Positions 1 through 39,395 of a stretch of DNA of 39,395 nt are shown piece after piece; the stretch's first letter is position 1, and each line of letters opens with the position of its first letter. The stretch lies in assembly GCA_023131225.1 (NCBI GenBank), contig JAGLZW010000003.1, forward strand, positions 1-39,395, given 5' to 3'. The stretch is from Candidatus Bathyarchaeota archaeon. GTDB lineage: Archaea; Thermoproteota; Bathyarchaeia; Bathyarchaeales; SOJC01. The notes beneath the pieces are model-generated. The model searched no databases. It saw nothing but the letters and a program-made list of their open reading frames with translations, and was not told where the DNA came from. The translations under genes and the position numbers were made by a program.

Positions 1-1
1 T

Positions 2-388
2 TTCTTACCATCAAATAAAGGATTCAAAAAGAGACTATTTCTTCTAGTTGAAGAACAGATGAAAACGATAAGTTGGATCTCTACAATCAATTGCATCATC
101 CGAAAATCAAAATGGAAAGAATATCCTTTCGATGAAAATCTGTTAAACATAATCCCGGAAACAAGAAAATACGGCGGTGAAGATTATGACTGGACCTTAG
201 AAATGCTTGCAAGAGGATACAAGATAGTTTTAGATCCAGATTTCAGCGTTGTTCACACTCACGAGGAAGATATAGTGTTTGAAGTCTGTAGAGACTTGAG
301 AAACTATTTTGTTTATAAAAAGCTCCGAGAAAAAATCAAAAGGTTGAAAAGGCCAAGACACTCGTTTAAATTCTTGAAAAAGCAGTAG
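2..388 (+). CDS. Glycosyltransferase family 2, C-terminal part (cut by window edge)
   Basis: The reading frame is open to the left edge, so the first ATG in the window (position 59) is probably internal. The visible ~128 residues hold the pattern GGEDYDW followed by LARGYKI and a VVHTHE segment. This is the usual end of a GT-A glycosyltransferase family 2 domain, where the ED(x)D/W acidic motif carries the catalytic base and the downstream His helps bind the metal-diphosphate. A basic tail (KKLREKIKRLKRPRH) follows, with no membrane helix. Such enzymes transfer a sugar from a nucleotide or dolichol donor to glycans, lipids or S-layer protein. Donor and acceptor cannot be inferred. It converges on the AIR-synthase-like gene, 6 nt away. 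Family call is fairly sure; specificity unknown. Confidence 0.72.
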   Translation, partial: FLPSNKGFKKRLFLLVEEQMKTISWISTINCIIRKSKWKEYPFDENLLNIIPETRKYGGEDYDWTLEMLARGYKIVLDPDFSVVHTHEEDIVFEVCRDLRNYFVYKKLREKIKRLKRPRHSFKFLKKQ

Positions 389-394
389 AATTAG

Positions 395-1402
395 CTATTT
401 TTCTAAGCCTAGCCAAAGATGATCGGATACTGGTCTGATAAATTTGCTTACACTACCATCTTTATGTATAATGAGCCGTTTCTCTGAAGAAGAAAAAAGT
501 TCACCTATAATAATTGCGGCAATCCTGTTCTTTTCAAGAACCCTCACAACCTTGTCGGCAGCGCTTCTTTTCACAGCGATTAACAGGCTCCCAGAAGCAA
601 TGAGTTGCAGCGGGTCAATCTGGAAGAATTCGCATATTTTCAATGTTTCTTCAGCAATTGGCATCTTTTCTTCATAAACCTTGAACCCTACTCTTGAGGC
701 ATCAGCCAATTCATGTATTCCGCCTGCAACTCCGCCTTCTGTGGGGTCATGCATTGCTGTTACGTGGCCTGTTTGGAAGGCCAAGATTGCTTCTTTCACT
801 ATGCTTATGTGGTTGAAGAAATTTTCAGCTTTTCTTAAGGTTGATTTTCCTATCTCCCTCTCAAGTTGAGCGTGCTTGTCCGCTGCCAGAATAGCTGTAC
901 CCTCTATCCCCGCAGATTTCGTGAGTATCAGTATGTTGCCAGCTTTCGCGTCCTGTGCTGTTACATAACATCCTTTTTCAGTTATGCCCATGCAGCAACC
1001 GATAACTATTGGGAATGGTAGGTTAGGTGTGGTTTCTGAGTGCCCGCCAGTTATGGCTAAGCCCAGTTTTTTGGCTCCCACGTCTATCTGTTCGCAGATG
1101 GTTCTCACAGTTTTTCTTGTTGCGTTTTCGGGCAGTAGAAGGCAGGAGGCAAAGAAGGTTGGTTGTACGCCGAAGGTGGCTACGTCGTTCGCATTTATGT
1201 TTACCGCCAGCCATCCTATTCTTTCTAAAGCACCAGTGATTGGATCCATAGAAGTAACGAGTAACTTGTTTCCAACTTCAATTACAGCGCCATCTAAACC
1301 GTAAGATGGCCCTACAACAACTTCTCTACGTTTTGAGCCTAAGTGTTTGAGAATTACTTCTTTAAGGATTTCCGGCGGAACTTTTCCATAGGGAAGTTTC
1401 AT
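395..1402 (-). CDS. AIR synthase-related (PurM/HypE-fold) protein
   Basis: 335 residues with the two-domain PurM-like fold. The N-terminal part has GLDGAVIEVG and the NANDVATFGVQP helix, which in the family binds the ATP phosphates and metal. ITGGHSET follows, and the C-terminal domain has HDPTEGGVAGGIHELA and a SGSLLIAV strand. This layout matches HypE, selenophosphate synthase and archaeal AIR-synthase-related proteins, which use ATP to activate an oxygen or small acid. It ends in LWLGLEK and lacks the C-terminal Cys that HypE needs for thiocarboxamide transfer. No hyp genes lie nearby, so a true HypE is unlikely. The ATG has GAGGT about 9 nt upstream and a TTTAAA-like box near 1425-1433. 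Substrate unknown. Confidence 0.78.
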   Translation of the reverse strand: MKLPYGKVPPEILKEVILKHLGSKRREVVVGPSYGLDGAVIEVGNKLLVTSMDPITGALERIGWLAVNINANDVATFGVQPTFFASCLLLPENATRKTVRTICEQIDVGAKKLGLAITGGHSETTPNLPFPIVIGCCMGITEKGCYVTAQDAKAGNILILTKSAGIEGTAILAADKHAQLEREIGKSTLRKAENFFNHISIVKEAILAFQTGHVTAMHDPTEGGVAGGIHELADASRVGFKVYEEKMPIAEETLKICEFFQIDPLQLIASGSLLIAVKRSAADKVVRVLEKNRIAAIIIGELFSSSEKRLIIHKDGSVSKFIRPVSDHLWLGLEK

Positions 1403-1512
1403 ATGCTCGTAACCTCATAGTGCTTTAAATTCATTCTATTTTGACGTTACTATTTAGTAGCATGTTAGCAGAGCCTTAAATACTAAAATGTGTAGTGCGT
1501 CGAAAAAGTTAG

Positions 1513-2019
1513 CTAGCTTCGCATAATTTGAGGCAATCTTTTTCGTAAAACTACAGCTATGGGGATTCCTATAAGCCCTCCAATGACTATTTGACCTATA
1601 TTCCCAGGGATTTCTAACAATGCGGCCTCTGGTCCCCATAGATATATTTCAACTATGAAATATCCAACGATCATTTCAACTCCAGCCACAATCACAGCGA
1701 ATATATCTCGAAAAACACTCTTTTTATTCGTAATGAAACCCGCAAGGAAGCCCTCTGCACCTTTTATGAACAAAGTTGGGATTGCAAATACCGGAAATCC
1801 AATTATATCTGCCAATGACGAGCCTATTCCTCCAGCAACACCGCCAACAACAGGCCCGAAGGTTAATGCACTAACAAAAACCATCACATCTCCAACGTTA
1901 AAATATCCTCCCATAGGATTCGGAATTCGTATGAGTAGAGTTGCCACACAAACTAGCGCTGCCATGACTGCCCATAACGTTATTTGAATCAATGTTACTT
2001 TCATGGAGTTGATTTGCAT
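1513..2019 (-). CDS. ECF transporter S component (vitamin/cofactor uptake)
   Basis: About 168 mostly hydrophobic residues forming five or six membrane segments. GGYFNVGDVMVF and the glycine-rich GPVVGGVAGGIGSSLADI segment are the signature region of energy-coupling-factor S components, the membrane subunits that bind a vitamin or cofactor for uptake with shared EcfA/EcfT ATPase modules. No EcfA or EcfT gene is nearby, so it would use a shared module. I chose the ATG at 2019 because TTTTTATA at 2043-2050 puts transcription start at about 2020, giving a leaderless message. The same frame is open to an ATG at 2130, which would add a charged 37-residue tail and overlap the MFS gene. ATG 2004 is also possible. 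Ligand cannot be told. Confidence 0.72.
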   Translation of the reverse strand: MQINSMKVTLIQITLWAVMAALVCVATLLIRIPNPMGGYFNVGDVMVFVSALTFGPVVGGVAGGIGSSLADIIGFPVFAIPTLFIKGAEGFLAGFITNKKSVFRDIFAVIVAGVEMIVGYFIVEIYLWGPEAALLEIPGNIGQIVIGGLIGIPIAVVLRKRLPQIMRS

Positions 2020-2042
2020 GTCCTTAAATGAGAGGCAACTCG

Positions 2043-2050
2043 TATAAAAA
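2043..2050 (-). promoter_or_regulatory. TATA box for the ECF S-component gene
   Basis: On the minus strand this reads TTTTTATA, centred about 27 nt before the ATG at 2019. That is the archaeal TATA-to-start spacing for a leaderless transcript. It lies inside the longer alternative reading frame that starts at 2130, which is the main argument for the shorter protein. Confidence 0.5.
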
Positions 2051-2104
2051 ATGTACTTAGCATAGTCATATTCAGCTTTAACCTCTTTTTGGCTGTTGTT
2101 ATGT

Positions 2105-3283
2105 TTATTCTTCTCTTTTTTCCGGTTCATGAACTAGAGTAAGCGTCACAAAGAAGGCGGGGACAGTAAAAGCTATTGCAAGAAGGAAGGGCAGCTGTGG
2201 AGAAACATGCTCGTACAAGATACCTCCAATAAGGCTGCCAAACGCCATCAATATGAAATTTACAAAGTTAGTGAAGCCATTTACCTTCCCACGTTGTTCC
2301 TTTGGAACAAGATCAGCTTGCAAAGCACCAAAAGCCGAGTTCATCATAACCTGCGCCGCGCCCACCAACACGAGAGAAACAAAGAGCCTTAGCACATCTC
2401 CATTTACGTAAAGCCACATTGAAACCCCGAACATTACATATGCTCCCAAGAGTGGCAGCTTTCTGTTGAATTTGTCCACCGCCTTTCCTATAGGAATAGC
2501 GAGAACTATCATCGTAACAAACAATGCTGTGAGGATGAGCGGCCAGACGGCCTTGTCTATTAGAAGCTCTTCTACAGCGTATACGACAAAGTATAGCTGA
2601 ACCATGGCAATTCCAAAAATGGTTATCACCCCGGAAAGGAACAGATAAAACATTGAACGAGGCAGTGTTTTCCAGACGCCAAAGCTCTCTTTTAGGGCAA
2701 TCGGATAGCTATGCAGGAGTTCATTTAAGCTGGGTTTTTTAGCATTTACCACTGTTTCCTTTAATCGCAATAGTCTGAGGAATGCTGCAATTAAGAAGAA
2801 AACCACGACAACGCCATAGCCTATTCTCATGCCTTGAACCAGACCAAACTGACCGTAAAGTATGCCTGCGACAAAAGGTCCTGGAGTGGTGGCAGCACTT
2901 GTTATAAGCATGATTAAGCCAAATCCCATGCCTCTTCTTTCAGAGGGCACCGAATCAGCAATCATCGCCATCAAGGCTGGCTGATAGGTTGAGTTGAACA
3001 GACTCATTAACACGGCGCCAATCAATATGAAGTGCCATGAAGGCGCAACTGCGTATAGAATGAAGGAAAGCGCAACCCCGAAAGTCATGGAAGAAATGAG
3101 CCACTTTCTGCCAAACTTATCTGCCAAGTAGCCACCTGGAAACTGCATCGAAGCTAAAGCTAGAAATGAAAAAAGACCAATCATACCAAGAACTGTTTTC
3201 GTTGCTCCCAGCTCAAGAACGTAAAGTGAATAATAAGTCGCTGGAAGTTCCATGGCGAAATCTATTAGAATCCAGCTTACCAC
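2105..3283 (-). CDS. MFS transporter with disrupted or mis-framed start
   Basis: 392 residues with about 12 membrane helices. The motif GGYLADKFGRKW after helix 2 is the major facilitator superfamily motif A, and a long loop separates the two six-helix halves. It should move a small solute or drug by proton coupling; substrate unknown. The usable start is GTG at 3283, but this begins inside helix 1. The frame stays open upstream to 3361 and encodes a convincing MFS N-terminus (KEFSFIKGNYAVLVVSW) with no ATG, GTG or TTG. An ATG at 3365 lies in the +1 frame, and one base fewer in the A6 run (3346-3351) would join the two. The real N-terminus probably lies near 3365, and the gene is either frameshifted or misread there. 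Confidence 0.8.
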   Translation of the reverse strand: MVSWILIDFAMELPATYYSLYVLELGATKTVLGMIGLFSFLALASMQFPGGYLADKFGRKWLISSMTFGVALSFILYAVAPSWHFILIGAVLMSLFNSTYQPALMAMIADSVPSERRGMGFGLIMLITSAATTPGPFVAGILYGQFGLVQGMRIGYGVVVVFFLIAAFLRLLRLKETVVNAKKPSLNELLHSYPIALKESFGVWKTLPRSMFYLFLSGVITIFGIAMVQLYFVVYAVEELLIDKAVWPLILTALFVTMIVLAIPIGKAVDKFNRKLPLLGAYVMFGVSMWLYVNGDVLRLFVSLVLVGAAQVMMNSAFGALQADLVPKEQRGKVNGFTNFVNFILMAFGSLIGGILYEHVSPQLPFLLAIAFTVPAFFVTLTLVHEPEKREE

Positions 3284-3488
3284 CAGAACGGCGTAATTGC
3301 CTTTAATGAACGAGAATTCCTTTCTTAGACCTTTAACAAACGGCGTTTTTTGCGTCTCCTTTCATGCACTCTTATACTTTGAGCAGTGAAGTTATTGTTT
3401 CTGGGCAAAAATACTCAAAAACTGGTCACGAACGCGTGTTTAAGCTTATCAATAACTGCCAACAATTCTTCGATTTTCAAGGCATAAA

Positions 3489-4712
3489 TCATAAGTCTAA
3501 AGATAGCTTGTCTACCTTCTTCGGTGTTTTTTCAAAGGTCACTCCTCGTTCGGTCCTCAAGTTTTCAGTGTATTTAACTTCACCGTAAACGTGGCAGCCT
3601 GACTCTAGGCTTATACTCTCTCCATACAGATTTCTGGCTCTAGCCTCTCTTTCCACTGTTATTGTCTTAGCGTAAACGTCCTCGACATGTGCTCTTTTGC
3701 CTATCATTGCTTCATCTGCCTTTATAGGTCCTTTGACTTTGCCTCTCCGTCCAATTTCGACATAGGATGCGTGGACACCTTCGGCGGTTTCAATGGAGCC
3801 ACCTACAGAAATTTTTGAGCGGGCAGTTGCTTTTCTTGCACGTAGCCGACCGCCCACGTCAATGTTTCTGGCAGTCAATTCTTGGTCTATTTCTGCTATA
3901 CCTCCCACGTCGAGTTTTCCAGAAAGCTTCATGTTGCCGCCAACTTGTACTTTTCCTCCCACGTTCAAGTCAACTCCTTCAGCTGAGCCAGAAATGGCAA
4001 AAACCCCGCCAACGTCGATGTCACCAAATTTTAAATCGCCTTCAACTTTGCAAGAGCCACCTACGTCTATGTCGCCACCGCTGCTCTTTCCAGCAAGTTT
4101 CACTGTACCTCCAACACTGATCTTCTGAAATTCAAGCGACTCCTTTGAGACAAAACTGCCGCCAACATCAACTCTGTTGATTTTTCCGCCGTTAACCTCT
4201 ACTTTTCCTCCCACGTCGATATCTTTTATGTCGACCTTCGATTCAATTTTCACCGAACCGCCAACGTCAATGTTTTCAGTTTTTACCTCGCCTTTAGCTT
4301 TGAAAGTGCCACCTACATCTATTTTTCGAGCGGTTGTAGCGCCATCTACTATGAGGCTGCCTCCAACCTCCACTTCTTCAACATCAAAATTTTTCTCTAC
4401 CGTCAAACTTCTGTCTACATCTACCTTTTTCGCAGTCATATTCCCAGTAATAACTAAACGCCCATCTTCTATATTGACTCGGTTTCTAATTTCAAGATCT
4501 CCCTTAACAGTGACATCATCTTCGCCATCCAAATTTTCCGCTGAGAGACTGCATTCGAAGACACAGTCGCCCTCAACGTATATGGTACCTGAAACAGCGA
4601 CTTTTGGCGGAGTTCCTTTACCCTTCACTACAACATGCCTTCCAACTTCCAAATCACCCTCAACAACATCCAACGTAGCGGTGCTTCTTGAAGGAATAAC
4701 GTTTTCCGACAT
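3489..4712 (-). CDS. Bactofilin-like polymer-forming protein with ~12 beta-helix repeats
   Basis: 407 residues made almost wholly of short beta-strand repeats. The pattern [I/V/L]-[D/S/E/N]-V-G-G recurs about twelve times, every ~20 residues, through the middle (about residues 120-320). Less regular VxVxG-type coils sit on both sides. This is a right-handed beta-helix of the bactofilin/DUF583 'polymer-forming cytoskeletal' type, far longer than the ~120-150 residues of a typical bactofilin. There is no signal peptide or membrane segment, so it should act in the cytoplasm, likely as a filament or scaffold. I start at ATG 4712 because AGGTGA lies 7 nt upstream and a TATA box (4750-4758) about 40 nt upstream; the frame extends to 4781 but that leader looks non-coding. 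Divergent from the KaiC gene. Confidence 0.75.
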   Translation of the reverse strand: MSENVIPSRSTATLDVVEGDLEVGRHVVVKGKGTPPKVAVSGTIYVEGDCVFECSLSAENLDGEDDVTVKGDLEIRNRVNIEDGRLVITGNMTAKKVDVDRSLTVEKNFDVEEVEVGGSLIVDGATTARKIDVGGTFKAKGEVKTENIDVGGSVKIESKVDIKDIDVGGKVEVNGGKINRVDVGGSFVSKESLEFQKISVGGTVKLAGKSSGGDIDVGGSCKVEGDLKFGDIDVGGVFAISGSAEGVDLNVGGKVQVGGNMKLSGKLDVGGIAEIDQELTARNIDVGGRLRARKATARSKISVGGSIETAEGVHASYVEIGRRGKVKGPIKADEAMIGKRAHVEDVYAKTITVEREARARNLYGESISLESGCHVYGEVKYTENLRTERGVTFEKTPKKVDKLSLDL

Positions 4713-4748
4713 AGCGTTTTCACCTAAATGTAGGTAGCACAATCGTGA

Positions 4749-4901
4749 GTATAAAAGGCAACGCACATGTAGGATACACATATTGTAGTCACAATTTGTG
4801 ACTATGAAGAGATATTACAGTTTGTCCTGTGATTTTTCACACACGCGAGCATAATCTATAAATATTCACGAAAAGCTATCTAAAGTTATCAGGTGAGATA
4901 T
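4749..4901. promoter_or_regulatory. Divergent promoter region between bactofilin-like gene and KaiC gene
   Basis: Two archaeal core promoters point away from each other. Minus strand: TTTTATA at about 4750-4758, start predicted near 4727, then AGGTGA before ATG 4712. Plus strand: CTATAAATATT at 4856-4866, start predicted near 4886, then AGGTGA at 4891-4896, 5 nt before TTG 4902. Both leaders are about 15 nt and carry the same ribosome-binding site, so the two genes look like a co-regulated divergent pair. Confidence 0.6.
4786..4804. promoter_or_regulatory. Perfect palindrome, likely operator (9-bp arms, 1-nt centre)
   Basis: The left arm TAGTCACAA (4786-4794) and right arm TTGTGACTA (4796-4804) are exact reverse complements around one T. 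It sits between the two divergent TATA boxes, about 30 bp upstream of the bactofilin-like promoter and about 55 bp upstream of the KaiC promoter. Size and symmetry suit a dimeric helix-turn-helix regulator. Which protein binds is unknown. Confidence 0.55.
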
Positions 4902-5660
4902 TTGTCAAAAAAGGTTCGTACTGGGATTCCAGGTCTAGACGAACTGGTTGACGGTGGGTTTCCTGAAGGCAGGGTTATTTTGGTTATTGGAGGACCAGGC
5001 ACAGGAAAAACCATTATGTGCGGCCAGTTTTTGCACAAAGGAATCTATGAAAATCAAGAAAATGGCGTTTTTGTCAGTCTAGACGAAAGCAAGGATCACT
5101 TCTACTCTGAAATGCAACAATTCGGGAAAAATTTCCAGAAGGCAGAGGAAGAGGGGCGATTCGCTTTTATAGACGCCACACGAATGTCGCAAGTGGCTAT
5201 GCTGAAGGAGAAACTGTACAAAGAGGAATCTAAGAGCTTACGGGGTAAGCAACTCTCCATTGATAGACTAGTCGAAAATTTGCGAGCAAAAATCTCTGCA
5301 ATTAATGCGAAAAGGGTTGCAGTGGACACTTTGGCAGCACTCACATACCGATTTCCAGATCCTGCAGAGCGAAGGACCGCAGTTATGGATTTGATTGGAT
5401 CACTGGCGGATTTGGGAGTTACCAACCTTGTGACCACTGAATTAAGTCAATTGAGCTTGGAACGAAATGCTTTAGAAGAAGAATTCTTGGTTCACGGAGT
5501 TATCATGATGCAAACTCTATTTTCAGGAGCGACTACAACGAGAGCGATACAAGTCGAAAAGATGAGAGAAGCCAAGGTCAACCCGAGTCTTGTACCATAT
5601 TCAATAGGTCCGAATGGCATTGAGGTCTTTCCCAACATGCCGCTATTCGGGGAAAAGTAG
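4902..5660 (+). CDS. KaiC-like RecA-superfamily ATPase, single domain
   Basis: About 252 residues in one KaiC/RecA domain. It opens with RTGIPGLDELVDGGFPEG, the classic KaiC entry, followed by the Walker A P-loop GGPGTGKT (residues ~30-37). A Walker-B-like strand KRVAVDTLAAL and a C-terminal KMREAKVNPSLVPYSIG segment follow. Archaeal single-domain KaiC homologues bind and hydrolyse ATP and act as signalling switches with partner proteins, not as a clock. The frame opens at GTG 4893, but I prefer TTG 4902: AGGTGA (4891-4896) lies at ideal 5-nt spacing and the protein then begins at the usual SKKVRTGIPG. Converges, 32 nt apart, on a gene for a degenerate KaiC-like fusion. Confidence 0.88.
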   Translation: MSKKVRTGIPGLDELVDGGFPEGRVILVIGGPGTGKTIMCGQFLHKGIYENQENGVFVSLDESKDHFYSEMQQFGKNFQKAEEEGRFAFIDATRMSQVAMLKEKLYKEESKSLRGKQLSIDRLVENLRAKISAINAKRVAVDTLAALTYRFPDPAERRTAVMDLIGSLADLGVTNLVTTELSQLSLERNALEEEFLVHGVIMMQTLFSGATTTRAIQVEKMREAKVNPSLVPYSIGPNGIEVFPNMPLFGEK

Positions 5661-5692
5661 GTTCATAAACTCTGAACTAAGCGGTTAAGACC

Positions 5693-7051
5693 TTATAGCT
5701 GCTTTCTTTCCTTTCGTATCTGCAGTTTCTCTTTTATCAGAGGTATTTCACGCTCTAGATATCTTTGATTATACATTTTCTTGATTCGTAAGTGTTTTTT
5801 GAGACCTTTTTTGCTTTTCTTCTCGTAAATGCTGATCTCTCCTTCAAACAGACCTAGAATTGCTTGAACGTCTTCCGAAGCATGCATCTGAGGATTCATC
5901 ACAGCCAGAGTGGTGAACCCTTTTGACCTCAACTCTGGGATAAGCCCAGTTAACCATCTTCTGGTTTGAACAGCGTGATGCCGAAGCAAAACGTCTGAGA
6001 TAATTTCGATACAAGCCCTTCTTTGGCCCTTTTGGGAAGTGTCGAGTTTACGGAAAGCTGAGGTTAAGGCAATGTTAATATCAGTAAGGTTTTCCACACC
6101 CTTCAATTTGAATACATTAGGTAAGTCTTTGATGATTGTGTCTGCTTGGGGATTGCATATAAACAGGTAGAAGTTTGACCGAAATTCTTCTGCGAGGGTT
6201 TTTATTCCGCTAGCCTCTCTAGTAATGTAAAACGTGATTTGCCTTTCTTTTGCTCCTGTTTCAAGAAATCTTTTAATCAGTAGATCCCTTTCATCACAGG
6301 AAATTGAGGTTAATATAACCGCAAAATTTTCAGGGATCCCACCGAGAAGAGAGTTATCGAGATCTTTATATCCTGTTCTAATACGACTGGGAAGACCAGC
6401 ATCCAAGATGTTAATCTTTACAGGTTCGAGCTCACAGAACATTTGGTGCCCAGTTTCATCTGCGTAATCAATTTTTGGCTTTACTGCAAATGTACCTTTG
6501 TTAAGAGACCTTAGGGTAAGTCTGATTTCTTCGGTCATTAGTGGGTCAAGTCTTTTTCCGTTCATGTCAAGATCTCTGTCCTCGAAGTCACAGAAATCTG
6601 GTTTGGCAACTAACTCGAAACCTGCTGGGAGAAATCCCTCAACTTTAACCAAGATGGCCGGTGCGTCTCCTGTATTGACCATCTCTATTTCTAAGTTGAC
6701 ATCTTCGCCAATTTTTACCTCATTTTCTCTAAGAATTAGTTTTGCTTGTATGCGTGCCCGCACAGGCAAGATTTTTTCATCCAGAGCTGCAAAAAGCTTG
6801 CGCATTTGCTTGAAAGTGTCTAAATACTCTAGGCCGCGTTTTGTGATCTTATAAATCTTAGAGTTGTCAACACTCTTTTCCTTGACAAAGCCCCTTGAAG
6901 CTAGAAAAATCAACGACTTTTTAGCTCTGTCAACTGGCAAGTTTGCACCATAAGAGGCTCTAGTTAATCGGCAGGAACCCCTTCTTGCAACGATGTCCAA
7001 TAAATCTGCGTATATCTCATATCTTGTCCTTCGGTTTCCCAAATACTCCAC
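5693..7051 (-). CDS. Winged-helix + CARDB-like + degenerate KaiC-like fusion protein
   Basis: 452 residues in three parts. Residues ~1-85 are a winged helix (RTRYEIYADLLDIV ... YKITKRGLEYLD) like archaeal DNA-binding wHTH proteins. Residues ~95-215 form an immunoglobulin-like domain with CARDB/NEW3 features (EIEMVNTGDAPAILVKVEG). Residues ~225-435 follow the KaiC entry (RTGYKDLDNSLLGGIPE), but the P-loop position reads SISCDERDL instead of GxxGxGKT, so ATP binding in the usual way is unlikely. The C-terminus is strongly basic. It starts at GTG 7051, overlapping the end of the flippase-like gene by 35 nt, which suggests translational coupling. It may be a DNA-binding partner of the neighbouring intact KaiC; that is inference. 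Confidence 0.72.
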   Translation of the reverse strand: MEYLGNRRTRYEIYADLLDIVARRGSCRLTRASYGANLPVDRAKKSLIFLASRGFVKEKSVDNSKIYKITKRGLEYLDTFKQMRKLFAALDEKILPVRARIQAKLILRENEVKIGEDVNLEIEMVNTGDAPAILVKVEGFLPAGFELVAKPDFCDFEDRDLDMNGKRLDPLMTEEIRLTLRSLNKGTFAVKPKIDYADETGHQMFCELEPVKINILDAGLPSRIRTGYKDLDNSLLGGIPENFAVILTSISCDERDLLIKRFLETGAKERQITFYITREASGIKTLAEEFRSNFYLFICNPQADTIIKDLPNVFKLKGVENLTDINIALTSAFRKLDTSQKGQRRACIEIISDVLLRHHAVQTRRWLTGLIPELRSKGFTTLAVMNPQMHASEDVQAILGLFEGEISIYEKKSKKGLKKHLRIKKMYNQRYLEREIPLIKEKLQIRKERKQL

Positions 7052-8099
7052 TTTCCATCAAACCTTTCACACCGAGCCATTGGACTGCAGCGAACCCAAT
7101 AAGTAATCTCAACCACACAGTTAAAATCCTTATGAGAATAGTGGCAGCCGCGCTAGTATCTGGTGGTATGGCAAATAGAACAAACAGCGTTATCATGATA
7201 ATGTCGGGTAGTCCTACCTCAGCGGGGACACCTATAGGAATTGATTTTATTGCAATCATAAGAGTATAGATAACAACTATTTTCAGCAAAAGAATTGGTA
7301 TATTTGGCTCCAAGTAACCTATTGAAACGAAAACTAGGAAAACAATAGCAATGCTAGAAAGCCATGTCAGAACATAAAAGAATATTGGCGGAATCAGTTT
7401 TGCTGGGGTCGAACTAAAAATTCTTAACGATTTATAGAAACCTCTTAGCGCGTCAACTATTGTAGTTTGAAAATGTTCCAGTTTAAAACGTCCTCTTGAG
7501 ACACGCTCTACAAAACGCATTACAGCGTTAATCAACCGCTCTGTCAATTTCTCCTTGACACAAATTATCACCAAGAATACGAAGGCAACTGCACTTAGGG
7601 CAGTCATAGTTACGAGTATTTGAAGCATTAAACCTGAAACAGAATAATTAAGGGACAGTAACCCCAGAAAGCCTAAGAGGAGGGCGACAATAGTCGTAAT
7701 TGTGCCTAACATTCGTTGACTGACAAGAGAGGCAATAACCTTCCCCGAATTGACATTTGGCTCTTTTGACATTAAATAGGCTTTAGTTATCTCTCCGCTA
7801 ACAGATTCCGCTGGAATAAGAAGATCAGTAAACATGCCAATCCACACATACGCAAAAGTCTTTTTTAGAGGAATTTTAATTGACAAAGGCAGTAAGAGGT
7901 ATTGCCAAGTCAAAGTGAAAAAGAACGTTTCCACGATGAGCACTAATGCAGCTAAAGAGTAAATTAGCATATTCGCGCGTTGAATTACACCTATCATTTC
8001 TGGGATATTGACGAATAGGATTAAGTAAAGAACGAAAGCCAAAAGACCAATTACGAGAAGAGGAACAGTTTTCAACAGTATTCTACGTCTTTCGTTCAT
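7017..8099 (-). CDS. Flippase-like membrane protein (LPG synthase TM / UPF0104 family)
   Basis: 360 residues with about eight membrane helices. The segments FTLTWQYLLLPL, PAESVSGEITKAYL and a late IPIGVPAEVGLPDIIMI match the flippase-like family of lysylphosphatidylglycerol-synthase membrane domains (AglD/UPF0104). In archaea these are linked to moving lipid-linked sugars or lipids across the membrane; the exact cargo here is unknown. The conserved glycine/proline/glutamate motifs (PAE-SGE and PAEVGLPD) are intact. ATG start at 8099. Its 3' end overlaps the winged-helix/KaiC-like gene by 35 nt, so the two are probably co-translated. CTP synthase lies 97 nt upstream on the same strand. Confidence 0.8.
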   Translation of the reverse strand: MNERRRILLKTVPLLVIGLLAFVLYLILFVNIPEMIGVIQRANMLIYSLAALVLIVETFFFTLTWQYLLLPLSIKIPLKKTFAYVWIGMFTDLLIPAESVSGEITKAYLMSKEPNVNSGKVIASLVSQRMLGTITTIVALLLGFLGLLSLNYSVSGLMLQILVTMTALSAVAFVFLVIICVKEKLTERLINAVMRFVERVSRGRFKLEHFQTTIVDALRGFYKSLRIFSSTPAKLIPPIFFYVLTWLSSIAIVFLVFVSIGYLEPNIPILLLKIVVIYTLMIAIKSIPIGVPAEVGLPDIIMITLFVLFAIPPDTSAAATILIRILTVWLRLLIGFAAVQWLGVKGLMESGVFGKPKDKI

Positions 8100-8195
8100 C
8101 TACCACGGCATCCAACATGAAGAGTAAAGGCAGTAGCTCTTCTATATATTGTATTCACTAAATATCCTAGCATTATTCTCATACTCAAATATACT

Positions 8196-9818
8196 TTAAA
8201 ACTCTACTTTAGCTCTTCCAAGTTTTTTATCTAGACAAGCTTTTACGAACCCATAATATTCTGGATCGGGTTTAGCGGGACGACTTTTGAATTCTCCATG
8301 AAATTGAGACGCAAAAAAGAAGAATTTTTTTGTCAGTTCCAAGATTTCCATTCTTCTACCGTCAACACTTCTGCCTGAAAAGACTAAGCCATGTTTCTCC
8401 AAGGTGGGTCTATGTTCTGGGTTGACCTCGTATCTGTGGCGGTGGCGTTCGTAAATCTCTTCAGATTTGTATAAAGAGTAAGCTAAGGTTTCTTTGTGAA
8501 CAATTATTTTGTGAGCGCCAAGCCGCATTGTGGCTCCCTTTATATCTACTCCATGCTGCTCTGGCATGAGGTAAATCACAGGGAAAGCCGTGGATGAATT
8601 GATTTCGGTACTATTTGCATCGAGTCCACATACATGTCTAGCAAATTCCACCACTGCCAGTTGGAAACCGTAGCATATTCCTAAAAATGGTATGTTGTTT
8701 TCTCTTGCAAACTGGATGGCAGCGATTTTACCTTCAGCACCTCTTGGACCGAAGCCGTAGGGGATGAATACGCCATCATAATTTTTGAGTGTCACAAGCT
8801 TTTCTGGGTGTTTTTTGAACTTCTCTGCTTCTATATGGTCCACCGATACGCTGATTTGAAATTCTGCACCAGCATGTCTAAACGCTTCATTCATGCTTAC
8901 ATAGCTATCTGCTAAACCGGTATATTTGCCAACTAACACAATTTTGATTTCATAACGTGGTTTCAAAATGGCGTTGACGAATTCTTTCCATTTGTTCCAT
9001 TTAGGTTTCTGCTCGGGGATATGTAAACGGTCTTGTATGAAATCACCCATCCCTTGCTCATCTAATATCAGCGGAACCTCGTAGATGGATTGAACGTTAT
9101 AAGAGCAGAAAACAGCGTTTTCGGGTATAGTTCCGAAAAGAGCGATTTTTCGCCTTGCTTCGGCGTCGATCATTCTTCTTGACCGCGCCACGATCGTGTC
9201 TGGTTGTATACCGATGCGGCGGAGTTCGTTTACACTATGCTGTAACGGTTTGGTTTTCATCTCTCCTGTAACGTCAAGTAGTGGAACCAACGCCACGTGA
9301 ATGTAAAGAGTGTTTTCATATCCTTCTTCGAGGCGCATCTGCCTTATGGCTTCGAGAAATGGTAAGCCTTCTATGTCGCCTACAGTGCCGCCGCACTCAG
9401 TTAACACAACATCTACCTTAGACTTTTTGGCTACATTTCGAATTCGTCGTTTAATTTCATCTGTAACGTGGGGGACTATTTGGACGCAATGACCAAGATA
9501 ATCACCTCTTCGTTCTTTCTTAATCACTGTCTGATAAACCATACCTGTTGTAACATTGTTGTTCATGGTCAGGTTTAAGTCTAAGAATCTTTCGTACCAG
9601 CCTAAATCGAGGTCGGTTTCTCCCCCATCATCTGTGACGTAGACTTCGCCGTGCATATATGGATTCATGGTGCCTGCATCAACGTTCACGTATGGATCAA
9701 CCTTAATAGCTGTGACTTTGACGCCTCTGGTTTGCAGCATCTTCCCGGCCGAGGATGTGACAATGCCTTTACCTACGGAAGAAAGCACGCCGCCAGTAAT
9801 GAAAATGTATTTTACCAT
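8196..9818 (-). CDS. pyrG: CTP synthase
   Basis: 540 residues, the usual length. It makes CTP from UTP, ATP and glutamine in the cytoplasm. The N-terminal synthetase domain opens with [16 protein letters not shown] (P-loop-like, residues 3-18) and carries the [17 protein letters not shown] and [11 protein letters not shown] motifs for UTP/ATP and Mg binding. The C-terminal class I glutamine amidotransferase has the nucleophile in GICYGFQ (Cys382) and the His507/Glu509 pair in QFHGEF. I start at ATG 9818 rather than an in-frame codon at 9854, because the protein then begins at the family N-terminus and GCGAGG lies about 11 nt upstream. A TTTAAA box at 9862-9870 is a likely promoter. Essential pyrimidine enzyme; call is certain. 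Confidence 0.97.
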
Positions 9819-9960
9819 ACTTCTGCGGCCTCGCAATAACAAAAGCATACGCAAAACTTAGCATTTAAACTCTTTGTGTCGTGAAAAAACCATGTTCACT
9901 ATTTGATGACTGGGACTGTGGCACACATTAAATTTTGAAAGACCCTATCACTTAAGGTTC

Positions 9961-10989
9961 TCAGGGAATTATAGAAATTTTTACGTCAGCTTTTGACGTG
10001 GCGAGACCCCAAAATGCTTTTCGAATTTCTTCCAATGGCATTCGCCTAGTGATGAGCGGCTTTACATTTAATGTTCCAGACGCTATAAGGTTCAACGCTT
10101 TCTTAAAATGTATAGGGGTTGCGTGGAAGGCGCCCCTCACAGTTACTTCTCCATAATGCAACAACTCAGTACTCATCCTAATTTCGGTTCCAGGTAGGCA
10201 ACCGCCAAATTCAAGCACGGTACCGCCTTTACACACCATTTTCAATGCTTGCTCCCACGTAGCGGGCAAACCTATAGCTTCTACTACTACATCTGCGCCG
10301 TGACCGTTTGTTAGTTGCTTGACTCTGTCCACAGTATCTTCAGTTTTGGCGTTTATTGTTTCGCTTGCTCCAAGTTTTCTGGCAAACTCAAGTCTTTCTT
10401 CGAGCAAATCGCTTATGATTATCCTTTCTGTACCGAGTTTCTTAGCAGTAAGCAGATGGAGAAGACCGATTGGTCCTGCGCCAATTATCGCTACAGTGTC
10501 GCCAAGCTTTATACCGGCTTCTTCAGCGCCATGGAGAACACAAGCCAAAGGCTCGGTTATTGCAGCTTCTTCATAAGTGACGTGGGGGGGAATTTCCTGC
10601 GTATTGACCAAAATTGTGCGAGCTGGAACTCGAATATATTCGGCGTAGGCACCCCAGAGCCAAAGCATATCTTCGCACAAGTTATATCTTCCCTTCTGGC
10701 ACATCTTACACCGCAGACAAGGAGCACTGTTTCCCGCTCGAATCCGCATGCCCTCCTTAGGCCAGGTTACACCTTCACCAATCTCTACAACAATGCCAGC
10801 CCATTCATGCCCAAAAATTGTCGGCAACGTAATTACTTTCTCCACGTATCCTCTCTGAAAAATCTTCAAATCTGTACCGCAAGTTGTTGCGGTTTCAATC
10901 TTGACTAGAACTTCTCCAGCGCCTATCTGCGGCCTTTCGACATCTTCGACTCGAAGATCCTTTATGCCATACAGCATCGCTGCTTTCAT
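9961..10989 (-). CDS. Zinc-dependent alcohol/polyol dehydrogenase (MDR family), copy 2
   Basis: 342 residues of the medium-chain dehydrogenase/reductase family. The catalytic zinc site has Cys in TTCGTDL, GHEWAG and the later ITEPLACV glutamate. The structural zinc loop is CLRCKMCQKGRYNLC. The Rossmann domain has GAGPIGLLH followed by an acidic Asp in IISDLLEERL, suggesting NAD preference. It should oxidise a secondary alcohol, sugar alcohol or L-threonine-like substrate; which one is unclear. I start at ATG 10989, with GGTGAG 4 nt before it. That site overlaps the stop of the upstream dehydrogenase gene (10994), so the pair is a tight two-gene operon. An ATG at 11004 would add five residues. 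Confidence 0.88.
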   Translation of the reverse strand: MKAAMLYGIKDLRVEDVERPQIGAGEVLVKIETATTCGTDLKIFQRGYVEKVITLPTIFGHEWAGIVVEIGEGVTWPKEGMRIRAGNSAPCLRCKMCQKGRYNLCEDMLWLWGAYAEYIRVPARTILVNTQEIPPHVTYEEAAITEPLACVLHGAEEAGIKLGDTVAIIGAGPIGLLHLLTAKKLGTERIIISDLLEERLEFARKLGASETINAKTEDTVDRVKQLTNGHGADVVVEAIGLPATWEQALKMVCKGGTVLEFGGCLPGTEIRMSTELLHYGEVTVRGAFHATPIHFKKALNLIASGTLNVKPLITRRMPLEEIRKAFWGLATSKADVKISIIP

Positions 10990-10993
10990 TTTC

Positions 10994-12022
10994 TCACCGC
11001 TCATTTAACACCACAACTTTTATGCATTCTTTGCTTCTTGCTGCTATTTGAAACGCCTCTGCGGTTTTGCTTAACGGAAATCTGTGTGTTATTAGCTTTT
11101 TTGCGTTGATTCTTTTTGTTTGAATGAGTTTTAGGGCAATTCTGGTCTCTATGTGTGATGTTGAGTAAGATGGCACCAGCTTAATTTCGGAGAAGAACAG
11201 TTTGTTCAGACTTAACCGCATAAAATCTTCTGGCTGTGTGGGGGCAAAAATGCATAGCGTTCCTCCTTTGCGGCACAGTTCTATCCCGGCAAGATAGGCA
11301 TTGACGTTAGGTGCAGTGACAACTACTACATCTGCGCCATGTCCGTCAGTCGCTTTCTTGACTACATCCATAAGGCTTTCGGCTTCCGGGTTAACCGTTA
11401 AATCTGCACCTAAACGCTTAGCTGCCTTCAGTCTATAATCGACAAAATCCGTAGCTATAACTTGGCTTGCACCGAAAATTCGCAGGAGCATCGCAAAAAT
11501 GATTCCTGAAGGTCCAGCTCCCACAACTACAGCCGAATCTGACGCTTGGATGCCACATTTATTTAGGGCGCGTATGCAACATCCTACTGGTTCGATGAGG
11601 GTTGCTTCTTCGAAGGAGAGTTCGTGGGGGATTTTTACCGTGTCTACTTGAAGGTTTGGCGCTGGGACTTTGTAGTATTCCGCGAAGCCACCTGGGTCCA
11701 GATGAGTTTTAGCGAACTGTTCACATAAGGTGTAAGCTCCGCGTCTGCAGTAGTGGCAGGTTAAACATGCGACATGGTGGTGGGTGAAAACTCTGTCACC
11801 TACCTCGAATCCTTCTACCTTGCTGCCAACTTTAGCTATTACGCCTGATGGCTCGTGTCCGAGCACTAGGGGTACACGTGTTTTTAGGTACCATTCCATC
11901 AAGTCGGAGCCGCATACTCCGCATGCCTTCATCTCTACTAGAGCTTCTTGGGCGCCAATTTTGGGTATGGATGTGTCTTCGATTAGTATGTTGTCGAGGC
12001 TGTAGTACGTGATGGCTTTCAT
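10994..12022 (-). CDS. Zinc-dependent alcohol/polyol dehydrogenase (MDR family), copy 1
   Basis: 342 residues of the MDR family, clearly related to its downstream neighbour but divergent. The catalytic zinc site is C-GVCGSDLMEW, GHEPSG and LIEPVGCC. The structural zinc loop is CLTCHYCRRGAYTLC. The NAD-binding site is GAGPSGIIF with an acidic Asp in VIATDFVDYRL. Like sorbitol and threonine dehydrogenases it probably acts on a polyol or amino alcohol in the cytoplasm. It ends at the ribosome-binding site of the second copy. The spacing to the E2 gene upstream is 145 nt and contains a TTTTAA-like box, so it likely has its own promoter. Substrate unresolved. Confidence 0.87.
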   Translation of the reverse strand: MKAITYYSLDNILIEDTSIPKIGAQEALVEMKACGVCGSDLMEWYLKTRVPLVLGHEPSGVIAKVGSKVEGFEVGDRVFTHHHVACLTCHYCRRGAYTLCEQFAKTHLDPGGFAEYYKVPAPNLQVDTVKIPHELSFEEATLIEPVGCCIRALNKCGIQASDSAVVVGAGPSGIIFAMLLRIFGASQVIATDFVDYRLKAAKRLGADLTVNPEAESLMDVVKKATDGHGADVVVVTAPNVNAYLAGIELCRKGGTLCIFAPTQPEDFMRLSLNKLFFSEIKLVPSYSTSHIETRIALKLIQTKRINAKKLITHRFPLSKTAEAFQIAARSKECIKVVVLNER

Positions 12023-12167
12023 AAGATGTCACTGGGTTTGAGAAAGGCTGTGATGCACTTAAAATTTTTCCAAGAGAGAGGTTTTTTCTTCTTCTATCTA
12101 TCTAAACCTGAACACAAAAATAGAGCACTAAGTCATTTTTCGATGTCTTAATCAGTGGTTCCTTACT

Positions 12168-13304
12168 TCAATTTCCCATTTCAATTATCTCTTTTACTTT
12201 TCTCAAAAATATTGATGCAGGTGCACCGTCTATTATTCGGTGGTCATATGCAAGCGTAAGTGTCATTACGGGCTTGACTGTAATCCCCTTATTTGCGACA
12301 ACCGGTTTCTCCATCGTACAACCAGCTGCAAGTATTGCAGCTTCAGGAGGGTTGATTATTGGCAAGAAAGTGTTCACACCATACATCCCAAGATTTGTCA
12401 CTGTGAAGGTTCCACCAGTTAATTGTTCCTTTGACATCCTACCTTCTCTTGCTTTCTCAGCCAATTTTCCTAACTCGGAAGATATTTGGGCAAGCTGTTT
12501 TTTATCCGCATTCCGCATAACTGGAACAACTAACCCTTTCTCAGTGGAAACAGCTATACCTATATTGATGTCGTCATAAACCTGAATTTTTCCTTCCATC
12601 AGCGTGGAGTTTACCATTGGCTGTCCACGTAAAGCCCTTGCTACTGCATAAACCAGTATCGCTGTGTAAGAAGCTTGAGTCTTTTCTCGTAGTTTTACAG
12701 CTTCCGTCATATCAACATCCATAATAATGAAGCTGTGAGGTGCAGTTTGAAAACTGGAAGCAACACGCTCTGCAGTAGTTTTCCTAATACCTGTTAAAGG
12801 AACTATCTCTTTTATCCGTGGCATTGGCTCGGTTTTCTCTTCTATGAAACGTTTAACATCTTCTTCTACAATCCTTCCTTCTGGACCAGTACCTTGTACT
12901 TGTGTCAAATTGACATCGTATTCTCTTGCCATTCTTTTTGCTGCAGGTGATGCCAAAACACGTTCTCTGACTACGGCAGTCTCTGTTTGCTTCTTTGCCA
13001 CCGCCTCTTCGACAAATTTAGGTTGCGGAGTCTCTGCTACAGCTTCCACATCTGGCAATTTTTCGTCAGGTGCTGCTATGAAGGCTAGTGTAGCGCCCAC
13101 AGGTACTTCAACGCCTTCCTCAGCTAAGATTTTTCGAAGGACTCCGCTTTCCAGTGCTTCAACGTCGTATGTGACTTTTTCGGAAAGCACCTCAACCACG
13201 GGCTCGCCTTTCTGGACTGCTTCACCTTCCTTTTTGAACCATTGGATTACACTGCCAGTTTTCATTGTTAGGCTAAGGCGGGGCATGACGATTTTTGTAA
13301 CCAA
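12168..13304 (-). CDS. pdhC: 2-oxoacid dehydrogenase E2, dihydrolipoamide acyltransferase
   Basis: 378 residues. The N-terminal lipoyl domain (1-80) has the lipoylated Lys43 in SEKVTYD. A linker leads to the E1/E3-binding domain (~115-150: SPAAKRMAREYDVNLTQVQG). The catalytic acyltransferase domain ends with the DHRIIDG active site (His355). It transfers the acyl group made by E1 to CoA and forms the core of the complex. The start is TTG at 13304, 6 nt after the E1 beta stop; AAAAAGGA precedes it, and the protein then begins with the expected VTKIVMPRLSLTM. The assembly is typical for pyruvate, branched-chain 2-oxoacid or acetoin substrates, which cannot be separated here, so the symbol is a convention. 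No E3 or lipoate ligase gene is in the window. Confidence 0.93.
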   Translation of the reverse strand: MVTKIVMPRLSLTMKTGSVIQWFKKEGEAVQKGEPVVEVLSEKVTYDVEALESGVLRKILAEEGVEVPVGATLAFIAAPDEKLPDVEAVAETPQPKFVEEAVAKKQTETAVVRERVLASPAAKRMAREYDVNLTQVQGTGPEGRIVEEDVKRFIEEKTEPMPRIKEIVPLTGIRKTTAERVASSFQTAPHSFIIMDVDMTEAVKLREKTQASYTAILVYAVARALRGQPMVNSTLMEGKIQVYDDINIGIAVSTEKGLVVPVMRNADKKQLAQISSELGKLAEKAREGRMSKEQLTGGTFTVTNLGMYGVNTFLPIINPPEAAILAAGCTMEKPVVANKGITVKPVMTLTLAYDHRIIDGAPASIFLRKVKEIIEMGN

Positions 13305-13310
13305 GATTGT

Positions 13311-14294
13311 TCATTCCTTTTTGGCGATTTTTTTTACAGCTTTTATTATGGTCTTTTCGTCGGGTATAACATATTTTTCTAGTGGTGGACTGAAGGGAAT
13401 TGGCGTGTCTGGCTCAGCTACTCGTTTTATTGGTGCATCAAGATAGTCTATCGCTTCCTCGGCCACCACAGCTGCAATCTCCGCGGTCACCCCAGCAGTT
13501 TTGCAGTCTTCGCTTACAACAACTAAGCGTCCCGTTTTTTTCACCGAGCTTATTATGACTTCTTTGTCTAAAGGAACAAGCGTCCGCGGATCAACAACCT
13601 CTACACTTAACCCCTCTTTCTCAAGCGTTTTTGCTGCCTCCAAAGCTTTGTGAACCATAAACATGGTAGCAACTACTGTTACGTCTTCCCCTTCTCTTTT
13701 AATATCGGCAGTGCCGAACGGGATTGTATAATCCTCTTCAGGTATCAAGCCTTTGGTTGGATAGAGAAGCTTGTGCTCGCAAAACACTACCGGGTTGTCG
13801 CCTCTTATCGCTGTCTTTAACAGTCCTTTCGCGTCGTAAGGCGTTGAGGGAACTGCGACAAACAGTCCTGGCACATGCATAAACCACGCTTCAAGACTTT
13901 GGGAGTGATGAGCTGCAATGTTGACGCCTCCGCCGAAAGGAGTTCTAATGACTAGTGGCACTTTTGCTTGTCCACCAAACATGTAGCGGATCTTGGCCGC
14001 TTGGTTAGCTATCTGGTCCATGGCAAGGGTTGTTAAATCGCCGAACATTATCTCTGCAACGGGACGCATGCCAGTTATTGCGGCGCCTACTGCAGCGCCT
14101 ATTATAGCAGATTCGCTGATTGGAGTGTCTCTGACACGTTCGTCTCCGAACTCTTTTGCTAAATCTTTAGTCACCTTGAAAGCGCCCTCCCAATAGCGTC
14201 CTATATCCTCACCCAACAGAAACACTGTTTTGTCTCGTTGCATCTCTTCCAACAATGCTTCGCGAAGTGAATCTCTGTAAGTTATCTCTCGCAT
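13311..14294 (-). CDS. pdhB: 2-oxoacid dehydrogenase E1, beta subunit
   Basis: 327 residues of the transketolase-like E1 beta family. It contributes the pyrimidine-binding half of the thiamine diphosphate site: the LLGEDIGRYWEGAFKVT and DTPISESAIIGAAVG motifs hold the conserved glutamate, with GDLTTLAMDQIANQAAK and FGGGVNIAAHHSQSLE further on. It works as an alpha2beta2 heterotetramer with the upstream E1 alpha to decarboxylate a 2-oxoacid and reductively acylate E2. Start ATG 14294, 14 nt after the alpha-subunit stop, with AAGGCTAGGA in the gap; the E2 gene follows after 6 nt. This strict alpha-beta-E2 order shows one operon. Confidence 0.94.
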   Translation of the reverse strand: MREITYRDSLREALLEEMQRDKTVFLLGEDIGRYWEGAFKVTKDLAKEFGDERVRDTPISESAIIGAAVGAAITGMRPVAEIMFGDLTTLAMDQIANQAAKIRYMFGGQAKVPLVIRTPFGGGVNIAAHHSQSLEAWFMHVPGLFVAVPSTPYDAKGLLKTAIRGDNPVVFCEHKLLYPTKGLIPEEDYTIPFGTADIKREGEDVTVVATMFMVHKALEAAKTLEKEGLSVEVVDPRTLVPLDKEVIISSVKKTGRLVVVSEDCKTAGVTAEIAAVVAEEAIDYLDAPIKRVAEPDTPIPFSPPLEKYVIPDEKTIIKAVKKIAKKE

Positions 14295-14308
14295 TTCCTA
14301 GCCTTCCT

Positions 14309-15262
14309 CTATGCATAGACATCTTCTAAAGCTTCTTCGGGTGCTGGAAAGGGGCTATTGATGGCGAACTTGACAGCAGCTTCCACAACTTCAGACACTT
14401 CCTTTTCTATCTGCTTTGCCTCTGCAGCTGAAACATCCCCATTTTCCAGAAGCCGCTGCTTCAATCTACGAATCGGGTCCTTCTTAAGCCACTCTTCAAC
14501 TTCTTCTTTCTGTCTGTAGGCTGCGGGATCAAAGCGGGAATGCCCTTTATGTCTATATGTTTTACATTCTATTAGCGTAGGGCCATCACCATATCTTCCC
14601 CTTCTAACTGCTTCCTGTGCAGCTTCGTAAACTGCTATAACGTCGTTTCCGTCTACCGAGACGCCGGGAATTCCATACGCAGCGGCTCTTTTTGCAATAT
14701 CCTTTATAAGCATGACTTGGGTTTGGCGAGTTCCCATGGCGTAGAGGTTGTTTTCGCATATGAATAAAACAGGAAGTTTCCAAATAGCCGCCATGTTAAC
14801 GCCTTCATGGAAGGTTCCTTGGTTTGAGGCGCCATCGCCGAAGAAGCCTGCAGTTACTTGGTCCGTGCCCCTTAGCTTTATGGAAAGCCCCGCCCCAGTA
14901 GCTATTGGAATTCCTGCGCCTACTACTGCGGTTGCTCCTAAAATGCCTATGCTAAAATCTGCTATGTGCATAGAACCGCCCTTTCCCTTGCAATACCCAG
15001 TTTTTTTCCCCAAAATCTCAGCCATAATCCTATCCAGTCTAGCGCCTTTCGCTATACAGTGTCCATGGCCTCGATGGGTACTTACGACATAATCATCTTT
15101 TCGCAGGTTCGCACATACGCCAACGGCTACAGCTTCCTCTCCTGCATAGAGGTGGATAGTGCCGGGCACGAGGTTCTCTCCGTACAACTCGAAGACTTTT
15201 TCTTCAAAAAACCTGATTTCTAACATTTTACGGTACAGTTCAATCATTTTGTTTCTGTTCAA
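14309..15262 (-). CDS. pdhA: 2-oxoacid dehydrogenase E1, alpha subunit
   Basis: 317 residues of the E1 alpha family. It carries the thiamine-diphosphate/Mg motif GDGASNQG (142-149) ending at the ENN asparagine, the substrate loop HRGHGHCIAKG, and KGKGGSMHIAD. The loop near RHKGHSRFDPAAYR is where eukaryotic enzymes are phosphorylated. It decarboxylates the 2-oxoacid together with E1 beta. First gene of the alpha-beta-E2 operon. I keep TTG 15262 as start because AGGAG lies about 10 nt upstream; ATG 15247 is the alternative and has no near site. The sequence style resembles acetoin/pyruvate-type E1, but substrate is not decidable. Such complexes are patchy in archaea, so transfer is possible though base use does not stand out. 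Confidence 0.93.
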   Translation of the reverse strand: MNRNKMIELYRKMLEIRFFEEKVFELYGENLVPGTIHLYAGEEAVAVGVCANLRKDDYVVSTHRGHGHCIAKGARLDRIMAEILGKKTGYCKGKGGSMHIADFSIGILGATAVVGAGIPIATGAGLSIKLRGTDQVTAGFFGDGASNQGTFHEGVNMAAIWKLPVLFICENNLYAMGTRQTQVMLIKDIAKRAAAYGIPGVSVDGNDVIAVYEAAQEAVRRGRYGDGPTLIECKTYRHKGHSRFDPAAYRQKEEVEEWLKKDPIRRLKQRLLENGDVSAAEAKQIEKEVSEVVEAAVKFAINSPFPAPEEALEDVYA

Positions 15263-15346
15263 ATCCCGTTTCTCCTATAGTCTATCCTTTAGAAACACTG
15301 CTATCTTACATATAAAAACTCTAAAATGAGAAACAGTTGGCGAAGG

Positions 15347-15778
15347 CTAGTATGAACGGTGCTGGGGTCTTACAAGCTCCTCTAGGATCCCTAGCATATT
15401 GGGCACTTGTGTTACTATATCAGTGAATGTGAGTATTCCAACAAGTCTCTCGTTATCCGTAACAAGAAGCCTTTTAATTCTTTTCCTCGCCATAATATTC
15501 GCGGCTTCATCGATGCTAGCCATGTCGCGAATAGTTATTACGGGGCTACTCATAACTTCCCTAGCACGCAAAGCTTCTGGCGCTAAGCACGGTTCGACAA
15601 TCCTTCGAAGAATGTCGCGTTCAGTAATTATGCCCACTGGGCGGTTGCTCTGCACGACAACAATAGAGCCTATGTTAAACTTGTTCATTGTAGCTACAAC
15701 CTCTTTAACAAGCGTGTCAGGTCTGACAACTTTTACTTCTTTTGTCATTACGTCTCTAACAATAACTATTCCAGCCAT
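15347..15778 (-). CDS. Two-CBS-domain protein
   Basis: 143 residues forming one Bateman pair of CBS domains: residues ~7-60 (VRDVMTKEVKVVRPDTLVKEV ... GIITERDILRRI) and ~75-130 (VMSSPVITI ... VGILTFTDIV). Such stand-alone pairs bind adenine nucleotides or S-adenosylmethionine and report energy state to partner proteins. There is no fused catalytic or DNA-binding domain. GGAGG about 9 nt before the ATG. It lies just upstream of the 2-oxoacid dehydrogenase operon (85 nt) and downstream of the ribose-bisphosphate isomerase homologue on the same strand. A role in sensing AMP/ATP for either neighbour is possible but only inferred from position. Confidence 0.9.
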   Translation of the reverse strand: MAGIVIVRDVMTKEVKVVRPDTLVKEVVATMNKFNIGSIVVVQSNRPVGIITERDILRRIVEPCLAPEALRAREVMSSPVITIRDMASIDEAANIMARKRIKRLLVTDNERLVGILTFTDIVTQVPNMLGILEELVRPQHRSY

Positions 15779-15854
15779 TCACCTGTCCCTCCCAACATCT
15801 AGTTTAACGATAACTCTGAATCACTTCCTTAAGTGCTTTTACATAGAATTAAGT

Positions 15855-16853
15855 TCAAAGTTCGTTCTCATCTGCCAACCGGTATGTTTGGTACTCCATC
15901 AACTCGTCAGCTGTTATAGAACCGAACTCTTCCTTGATTATCATAATGGCTGCTTGAGGCGGTATGATTCCTCTTTCCGTAATGATAAGGTCAATATGTT
16001 CTGGAGGGGTCACGTCAAATGAAGGATTCCGCACTGTGACATTTGGCATTTTTTTAAGTTCCTTTTCTGATATAACTTCTGAAGAATTACGCTCTTCTAT
16101 CTTCACAAGCTGCCCCAGCATAGTTTCTGGACTGAACTTGTAGGTTTCTGCAGCAACAAAGAATAGAACTCTTGATTCGTGTGCAGCCAAAGCCACCATC
16201 GAAGTTCCGATCTTGTTTACAACAGCACCATTAGCGGCTACTGCATCAGCTCCAACAATCGCCTTGTCCATTTTTGCCATAAAAAAGTGAGCCGCTCCGT
16301 CAACAATTAACGAGGTAGGTATTCCAATGTCACTCAACGCTTTAGCAGTTATTCTTCCTTGAAAGCGAGGTCTCGTTTCACATACAAAAACTTTGAAGTG
16401 CTTGCCTTGACTAAAGGCTGTTTTAAGCACCGCCGTGACTACAGCGCTGTTGCAGTGGGTCACGATTAAATCGCCATCCTCTACTCGCCTAGCACCGATT
16501 TCACCAATGCGTTTCACGGCTTTCATTGAATTTTGAATGAAATCCGTCGCAGTCTTCAGAACAATTTGTCGTAAGTCTTCCAATTCTACCTCTCTTTTTT
16601 GAGCTTCCCTAACTCTAAACATAATGTAGCGTATGCTATTCGGTAGTGATACTGCTGTTGGTCGCGTGTTTAGAAGGAGTTTTGCTGAAACCTCAAGTTC
16701 CTTAACCAAAGTTGAAGATTTCTTAGCTGTAGACTGTTGAGCTGTTATAAGTAGCGCTTCAGCAGCGGACCTTGCAATTTTTCCTGCGCCACGTATTTTC
16801 ATTCTTTTCATGTCGCGAGCGATTTCATTGACTTTCTCATTAGCTTTTAGCAT
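15855..16853 (-). CDS. Ribose-1,5-bisphosphate isomerase (eIF2B-like family)
   Basis: 332 residues of the eIF2B alpha/beta/delta-like family. The features [15 protein letters not shown] at the N-terminus, THCNSAVV (the Cys matches the catalytic Cys of the Thermococcus enzyme), [20 protein letters not shown] (catalytic Asp) and [10 protein letters not shown] fit archaeal ribose-1,5-bisphosphate isomerase better than translation factor aIF2B or methylthioribose-1-phosphate isomerase. The known enzyme makes ribulose-1,5-bisphosphate from ribose-1,5-bisphosphate in the archaeal AMP/nucleoside salvage route that ends in form III RuBisCO. Neither AMP phosphorylase nor RuBisCO is in the window, so the pathway is inferred. 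ATG at 16853 with no strong ribosome site. Confidence 0.85.
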
Positions 16854-17049
16854 TTCTTCTCAAACTATGTTAACAACATTTGGAAAAAAGCTTTGCTACG
16901 TTACCATTCACATCCTTGAGCGATTAGCAAAGTTCGCTGAATCACGTGCATCACTCTTTCAAAAACTCAAAAACCGGCTATGCACATTAGTTTTATGCGT
17001 AAGATTTATAATGAGTTGGCAATGATAACTAAAGTTTTGTGGGTTTAAA

Positions 17050-17472
17050 ATGGAAACGGACGAGATAGCAAGATATGCGTACATCGCCTTCCTCGTCATA
17101 GCAATTATAGCGGGTCTAGCAGTCGGCTTCATGGCCTTTAGTGCACATGCAGACGTTGGCGTCGATGAAACTGGCTTTGATGAAACTGGAGTCGCGGATA
17201 CCAACGGCTATGTCATCCTAATCATGCTAATCTTAGGAATCATCATCGGTCTGACAAGCATTACTATGAAAGAGGTCACTCCATTCCTTATAGCAACAAT
17301 TGCCCTGATGGTCGCTGCTACTGGAGGAGTCTGGGCTCCGCTGCTAAAAATCGAAGTATTGCAAGTGTTCTATTACATTGCTACAGCAATCACAACCTAT
17401 ATCGCAGCTTTCGCAGCTCCAGCCGCAGTCATAATTGCAATTAAAGCTGTCTTAGCTATGGCAAAAGACTGA
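17050..17472 (+). CDS. Small four-helix membrane protein, unknown function
   Basis: 140 residues. Hydrophobic segments at about residues 9-31, 54-72, 77-97 and 103-130 predict four membrane helices. The loop after helix 1 is acidic and repetitive (DVGVDETGFDETGVADTNG) and would face outside. There are no enzyme motifs, and I do not recognise a characterised family. A TATA-like GATTTATAAT at 17003-17012 sits upstream, and a C-run/T-run terminator follows at 17483-17508, so it looks like a single-gene transcript. The alanine/isoleucine-rich composition resembles small archaeal energy-coupling or channel-type subunits, but that is only a resemblance. Confidence 0.7.
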   Translation: METDEIARYAYIAFLVIAIIAGLAVGFMAFSAHADVGVDETGFDETGVADTNGYVILIMLILGIIIGLTSITMKEVTPFLIATIALMVAATGGVWAPLLKIEVLQVFYYIATAITTYIAAFAAPAAVIIAIKAVLAMAKD

Positions 17473-17482
17473 ATACGCGTAA

Positions 17483-17508
17483 ACCCCCCTTTTTCTTTCT
17501 TTTTATTT
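17483..17508 (+). terminator. T-rich terminator after the four-helix membrane protein gene
   Basis: A CCCCCC run is followed by TTTTT-C-TTT-C-TTTTT within 26 nt, 10 nt past the stop codon. There is no hairpin; archaeal termination usually needs only such T-runs. The same C-run/T-run design recurs at 29444-29456. Confidence 0.55.
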
Positions 17509-17780
17509 CAGTTTTTCACACGCACTGATTTTGAACCAACGATCTTTACTTAGAAATATATGCGCACATATCCATTTTAAAAGACGGAGAAGTAGAACAG
17601 AAGCCCTTCCTGTTTAGACTATCAGGTTATTCACTTTTCTTTTGTGCTAAGTTTGATGGAGTAGCATGAACTCTGAAAGACGCCGATTTGTTCTTGCAGC
17701 ATAACGTGGATACTTGGGGGGGGATCAGAAAAAAGAACTGTTGAGAAAACTCGTGAACATGTCGAAGCTATAATAAACTT
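17509..17780. other. Intergenic stretch with broken short frames
   Basis: No convincing gene. On the plus strand, ATG 17666 opens a 12-codon frame (MNSERRRFVLAA) that meets TAA at 17702. The same frame then continues for 22 coding-looking codons (RGYLGGDQKKELLRKLVNMSKL) to TAA 17771, across an eight-G run at about 17717-17724. This could be a decayed gene or chance. No repeats or RNA genes seen. Confidence 0.3.
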
Positions 17781-17948
17781 GTGAAAAATCTAATTCTAAA
17801 AACGTTGATTATAGATACTGCATTTCTTTCTGTTGTTGTCGTCCTTGTAGTTTTACTGATAAAGAGAAAAAGAAAACAATTGTCATATACCACTTATGAA
17901 GCAACAATAGAACAACTACCGCCCTTTTTCGAGTCTAGAAAACATTAA
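17781..17948 (+). CDS. Possible 55-residue single-pass membrane protein
   Basis: A GTG-started frame of 55 codons ending at TAA 17946-17948. After a short N-terminus (VKNLILKTLIIDTA) comes one strongly hydrophobic helix (about residues 12-27, FLSVVVVLVVLLI), then the basic stop-transfer stretch KRKRK and a polar tail ending FFESRKH. This is the layout of a small single-pass membrane protein, or of the C-terminal anchor of a larger, decayed one. No ribosome-binding site precedes the GTG, and AT-rich sequence surrounds it. The toroid-protein gene begins 36 nt downstream on the same strand. Moderate-to-low confidence; function unknown. Confidence 0.4.
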   Translation: MKNLILKTLIIDTAFLSVVVVLVVLLIKRKRKQLSYTTYEATIEQLPPFFESRKH

Positions 17949-17983
17949 AAAGGTCAAAGTGATTTCTAAAATTGTGATTTCTT

Positions 17984-18811
17984 GTGGGAAACATATTGAA
18001 TGAGTTGAAGGTTAACCCGCTGAATTATGTTGAAAATCTCGAGTCACCTATCGGCATTTACCTTAGAAGAGTCGTATTTGAGAAGGAAACTAGAACTGAC
18101 ATTGTCCTAAAGAGACAACTGTATGAAAAAATTGTTACTGAGCAGTCAGCAGATGGAAGTTGGGACCAAATATTTGTTCACACAGCCAACAATCTTTGGA
18201 ATCTTGCTCTCCTAGGCTACGGTGCAAAAGATATAAGCGTCAAAAAAGGGTTGGAGTGGCTTTTTTCAATTCAGAAATATCAATATAAAGGCTATCAAGG
18301 TTTTTTCCTCTCAAGCAACAGAAAAGATGCACGTGTGATGCGTTCAACATTTTATGGAGAATTTGGGCCAGGCTGCACGATTTTTTATCAAACGACCTAT
18401 GCGGTTCACTTGTTTCATATGTTTGGTTTTGACAATAATAATCAAGTCCAAACCACCGTGAAATCATATCTTCAGTTCTGGAGACCTAACTGGTGTGGTT
18501 CGTGGTGCACAATTAACGTGTTGCGCATGTTAATCGAACATCCGTTAAGCATTGACTCCCAACAAGTTGAGAGTGGCGTGAAATATCTAGTGAAGCGACA
18601 GACAAAAATGGGGGCTTGGAAAGGTTTTCCTTTCTATCATACATTTCATGCTTTGTCCAGAACGCGCTATGCTTTAGCAAAGAAGCAGCTTAAGAAAGCG
18701 TTTCCGTTAGTTGTTAGGAGACAGAATCAAGATGGAAGTTGGGGTAGAAAAGAGCGGGAGACTGAAACTTTTTTGGTTCTAGACGCTCTGAGGAACTCTG
18801 GTTTCATCTGA
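17984..18811 (+). CDS. Terpene-cyclase/prenyltransferase-like alpha-alpha toroid protein
   Basis: 275 residues with repeats typical of the (alpha/alpha)6 toroid fold of squalene-hopene cyclases and prenyltransferases. QSADGSWDQIFVHTANNLWNLALLGYG near residue 55 and RRQNQDGSWGRKERETETFLVLDALR at the end are both QW-type repeats, with weaker copies between. It is about half the size of a squalene-hopene cyclase and I see no DxDD catalytic acid motif, so it may be a single-domain relative with another role. Cys/His-rich segments (WCGSWCTINVL) are present. GTG start at 17984; a TTAAAAA box at about 17945-17952 would give a short leader. No terpenoid genes nearby. The family fold is likely, the reaction unknown. 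Confidence 0.66.
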   Translation: MGNILNELKVNPLNYVENLESPIGIYLRRVVFEKETRTDIVLKRQLYEKIVTEQSADGSWDQIFVHTANNLWNLALLGYGAKDISVKKGLEWLFSIQKYQYKGYQGFFLSSNRKDARVMRSTFYGEFGPGCTIFYQTTYAVHLFHMFGFDNNNQVQTTVKSYLQFWRPNWCGSWCTINVLRMLIEHPLSIDSQQVESGVKYLVKRQTKMGAWKGFPFYHTFHALSRTRYALAKKQLKKAFPLVVRRQNQDGSWGRKERETETFLVLDALRNSGFI

Positions 18812-18873
18812 CAGAAACATTGCTATAATTATAGCCACAAAAATTCTGCTCTCCTCAATAATATTACAGAAAA

Positions 18874-19440
18874 TCAAACGACACCTTCTTTTTCAAGTCC
18901 ACGCAGGCGTTTCTCATGTTCCACCTGCATCCTATTCCAATTGCACACTAGTATTGCTTCTCCAAAGTTGAAATAATACCTTTTTTGGTAATATACACCG
19001 CCAACCGTCCCATCGACGTACCATTCGCCGCCCAAGCTGATTCTACCACTCTCAACACCGCGAGAAACCTTCAACACAAGAGCGTCACTTCTCTGTCGCC
19101 TTGTTGCAGGGTGATAGGAATCCACAATCTTCTCACCAACTTGAATACCATTCTTAAAGACAGGGACGACTTCGAAGCTGCCGGGCTTGGGTACGTTGAT
19201 TCTATAAGAAGTTTCGTGGCGACACTCAAAACAATGGAGACGGATAATCTCGTATTTCTTGTCGTGGCGCAGCTCAAAATTATATCCATGACACTTTGGA
19301 CAGCCAGTTGCGGCGACTGTTTGAAGAGCAGTGTTATTTGCACTAGCCCACTTTAAGTATTGAGCTTCAGGTGAAAATCCATTTTCCAGATCCTTAAAGG
19401 CAAACCACCTATGTTTTCGTGGTCGTCCACGTTGTGTCAT
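18874..19440 (-). CDS. Zinc-ribbon protein with AT-hook-like N-terminus, unknown function
   Basis: 188 residues. The N-terminus RGRPRKHR resembles an AT-hook or basic DNA-contact patch. A four-cysteine zinc ribbon follows at about residues 47-75 (CPKCHGYNF ... LHCFEC). The rest is a beta-rich region (EVVPVFKNGIQVGEKIV, VGGVYYQKRYYFNF) of no family I know. It looks like a DNA- or RNA-binding protein. I start at ATG 19440; the frame extends to TTG 19500, but the added 20 residues look like leader. Divergent from acetoacetyl-CoA synthetase, with a 9-bp-arm inverted repeat between them (19533-19564), which it might bind; inference only. Confidence 0.6.
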   Translation of the reverse strand: MTQRGRPRKHRWFAFKDLENGFSPEAQYLKWASANNTALQTVAATGCPKCHGYNFELRHDKKYEIIRLHCFECRHETSYRINVPKPGSFEVVPVFKNGIQVGEKIVDSYHPATRRQRSDALVLKVSRGVESGRISLGGEWYVDGTVGGVYYQKRYYFNFGEAILVCNWNRMQVEHEKRLRGLEKEGVV

Positions 19441-19532
19441 AGTTCTCAAGATATAACTGGGGGTTCTTGCTTTTTTTGCTTTCCCTAAAATGCACAACAA
19501 TCACTGTAGAAGAGGAATACAGGATACAGTCA

Positions 19533-19564
19533 CTACTAAGCGTGCTTGAGATAATGCTTAGTAG
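19533..19564. repeat. Inverted repeat with 9-bp arms in divergent intergenic region
   Basis: CTACTAAGC (19533-19541) and GCTTAGTAG (19556-19564) are exact reverse complements with a 14-nt spacer. It lies between the zinc-ribbon gene (minus) and acetoacetyl-CoA synthetase (plus). It could be a regulator site or a hairpin in an upstream transcript. No T-run follows, so it is not an obvious terminator. Confidence 0.5.
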
Positions 19565-19707
19565 GCGCTGCGCTCGAAATCAAGGCACAACATGATTATC
19601 CGCCCGTGTGGGAACAATTATAGTTCATAGCACTAATATCGCAAACCTTATTTTAGTAGTAACATAGTTTCTCGTGAAAACTTCATGCAGAGAGGTTAGC
19701 AAAAAAG

Positions 19708-21690
19708 ATGAGAGCACCACTTTGGACCCCTTCCAACGCACGCATGAAAGAGGCTAACATAACACGGTTTATCAGTTTTGTCAATAAAAAACACAGTCTT
19801 AAAATCGATTCCTATGATCAATTGTATAGATGGTCGATAGAAAGTGTATTTGATTTCTGGGCAGCCATGTGGGATTTTGGGGAGATGAAGGCTTCTCGAA
19901 GATATGAGCGAGTAGTGGATGACTTGAACAAGTTCCTTGGCGCAAGGTGGTTTGTCGGCGCGAAATTAAATTTTGCCGAGAATCTTCTAAGATATAGAGA
20001 TAATCATATAGCTTTCGTATTCAAAGGGGAAACCAAGAAATCAACCAGAATGACCTATGCAGAACTATACGATTCTGTAGCATGTTTGGCAAAATCACTA
20101 CGCGAAATAGGTGTTGCCATTGGGGACCGCGTGGCTGCGTATATGTCTAACCTCATGGAAACCGCCATCGCGATGCTTGCGGTTACAAGTATAGGTGCTA
20201 TCTGGTCTTCTTGTGGTACTGAACTGGGTCCAAAAGCAGTCCTTGACCGTTTTGGCCAAATCGAGCCCAAAGTTTTGTTCACTACTGATGGATACTACTA
20301 CAAGGGGAAGAAGTTCAGCGTTTTGTTGAATGCTGCGGAAGTCACAAAAGGAATATCCTCACTAAAGAAAACCGTTGTAATTCCTTATACTGAAGAAAAA
20401 CCTGATATTAGTTCTATTTCCAACTCTGTGCTTTTCAATGAATTTATATCTCAAGGTGACCAACGAGAGATTCAATTTGAACAGCTGCCTTTTGATCACC
20501 CTGCATATATTATGTTTTCCTCGGGCACAACAGGTAAGCCAAAGTGTATGGTTCAAGGAGCCGGCGGCGTTCTTATCAACCATCTAAAAGAACTAATACT
20601 TCATACTGATCTAAGACACAATGATAAGATATTCTACATAACAACCCCCAGTTGGATGATGTGGAATTGGTTACTAAGCTCTTTGGCTGTAGGAGCCACC
20701 ATAGTGTTATACGATGGCAATCCCATCTACCCAGATTGGCGCACTATGTGGCGATTAGTTCAAGATGAAAGAATAACCATATTTGGTTGCAGTGCGAGTT
20801 ATATCAATTACCTCAAAAACATGGACGTTAGACCAGCTGAGACTTTTGATTTGTCATCATTACGAGAGATGTCTCAAACTGGTTCACCTCTTTCAGCTGA
20901 GGGATTTGAATATGTTTACCATGAGATCAAAGAAGACTTGCACTTTAATTCTATTGCGGGAGGCACAGATATTAATGGTTGTTTTGCTGCTGGGACTCCA
21001 ATCCAGCCTGTATATGCTGGTGAACTACAGGGTCCAGCTTTAGGAATGAACGTGAAAGCATATGATGAAAATGGTAATCACGTAGTTGATCAACAAGCAG
21101 AACTTGTTTGTAAAGCTCCCGCTCCATCAATGCCACTTTTTTTCTGGAACGACGTCAATTACGACAAGTATAGAGATGCCTACTTCAATGTTTATCCAAA
21201 TGTTTGGCGACATGGTGATTGGATTCTGATCCATAGCGATACCGGTGGAATAACTTTCTTAGGTCGCTCTGATTTCACCTTAAAACCATCTGGAGTGCGC
21301 ATAGGGCCATCTGAAATATATAATGTTGTGGAAAGATTCAGCGGAATTGCTGACAGCCTAGTTATAGGGCAAGATTGGAAAGGAGATCAACGCATTATCC
21401 TCTTTGTTAAACTCGCGTTGAGAACCTCTCAATTGACAGAGGATCTGAAAAATGAGGTAAGAAGAGCCTTGCGCGAAGAGGCGTCTCCTAGACATGTTCC
21501 AGCCATAATTGTTAGAGCACCCGATATTCCGTACACTTTCAACATGAAGAAAGTTGAGAGTGCTGTCTCAAATATAGCAAATGGTAGGCCAGTCACCAAT
21601 AGAGACGCGTTAGTTAATCCGGAAACGCTAGATTTCTATGAAAAATTCTTTCTGAGCTTCAAAAAGAATAGTGCAACATTAGATGGTTAA
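19708..21690 (+). CDS. Acetoacetyl-CoA synthetase (acetoacetate--CoA ligase)
   Basis: 660 residues of the ANL adenylate-forming superfamily. It opens with LWTPSNARMKEANITRFISFVN, the typical start of acetoacetyl-CoA synthetases. Further signatures are the P-loop-like FSSGTTGKPKCMVQ, SIAGGTDINGCFAAG, the hinge DWILIHSDTGGITFLGRSDFTLKPSGVRIGPSEIY, and the C-terminal lysine in TFNMKKVE. It activates acetoacetate with ATP and CoA to acetoacetyl-CoA. Length and motifs fit this enzyme better than acetyl-CoA synthetase. GAGAGGTTAG lies about 10 nt before ATG. It converges (24 nt) on the biotin carrier/biotin carboxylase genes. Together they suggest ketone-body or acetoacetyl-CoA metabolism. Confidence 0.92.
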   Translation: MRAPLWTPSNARMKEANITRFISFVNKKHSLKIDSYDQLYRWSIESVFDFWAAMWDFGEMKASRRYERVVDDLNKFLGARWFVGAKLNFAENLLRYRDNHIAFVFKGETKKSTRMTYAELYDSVACLAKSLREIGVAIGDRVAAYMSNLMETAIAMLAVTSIGAIWSSCGTELGPKAVLDRFGQIEPKVLFTTDGYYYKGKKFSVLLNAAEVTKGISSLKKTVVIPYTEEKPDISSISNSVLFNEFISQGDQREIQFEQLPFDHPAYIMFSSGTTGKPKCMVQGAGGVLINHLKELILHTDLRHNDKIFYITTPSWMMWNWLLSSLAVGATIVLYDGNPIYPDWRTMWRLVQDERITIFGCSASYINYLKNMDVRPAETFDLSSLREMSQTGSPLSAEGFEYVYHEIKEDLHFNSIAGGTDINGCFAAGTPIQPVYAGELQGPALGMNVKAYDENGNHVVDQQAELVCKAPAPSMPLFFWNDVNYDKYRDAYFNVYPNVWRHGDWILIHSDTGGITFLGRSDFTLKPSGVRIGPSEIYNVVERFSGIADSLVIGQDWKGDQRIILFVKLALRTSQLTEDLKNEVRRALREEASPRHVPAIIVRAPDIPYTFNMKKVESAVSNIANGRPVTNRDALVNPETLDFYEKFFLSFKKNSATLDG

Positions 21691-21714
21691 AAAGAACTGA
21701 ACTATAAAACACAA

Positions 21715-22320
21715 TTAGGATTCACTAATTGTGACCAAGATTTCCCCTAGGGTTACAGCTGCGCCTTCAGAAACCTTAACCTCTTTAACAATTCCGCTCA
21801 CTTGCGAAACAATTTCATTTTCCATTTTCATAGACTCCAAAACAAGCAAAACGTCTCCCACATACACTCGGTCTCCTGTCTTAACTCTGAGTAGAACAAC
21901 CTTTCCAGGCATGCAGGCGGATATAACCCTCTTATCCAAGGTCTGAGTTTCAACAATTTTCTTTTCAACTGCAGGCAAATTGAGTCTAAATGCTTGCGAA
22001 ATAACTTGGCTCTTGTTTTTCATCTGCGCTGAGTAAGAGACGCCATCAACCTTAACAGTAATAGACGTACCTACGCCATCACTATTTAATTCCACTCTGT
22101 ACGGCTTTCCACCAACATTTATGAAAAAAGGTTTACCGTAACAGATGTCCTCTGAAAGTTCCACCCAGATTGACTTGCCGTCAATCTCCACTTCAAAGGT
22201 GGTTTCCTTTCCTAAATCTGGCAATTTGACCTTGCATGGTTTTTTGTCGATAAAAAGATTGTATTCGGTCAATTTAGACGCTCCACCTAAAGGCTTCAAA
22301 TTCACAATATCTTTTTCCAA
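21715..22320 (-). CDS. Biotin carboxyl carrier protein of an acyl-CoA carboxylase
   Basis: 201 residues. The C-terminal ~75 residues form a biotinyl domain with the biotin attachment motif ESMKMENEI. The N-terminal ~125 residues are a beta-rich extension (three related ITVKVDG/FEVEIDG-type strands) longer than in bacterial AccB and closer to stand-alone carriers of archaeal acyl-CoA carboxylases. It shuttles carboxybiotin between biotin carboxylase and a carboxyltransferase. The start is TTG 22320: TGGAGGG sits 4-5 nt upstream, inside the end of the biotin carboxylase gene, and the genes overlap by 47 nt, so translation is coupled. No carboxyltransferase gene is visible, so acetyl-CoA, propionyl-CoA and pyruvate carboxylase roles all remain open. 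Confidence 0.88.
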   Translation of the reverse strand: MEKDIVNLKPLGGASKLTEYNLFIDKKPCKVKLPDLGKETTFEVEIDGKSIWVELSEDICYGKPFFINVGGKPYRVELNSDGVGTSITVKVDGVSYSAQMKNKSQVISQAFRLNLPAVEKKIVETQTLDKRVISACMPGKVVLLRVKTGDRVYVGDVLLVLESMKMENEIVSQVSGIVKEVKVSEGAAVTLGEILVTISES

Positions 22321-23800
22321 AAACCCTCCATTGCGACTTCGTAGCGATTTTTCTGTTAGGGATAACAGCGCGCACAGATTTGCTTTTATGCATTGAGAAG
22401 TTTAGGGCCACAACTAAAGCTGCAACATCTTCACTTTCTACCTCTCTTTCTAATATGAAACTTCCTATTCTGTCTTTCATGAAACCAGTGTGGATTTGAC
22501 CTTCAATAAAATGTTTATCATCCATGATTTTTTTATGCAGTGGGATAGTAGTTTCAATACCTTCGATTTGATATTCTGCGAGAGCGTTTCTCATGCGTTG
22601 TATGGCTTCTTTGCGACTTCTGTCCCAAACAGCCAGTTTGGCTACTAATGAATCGTAGAACACGGGTATGGTGTAGCCAGCGTACAGGGCGCTATCCACT
22701 CTGACTCCAGGTCCTCCAGGTACACGATATCTTGTTATAGTGCCAGGGCAGGGCGAGAAATCTTTATTCGGGTCTTCTGCGTTGATTCTGCAGTTTATAG
22801 CATGTCCACTGATTGTGATATCTTCTTGTTTGTATTGCAGCGGTTCTCCAGCGGCTATTCGAATCTGTTCCTTAACTATGTCAATCCCTGAAACCATCTC
22901 GGTTATAAGGTGTTCAACTTGCAAGCGCGTGTTCATTTCCAAAAAGTAGAATTTGTCTTCTTTATCAACTAGAAACTCAACGGTTCCAGCGTTGGTGTAG
23001 TTTACAGCTTTCGCTGCCTGTGTAGCTGCTTCTCCCATGGTTTTTCGCAGTTTGTCGGTCATCATGGGAGATGGTGTTTCCTCTATGAGTTTTTGGTACT
23101 TCCTCTGGATGGAGCATTCTCGTTCGCCGATATGTACAACGTTGCCCTTTTTGTCGGCGATTATCTGAAATTCAATGTGACTTGGATTCGCCAACCGCTT
23201 TTCAATGTAGACATGGGAGCTTCCAAAGGAAGCCTTTGCCTCTAACAGTGCTAGTTCAAAGGCTTTGTCGACGTCACGTTTGTGATTAACAACGCGCATG
23301 CCTCGTCCTCCTCCGCCATAAACCGCCTTTATGATTATTGGGTAACCGAGTTTTTCAGCGGCTTCTTCTGCCTCGCTTACGCTTTTAACTGTGTCCATAG
23401 TTCCTGGGATGACTTGCAATCCAGCTTTTTCCATTGTCTTGCGTGCCACAACTTTGTTGCCCATTTTCTCCAGAACTTCGCTGGTTGGTCCGATGAATTC
23501 TATGTTGTTTCTTTCGCAAGCTTCAGCGAATCTGGGTATCTGAGCCAAGAAGCCGTATCCAGGATGAATAGCTTCGGACGCGGATTTTTTGGCGGTCTGC
23601 ATGATTTTTTCGATGTTTAAATAGCTTTGGGCTGGTTGTGCGGATCCAATGAAGTGGGGTTCGTCGGCAAGTTTTACATGAAGCGATTCCTTGTCAGCTT
23701 CAGAATATACTCCTACGGTTCTGATGCTGAGTTCTTTGCCTGCTCTAATTATGCGCAGTGCAATCTCGGATCGATTGGCGATTAAGATCTTTTTGAACAT
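22274..23800 (-). CDS. accC: Biotin carboxylase subunit
   Basis: 508 residues of the ATP-grasp biotin carboxylase family. It begins FKKILIANRSEIALRIIRA, and has the ATP lid GGGGRGMR, the bicarbonate/ADP motif ERECSIQRKYQKLIEETPSP, and the catalytic MNTRLQVEH followed by LITEMVSGID. It carboxylates biotin on the downstream carrier protein with ATP and bicarbonate. Small changes at usually fixed places are seen: FLAQIPRFA for the common FLxENxxFA, and EHLITE for EHPVTE. All catalytic residues remain. The C-terminus runs about 50 residues past the minimal domain. I start at ATG 23800, with AAGGAG 8 nt upstream and a TATA box at 23833-23842. Forms an operon with the carrier gene. Confidence 0.92.
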   Translation of the reverse strand: MFKKILIANRSEIALRIIRAGKELSIRTVGVYSEADKESLHVKLADEPHFIGSAQPAQSYLNIEKIMQTAKKSASEAIHPGYGFLAQIPRFAEACERNNIEFIGPTSEVLEKMGNKVVARKTMEKAGLQVIPGTMDTVKSVSEAEEAAEKLGYPIIIKAVYGGGGRGMRVVNHKRDVDKAFELALLEAKASFGSSHVYIEKRLANPSHIEFQIIADKKGNVVHIGERECSIQRKYQKLIEETPSPMMTDKLRKTMGEAATQAAKAVNYTNAGTVEFLVDKEDKFYFLEMNTRLQVEHLITEMVSGIDIVKEQIRIAAGEPLQYKQEDITISGHAINCRINAEDPNKDFSPCPGTITRYRVPGGPGVRVDSALYAGYTIPVFYDSLVAKLAVWDRSRKEAIQRMRNALAEYQIEGIETTIPLHKKIMDDKHFIEGQIHTGFMKDRIGSFILEREVESEDVAALVVALNFSMHKSKSVRAVIPNRKIATKSQWRVFGKRYCEFEAFRWSV

Positions 23801-23832
23801 TCCTGTTTCTCCTTCTCTTCTTTGCGTGTGTG

Positions 23833-23842
23833 CATAAAATAT
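23833..23842 (-). promoter_or_regulatory. TATA box of the biotin carboxylase-carrier operon
   Basis: On the minus strand this reads ATTTTATGC-like sequence, centred about 37 nt before ATG 23800. A start near 23811 leaves an 11-nt leader with AAGGAG in it. Confidence 0.45.
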
Positions 23843-23965
23843 GTTATGCCATTGCATGCGTAATTCTCATGGAAAAGTTTGACAGAATAGTTATTTTCGA
23901 TGAATTGTGGGCAACGCAACTTTCGGCAAAGGACTGGGTTGAGTGTTAAAAGCTGTTTTGAAACG

Positions 23966-24106
23966 TTATTGAATTGATCTCGCAACCGCAAAGGCTTGAT
24001 CGAGAGTCATCTGAACGCGAGAAGCAAATCGAATTAAGCCAACTTCCTTGGTTAATAACCGTGTTGGAGAAACAATCAGATCGTTTCGAAAGCGCTCCAT
24101 ATACAT
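23966..24106 (-). CDS. Doubtful 46-residue ORF
   Basis: An ATG-started frame on the minus strand (MYMERFRNDLIVSPTRLLT ... AFAVARSIQ). The residue mix looks coding-like and it lies just beyond the tRNA-like hairpin, but there is no ribosome site, and the frame runs on upstream through that hairpin, a common source of false ORFs. It could be a relic of a larger gene. I recognise no family. Confidence 0.2.
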   Translation of the reverse strand: MYMERFRNDLIVSPTRLLTKEVGLIRFASRVQMTLDQAFAVARSIQ

Positions 24107-24129
24107 ACATGCTAGGAGTTTGTTAAAAA

Positions 24130-24176
24130 GTGCGGGGGGATTTGAACCATCCCCACAGTAGAGATATCCCCTGCAC
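24130..24176 (-). other. tRNA 3'-end-like hairpin (possible tRNA relic or att remnant)
   Basis: On the minus strand a T-arm-like hairpin reads GGGGAT-GGTTCAA-ATCCCC followed by CCGCAC and then TTTTT. The outer arms GTGC...GCAC also pair, so the 47 nt look like an acceptor stem plus T arm without D or anticodon arms. The 3' part resembles the end of the tRNA-Leu at 33191-33278 (GGTTCAAATCCC then CCCGCAC), with about 4 nt missing. It is not a functional tRNA as it stands. Confidence 0.35.
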
Positions 24177-24179
24177 AAC

Positions 24180-24695
24180 CTCTTTTTTCTGTACAGCTCT
24201 TCTAACAACTGAGTTCGGCTCGTCTATCCCTTTTTTTTGCGAGCGCACAGTGAGAATGTATGGAAAGCAGTGGTCTTTTGTAAAAAAAATGTAACAAAAC
24301 CGTCAACACCATTGGAAAAAAACGTTGTAAAAACATAGGCATTTCTGGAAAAAAAGCATGAAAACCCCGGAAAATTTTTTTCCTGAAATAAGCTTTAGAT
24401 AAATAAGCTTGAGGTATTAGTGAAAAATTGTGTTCTCAACGTCGAAAAACGGTTTTCACAACCTGAAACAGAAAAGTCGAACTATCGATTTCAAAAAACG
24501 ATTTCTAAAATTTAAGTTGCAAAAAGTGAGATACAACTTGCAAAAAAAGTTGTTCCTTCTAACGGTGAATTTCAAAATCCTAGGGAGATCATACAGGAAA
24601 AATCAACGTACCAATGTTGGTGCGCATATGATTATTTTGCTCTAGAAGTAGGTTACATAAATGTTATATGTTAACTAGATACATATATCGCAAAT
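24180..24695. other. A-rich non-coding stretch upstream of the surface-protein gene
   Basis: About 500 bp with no convincing gene. It contains many A-runs of 5-8, a near-palindrome GGAAAATTTTTTTCC at about 24370-24384, and two AAGCTT hexamers flanking tagataaat near 24390-24410. A lysine-rich 71-codon frame (24430-24645) is explained by the A-runs. The last part carries the promoter of the downstream gene: TTATATG at 24664-24670, about 30 nt before the ATG, which suggests a leaderless message. Confidence 0.45.
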
Positions 24696-27600
24696 ATGTA
24701 TCTAAAAATCACGAAATACAATGCAATTTCAGTACTAGTGATATCCATTCTATTGACAATTACATTGCTTTCACCAATCATCAACGTTACTCATAGTCCA
24801 AGTATTAAAGCTAATGAAACTGCAGAGCAAACGAATGGTTTTAATGAGCCAAACTCAAATTCTCATCCAACTTTTCAAGATAGTGTGCGAGATGCATTCC
24901 CAAATTTCCGCGCCATAAGCAGCAACTCTACATTTGTCAACGTTACGCCAGACTATATTACGGCTAACTTGAACCAAAATTTCACAATCGACGTAATTAT
25001 TTCAAATGTATCTGACCTCTCCGGCTTTGATATACAGTTTAGCTGGGATCCATCGCTCCTAGAGTATGTGAGTCACGTGGCAAAAGTCCCGGTAGAGACC
25101 TACCCAGATGGCGTACTCTGCCAGCCGATTCTTCCACTCATGGACGATGTTGACGCCACTGCAGGAACATACTGGGCGGCCTTCGCCACCCTTGGAGGGC
25201 CATCCTTCAACGGTACGGGCATAGCGTTCGAAATGACCTTTCACGTAATAGGGTCTGGTAGTTGTTTACTAGAAATAACCAGCTGTGACTTAGCAAACAA
25301 ATATGGCCAAACGATAACTCATTCCATTCAAAACGGCTACTTCAATACAGATGTGCAGATGCTTCCAACAGACATGCCCGTCGTCTATGTTGATCCCCAA
25401 AACATTTCTGCGTCCCCTGGAGAAACTTTCACTATCAGTGTGAAGATTTTCAATCTGACAGATACCATCTACGCGTGCTATGACGAATGGGAACCGGGAC
25501 AGCCATTGCCTCCGCCTGACTCACTGTATGTTTATACTCTTGGCAACCTTTACGCCTTAGACATCCAGTTGAGCTGGGATCCAACGATTCTAGAGCATGT
25601 AGATCACGCTGTAAAGATTCCAGTTGAAACTTATCCTGATGGGGTTCTTCACGAACCAATACAACATGTTATGGATTATGTTGATCCGAGCGCGGGAACT
25701 TACTGGCTGGCTAAATCATCCCTAGGAGAAGTACCAGGATTCAATTGTCAGGATGCGAACGCGACTGTGTTCACAATGACCTTCAACGTGACGAGACGTG
25801 GGAAATGTACCCTAAATCTAACTTCAGTTGACCTTGCTGCTGATCCAGCCATGCTGGTAAGTGGCACAATCAATAAGCTTGCAATCCCACACTGGGTGAG
25901 AGACGGCCAGTTCAGCTATGGCGTAGCTGGATTGCCGGTGGCGAATTTTGAGTATTACCCGCTAAGCCCTGTAGTAAACGAAGCTGTAACTTTCGATGCA
26001 TCAGACAGTTACGATTCTGACGGTTACATCATCCTCTACGTATGGGACTTTGGAGATGGAACCATACAAAATACAACAGACCCCATCACATATCATTCTT
26101 ACACTACACCTAGCTCATACGATGTAACACTACAGGTAATCGATGATGAAGGGTATAGCGGATTTGCATCCGCGTCAATCAGTGTCAGCGGACCTATGGC
26201 ATACATTCGAACATATATCCCACATGAATGGGTTGGCGGCGGCTCGGCGATGGGTTGGCATGCAGATGACAGTTGCTGGTCTTATGCTTTGCCCTTCAGC
26301 TTCCCATTCTACGGTACCTATTACAGTACACTCTACATTTCCAGCAACGGGCTGATATCATTCACATACGATACCAGCTTAGGAAACAGCATCGAAGCAC
26401 TGGCAGGCAAAGTTGCAATTGCTCCAGCGTGGGACGATTGGGTAACGGATGGTTCCTACGACATTTATATTTGGCAAAATTCGACATGCATAGGAATCAG
26501 ATGGTACGTTAGACATTATAGTAGCTATGAAATCGCAAACTTCGAGGCGCTACTCTTCAGCAACGGCGTAATACAATTCAATTACGAATATAACAGCGGT
26601 GACATATCGGCAACTATAGGTATATCAAACGGTTACAGCGAAATCCTCGCCGAAGACGCGACAAACCTAAACTATATAAACAGCATCCTCTTTACGCCTT
26701 TCTGGTTAGAACATGAACTTTTAGTCTATCTTTCAGCACCAAACCATGTTCTGCCAGGTGAAACAGCCATTCTAAATGCAACCGTTCATAATCTTGGTCT
26801 ATCCAACGAAACCAATGTAGAACTCTATCTATTAATTAACGGCACTGTTCAAGCGAATATTACACTGGCTGAATTAACGAGCAACTCATACCAAACCCTT
26901 GACTATGTCTGGACTCCAGCTTTGGAAGGAACATATAACGTAACAACATACACACCTCCGGTCCCCAACGAAAACATCACAGCAAACAACATCGCAACAA
27001 AAATGGTCAATGTGCGGCAAGTTGCTGGATATGTTCTTGTTGATCAAACCCACGGAACAGATGGTATTCATAGCTACAGCATTTGGGTGGCGAACCTTAC
27101 CGAAGGAGGATACGTAGTTGAAACTCATACTTTAGGTTCCATTACTTCTAATGTACTAGAAGGTTACGACGTATTTGTTATCCCTCAAGCCCACGACTAT
27201 TATTCCTCAGATGAGCTATCTGCGATACAAGATTTCGTGCAAAATGGTGGGGGGCTCCTAGTGATAGGCGATGATGCACCATATGTTTATACAGATCTCA
27301 CAAGCTTCGCCGGCATTACATGGATCTCAGGTGGATATGGCGGATATACCAGTGACATTACGCTCCATGCAGTAACTGACGGAGTAAACATGGCGTACTT
27401 TGATTCACCCGGTATGATTTATGTTACTTATCCAGCTATAGACCTTATTCGAGACTACTACGGAAACGTTATGCTTGCAGTTTCAGAGGTAGGCACTGGA
27501 AAGGTCATAGGGATCGCTGACGAACACTCGATCAACGACTACTATATTGGGTTTGCAGACAACCTCCGTCTCGCCGACAATATGATCAACTGGATTGGGG

Positions 27601-29402
27601 TAAGATACCCGCATGATCTTGCCGTTTCGGTGAGAGCACTCTCACATCTTCAACCTGGCGATTCAACAATTCTCGAGGCAACCGTTTACAACAGCGGGTT
27701 GTCGAATGAAACTGATGTAGAACTACAGATGCTGATCAATGGTGACACTGTTGCAAATGTAACGATTCTTAACCTAATAACTGATTCATCCTACACCCTT
27801 TTCTATCCTTGGAGTCCTACAATTGAAGGAACTTACAACGTTACAGCCTATGCGGTACCAGTCCCAGGGGAAACTTACACAGTCAACAACAAAGCGACAA
27901 GCTTTGTGAGAGTTACCGAGCCAATGATCCATCCAGAGGAAGGGCAGTACGCAAATTATCTAATGACTACATATAACCAATCTGGTCAGATGCCAAGTTG
28001 GATGAAATGGAACTTCACATACCAACGCTACGTTACGCCTTACTCAATCAACGTCACTATGGTGCAACAAGACAGTTCAGGTTATAATCAAACCCAATGG
28101 GTGCTCGTAAACACCTTGACCCGCGAAATGACCAGCGGATACTATCCTCTCGAACAATATTACTTCGGATGGATTGAGACAAACATCACAACAGGCTCTA
28201 CGATAAGGCTACTTGACACCAATGGCACAGTTAAAGGAAGCCAACTAATCGAGGCAGCAGGGACCTACATCGACTGCTGGATAGTGGAGATGATCCATTA
28301 TTCCGGATACTACACTTACAATTATACGATGTGGTATGACAAAGCCACAGGTCTATGGATTGGAATGCGGTTTAGCAATGACTACTACCCAAACGAGTAT
28401 AGTATTCTGTTGCTTGTTGACACCAACATCCCCGTTGGCGGAGCATTAAGAATCGAAACAGACAAACCCATGTATACTCGCCTTGAAATCGCAACAATAA
28501 CCACAACCTATGTCATAGGCGACACACCAATCGAAAACGCCACAGTCACAATCGAAGTTAACTACCCCAATGACACGCTATACTTCATCTGGACGGAAAC
28601 AACAGACTCAAACGGTACCGCAACATTTGTCTTTTTCATAGAAGAAAATGCATCCTACGGTACATACACCGCATACGCCTCAGCTTACAAACTTGGCCTA
28701 GACCCAAGAACGGCTACAACAACATTTATCGTAGGCCACCTTGAACCCAACATAGAGATGTGGTTCGAAGGACCGGATGTTGCACTCATTGGCTATGATA
28801 TAATTACAGTTCTTCACGTGCAAAACACTGGAAACGCAACAGCCTACAACGTTACAACAACATTAGACATCCCAAGCAGCCTCACAATCATTTCAGCAAA
28901 CAATACATTCAGCGGCATCATCGACCCGGAACAAGGAGTAATACTGGTCGCCATCTTAACAGCGCCAACACCAAGCAGACACCTTCTAACAGCATCCACC
29001 ACCTACACCAAAGCCGACGGAACACCCATGCCCCCAGTCTACGCCGAGAAAACATTAGTGTATGCATACCATGAAGACTATCCAGTAGACCTCACTGAAA
29101 TGACAATAACAGGCACAACAGAACAAATAATAGTGAACCTTACGATAACAAACTACGGAGACTCACCAATACAAATAACACTAATAGCCTCCGCACAGCA
29201 CGTAACATCCAAACTTATGCTTCGTTCAGTCTACCAAACCATAATCATAAACCCGAACGAAACAATAATAATATCCCTTGCAATCGCCATCCCTTCAACT
29301 GCTCCATCAGGAGAATATATCGTGCTAAGCATCTTAGCAACCCAACTTCCAAGCCAAGACGGCTTCACACTAGTAACGAAACAAGAAACAGTGATCATCT
29401 AA
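24696..29402 (+). CDS. Giant exported multidomain surface protein (cohesin-like, PKD, CARDB, GATase-like)
   Basis: 1568 residues. An N-terminal signal peptide (hydrophobic core ~12-31) leads to a string of beta domains: two related cohesin-like domains (~75-220 and ~228-405, each with FDIQFSWDP/LDIQLSWDP and PVETYPDGVL); a PKD domain (~415-497, DASDSYDSDG, WDFGDG); a beta-sandwich with FPFYG and YISSNGLISF (~500-670); CARDB 1 (~674-775); a GATase1/DUF4350-like domain (~778-969, FVQNGGGLLVIGDD); CARDB 2 (~973-1075); an unknown domain (~1078-1245); an MG2-like domain (~1249-1347); and DUF11/CARDB-like domains to the end. Many N-x-S/T sites suggest glycosylation. No C-terminal membrane anchor and no dockerin is seen, so it is secreted or held by its neighbours. 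Function is probably adhesion or cell-envelope structure. Confidence 0.8.
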   Translation: MYLKITKYNAISVLVISILLTITLLSPIINVTHSPSIKANETAEQTNGFNEPNSNSHPTFQDSVRDAFPNFRAISSNSTFVNVTPDYITANLNQNFTIDVIISNVSDLSGFDIQFSWDPSLLEYVSHVAKVPVETYPDGVLCQPILPLMDDVDATAGTYWAAFATLGGPSFNGTGIAFEMTFHVIGSGSCLLEITSCDLANKYGQTITHSIQNGYFNTDVQMLPTDMPVVYVDPQNISASPGETFTISVKIFNLTDTIYACYDEWEPGQPLPPPDSLYVYTLGNLYALDIQLSWDPTILEHVDHAVKIPVETYPDGVLHEPIQHVMDYVDPSAGTYWLAKSSLGEVPGFNCQDANATVFTMTFNVTRRGKCTLNLTSVDLAADPAMLVSGTINKLAIPHWVRDGQFSYGVAGLPVANFEYYPLSPVVNEAVTFDASDSYDSDGYIILYVWDFGDGTIQNTTDPITYHSYTTPSSYDVTLQVIDDEGYSGFASASISVSGPMAYIRTYIPHEWVGGGSAMGWHADDSCWSYALPFSFPFYGTYYSTLYISSNGLISFTYDTSLGNSIEALAGKVAIAPAWDDWVTDGSYDIYIWQNSTCIGIRWYVRHYSSYEIANFEALLFSNGVIQFNYEYNSGDISATIGISNGYSEILAEDATNLNYINSILFTPFWLEHELLVYLSAPNHVLPGETAILNATVHNLGLSNETNVELYLLINGTVQANITLAELTSNSYQTLDYVWTPALEGTYNVTTYTPPVPNENITANNIATKMVNVRQVAGYVLVDQTHGTDGIHSYSIWVANLTEGGYVVETHTLGSITSNVLEGYDVFVIPQAHDYYSSDELSAIQDFVQNGGGLLVIGDDAPYVYTDLTSFAGITWISGGYGGYTSDITLHAVTDGVNMAYFDSPGMIYVTYPAIDLIRDYYGNVMLAVSEVGTGKVIGIADEHSINDYYIGFADNLRLADNMINWIGVRYPHDLAVSVRALSHLQPGDSTILEATVYNSGLSNETDVELQMLINGDTVANVTILNLITDSSYTLFYPWSPTIEGTYNVTAYAVPVPGETYTVNNKATSFVRVTEPMIHPEEGQYANYLMTTYNQSGQMPSWMKWNFTYQRYVTPYSINVTMVQQDSSGYNQTQWVLVNTLTREMTSGYYPLEQYYFGWIETNITTGSTIRLLDTNGTVKGSQLIEAAGTYIDCWIVEMIHYSGYYTYNYTMWYDKATGLWIGMRFSNDYYPNEYSILLLVDTNIPVGGALRIETDKPMYTRLEIATITTTYVIGDTPIENATVTIEVNYPNDTLYFIWTETTDSNGTATFVFFIEENASYGTYTAYASAYKLGLDPRTATTTFIVGHLEPNIEMWFEGPDVALIGYDIITVLHVQNTGNATAYNVTTTLDIPSSLTIISANNTFSGIIDPEQGVILVAILTAPTPSRHLLTASTTYTKADGTPMPPVYAEKTLVYAYHEDYPVDLTEMTITGTTEQIIVNLTITNYGDSPIQITLIASAQHVTSKLMLRSVYQTIIINPNETIIISLAIAIPSTAPSGEYIVLSILATQLPSQDGFTLVTKQETVII

Positions 29403-29443
29403 AGAGGGCCGCCAATGAAGGACATTACTGACCTTCCTATAAA

Positions 29444-29456
29444 CTCCCCCTTTTTT
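29444..29456 (+). terminator. T-run terminator between the two surface-protein genes
   Basis: TCCCCC directly followed by TTTTTT, about 45 nt past the stop of the first surface gene and 54 nt before the next. Same design as at 17483-17508. Confidence 0.5.
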
Positions 29457-29509
29457 CAAACTTAACTTTGAAATTATCTCAGAAAATTAAATTGAAGTAG
29501 GGAACTTGA

Positions 29510-32161
29510 ATGAGAAAGCTTGATACCACACTACTGATACTCCTCATGTCGCTCTCTTTCTTTTTGGCACCCCAAATAATATTCGCCTCAACATCATTTC
29601 CGCAACATGAAAGAGTTCCAAAAAACGGGTCTACTTCCGAGTTAAGAAGCATTCTAGAAGAAAACATGCAACCATTATCTTCTCTCTCTTTGCTTTTGTC
29701 CTTGGACAAAGACACTTATATTCGACAAGAAACGATAGTTGCGACTGTACAATTCCTCTATGAGCAAACACCGATCCCAAACGCCCAAGTCACTTTAGAA
29801 GTTGACTTTCCCAACGGTACTTCTTGGTTTATATGGGGCAATAACACGGACGAAGACGGATTCTCAAGATTTGACTTTCTCATCGCTCTAACGAATCCTT
29901 CAGGAAAGTATGCAGTGTATTCGACAGCGTATAAAGAAGGATTGGGAACTGCAACTGCAGCAAGAATTTTCACAGTGCGCGCGCCCGATGTTGCTATCAC
30001 GAACGTTGCTCCATCCTCAGATGTTGTAACTCAAGGGGATACAATCACAATAGATGTCGATGTTGCTAATGAAGGAATAACAACTGAAACTTTCACTGTG
30101 GCCCTTTTCGCTGACAAAAACACCATTGTTATCGGAGACGAGATTATCATCGGAAACCAAACAATATTTTCCTTAGCAAATGGAACATCAACAATCGTCA
30201 CCTTTACATGGAATACTACAGGTGTGGCTGAAGGCAATTACACAATAAGCGCCCTAGCCTCCTCGGTGCAGGGCGAAATCGACCTATCCAACAACATTTA
30301 CACTGATGGCATAGTGAAAATAATCCCACCAATGGAGTTGAGAGTGATAATAGATCAAGCTCTAGTCAGTGATAATAGAACTGACATAACCAGTTCACAA
30401 TGGGTTAGTTTTCACGCGAAATGGTTAAATGGATCTGATGTCATCGGCGGCAATATATACGTTAATGAAACAGCCTATAGTACAAACAAAAGCGGATGGA
30501 TAACAATTCACGTGAGCTTCGACACCGTTGTCAAAGGAGTCTGGACGGTGACTGGAGTTTCATGCAACGGTATTGTCACATTCCAACAAACCGTTAGTAA
30601 TCCATGGATCATTTGGGATCGAGTTAAAGTGATCCTCGACACCTTTAACACAAGAATAGATGTGAGCACCAATGCCTCAATAAGATGGACAGGAACATAT
30701 GAATATGATTCGACAAGTTTCTACGAAAGCATTACACTCAATGATACTACATTAAAGGATATCGTTGGAAAATATGGCTTCACGGTTCAAAGCATCCAAG
30801 ATCCGAAATATGATTTGACAGCATTTACATCTAATTCGATATATGTAATTTTTGACAGAGTCTCTATCACTTTGTCTATAGGTGACTCCCACATCGACTT
30901 AGGATCTGAAGCTGCATTAGTCTGGACAGGCGTATACGAATATAACCTAACAATCTTTAGCGGCACCGTAACCCTGAACGATACTAACACAATAAAGACA
31001 ACCGTGGGAAGATACGGGTTCGTAACCGAAAGTATAACAGACCCATTATACGGAATAACAACTTTTACGTCAAATGAAGTCTATTGCATCTGGGATCAAG
31101 TTGATATCATTTTAGCAGTAAACGATAATAGAATTGACCTCGGTAGTACTGCAAATATTACATGGACAAGCATCTATGAATATGATGACATTACTTTTAA
31201 TGGAATGATTGGTCTAAATGGCACTTTAACAAAAAATGTTGTGTGTAAATATGGCTATAAAGTAAAATCAATTTCAGATCCAATTTATGGACTAACTGTT
31301 TTCTCATCCAACGCAGTATTTTGCATATGGGACATGATAAAAATCTTTGAGGGTGGAGTTTCTCGTCCAGTAACTAACATTACACAGACTGAAACAGTTT
31401 GGTTCAAAGCTAAATACGAATATGATGGTGAGCTTTTTGATGAAAGCAAAGGTTTGCTCTTCATAAATAACACTGCTATGACTTGGTCTACGATGAACGA
31501 TAGATGGGAATGTGAATATGATTTTTCTACTATTGGAAATAGAACGTTCCTGGCATCCGGCGTTTTAGACACGCAATATGCTATAGCAAACATAAACGAC
31601 ATTGTTGGACCCTTATCAATCACTTGGGTTGAACTAGTGTATTACATACCTCGACCACCCAGCCCTGGACAACCTATAATCATAAATGCAACAACAGTAA
31701 TCAACGCCACTATAATAATAGACGACATATCTAAGGAATGCATGCTCCTAGTTAGAATAGTTCCTATGCCAGGTCCACCACCAGATGGTTCAAACGGTGT
31801 TGGAAAGCCTTTCGAGATCAATGCAACTGGAAATCCAGCAGGGCAGTTTAGAATTCGGATTTACTATTCGGAAGAACAGCTGGCAGTTCTTGGGATAGAC
31901 GAAAAAACCCTTAAAATACATATTTGGGATGGCAGCCAATGGGTACCCATAATTTCAAGCCATGTCAATCGTGCAAAGAACTACGTTGAAGCGGTTGTCA
32001 ATCACTTCAGCACCTTTGGCCTCATTGGCAGTTATTCTGCTAAACCACCACCTCGATCACTAGAATGGATCGCTTTAATTGTAACAATAGCAGTTGCAGC
32101 TTCAATTTCTCTGATTCTGATCTTAAGAAAAAAAGGTAAAAAACAATCTAGATCCCAGTAA
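29510..32161 (+). CDS. Membrane-anchored surface protein with tandem ~79-residue repeats
   Basis: 883 residues. A signal peptide (~8-26) is followed by an MG2-like domain (~60-160, DKDTYIRQETIV ... PNAQVTLEVDFPNGT) clearly related to residues ~1249-1347 of the upstream protein. A CARDB domain comes next (~165-275, VANEGITTETFTVALF), then three tandem repeats plus a partial fourth of about 79 residues (~367-610; each opens WDRV/FDRV/WDQV and has EYD ... KYGF ... DP.Y.LT.F.SN). A proline-rich stretch follows, and a C-terminal membrane helix (~853-875) with a basic tail (RKKGKKQSR) anchors it. Many glycosylation sites. It sits 107 nt after the first surface gene; the pair probably works together in the cell envelope. 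Confidence 0.8.
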   Translation: MRKLDTTLLILLMSLSFFLAPQIIFASTSFPQHERVPKNGSTSELRSILEENMQPLSSLSLLLSLDKDTYIRQETIVATVQFLYEQTPIPNAQVTLEVDFPNGTSWFIWGNNTDEDGFSRFDFLIALTNPSGKYAVYSTAYKEGLGTATAARIFTVRAPDVAITNVAPSSDVVTQGDTITIDVDVANEGITTETFTVALFADKNTIVIGDEIIIGNQTIFSLANGTSTIVTFTWNTTGVAEGNYTISALASSVQGEIDLSNNIYTDGIVKIIPPMELRVIIDQALVSDNRTDITSSQWVSFHAKWLNGSDVIGGNIYVNETAYSTNKSGWITIHVSFDTVVKGVWTVTGVSCNGIVTFQQTVSNPWIIWDRVKVILDTFNTRIDVSTNASIRWTGTYEYDSTSFYESITLNDTTLKDIVGKYGFTVQSIQDPKYDLTAFTSNSIYVIFDRVSITLSIGDSHIDLGSEAALVWTGVYEYNLTIFSGTVTLNDTNTIKTTVGRYGFVTESITDPLYGITTFTSNEVYCIWDQVDIILAVNDNRIDLGSTANITWTSIYEYDDITFNGMIGLNGTLTKNVVCKYGYKVKSISDPIYGLTVFSSNAVFCIWDMIKIFEGGVSRPVTNITQTETVWFKAKYEYDGELFDESKGLLFINNTAMTWSTMNDRWECEYDFSTIGNRTFLASGVLDTQYAIANINDIVGPLSITWVELVYYIPRPPSPGQPIIINATTVINATIIIDDISKECMLLVRIVPMPGPPPDGSNGVGKPFEINATGNPAGQFRIRIYYSEEQLAVLGIDEKTLKIHIWDGSQWVPIISSHVNRAKNYVEAVVNHFSTFGLIGSYSAKPPPRSLEWIALIVTIAVAASISLILILRKKGKKQSRSQ
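30612..31345 (+). repeat. Tandem coding repeats, ~237-nt period, in the anchored surface protein
   Basis: Successive units begin at about 30612, 30846, 31086 and 31323, spacings 234, 240 and 237 nt. Each starts with a W/F-D-R/Q-V-type motif, has T.YEYD near the middle and KYG/RYG-F, then ends DP.Y.(L/I)T.F.SN. DNA identity is modest, so the duplications are old or under selection to diverge. Confidence 0.75.
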
Positions 32162-32307
32162 TTTTTGAAAATGATTGAAGCAAAAACATTTACTACCTGA
32201 AAACGCGTATGGATGTTAACATTCTAATGACATCGGAGAAAATGTGCCAACAGTGAAATTGTGACTACAAGATATGCTTCTCGAATACACTATGTTATTT
32301 TCACTTC

Positions 32308-33218
32308 CTATGGAGATGCGTTATCTCCAATAGTGTTATAACGCTCAAATCCAGCCTCTCCGAGTTCTTAGCTTTTTCCACAATCTCCACTATTTGAACT
32401 TTGTACTCGTCTGACTTTAAGTCGATTAGGTGTGTGTAGATTTGGATACTTTAACGTGTTTTTGATGTTTCTGTGTCCCATTTTTCTTTGAACGTGAACT
32501 GTGTCCTTAGTTTTGTGGTACAGCATTGTGCTGTAGAAGTGCCTTAAGTCGTATAGTCGAATCTGTTTCAATTCTGGCTTGCCTAATCTCTCAGCTACTT
32601 TGTTTCCAAGTCTGTTCCAGTTTTTTGAAGAGTTTTGGAACAAGGAAATATTTTCTCGTTTAATGATAGATTCTTTGTTGAAACCAATTGCTTCAGTAAG
32701 GCTAAGGTTTCACTTTTCAGCTTTAGGACTCTTGCTTCTCCACCTTTAGCTGTCTCTGGATATCCTAAGCCTTGATGTAAGTCAATATGTTTCAGAGTTA
32801 GATCTTCAACTTCGATAGGTCCAAGTCCGCATTCTTTAATCAGTTTGAAGGCCACTCGATTTCTCGTTTTAGTATAGCTGTCAATCAAGTCAATATCTGA
32901 CTCTAAAGGCAACTTCTTAAGGCTGAAAGCTCTTTGATACTTCGGTCTCTTCCAAGACAAACCATAAAAAACAGCATAGTGATTGTAAGCGTTTACCACA
33001 TTCTCTTTGTAGCCGTTCGACCAATCAACCTTCGCTATGAACTCTTTAATTTCATCGGGATTGTCTAAGTTGACATGTTTCGCCAAGTTCCTAAGTCTCT
33101 TACCAATAGGCTCTATCGTATTTTCTGAATAGCCATCTTTCTTCATTTGCCACAAAACTTGGAATATGCGTCGAGCGTAGGGTGCAGTGATGGTGCGGGG
33201 GGTGGGATTTGAACCCAC
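32308..33218 (-). pseudogene. Decayed tyrosine recombinase (integrase) starting inside tRNA-Leu
   Basis: The pieces read as one archaeal tyrosine integrase. From GTG 33218 come a core-binding SAM-like domain (YSENTIEPIGKRLRNLAKH) and the first catalytic part (FKLIKECGLGPIEVEDL). Frame shifts then break it: one in the A6 run at about 32615-32625, before KNWNRLGNKV; one at about 32425-32435, after the nucleophile region NTLKYPNL; and one at about 32370-32375, before ELGEAGFERYNTIGD, ending at TAG 32308. The first catalytic Arg (usually GxRxxE) is Gly, and the box II His is Tyr (YDLRHFYST). Three shifts plus two lost residues mean true decay, not a sequencing slip. Its 5' end overlaps the 3' end of tRNA-Leu, as in integrases of tRNA-targeting elements. 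Confidence 0.82.
32311..32329. repeat. Inverted repeat near the integrase 3' end
   Basis: TGGAGAT (32311-32317) and ATCTCCA (32323-32329) pair around GCGTT. Outer arms CACTAT (32288-32293) and ATAGTG (32330-32335) also match. It lies between the convergent surface gene and integrase relic and overlaps the last codons of the relic. Possibly a shared terminator hairpin. Confidence 0.4.
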
Positions 33219-33278
33219 GAACGCCTACGCGACAAGGTCCTAAGCCTTGCTCCTTTGACCAGGCTCGGAGACCCCCGC
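33191..33278 (-). tRNA. tRNA-Leu (UAG anticodon), CCA encoded
   Basis: On the minus strand the acceptor GCGGGGG pairs perfectly with CCCCCGC. The D arm is TCC...GGA. The anticodon stem CAAGG/CCTTG holds the loop CTTAGGA, anticodon TAG (reads CUA). A long variable arm, typical of Leu, follows, then the T arm GTGGG-TTCAAAT-CCCAC. Discriminator A and CCA are encoded (33194-33191). A TATA box lies 34 nt upstream of the 5' end. The decayed integrase begins inside its 3' part, so this gene looks like an integration target that has stayed intact. Confidence 0.95.
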
Positions 33279-33306
33279 TTAGACATCCATTCAGAAGATT
33301 GAAACT

Positions 33307-33349
33307 GCATATAAGTGTAAACGTTCATTTTTTCGAAATCCTTTAAAAC
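33307..33349. promoter_or_regulatory. Divergent tRNA promoters
   Basis: Minus strand CTTATATGC (33307-33317, centre 33312) lies 34 nt from the tRNA-Leu 5' end. Plus strand CTTTAAAAC (33341-33349, centre 33345) lies 34 nt from the tRNA-Thr 5' end. The matching spacing supports both and implies a short 5' leader removed by RNase P. Confidence 0.6.
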
Positions 33350-33378
33350 TCTTGAAAGGTAATTGTCTTGACCATTAT

Positions 33379-33452
33379 GCCTCGGTGGCCTAGCTCGGTA
33401 GGGCATCGCCTTGGTAAGGCGGCGGTCGCGGGTTCAAATCCCGCCCGAGGCT
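33379..33452 (+). tRNA. tRNA-Thr (GGU anticodon)
   Basis: Acceptor GCCTCGG pairs with CCGAGGC. The D arm is GCC...GGGC-type. The anticodon stem TCGCC/GGCGG holds the loop TTGGTAA, anticodon GGT. The T arm is GCGGG-TTCAAAT-CCCGC. Discriminator is T; CCA is not encoded. No intron. Confidence 0.95.
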
Positions 33453-33517
33453 TCCGTTTCTGAAATATGTAAGGACCCGCAATTATCTCTATATTTCTCT
33501 GTTCGTGAGTATTAATC

Positions 33518-34090
33518 ATGCGCTCCATAACCGTTCTAACAATCAACGGAGAGCCTGAAAACGAGATAGACCTAGTCAAGATTGTTGAGGATGCAAGAAC
33601 CTATTTTCCGTCGGAAACATGGGACGACATTAAATATCTCGGAAAACTCAGTTTGGAGTACGATGTTAAGATAGCATTAAATAGAGAATCTTTTGCGGCT
33701 TTCCTTTTTGAAAAGCTGATTGAGAGAATTGGGAAAATAAATAGCTCCGATAGATTGATGAGCCTTTTGTTGGGAATAACACTAGATCCAATAGTGGCTG
33801 TGCACTATTTTTTTGATGGAGAAAACTTCAAGAAAACAGTTTATCTTGTTCACGATTATGTGGCTGAAAAGGTTGGAGTTGTGTCTCTTTTCCAAGTGGA
33901 TAATGAGTCTTCAAGAAAAGTAGTGGCTCACGGGTTAGGCCATAACAAAGGTCTACGGCATCATATGGAGCCAATTGACCTCATGTATTCTGAGCTTTTG
34001 CGATTCCCTAGATTGCAAGTAGAAGGGTTTTGTAAGGTTTGCCTGCGTAAGTTGACAGAAGGTCAGACGGGCATGTCAGATTTAAAATAA
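33518..34090 (+). CDS. Metzincin/archaemetzincin-like protein lacking the catalytic Glu (DUF6775-like)
   Basis: 190 residues. Near residue 138 it has HGLGHNKGLRH followed by EPIDLMYSELL. This matches the zinc-metzincin pattern HExxHxxGxxH plus Met-turn, with all three zinc-binding His (138, 142, 148) kept but the catalytic Glu replaced by Gly. A CxxC pair (EGFCKVC) follows near the C-terminus, as in archaemetzincins and archaeal putative metallopeptidases (I think DUF6775, from memory). It may bind zinc without cutting peptides, or use another base. TATA-like CTATATTT at about 33489-33496 lies about 27 nt before the ATG, suggesting a leaderless message. No signal peptide. Function unproven. 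Confidence 0.68.
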   Translation: MRSITVLTINGEPENEIDLVKIVEDARTYFPSETWDDIKYLGKLSLEYDVKIALNRESFAAFLFEKLIERIGKINSSDRLMSLLLGITLDPIVAVHYFFDGENFKKTVYLVHDYVAEKVGVVSLFQVDNESSRKVVAHGLGHNKGLRHHMEPIDLMYSELLRFPRLQVEGFCKVCLRKLTEGQTGMSDLK

Positions 34091-34144
34091 GTACTGCGCC
34101 AACAAAAGGTGTTATAAAGCGAAGAGAGTTGCGTTTTTCCCTTT

Positions 34145-35071
34145 CTAAAAAATTCCATATATCTGATCTGGTGCGAGAATGTCGGGGAATTTTTTTCTTA
34201 ACTTTAAACGAGTGGAATAGCACAGGTGGCATTCGTCAACGTAGCCATCTTCATGTTCAACTTGGTGTTCTCTAACAAGTTCAGTTGGTCCTCCCTTTAG
34301 AATTGGTGCACATATGGGATGCTTTTCTGGATTAAATTTGGCGAACAATTCCGGCAGTGGGGTTTGCTTCATATTTCCTATTGTGATGCCTTGACAGACG
34401 TGGACATAGCCAAAGGGGTCGATATGGACTCGGCTTTGATTAGAAAAGTCTTCGTCTAGGCATTTGCTAAATTCTGTCCAATGCTTTCTTGGTAATCCTT
34501 CTACAAGTTTTTCAACCGCTCGACCTTTGAACAACACTCTACCTTCGACAACTGGCTTGCCTTTCCACTCAATTTCCTTCAAGTATTTCTTTGGGTCTTC
34601 TATGATAATCTTGCCAACCGGTAAGCCAAGGTCCTTGGCGGCTTCGTAAGCGTATTTAGCAAGGTTCTCCTCGGTTTCGCCGTAATGATAGGCGTCGTCG
34701 CTTATGGACAAATCGGAAATGCCAATCTCCGAAATTGGGGTGAGCCATTCTTTTGCATCTTCAACTGACGTAGCCCAGTAAGTGTTTGTGACTATACCAG
34801 TTTTGAAACCATATTCTTTTGCTGTGCGTAAACCCCAAAGCATAGCTTGATAGTAGAGGAAAGGTTCACCGCCCTCAAAATATATCCACTTAATATTCCC
34901 AACCTGTTTTGCCTCTTTGAGAATCTCGCGTATATCTGAAATCTTCATTACACCTTTTGCGTCGGGACAACTGTAAACGAAGCAGTGGTCACACTCGAAA
35001 TTGCATTGATAAGTTTGAAGAAGATGTAACCCAGTTATTGCCATAATTTTATTTTTGGAGGCTTGGAGCAT
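34145..35071 (-). CDS. Radical SAM protein with C-terminal Cys-rich (SPASM-like) region
   Basis: 308 residues. CNFECDHC (Cys23, 27, 30) is the 4Fe-4S cluster motif of radical S-adenosylmethionine enzymes. FEGGEPFLY is the SAM-binding GGE motif, and GFKTGIVTNTYW the next strand of the partial TIM barrel. More cysteines follow in SKCLDEDF, VHVCQGI, PICAPIL and DECHLCY, which could hold auxiliary clusters as in SPASM enzymes that modify peptides or anaerobic sulfatases. No obvious peptide substrate lies next to it. ATG 35071 is used; ATG 35044 (MAITGLHLLQ) is an alternative, neither with a ribosome site. The reaction cannot be assigned. Confidence 0.85.
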   Translation of the reverse strand: MLQASKNKIMAITGLHLLQTYQCNFECDHCFVYSCPDAKGVMKISDIREILKEAKQVGNIKWIYFEGGEPFLYYQAMLWGLRTAKEYGFKTGIVTNTYWATSVEDAKEWLTPISEIGISDLSISDDAYHYGETEENLAKYAYEAAKDLGLPVGKIIIEDPKKYLKEIEWKGKPVVEGRVLFKGRAVEKLVEGLPRKHWTEFSKCLDEDFSNQSRVHIDPFGYVHVCQGITIGNMKQTPLPELFAKFNPEKHPICAPILKGGPTELVREHQVEHEDGYVDECHLCYSTRLKLRKKFPDILAPDQIYGIF

Positions 35072-35184
35072 TTAGCTTTTTTTGTGACGGTAAAACATAG
35101 GTGCTCAGCGGGTTTTTCACTGTTTTAACGAAAAAGCTATAGGGGTTTATACATTAAATTAGACAAGTTCTTTGAAAGAATAAG

Positions 35185-35197
35185 CTCTATATATAAC
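35185..35197 (+). promoter_or_regulatory. TATA box for the coiled-coil protein-rpiA operon
   Basis: CTCTATATATAAC, centred about 35 nt before GTG 35226, with GAGGGG about 7 nt before that start. A leader of about 8-10 nt is predicted to precede translation. Confidence 0.55.
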
Positions 35198-35225
35198 GTG
35201 ACAGCAACATGATGAGGGGACTGTA

Positions 35226-35918
35226 GTGAGCTTTGAAGAGCTCTTGCCATATATTCTAGCCTTAATCGTAACACCAATCGCAGTCCTCATCGTCCTTTAC
35301 GCCACGAAACTTAGAAAAAAGGAAGAAAATTTGGAACTTTCTCCAAAGCTAGAGGCTGCAGAAAGATGGCGCTATAGAGTTCAACGAAGCATCTCTTTGG
35401 GCGACTCAAAAGAGGCCAACGAAAAGCTGAGAACCTTAAGTTTGGAAAGAGAGATTTTAAGCGATGCTATACGCCGTCTTTACGAAGCCCACGCCGAAGG
35501 AAAAATAACTGAAGAGGAGCGCGAACGGCTGGCCAAGAGATACAAATCGAGAATGATGAACGTCAAGGAAGCCATCGCAGAAAGCGAGTCAGTTGTGGCG
35601 CTTCATGAATTAGAGGCAATGCAGGAAGATTTGATTAGCTTATTCGATGAACGATTCGACGAATTAAATGCCAAAATTGAAACTTTACGTTCACGAGTTG
35701 GGTTGGAAACAGAGGAATCAATCATTCCCACCCCTATACCTGTACAAATTGAAGCGAAGCCGCTTGAAAAGGCAGCTGCAAGAAAGACAAAAAAGAAAAA
35801 AACTTCGCGAAAGCCTCAAAAACCTCGTAAGACAGCAGCGGAGGAAAGAATAGAGAAAATCCGCGCAGAGGTGGAAAAAGTTTTAGATCGCCTTGAACAG
35901 ATGGAGGTTGAGACCTAA
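35226..35918 (+). CDS. Membrane-tethered coiled-coil protein, unknown function
   Basis: 230 residues. A single N-terminal membrane helix (~8-27, LPYILALIVTPIAVLIVLY) is followed by a highly charged coiled-coil region (~45-160, heptad-rich ERWRYRVQRSIS ... LEAMQEDLISLFDERFDEL). A proline hinge leads to a very basic stretch (ARKTKKKKTSRKPQKPRK) and a final helix. The layout suggests a cytoplasmic scaffold on the inner face of the membrane that may bind nucleic acid or acidic partners by its basic tail. GTG start at 35226 is supported by GAGGGG and a TATA box. It ends 2 nt before rpiA, so both are one transcript, although no functional link is obvious. Confidence 0.72.
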   Translation: MSFEELLPYILALIVTPIAVLIVLYATKLRKKEENLELSPKLEAAERWRYRVQRSISLGDSKEANEKLRTLSLEREILSDAIRRLYEAHAEGKITEEERERLAKRYKSRMMNVKEAIAESESVVALHELEAMQEDLISLFDERFDELNAKIETLRSRVGLETEESIIPTPIPVQIEAKPLEKAAARKTKKKKTSRKPQKPRKTAAEERIEKIRAEVEKVLDRLEQMEVET

Positions 35919-35920
35919 GT

Positions 35921-36610
35921 TTGGATTGGCGAGAAAACGCCAAAAAGATGGCGGCCATAAACGCAGTTAAACACGTTGAAGACGGGTTTATTGTGGGCTT
36001 AGGAAGTGGGACAACGGTTACTTACGCTTTTCAAGAAATTGGTAAGAGAATACACGAAGAGAAACTGCACATTTATGGGGTTCCTACATCCTATCAAGCC
36101 TTCCTGCTAGCTGTACAAAACAGTATTCCCGTAACCACACTGGACGAACATCACCAACTCGACATAGCAATAGATGGTGCAGACCAAGTGGATGAAAAGC
36201 TTAATATGATTAAAGGCGTAGGCGGGGCGTTAACTCGAGAAAAAATAGTAGCGTCTGCATCAAGAATGAACGTTATCATAGTTGACGAGACAAAGTTGAC
36301 AAGGAAACTGGGCGTTAATCAACCTGTTCCAGTCGAGGTTTTGCCTTTCGCTATGTCCACCATAACAAAAAAATTGCGCATATTGGGTAGCAAACCTATT
36401 CTGCGTGAGGCGGAAAAGAAACTTGGTCCCGTGGTGACGGATAACGGAAATTTCATCGTTGATGTAGATTTCGGGTCAATTGACAACCCAAAAGAGTTGA
36501 ACCGAACGTTGAAAGCTATCCCTGGAATAGTTGAAACCGGTCTGTTCGTAGGGATGGCAGACGTTGTTTATGTTGGTGGAAGAGAAGCTGTTCAGAAGCT
36601 TGAAAAGTAA
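35921..36610 (+). CDS. rpiA: Ribose-5-phosphate isomerase A
   Basis: 229 residues, the normal RpiA length. It interconverts ribose-5-phosphate and ribulose-5-phosphate. The family motifs are all seen: VGLGSGTT (phosphate loop), DGADQVDE (catalytic Asp region), KGVGGALTREKI (active-site Lys and Glu) and VTDNGNFIVDVDF. The start is TTG 35921, 2 nt after the upstream stop, with GGAGGT (35903-35908) 12 nt away; it gives the expected N-terminal helix. ATG 35948 would cut that helix. Supplies pentose phosphate for nucleotide synthesis, which fits with the ribose-1,5-bisphosphate isomerase homologue at 15855-16853 but is not linked by operon. Confidence 0.95.
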   Translation: MDWRENAKKMAAINAVKHVEDGFIVGLGSGTTVTYAFQEIGKRIHEEKLHIYGVPTSYQAFLLAVQNSIPVTTLDEHHQLDIAIDGADQVDEKLNMIKGVGGALTREKIVASASRMNVIIVDETKLTRKLGVNQPVPVEVLPFAMSTITKKLRILGSKPILREAEKKLGPVVTDNGNFIVDVDFGSIDNPKELNRTLKAIPGIVETGLFVGMADVVYVGGREAVQKLEK

Positions 36611-36633
36611 TATAGCTGTATGGCTATAAGGTT

Positions 36634-36777
36634 TTATTGTTTCTTTGATGGTAGGGCTTCTACAGCCTCTCTCGCTTTTGTTCCTGCAAAAGGATTGTTG
36701 ATGATACTATCTAGATAATCTTTCCACAGTTCAAACTTTTCCAATAAGTTTCGATATACCTTCTCGTGAACACGCAA
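36634..36777 (-). CDS. Small ORF (47 residues) directly after and in frame with topA
   Basis: After the TAG stop of topA (36784-36786) the same frame continues: two codons, then TTG 36777 starts a 47-residue frame ending at TAA 36634, only 23 nt before the end of convergent rpiA. The sequence (VHEKVYRNLLEKFELWKDYL ... REAVEALPSKKQ) has the helical, charged look of a real small protein. It could be a separate TTG-started gene or a C-terminal extension of topoisomerase made by amber readthrough. No strong ribosome site precedes the TTG. I recognise no family. Confidence 0.45.
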   Translation of the reverse strand: MRVHEKVYRNLLEKFELWKDYLDSIINNPFAGTKAREAVEALPSKKQ

Positions 36778-36783
36778 TAATCT

Positions 36784-38895
36784 CTATTTGCTGCTTTCTC
36801 GCCGCATATTCTGCAGTTCAACACGTTTCTTCCTCCATTCCTTTTTCGGACAGATAGGGTTTAAGCATAAACTCCAAGGTCTTTTTCCTCTCCTAAAGAC
36901 CATTATGGTTGGCCAACCACAGACGTTACATGTTCTTCTCGTTGGTTTAACCGTGCCAAGTTGGGGGAGGGGAAAAGAAGTTTTGCAGCTGCTTTTGAAA
37001 TAGTTGGTGCATCCGACGAAGCGTTTGCCAGTTTTGCGGGAGCGGAGAATTATGAGTTTACCTGTTTTACATGCGGGGCAGTCGCTGATTATGCGCTCTT
37101 GTAGTCTCGCTTGTCTAACGGCGTCGCTTAGGACTTGACCTATTGCTTCCTCTCGGTTTTTTAGTTCTTCCAAAACTGGTCTTAAACGATTAATGGCTTC
37201 TGCAAGGACGTTTTCACGTTTCTCCTCATTCTTTTTGATACGTCGTATTTTTTCTTCGAGTTCACGTGTCAGTTTAATTGAAACTACTGTGGGCGCGTGT
37301 TTTTGGAGAATTTCTGTAACGGTATGACCCAGTTCTGTTACTCTGATGCTTTCTTCTGTGATGTAGTTTCTGTTGTAGAGTGTTTGAATGATGTTTGCTC
37401 TTGTGGCTTTGGTGCCAATTTCCTCTTTTTCCATCTTTTTGAGGAGGCTGCTAGGGTTGTAACGAGGTGGTGGTTTGGTGAATTTGTCTTCACTGATTAC
37501 TTTGTTTACCCTAACTTCTTCACCTTCTTTGACGTCTGGAAGCTGAACTTCATCAGAGCGAACATATGGTTTGTAGAAGCGTATCCATCCCTCCTTGAGA
37601 ATTTTGCGTCCAAACAGCAAAAACTGGTAGCCATTAACATCGATTTTAATCCTCATACTCTGTTTTGTAGCGGATTCACTGAACACTGCCATGAAGCGTT
37701 TCACAATCAGGTCCCAAAGCTTACGTTCAGAAGTATTTAGTTTGCGTTCTGGCAGGCTTCCTGTTGGGTAAACAGCTGGATGTGCAGGATCTTCTTTCTT
37801 TCCTTCTTTTGGCTCCAATTTTTCACAGCCAAGTAATTCTGAGGCTAGTTTTCGATAAGCTGATTCTTTTCTCAGTCCAGCAAGGATAGACTTGTAATTT
37901 ATTGTGGGTGGCAATTTTTGGCTACTTGTTCTTGGATAGGAGATCAACGCGTCTAGATATAGACGTTCGGCTAGACTTGTCGTTCTTCTCGGATTGTATC
38001 CGAAAAGACGGTAAGCTTCGCTTTGCAATGTGCCTAGGTCAAAGGGAACTGGAGGGTTTTGCCTAAACACTTTTTTTTCGATTTTTGCAATTTCCCCTGT
38101 CTTTCCCCTGCAAGCATCAACAATGGCGTCTGCCTCGGTTTTGTTTTCCATCTTCTTCTTTTCATATTCCACCTCGAAAAATTTGCTTTGTATTTCAACC
38201 TGGGCTTTAATAGTCCAATATGGTGTAGGGACGAAACGGGCGATAGAGTTCTCTCTTAGAACTAGAAACCTCAAAGTTGGACCTTGCACTCTGCCAGTGC
38301 TTAGGGTTGCATATCTACCGCTCGCTCGTTTTACTGCCGAAGTCAGTGCTCTCGAGAGGTTTATGCCATATAACCAGTCTATTTCATGTCTTGCCTTCCC
38401 TGCTTCAACAAGGCTGAAATCGAGCGTCGGTGAACGGTGCTCGTAGGCTTGTTCCAGCTCGACCTTTGTCAACGTGGAATATTTCATTCTTTCAGCAACA
38501 TCTGCCTTGCCACAAGCATAGTTAAGGATGCTATAGCCAATGAGGCTGCCTTCCATGTCATAATCACAAGCATCTATAAACATGTCAGCGTCAAGTGCAA
38601 GTCTAGAAATGGTTTCTATCCATACTTTGGTCCGTTGAGCGCCTTTTTCAGCTAAATATCGGGGAGCCCACTTGAAACTGAAAACCGGATAAAGAGATTT
38701 CTTACCTTCTCTTTGGGTAACAGTGTAGAGATGTCCGAGAGCAGGAACGACAACAATCTTTCTATCTCTCTCAGCAACGAAATAGGGAACTCCTTTTTCT
38801 TTATACTTCTTTGGTTTGTTATTCTTGTCTAGAGCTTTAGCAATTCGTTCAGCAGCGACCGGTTTTTCAGCGACAATCAAGGTATGCTCTTTCAT
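36784..38895 (-). CDS. topA: DNA topoisomerase I (type IA), archaeal
   Basis: 703 residues. The TOPRIM domain opens with LIVAEKPVAAERIAKAL and has the Mg-binding DACDYDMEG. The breakage-rejoining domain has the catalytic tyrosine Tyr320 in LISYPRTSSQ. The C-terminus carries zinc-ribbon cysteines (CPACKTGKL ... CTN ... CNVCGWP ... CLNPIC) that bind single-stranded DNA. It relaxes negative supercoils by cutting one strand. No reverse-gyrase helicase part is fused, so the gene does not by itself indicate a hyperthermophile. ATG start at 38895. It ends in TAG and is followed in frame by a small ORF. Confidence 0.96.
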   Translation of the reverse strand: MKEHTLIVAEKPVAAERIAKALDKNNKPKKYKEKGVPYFVAERDRKIVVVPALGHLYTVTQREGKKSLYPVFSFKWAPRYLAEKGAQRTKVWIETISRLALDADMFIDACDYDMEGSLIGYSILNYACGKADVAERMKYSTLTKVELEQAYEHRSPTLDFSLVEAGKARHEIDWLYGINLSRALTSAVKRASGRYATLSTGRVQGPTLRFLVLRENSIARFVPTPYWTIKAQVEIQSKFFEVEYEKKKMENKTEADAIVDACRGKTGEIAKIEKKVFRQNPPVPFDLGTLQSEAYRLFGYNPRRTTSLAERLYLDALISYPRTSSQKLPPTINYKSILAGLRKESAYRKLASELLGCEKLEPKEGKKEDPAHPAVYPTGSLPERKLNTSERKLWDLIVKRFMAVFSESATKQSMRIKIDVNGYQFLLFGRKILKEGWIRFYKPYVRSDEVQLPDVKEGEEVRVNKVISEDKFTKPPPRYNPSSLLKKMEKEEIGTKATRANIIQTLYNRNYITEESIRVTELGHTVTEILQKHAPTVVSIKLTRELEEKIRRIKKNEEKRENVLAEAINRLRPVLEELKNREEAIGQVLSDAVRQARLQERIISDCPACKTGKLIILRSRKTGKRFVGCTNYFKSSCKTSFPLPQLGTVKPTRRTCNVCGWPTIMVFRRGKRPWSLCLNPICPKKEWRKKRVELQNMRRESSK

Positions 38896-39022
38896 AGGAC
38901 TCCCTCAAAACTGCAAAGATTTCTCTCACACAGTCAAGACTAAGTTAGCTATAAATGATAATTCATTTGATAGGCAGCTCTTTTCATGCGCTTAAAACAA
39001 CACAAACTGCAATACACGAAAA

Positions 39023-39395
39023 TCACATCAGTGCCTTACCTATAAGCTTCAAAACTTGCCGGGGAGAAAAACGCACAAAACTTGCCTTTGACAGCCATCT
39101 TCCAAGCTTTGGCACAAGTCCTACAGCATCTGTCCCAAGTTTACAGACAACAACATGCTCCAAAATACCCAACGACTCAACCCCTAGTACATCACGCTCA
39201 AGCCTCATCCTTCTAATTGCCTCTATTACTTTGTGACCTAATGCTCCCAAAACAACCAAACGATCAGTCCGTGTGGCAATCCAGCGACTGTAAAGCTCCA
39301 ATTGTTTCTCTGTCAACTCCGCCTTGAACTCGCCCGCACCAACCTTAACTATCCGAATTTCTAAGGGAAGCTTATCCACTAACCCGTACAACTCA
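39023..39395 (-). CDS. Unknown protein, C-terminal part (cut by window edge)
   Basis: The frame is open at the right edge (a GAG codon precedes TTG 39391), so the start lies outside. About 123 residues are visible: LEIRIVKVGAGEFKAELTEKQ, then SRWIATRTDRLVVLGALGHKVIEAIRRM, and a C-terminal VGLVPKLGRWLSKASFVRFSPRQVLKLIGKALM. It is basic and helical with no membrane segment. I recognise no family. It lies about 127 nt upstream of topA on the same strand; that gap has no clear TATA box, so co-transcription is possible. Confidence 0.55.
   Translation of the reverse strand, partial: ELYGLVDKLPLEIRIVKVGAGEFKAELTEKQLELYSRWIATRTDRLVVLGALGHKVIEAIRRMRLERDVLGVESLGILEHVVVCKLGTDAVGLVPKLGRWLSKASFVRFSPRQVLKLIGKALM

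What the first reader, a model, noticed from the sequence alone, without database searches (positions are those of the whole stretch)
24130..33278. Possible decayed integrative element of ~9 kb between tRNA-Leu and a tRNA-like relic
A decayed integrase begins inside tRNA-Leu (33191-33278) and reads away from it. About 9 kb away, in the same orientation, lies a 3'-tRNA-like hairpin (24130-24176) with GGTTCAAATCCC and CCCGCAC in common with the tRNA-Leu 3' end. Between them are two giant surface-protein genes and an A-rich spacer. tRNA-targeted elements leave exactly this pattern: intact tRNA, int, cargo, partial tRNA copy. The second att is imperfect (about 4 nt missing), so this is inference.
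Basis: partly seen in the sequence, partly recalled or inferred. Interest (0 to 1): 0.58.

Follow-up and report, generated by a model that had tools for sequence, protein, structure and literature searches.

The report
tRNA island ending in dispersed repeat
A 9-kb block of DNA really has inserted next to a leucine tRNA gene in this archaeon (a close relative has the same spot empty), and its far end is one copy of a repeat, scattered through many genomes of this archaeal group, that seems to mark where gene blocks are gained or lost.

Summary
The closest relative held (G001, same genus, 96-97% identical here) has the same locus without it: window 16074-24139 and 33193-36710 are contiguous there, overlapping by 10 bp around one intact tRNA-Leu. 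About 9.05 kb is inserted, carrying two surface-protein genes and a broken tyrosine integrase that reads away from the tRNA (pNOB8-like layout).

The "tRNA-like hairpin" is two things: 19 nt of displaced tRNA-Leu 3' end (24130-24148, 4 nt short), then ~45 nt belonging to a dispersed repeat, R1. R1 gives 63 matches in this genome and 63 in G001 (some of them only tRNA ends), and strong matches in 43 of 121 genomes of the class (Bathyarchaeota by two named records). Copies are intergenic, locally co-oriented (33 of 35 adjacent pairs under 3 kb), often end in 3' ends of different tRNAs (Ile, Leu, Cys, Phe), and bound gene blocks present in one genome and absent from the other (three clean cases).

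Best reading: a decayed tRNA-targeted integrative element, with R1 as its conserved att-side end. R1 as an integron-like cassette site is plausible but unproven; homologous recombination between repeats is not excluded.

The parts
23830..24129 (-). Host flank that follows tRNA-Leu directly in G001 (original tRNA downstream sequence)
   Evidence: window 16074-24139 = G001:C5 1-8054 at 96.2%, ending in the tRNA-Leu 3' end
24130..24148 (-). Left att: displaced tRNA-Leu 3' end, 19 nt, four bases short of the intact copy
   Evidence: 24130-24139 = 33193-33202, 24140-24148 = 33207-33215
24128..24190 (-). Copy of dispersed repeat R1 (arm, core and tRNA-like tail); overlaps the left att
   Evidence: model R1, 62.1 bits, 4.6e-17 (window)
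24149..24193 (-). Element-side arm of the left junction: A-run, G-run and core GGGGATATCTC
   Evidence: shared with copies elsewhere in G000, G001 and other genomes
24140..33192 (.). Inserted element, about 9.05 kb, absent from G001
   Evidence: empty site in G001:C5 8045-8054
24696..29402 (+). Surface-protein gene, 1568 aa: PKD, CARDB, cohesin-like domains
   Evidence: ORF, Pfam; only partial matches in relatives
29510..32161 (+). Surface-protein gene, 883 aa: CARDB
   Evidence: ORF, Pfam; only partial matches in relatives
32437..33218 (-). Decayed tyrosine integrase: N-terminal 209-aa frame open, C-terminal part out of frame with a stop
33193..33215 (-). Right att: 3' end of the intact tRNA-Leu
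   Evidence: homology to G001 resumes at 33193
33191..33278 (-). Intact tRNA-Leu (TAG), the integration target
   Evidence: ARAGORN, Rfam RF00005 33194-33278
33379..33452 (+). tRNA-Thr, host right flank, same position in G001

Best explanation
A roughly 9.05-kb integrative element entered the 3' end of tRNA-Leu(TAG) by site-specific recombination catalysed by its own tyrosine integrase. The element supplied a new tRNA 3' end (33193-33215), so the tRNA stayed intact, and pushed the original 3' end 9 kb away (24130-24148). Its cargo is two surface-protein genes; its integrase has since broken, so the element is fixed unless an integrase acts in trans. The element's other end (24149-24193) is a copy of R1, a conserved sequence (A-run, G-run, GCGGGNGATATCTCCACT, then often a tRNA T-arm and 3' end) that I take to be the conserved att-side end of a large family of such elements in this archaeal class. 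SHOWN: the insertion, its boundaries, the broken integrase, the repeat family, its local co-orientation, its tRNA-like tails, its coincidence with presence/absence boundaries. INFERRED: that this integrase family made the insertion, that R1 is the integrase-side arm of attP, and that R1-bounded blocks move by the same route.
For: Empty site in G001 with 10-bp overlap (contig comparison). Integrase on the tRNA strand, starting at its 3' end. A second element with the same order and an intact 348-aa homologue: G009:C11 R1 at 15261-15323 with a Leu-like tail and the integrase at 24029-25009 next to CCCACCCCCCGCAC. G004: R1 with a perfect 26-nt tRNA-Leu tail 3.7 kb from a tRNA-Leu in the same orientation. 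G000:C32: R1 whose tail matches tRNA-Phe at 27 of 28 positions, 6 kb downstream of tRNA-Phe. Over 33 structural differences between G000 and G001 in 205 kb aligned, tRNA 3' ends sit at a boundary in 5 (shift control mean 0.29, none of 1000 shifts reached it) and R1 in 6 (mean 0.75, none of 1000).
Against: The integrase is only a fragment, so its action cannot be tested in this genome. R1 copies far outnumber integrases (63 model matches, 52 after dropping tRNA-end-only rows, against 20 PF00589 matches in G000), and several with good tRNA tails lie far from the cognate tRNA (Ile tails on G000:C1 and G001:C24, tRNA-Ile on C19 and C20). Diagnostic differences place the crossover at different spots of R1 in three cases, which a single site-specific recombinase does not predict. 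27 of 33 structural differences do not touch R1.
Confidence: 0.8

Rival explanations
1. R1 is a passive dispersed repeat and the R1-bounded differences between genomes are deletions or exchanges by ordinary homologous recombination between direct repeats; only the tRNA-Leu insertion itself is site-specific.
For: Crossover positions differ: GAGTTTGCGGG in case 1, GGGTGATATCTCC in case 2, the T-loop side GGGGAGGGTTCAAATC in case 3. Each clean case is a single R1 in one genome against two R1s around a block in the other, as deletion would give. No covariation or special fold.
Against: Identical stretches at the crossovers are only about 11-16 bp. Passive repeats do not explain local co-orientation (33 of 35 adjacent pairs under 3 kb, 7 of 15 between 8 and 30 kb) or tails from different tRNAs.
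Confidence: 0.35
2. R1 is the recombination site of an integron-like cassette system: a cassette carries gene(s), an arm and a tRNA 3'-end tail, and can enter a cognate tRNA or another R1.
For: Co-oriented runs with one or a few whole genes per interval: 35 intervals in G000/G001, and G071:C60 and C74 with R1-gene-R1-gene order. R1-bounded presence/absence. Part of a block from G000:C20 is found beside another R1 in G001:C8.
Against: Genes show no preferred direction towards the site (52 to 54 on the arm side, 48 to 58 on the tail side). No dedicated integrase next to the arrays was shown. The integrase homologue is far below the integron-integrase cut-off (44.9 against 265 bits). R1 lacks the attC boxes (my reading of the consensus; the motif is recalled). 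The moved block is not R1-bounded at both ends.
Confidence: 0.35
3. The island is not an insertion in this genome but was lost precisely from G001.
For: Two genomes alone do not give the direction.
Against: No full-length counterpart of either surface gene in any of the 20 relatives searched; the displaced, truncated tRNA end at 24130 is what integration leaves.
Confidence: 0.08

Closest known systems
pNOB8-type integrative elements of archaea (integrase uninterrupted, next to the reconstituted tRNA on the same strand; definition read in passages of PMC3293823)
   Same: Integrase next to the tRNA, same strand, reads away; tRNA 3' end duplicated at the far end; empty site in a relative
   Different: Integrase broken; cargo is two surface-protein genes and no replication genes were seen; the far end is a copy of a class-wide repeat
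Islands in tRNA genes as catalogued by Islander (PMC4383910, search listing and start of abstract seen only)
   Same: Regenerated tRNA plus displaced fragment mark the two ends
   Different: The displaced fragment adjoins a sequence shared by about 50 other places in the genome
Integrons / CALIN arrays, also reported in Archaea (PMC9668308, passages read)
   Same: Co-oriented sites with one or a few genes between them; more sites than integrases
   Different: Site is tRNA-T-arm-like and not attC-like; integrase is not IntI by curated cut-off; genes have no preferred direction
Caldiarchaeum tRNA-Thr insertion and scattered tRNA fragments (PMC3293823, abstract and passages read)
   Different: There a 5' fragment, six copies of a 1.8-kb element; here 3' ends of several tRNAs fused to a short conserved arm, tens of copies
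Tandem accretion and cis-mobilizable elements; Dehalococcoides ssrA islands (PMC3146451, search listing only; concept recalled)
   Same: Repeated integration leaves rows of att-like direct repeats
   Different: Here the repeats are spread over the chromosome and carry tails of different tRNAs

Membership tests
tRNA-targeted integrative element | Intact tRNA at one end, displaced tRNA end at the other, direct orientation | tested here: met
   33193-33215 and 24130-24148
tRNA-targeted integrative element | Empty site in a close relative | tested here: met
   G001:C5
tRNA-targeted integrative element | Integrase gene of the tyrosine recombinase family inside | tested here: met
   present but broken; intact homologue passes PF00589
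tRNA-targeted integrative element | Excision as a circle | not testable with these tools
   needs reads or PCR
pNOB8-type integrase arrangement | Integrase not split by the att site, next to the tRNA on the same strand | tested here: met
   integrase on the minus strand from 33218, tRNA minus; the only PF00589 matches on this contig are 32440-32876, none at 24130
pNOB8-type integrase arrangement | Integrase closer to pNOB8 integrases than to other archaeal ones | not tested
   no tree made; best curated model is archaeal XerA at 88.1 bits, below its cut-off of 220
Integron | IntI integrase | tested here: not met
   G009 homologue 44.9 bits against a cut-off of 265 for integrase_gron
Integron | attC-type sites with R' and R'' boxes | tested here: not met
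   read by eye on the R1 consensus only; box motifs recalled, no attC model was run
Integron | Arrays of co-oriented sites with cassettes gained and lost at them | tested here: inconclusive
   co-orientation and R1-bounded differences met; crossover not fixed, genes not co-directional
Structured RNA gene | Conserved base pairs with compensatory changes | tested here: not met
   18 rows, 7 weak pairs, -1.33 kcal/mol; no Rfam hit over threshold at this place

The most novel reading that the evidence does not exclude
Bathyarchaeia carry a previously undescribed integron-like system. Its recombination site (R1) is a short arm fused to a mimic of a tRNA 3' end, so one kind of site lets gene blocks enter tRNA genes without damage and also stack at one another's ends across the chromosome, giving tens of sites per genome and co-oriented rows of gene cassettes. 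The window's 9-kb surface-protein island would be one such block, caught with its integrase still recognisable.
Probability: 0.3. Interest if true: 0.85.

Novelty: new variant of a known kind. Interest (0 to 1): 0.6.

Why it matters
The island alone is an ordinary tRNA-targeted element, though with unusual cargo (surface proteins). The repeat at its end matters more. If R1 is a shared recombination site, it would explain part of how uncultured archaea of this class swap surface and metabolic genes, would give a sequence tag for finding their mobile blocks in metagenomes, and would be an integron-like system with a tRNA-like site. If R1 is only a repeat that homologous recombination uses, it is still a class-wide marker of past tRNA-targeted integrations and of genome rearrangement.

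Tried and rejected
Rejected: a tRNA or split tRNA at 24130-24240 (no ARAGORN or Rfam tRNA hit, also none in ARAGORN's intron mode). Rejected: R1 as a structured RNA. Rejected: a chromosome-scale strand bias as the cause of co-orientation; it fades beyond 8 kb (adjacent pairs 8-30 kb: 7 same, 8 opposite), although the widest bin (30-120 kb, 5 to 1 adjacent, 42 to 10 for all pairs, mostly two contigs) points the other way.

Led nowhere: viral contigs hold neither the exact R1 pattern (0 stretches) nor a relative of the integrase (7 candidate stretches, none confirmed). One genome-contig scan with the exact pattern gave 2 stretches, both Candidatus Bathyarchaeota; records near the window's genome may be left out there. 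A 352-aa ORF at the end of G071:C60 that starts in a tRNA-like frame looked like an integrase to me but matched nothing. A phylum sample gave R1 in 15 of 200 genomes, only 2 of them listed as outside the class, both near 31 bits. Literature searches returned no listed paper whose title or abstract start describes such repeats or integrons in Bathyarchaeia; I read listings, not all papers, and subscription journals are mostly not held.

Rows dropped: model R1 was built from 18 copies; L029, L031, L036:10247, L037:4788 and L040:8354 were left out as diverged or truncated, and rows that were plain tRNA genes too. Of 126 genome matches, 107 went into (tRNA-end-only rows dropped). Of 83 tRNA rows typed (the two weakest of its 85 rows left out), 65 had sequence held. 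In one search only 36 of 87 sites had a T-loop-like motif and only 9 of those 36 had a tail matching a tRNA end at p 0.01 or better against 200 shuffles; the window's own tail did not (p 0.37, because of its 4-nt gap), and 7 tRNAs, Phe among them, were not usable there. Tail naming is best score, not a test.

Bias to bear in mind: the pieces compared (87 sites, 125 block ends; 14 at R1 in both genomes, 500 shifts mean 0.05, max 2) were partly fetched because they hold R1. Searches used larger contigs, but these too were picked after hits on them were known. The model was built from copies resembling the window's, which favours copies with a tRNA-like tail.
Full report
THE OBSERVATION. The tRNA-Leu (33191-33278, minus), the integrase frame starting in it, the two large ORFs and the short match at 24130 are all present. 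The left copy has GTGCGGGGGG and ATTTGAACC of the tRNA 3' end and lacks the TGGG between them. The hairpin is not special as a fold and is no tRNA by Rfam or ARAGORN.

THE EMPTY SITE. G001, the closest relative held (same genus), has window 16074-24139 at 96.2% and window 33193-36710 at 97.3% side by side on contig C5, overlapping by 10 bp, with one intact tRNA-Leu. The sequence after the tRNA in G001 is the sequence left of 24130 in the window (printed). Hence 9,053 bp lie between the two aligned blocks in the window. Neither surface protein has a full-length counterpart in the 20 relatives searched; the best other match to the 1568-aa protein by score is 189 aa at 76% elsewhere in the window's own genome, and the longest of the top ones covers 577 aa at 35% in G007; for the 883-aa protein the best is 162 aa at 47% in G004.

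THE INTEGRASE. Its N-terminal frame (209 aa) is open and 74% identical to an intact protein in G009 (open frame 348 aa); the C-terminal part is out of frame with a stop. The intact homologue is a tyrosine recombinase (PF00589, 2.5e-20), below every NCBIfam cut-off, with archaeal XerA the best (88.1 of 220 bits) and integron integrase at 44.9 of 265. The position (tRNA strand, reading away, not split by att) is the arrangement called pNOB8-type in passages of PMC3293823. A fragment next to an intact tRNA-Leu in G002 (84% over 51 residues; tRNA) and the G009 copy next to CCCACCCCCCGCAC suggest that this integrase clade targets tRNA-Leu; that is inference from three cases.

THE REPEAT. Searching 23830-24700 in 20 relatives showed that the left end continues into a sequence found in many other places. 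From 18 copies I built a sequence model, R1. It matches at E up to 0.01 in 21 of 21 genomes, 63 times each in G000 and G001, 55 in G009, down to 2 in G014; some of these rows are only tRNA 3' ends. A block-shuffled copy of about 1 Mb held DNA gave 2 hits of at most 9.4 bits against 121 in the real sequence. With a stricter cut (1e-5) and stricter filters, 43 of 121 genomes of the class have R1; in a phylum sample 15 of 200 have it at 1e-6, only two of the 15 listed as outside the class.

ANATOMY OF R1. Consensus over 119 distinct copies: an A-run, a G-run, TTGCGGGTGATATCTCCACTGTGGG, then GGGTTCAAATCCC, a tRNA T-arm, then a variable C-rich tail. Many copies in G000 and G001 stop after the core: only 36 of 87 have a T-loop-like motif. 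Tails that do match tRNAs match different ones: tRNA-Ile 17 of 17 positions (G001:C24:77213), Leu 16 of 17 (G001:C24:96677), Cys (G001:C6:4267) and others; 9 of 36 at p 0.01 or better; Phe at 27 of 28 for G000:C32:6985, 6 kb downstream of tRNA-Phe (that tRNA was not in the set). Copies avoid genes: 10 of 125 lie inside an ORF of 100 aa or more, against 3702 of 5000 random points.

LAYOUT. In G000 and G001 adjacent copies less than 3 kb apart point the same way in 33 of 35 pairs, 3-8 kb in 9 of 12, 8-30 kb in 7 of 15 (one-sided binomial for 33 of 35 is 2e-8). With the 20 stretches from other genomes of the class added, 58 of 63 pairs under 8 kb are co-oriented. The 35 co-oriented intervals examined hold one to eight whole ORFs, ten of them single-gene intervals under 0.9 kb. 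Contigs of G071 read R1-gene-R1-gene. Genes show no preferred direction relative to R1, unlike classical integron cassettes (recalled).

GAIN AND LOSS AT R1. Three differences between G000 and G001 are clean: one R1 in one genome faces two R1s around an extra block in the other, with orthologous flanks on both sides: 2.97 kb in G001:C32 (29645 to 32615), 1.99 kb in G000:C20 (5705 to 7695), 7.5 kb in G001:C24 (96677 to 104179). Overall 14 of 125 alignment-block ends fall on R1 in both genomes (500 circular shifts: mean 0.05, max 2). On larger contigs, 6 of 33 structural differences of at least 300 bp touch R1 (shift mean 0.75, max 4) and 5 of 33 touch a tRNA 3' end (mean 0.29, max 4); none of 1000 shifts reached either count. 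So 27 of 33 have nothing to do with R1: it is enriched at boundaries but is not the main cause of change.

MECHANISM. For the window the simplest account is integrase-mediated insertion at the tRNA 3' end. What R1 does is less sure. Reading it as the element-side arm of att explains why it adjoins the displaced tRNA-Leu end here, in G009:C11 and in G004, and a tRNA-Phe end in G000:C32. It does not by itself explain Ile- and Leu-tailed copies far from those tRNAs, nor the excess of copies over integrases (52 retained copies against 20 PF00589 rows in G000, several of them fragments). Movement of R1-bounded blocks, by an integrase in trans or by homologous recombination, would. The crossovers in the three cases lie at different places in R1, which leans towards homologous recombination or more than one enzyme. 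I cannot decide between these.

VERDICT. The island: confirmed, of a known kind. The repeat: real, class-wide, tied to integration scars and to presence/absence boundaries, and not found in the papers searched. I score the whole 0.6.

Noticed in passing
window 36705-36710: G001 has a 5.95-kb insertion here (G001:C5 11562-17516) that includes a tyrosine-recombinase match; no R1 at its ends.
   Followed up: no
G001:C24 73841-78067 (L233): A 4.15-kb insertion at the 3' end of tRNA-Gln, empty in G000:C17, 17-bp overlap; an R1 copy lies 77 bp from its far end and an Ile-tailed R1 lies inside.
   Followed up: partly
G001:C24 38934-45557 (L231-L232): A 6.5-kb insertion at tRNA-Lys that leaves the 5' half of the tRNA (through the anticodon loop) at the far end, so another integration type.
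   Followed up: no
G002:C54 (L011, L074) and G001:C32 (L020): The 190 nt printed around one R1 copy are identical in two genera; recent transfer or a misbinned 3.1-kb contig.
   Followed up: no
G000:C13:10783, G000:C20:39856, G001:C9:889, G001:C8:42171: Several R1 copies carry a second tail type, about GTCCAAGCTAGACGACT, instead of a T-arm; origin unknown.
   Followed up: no
L038 3930-7820 (G004): A 3.8-kb stretch between tRNA-Leu and a Leu-tailed R1 also holds a long ORF (810 aa) that reads as a surface protein by eye; its frame runs through R1.
   Followed up: no
L019 7822-8166 (G009): Two R1 copies lie within about 1 kb of the same tRNA-Leu in G009, as if this tRNA had been a repeated target.
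   Followed up: no
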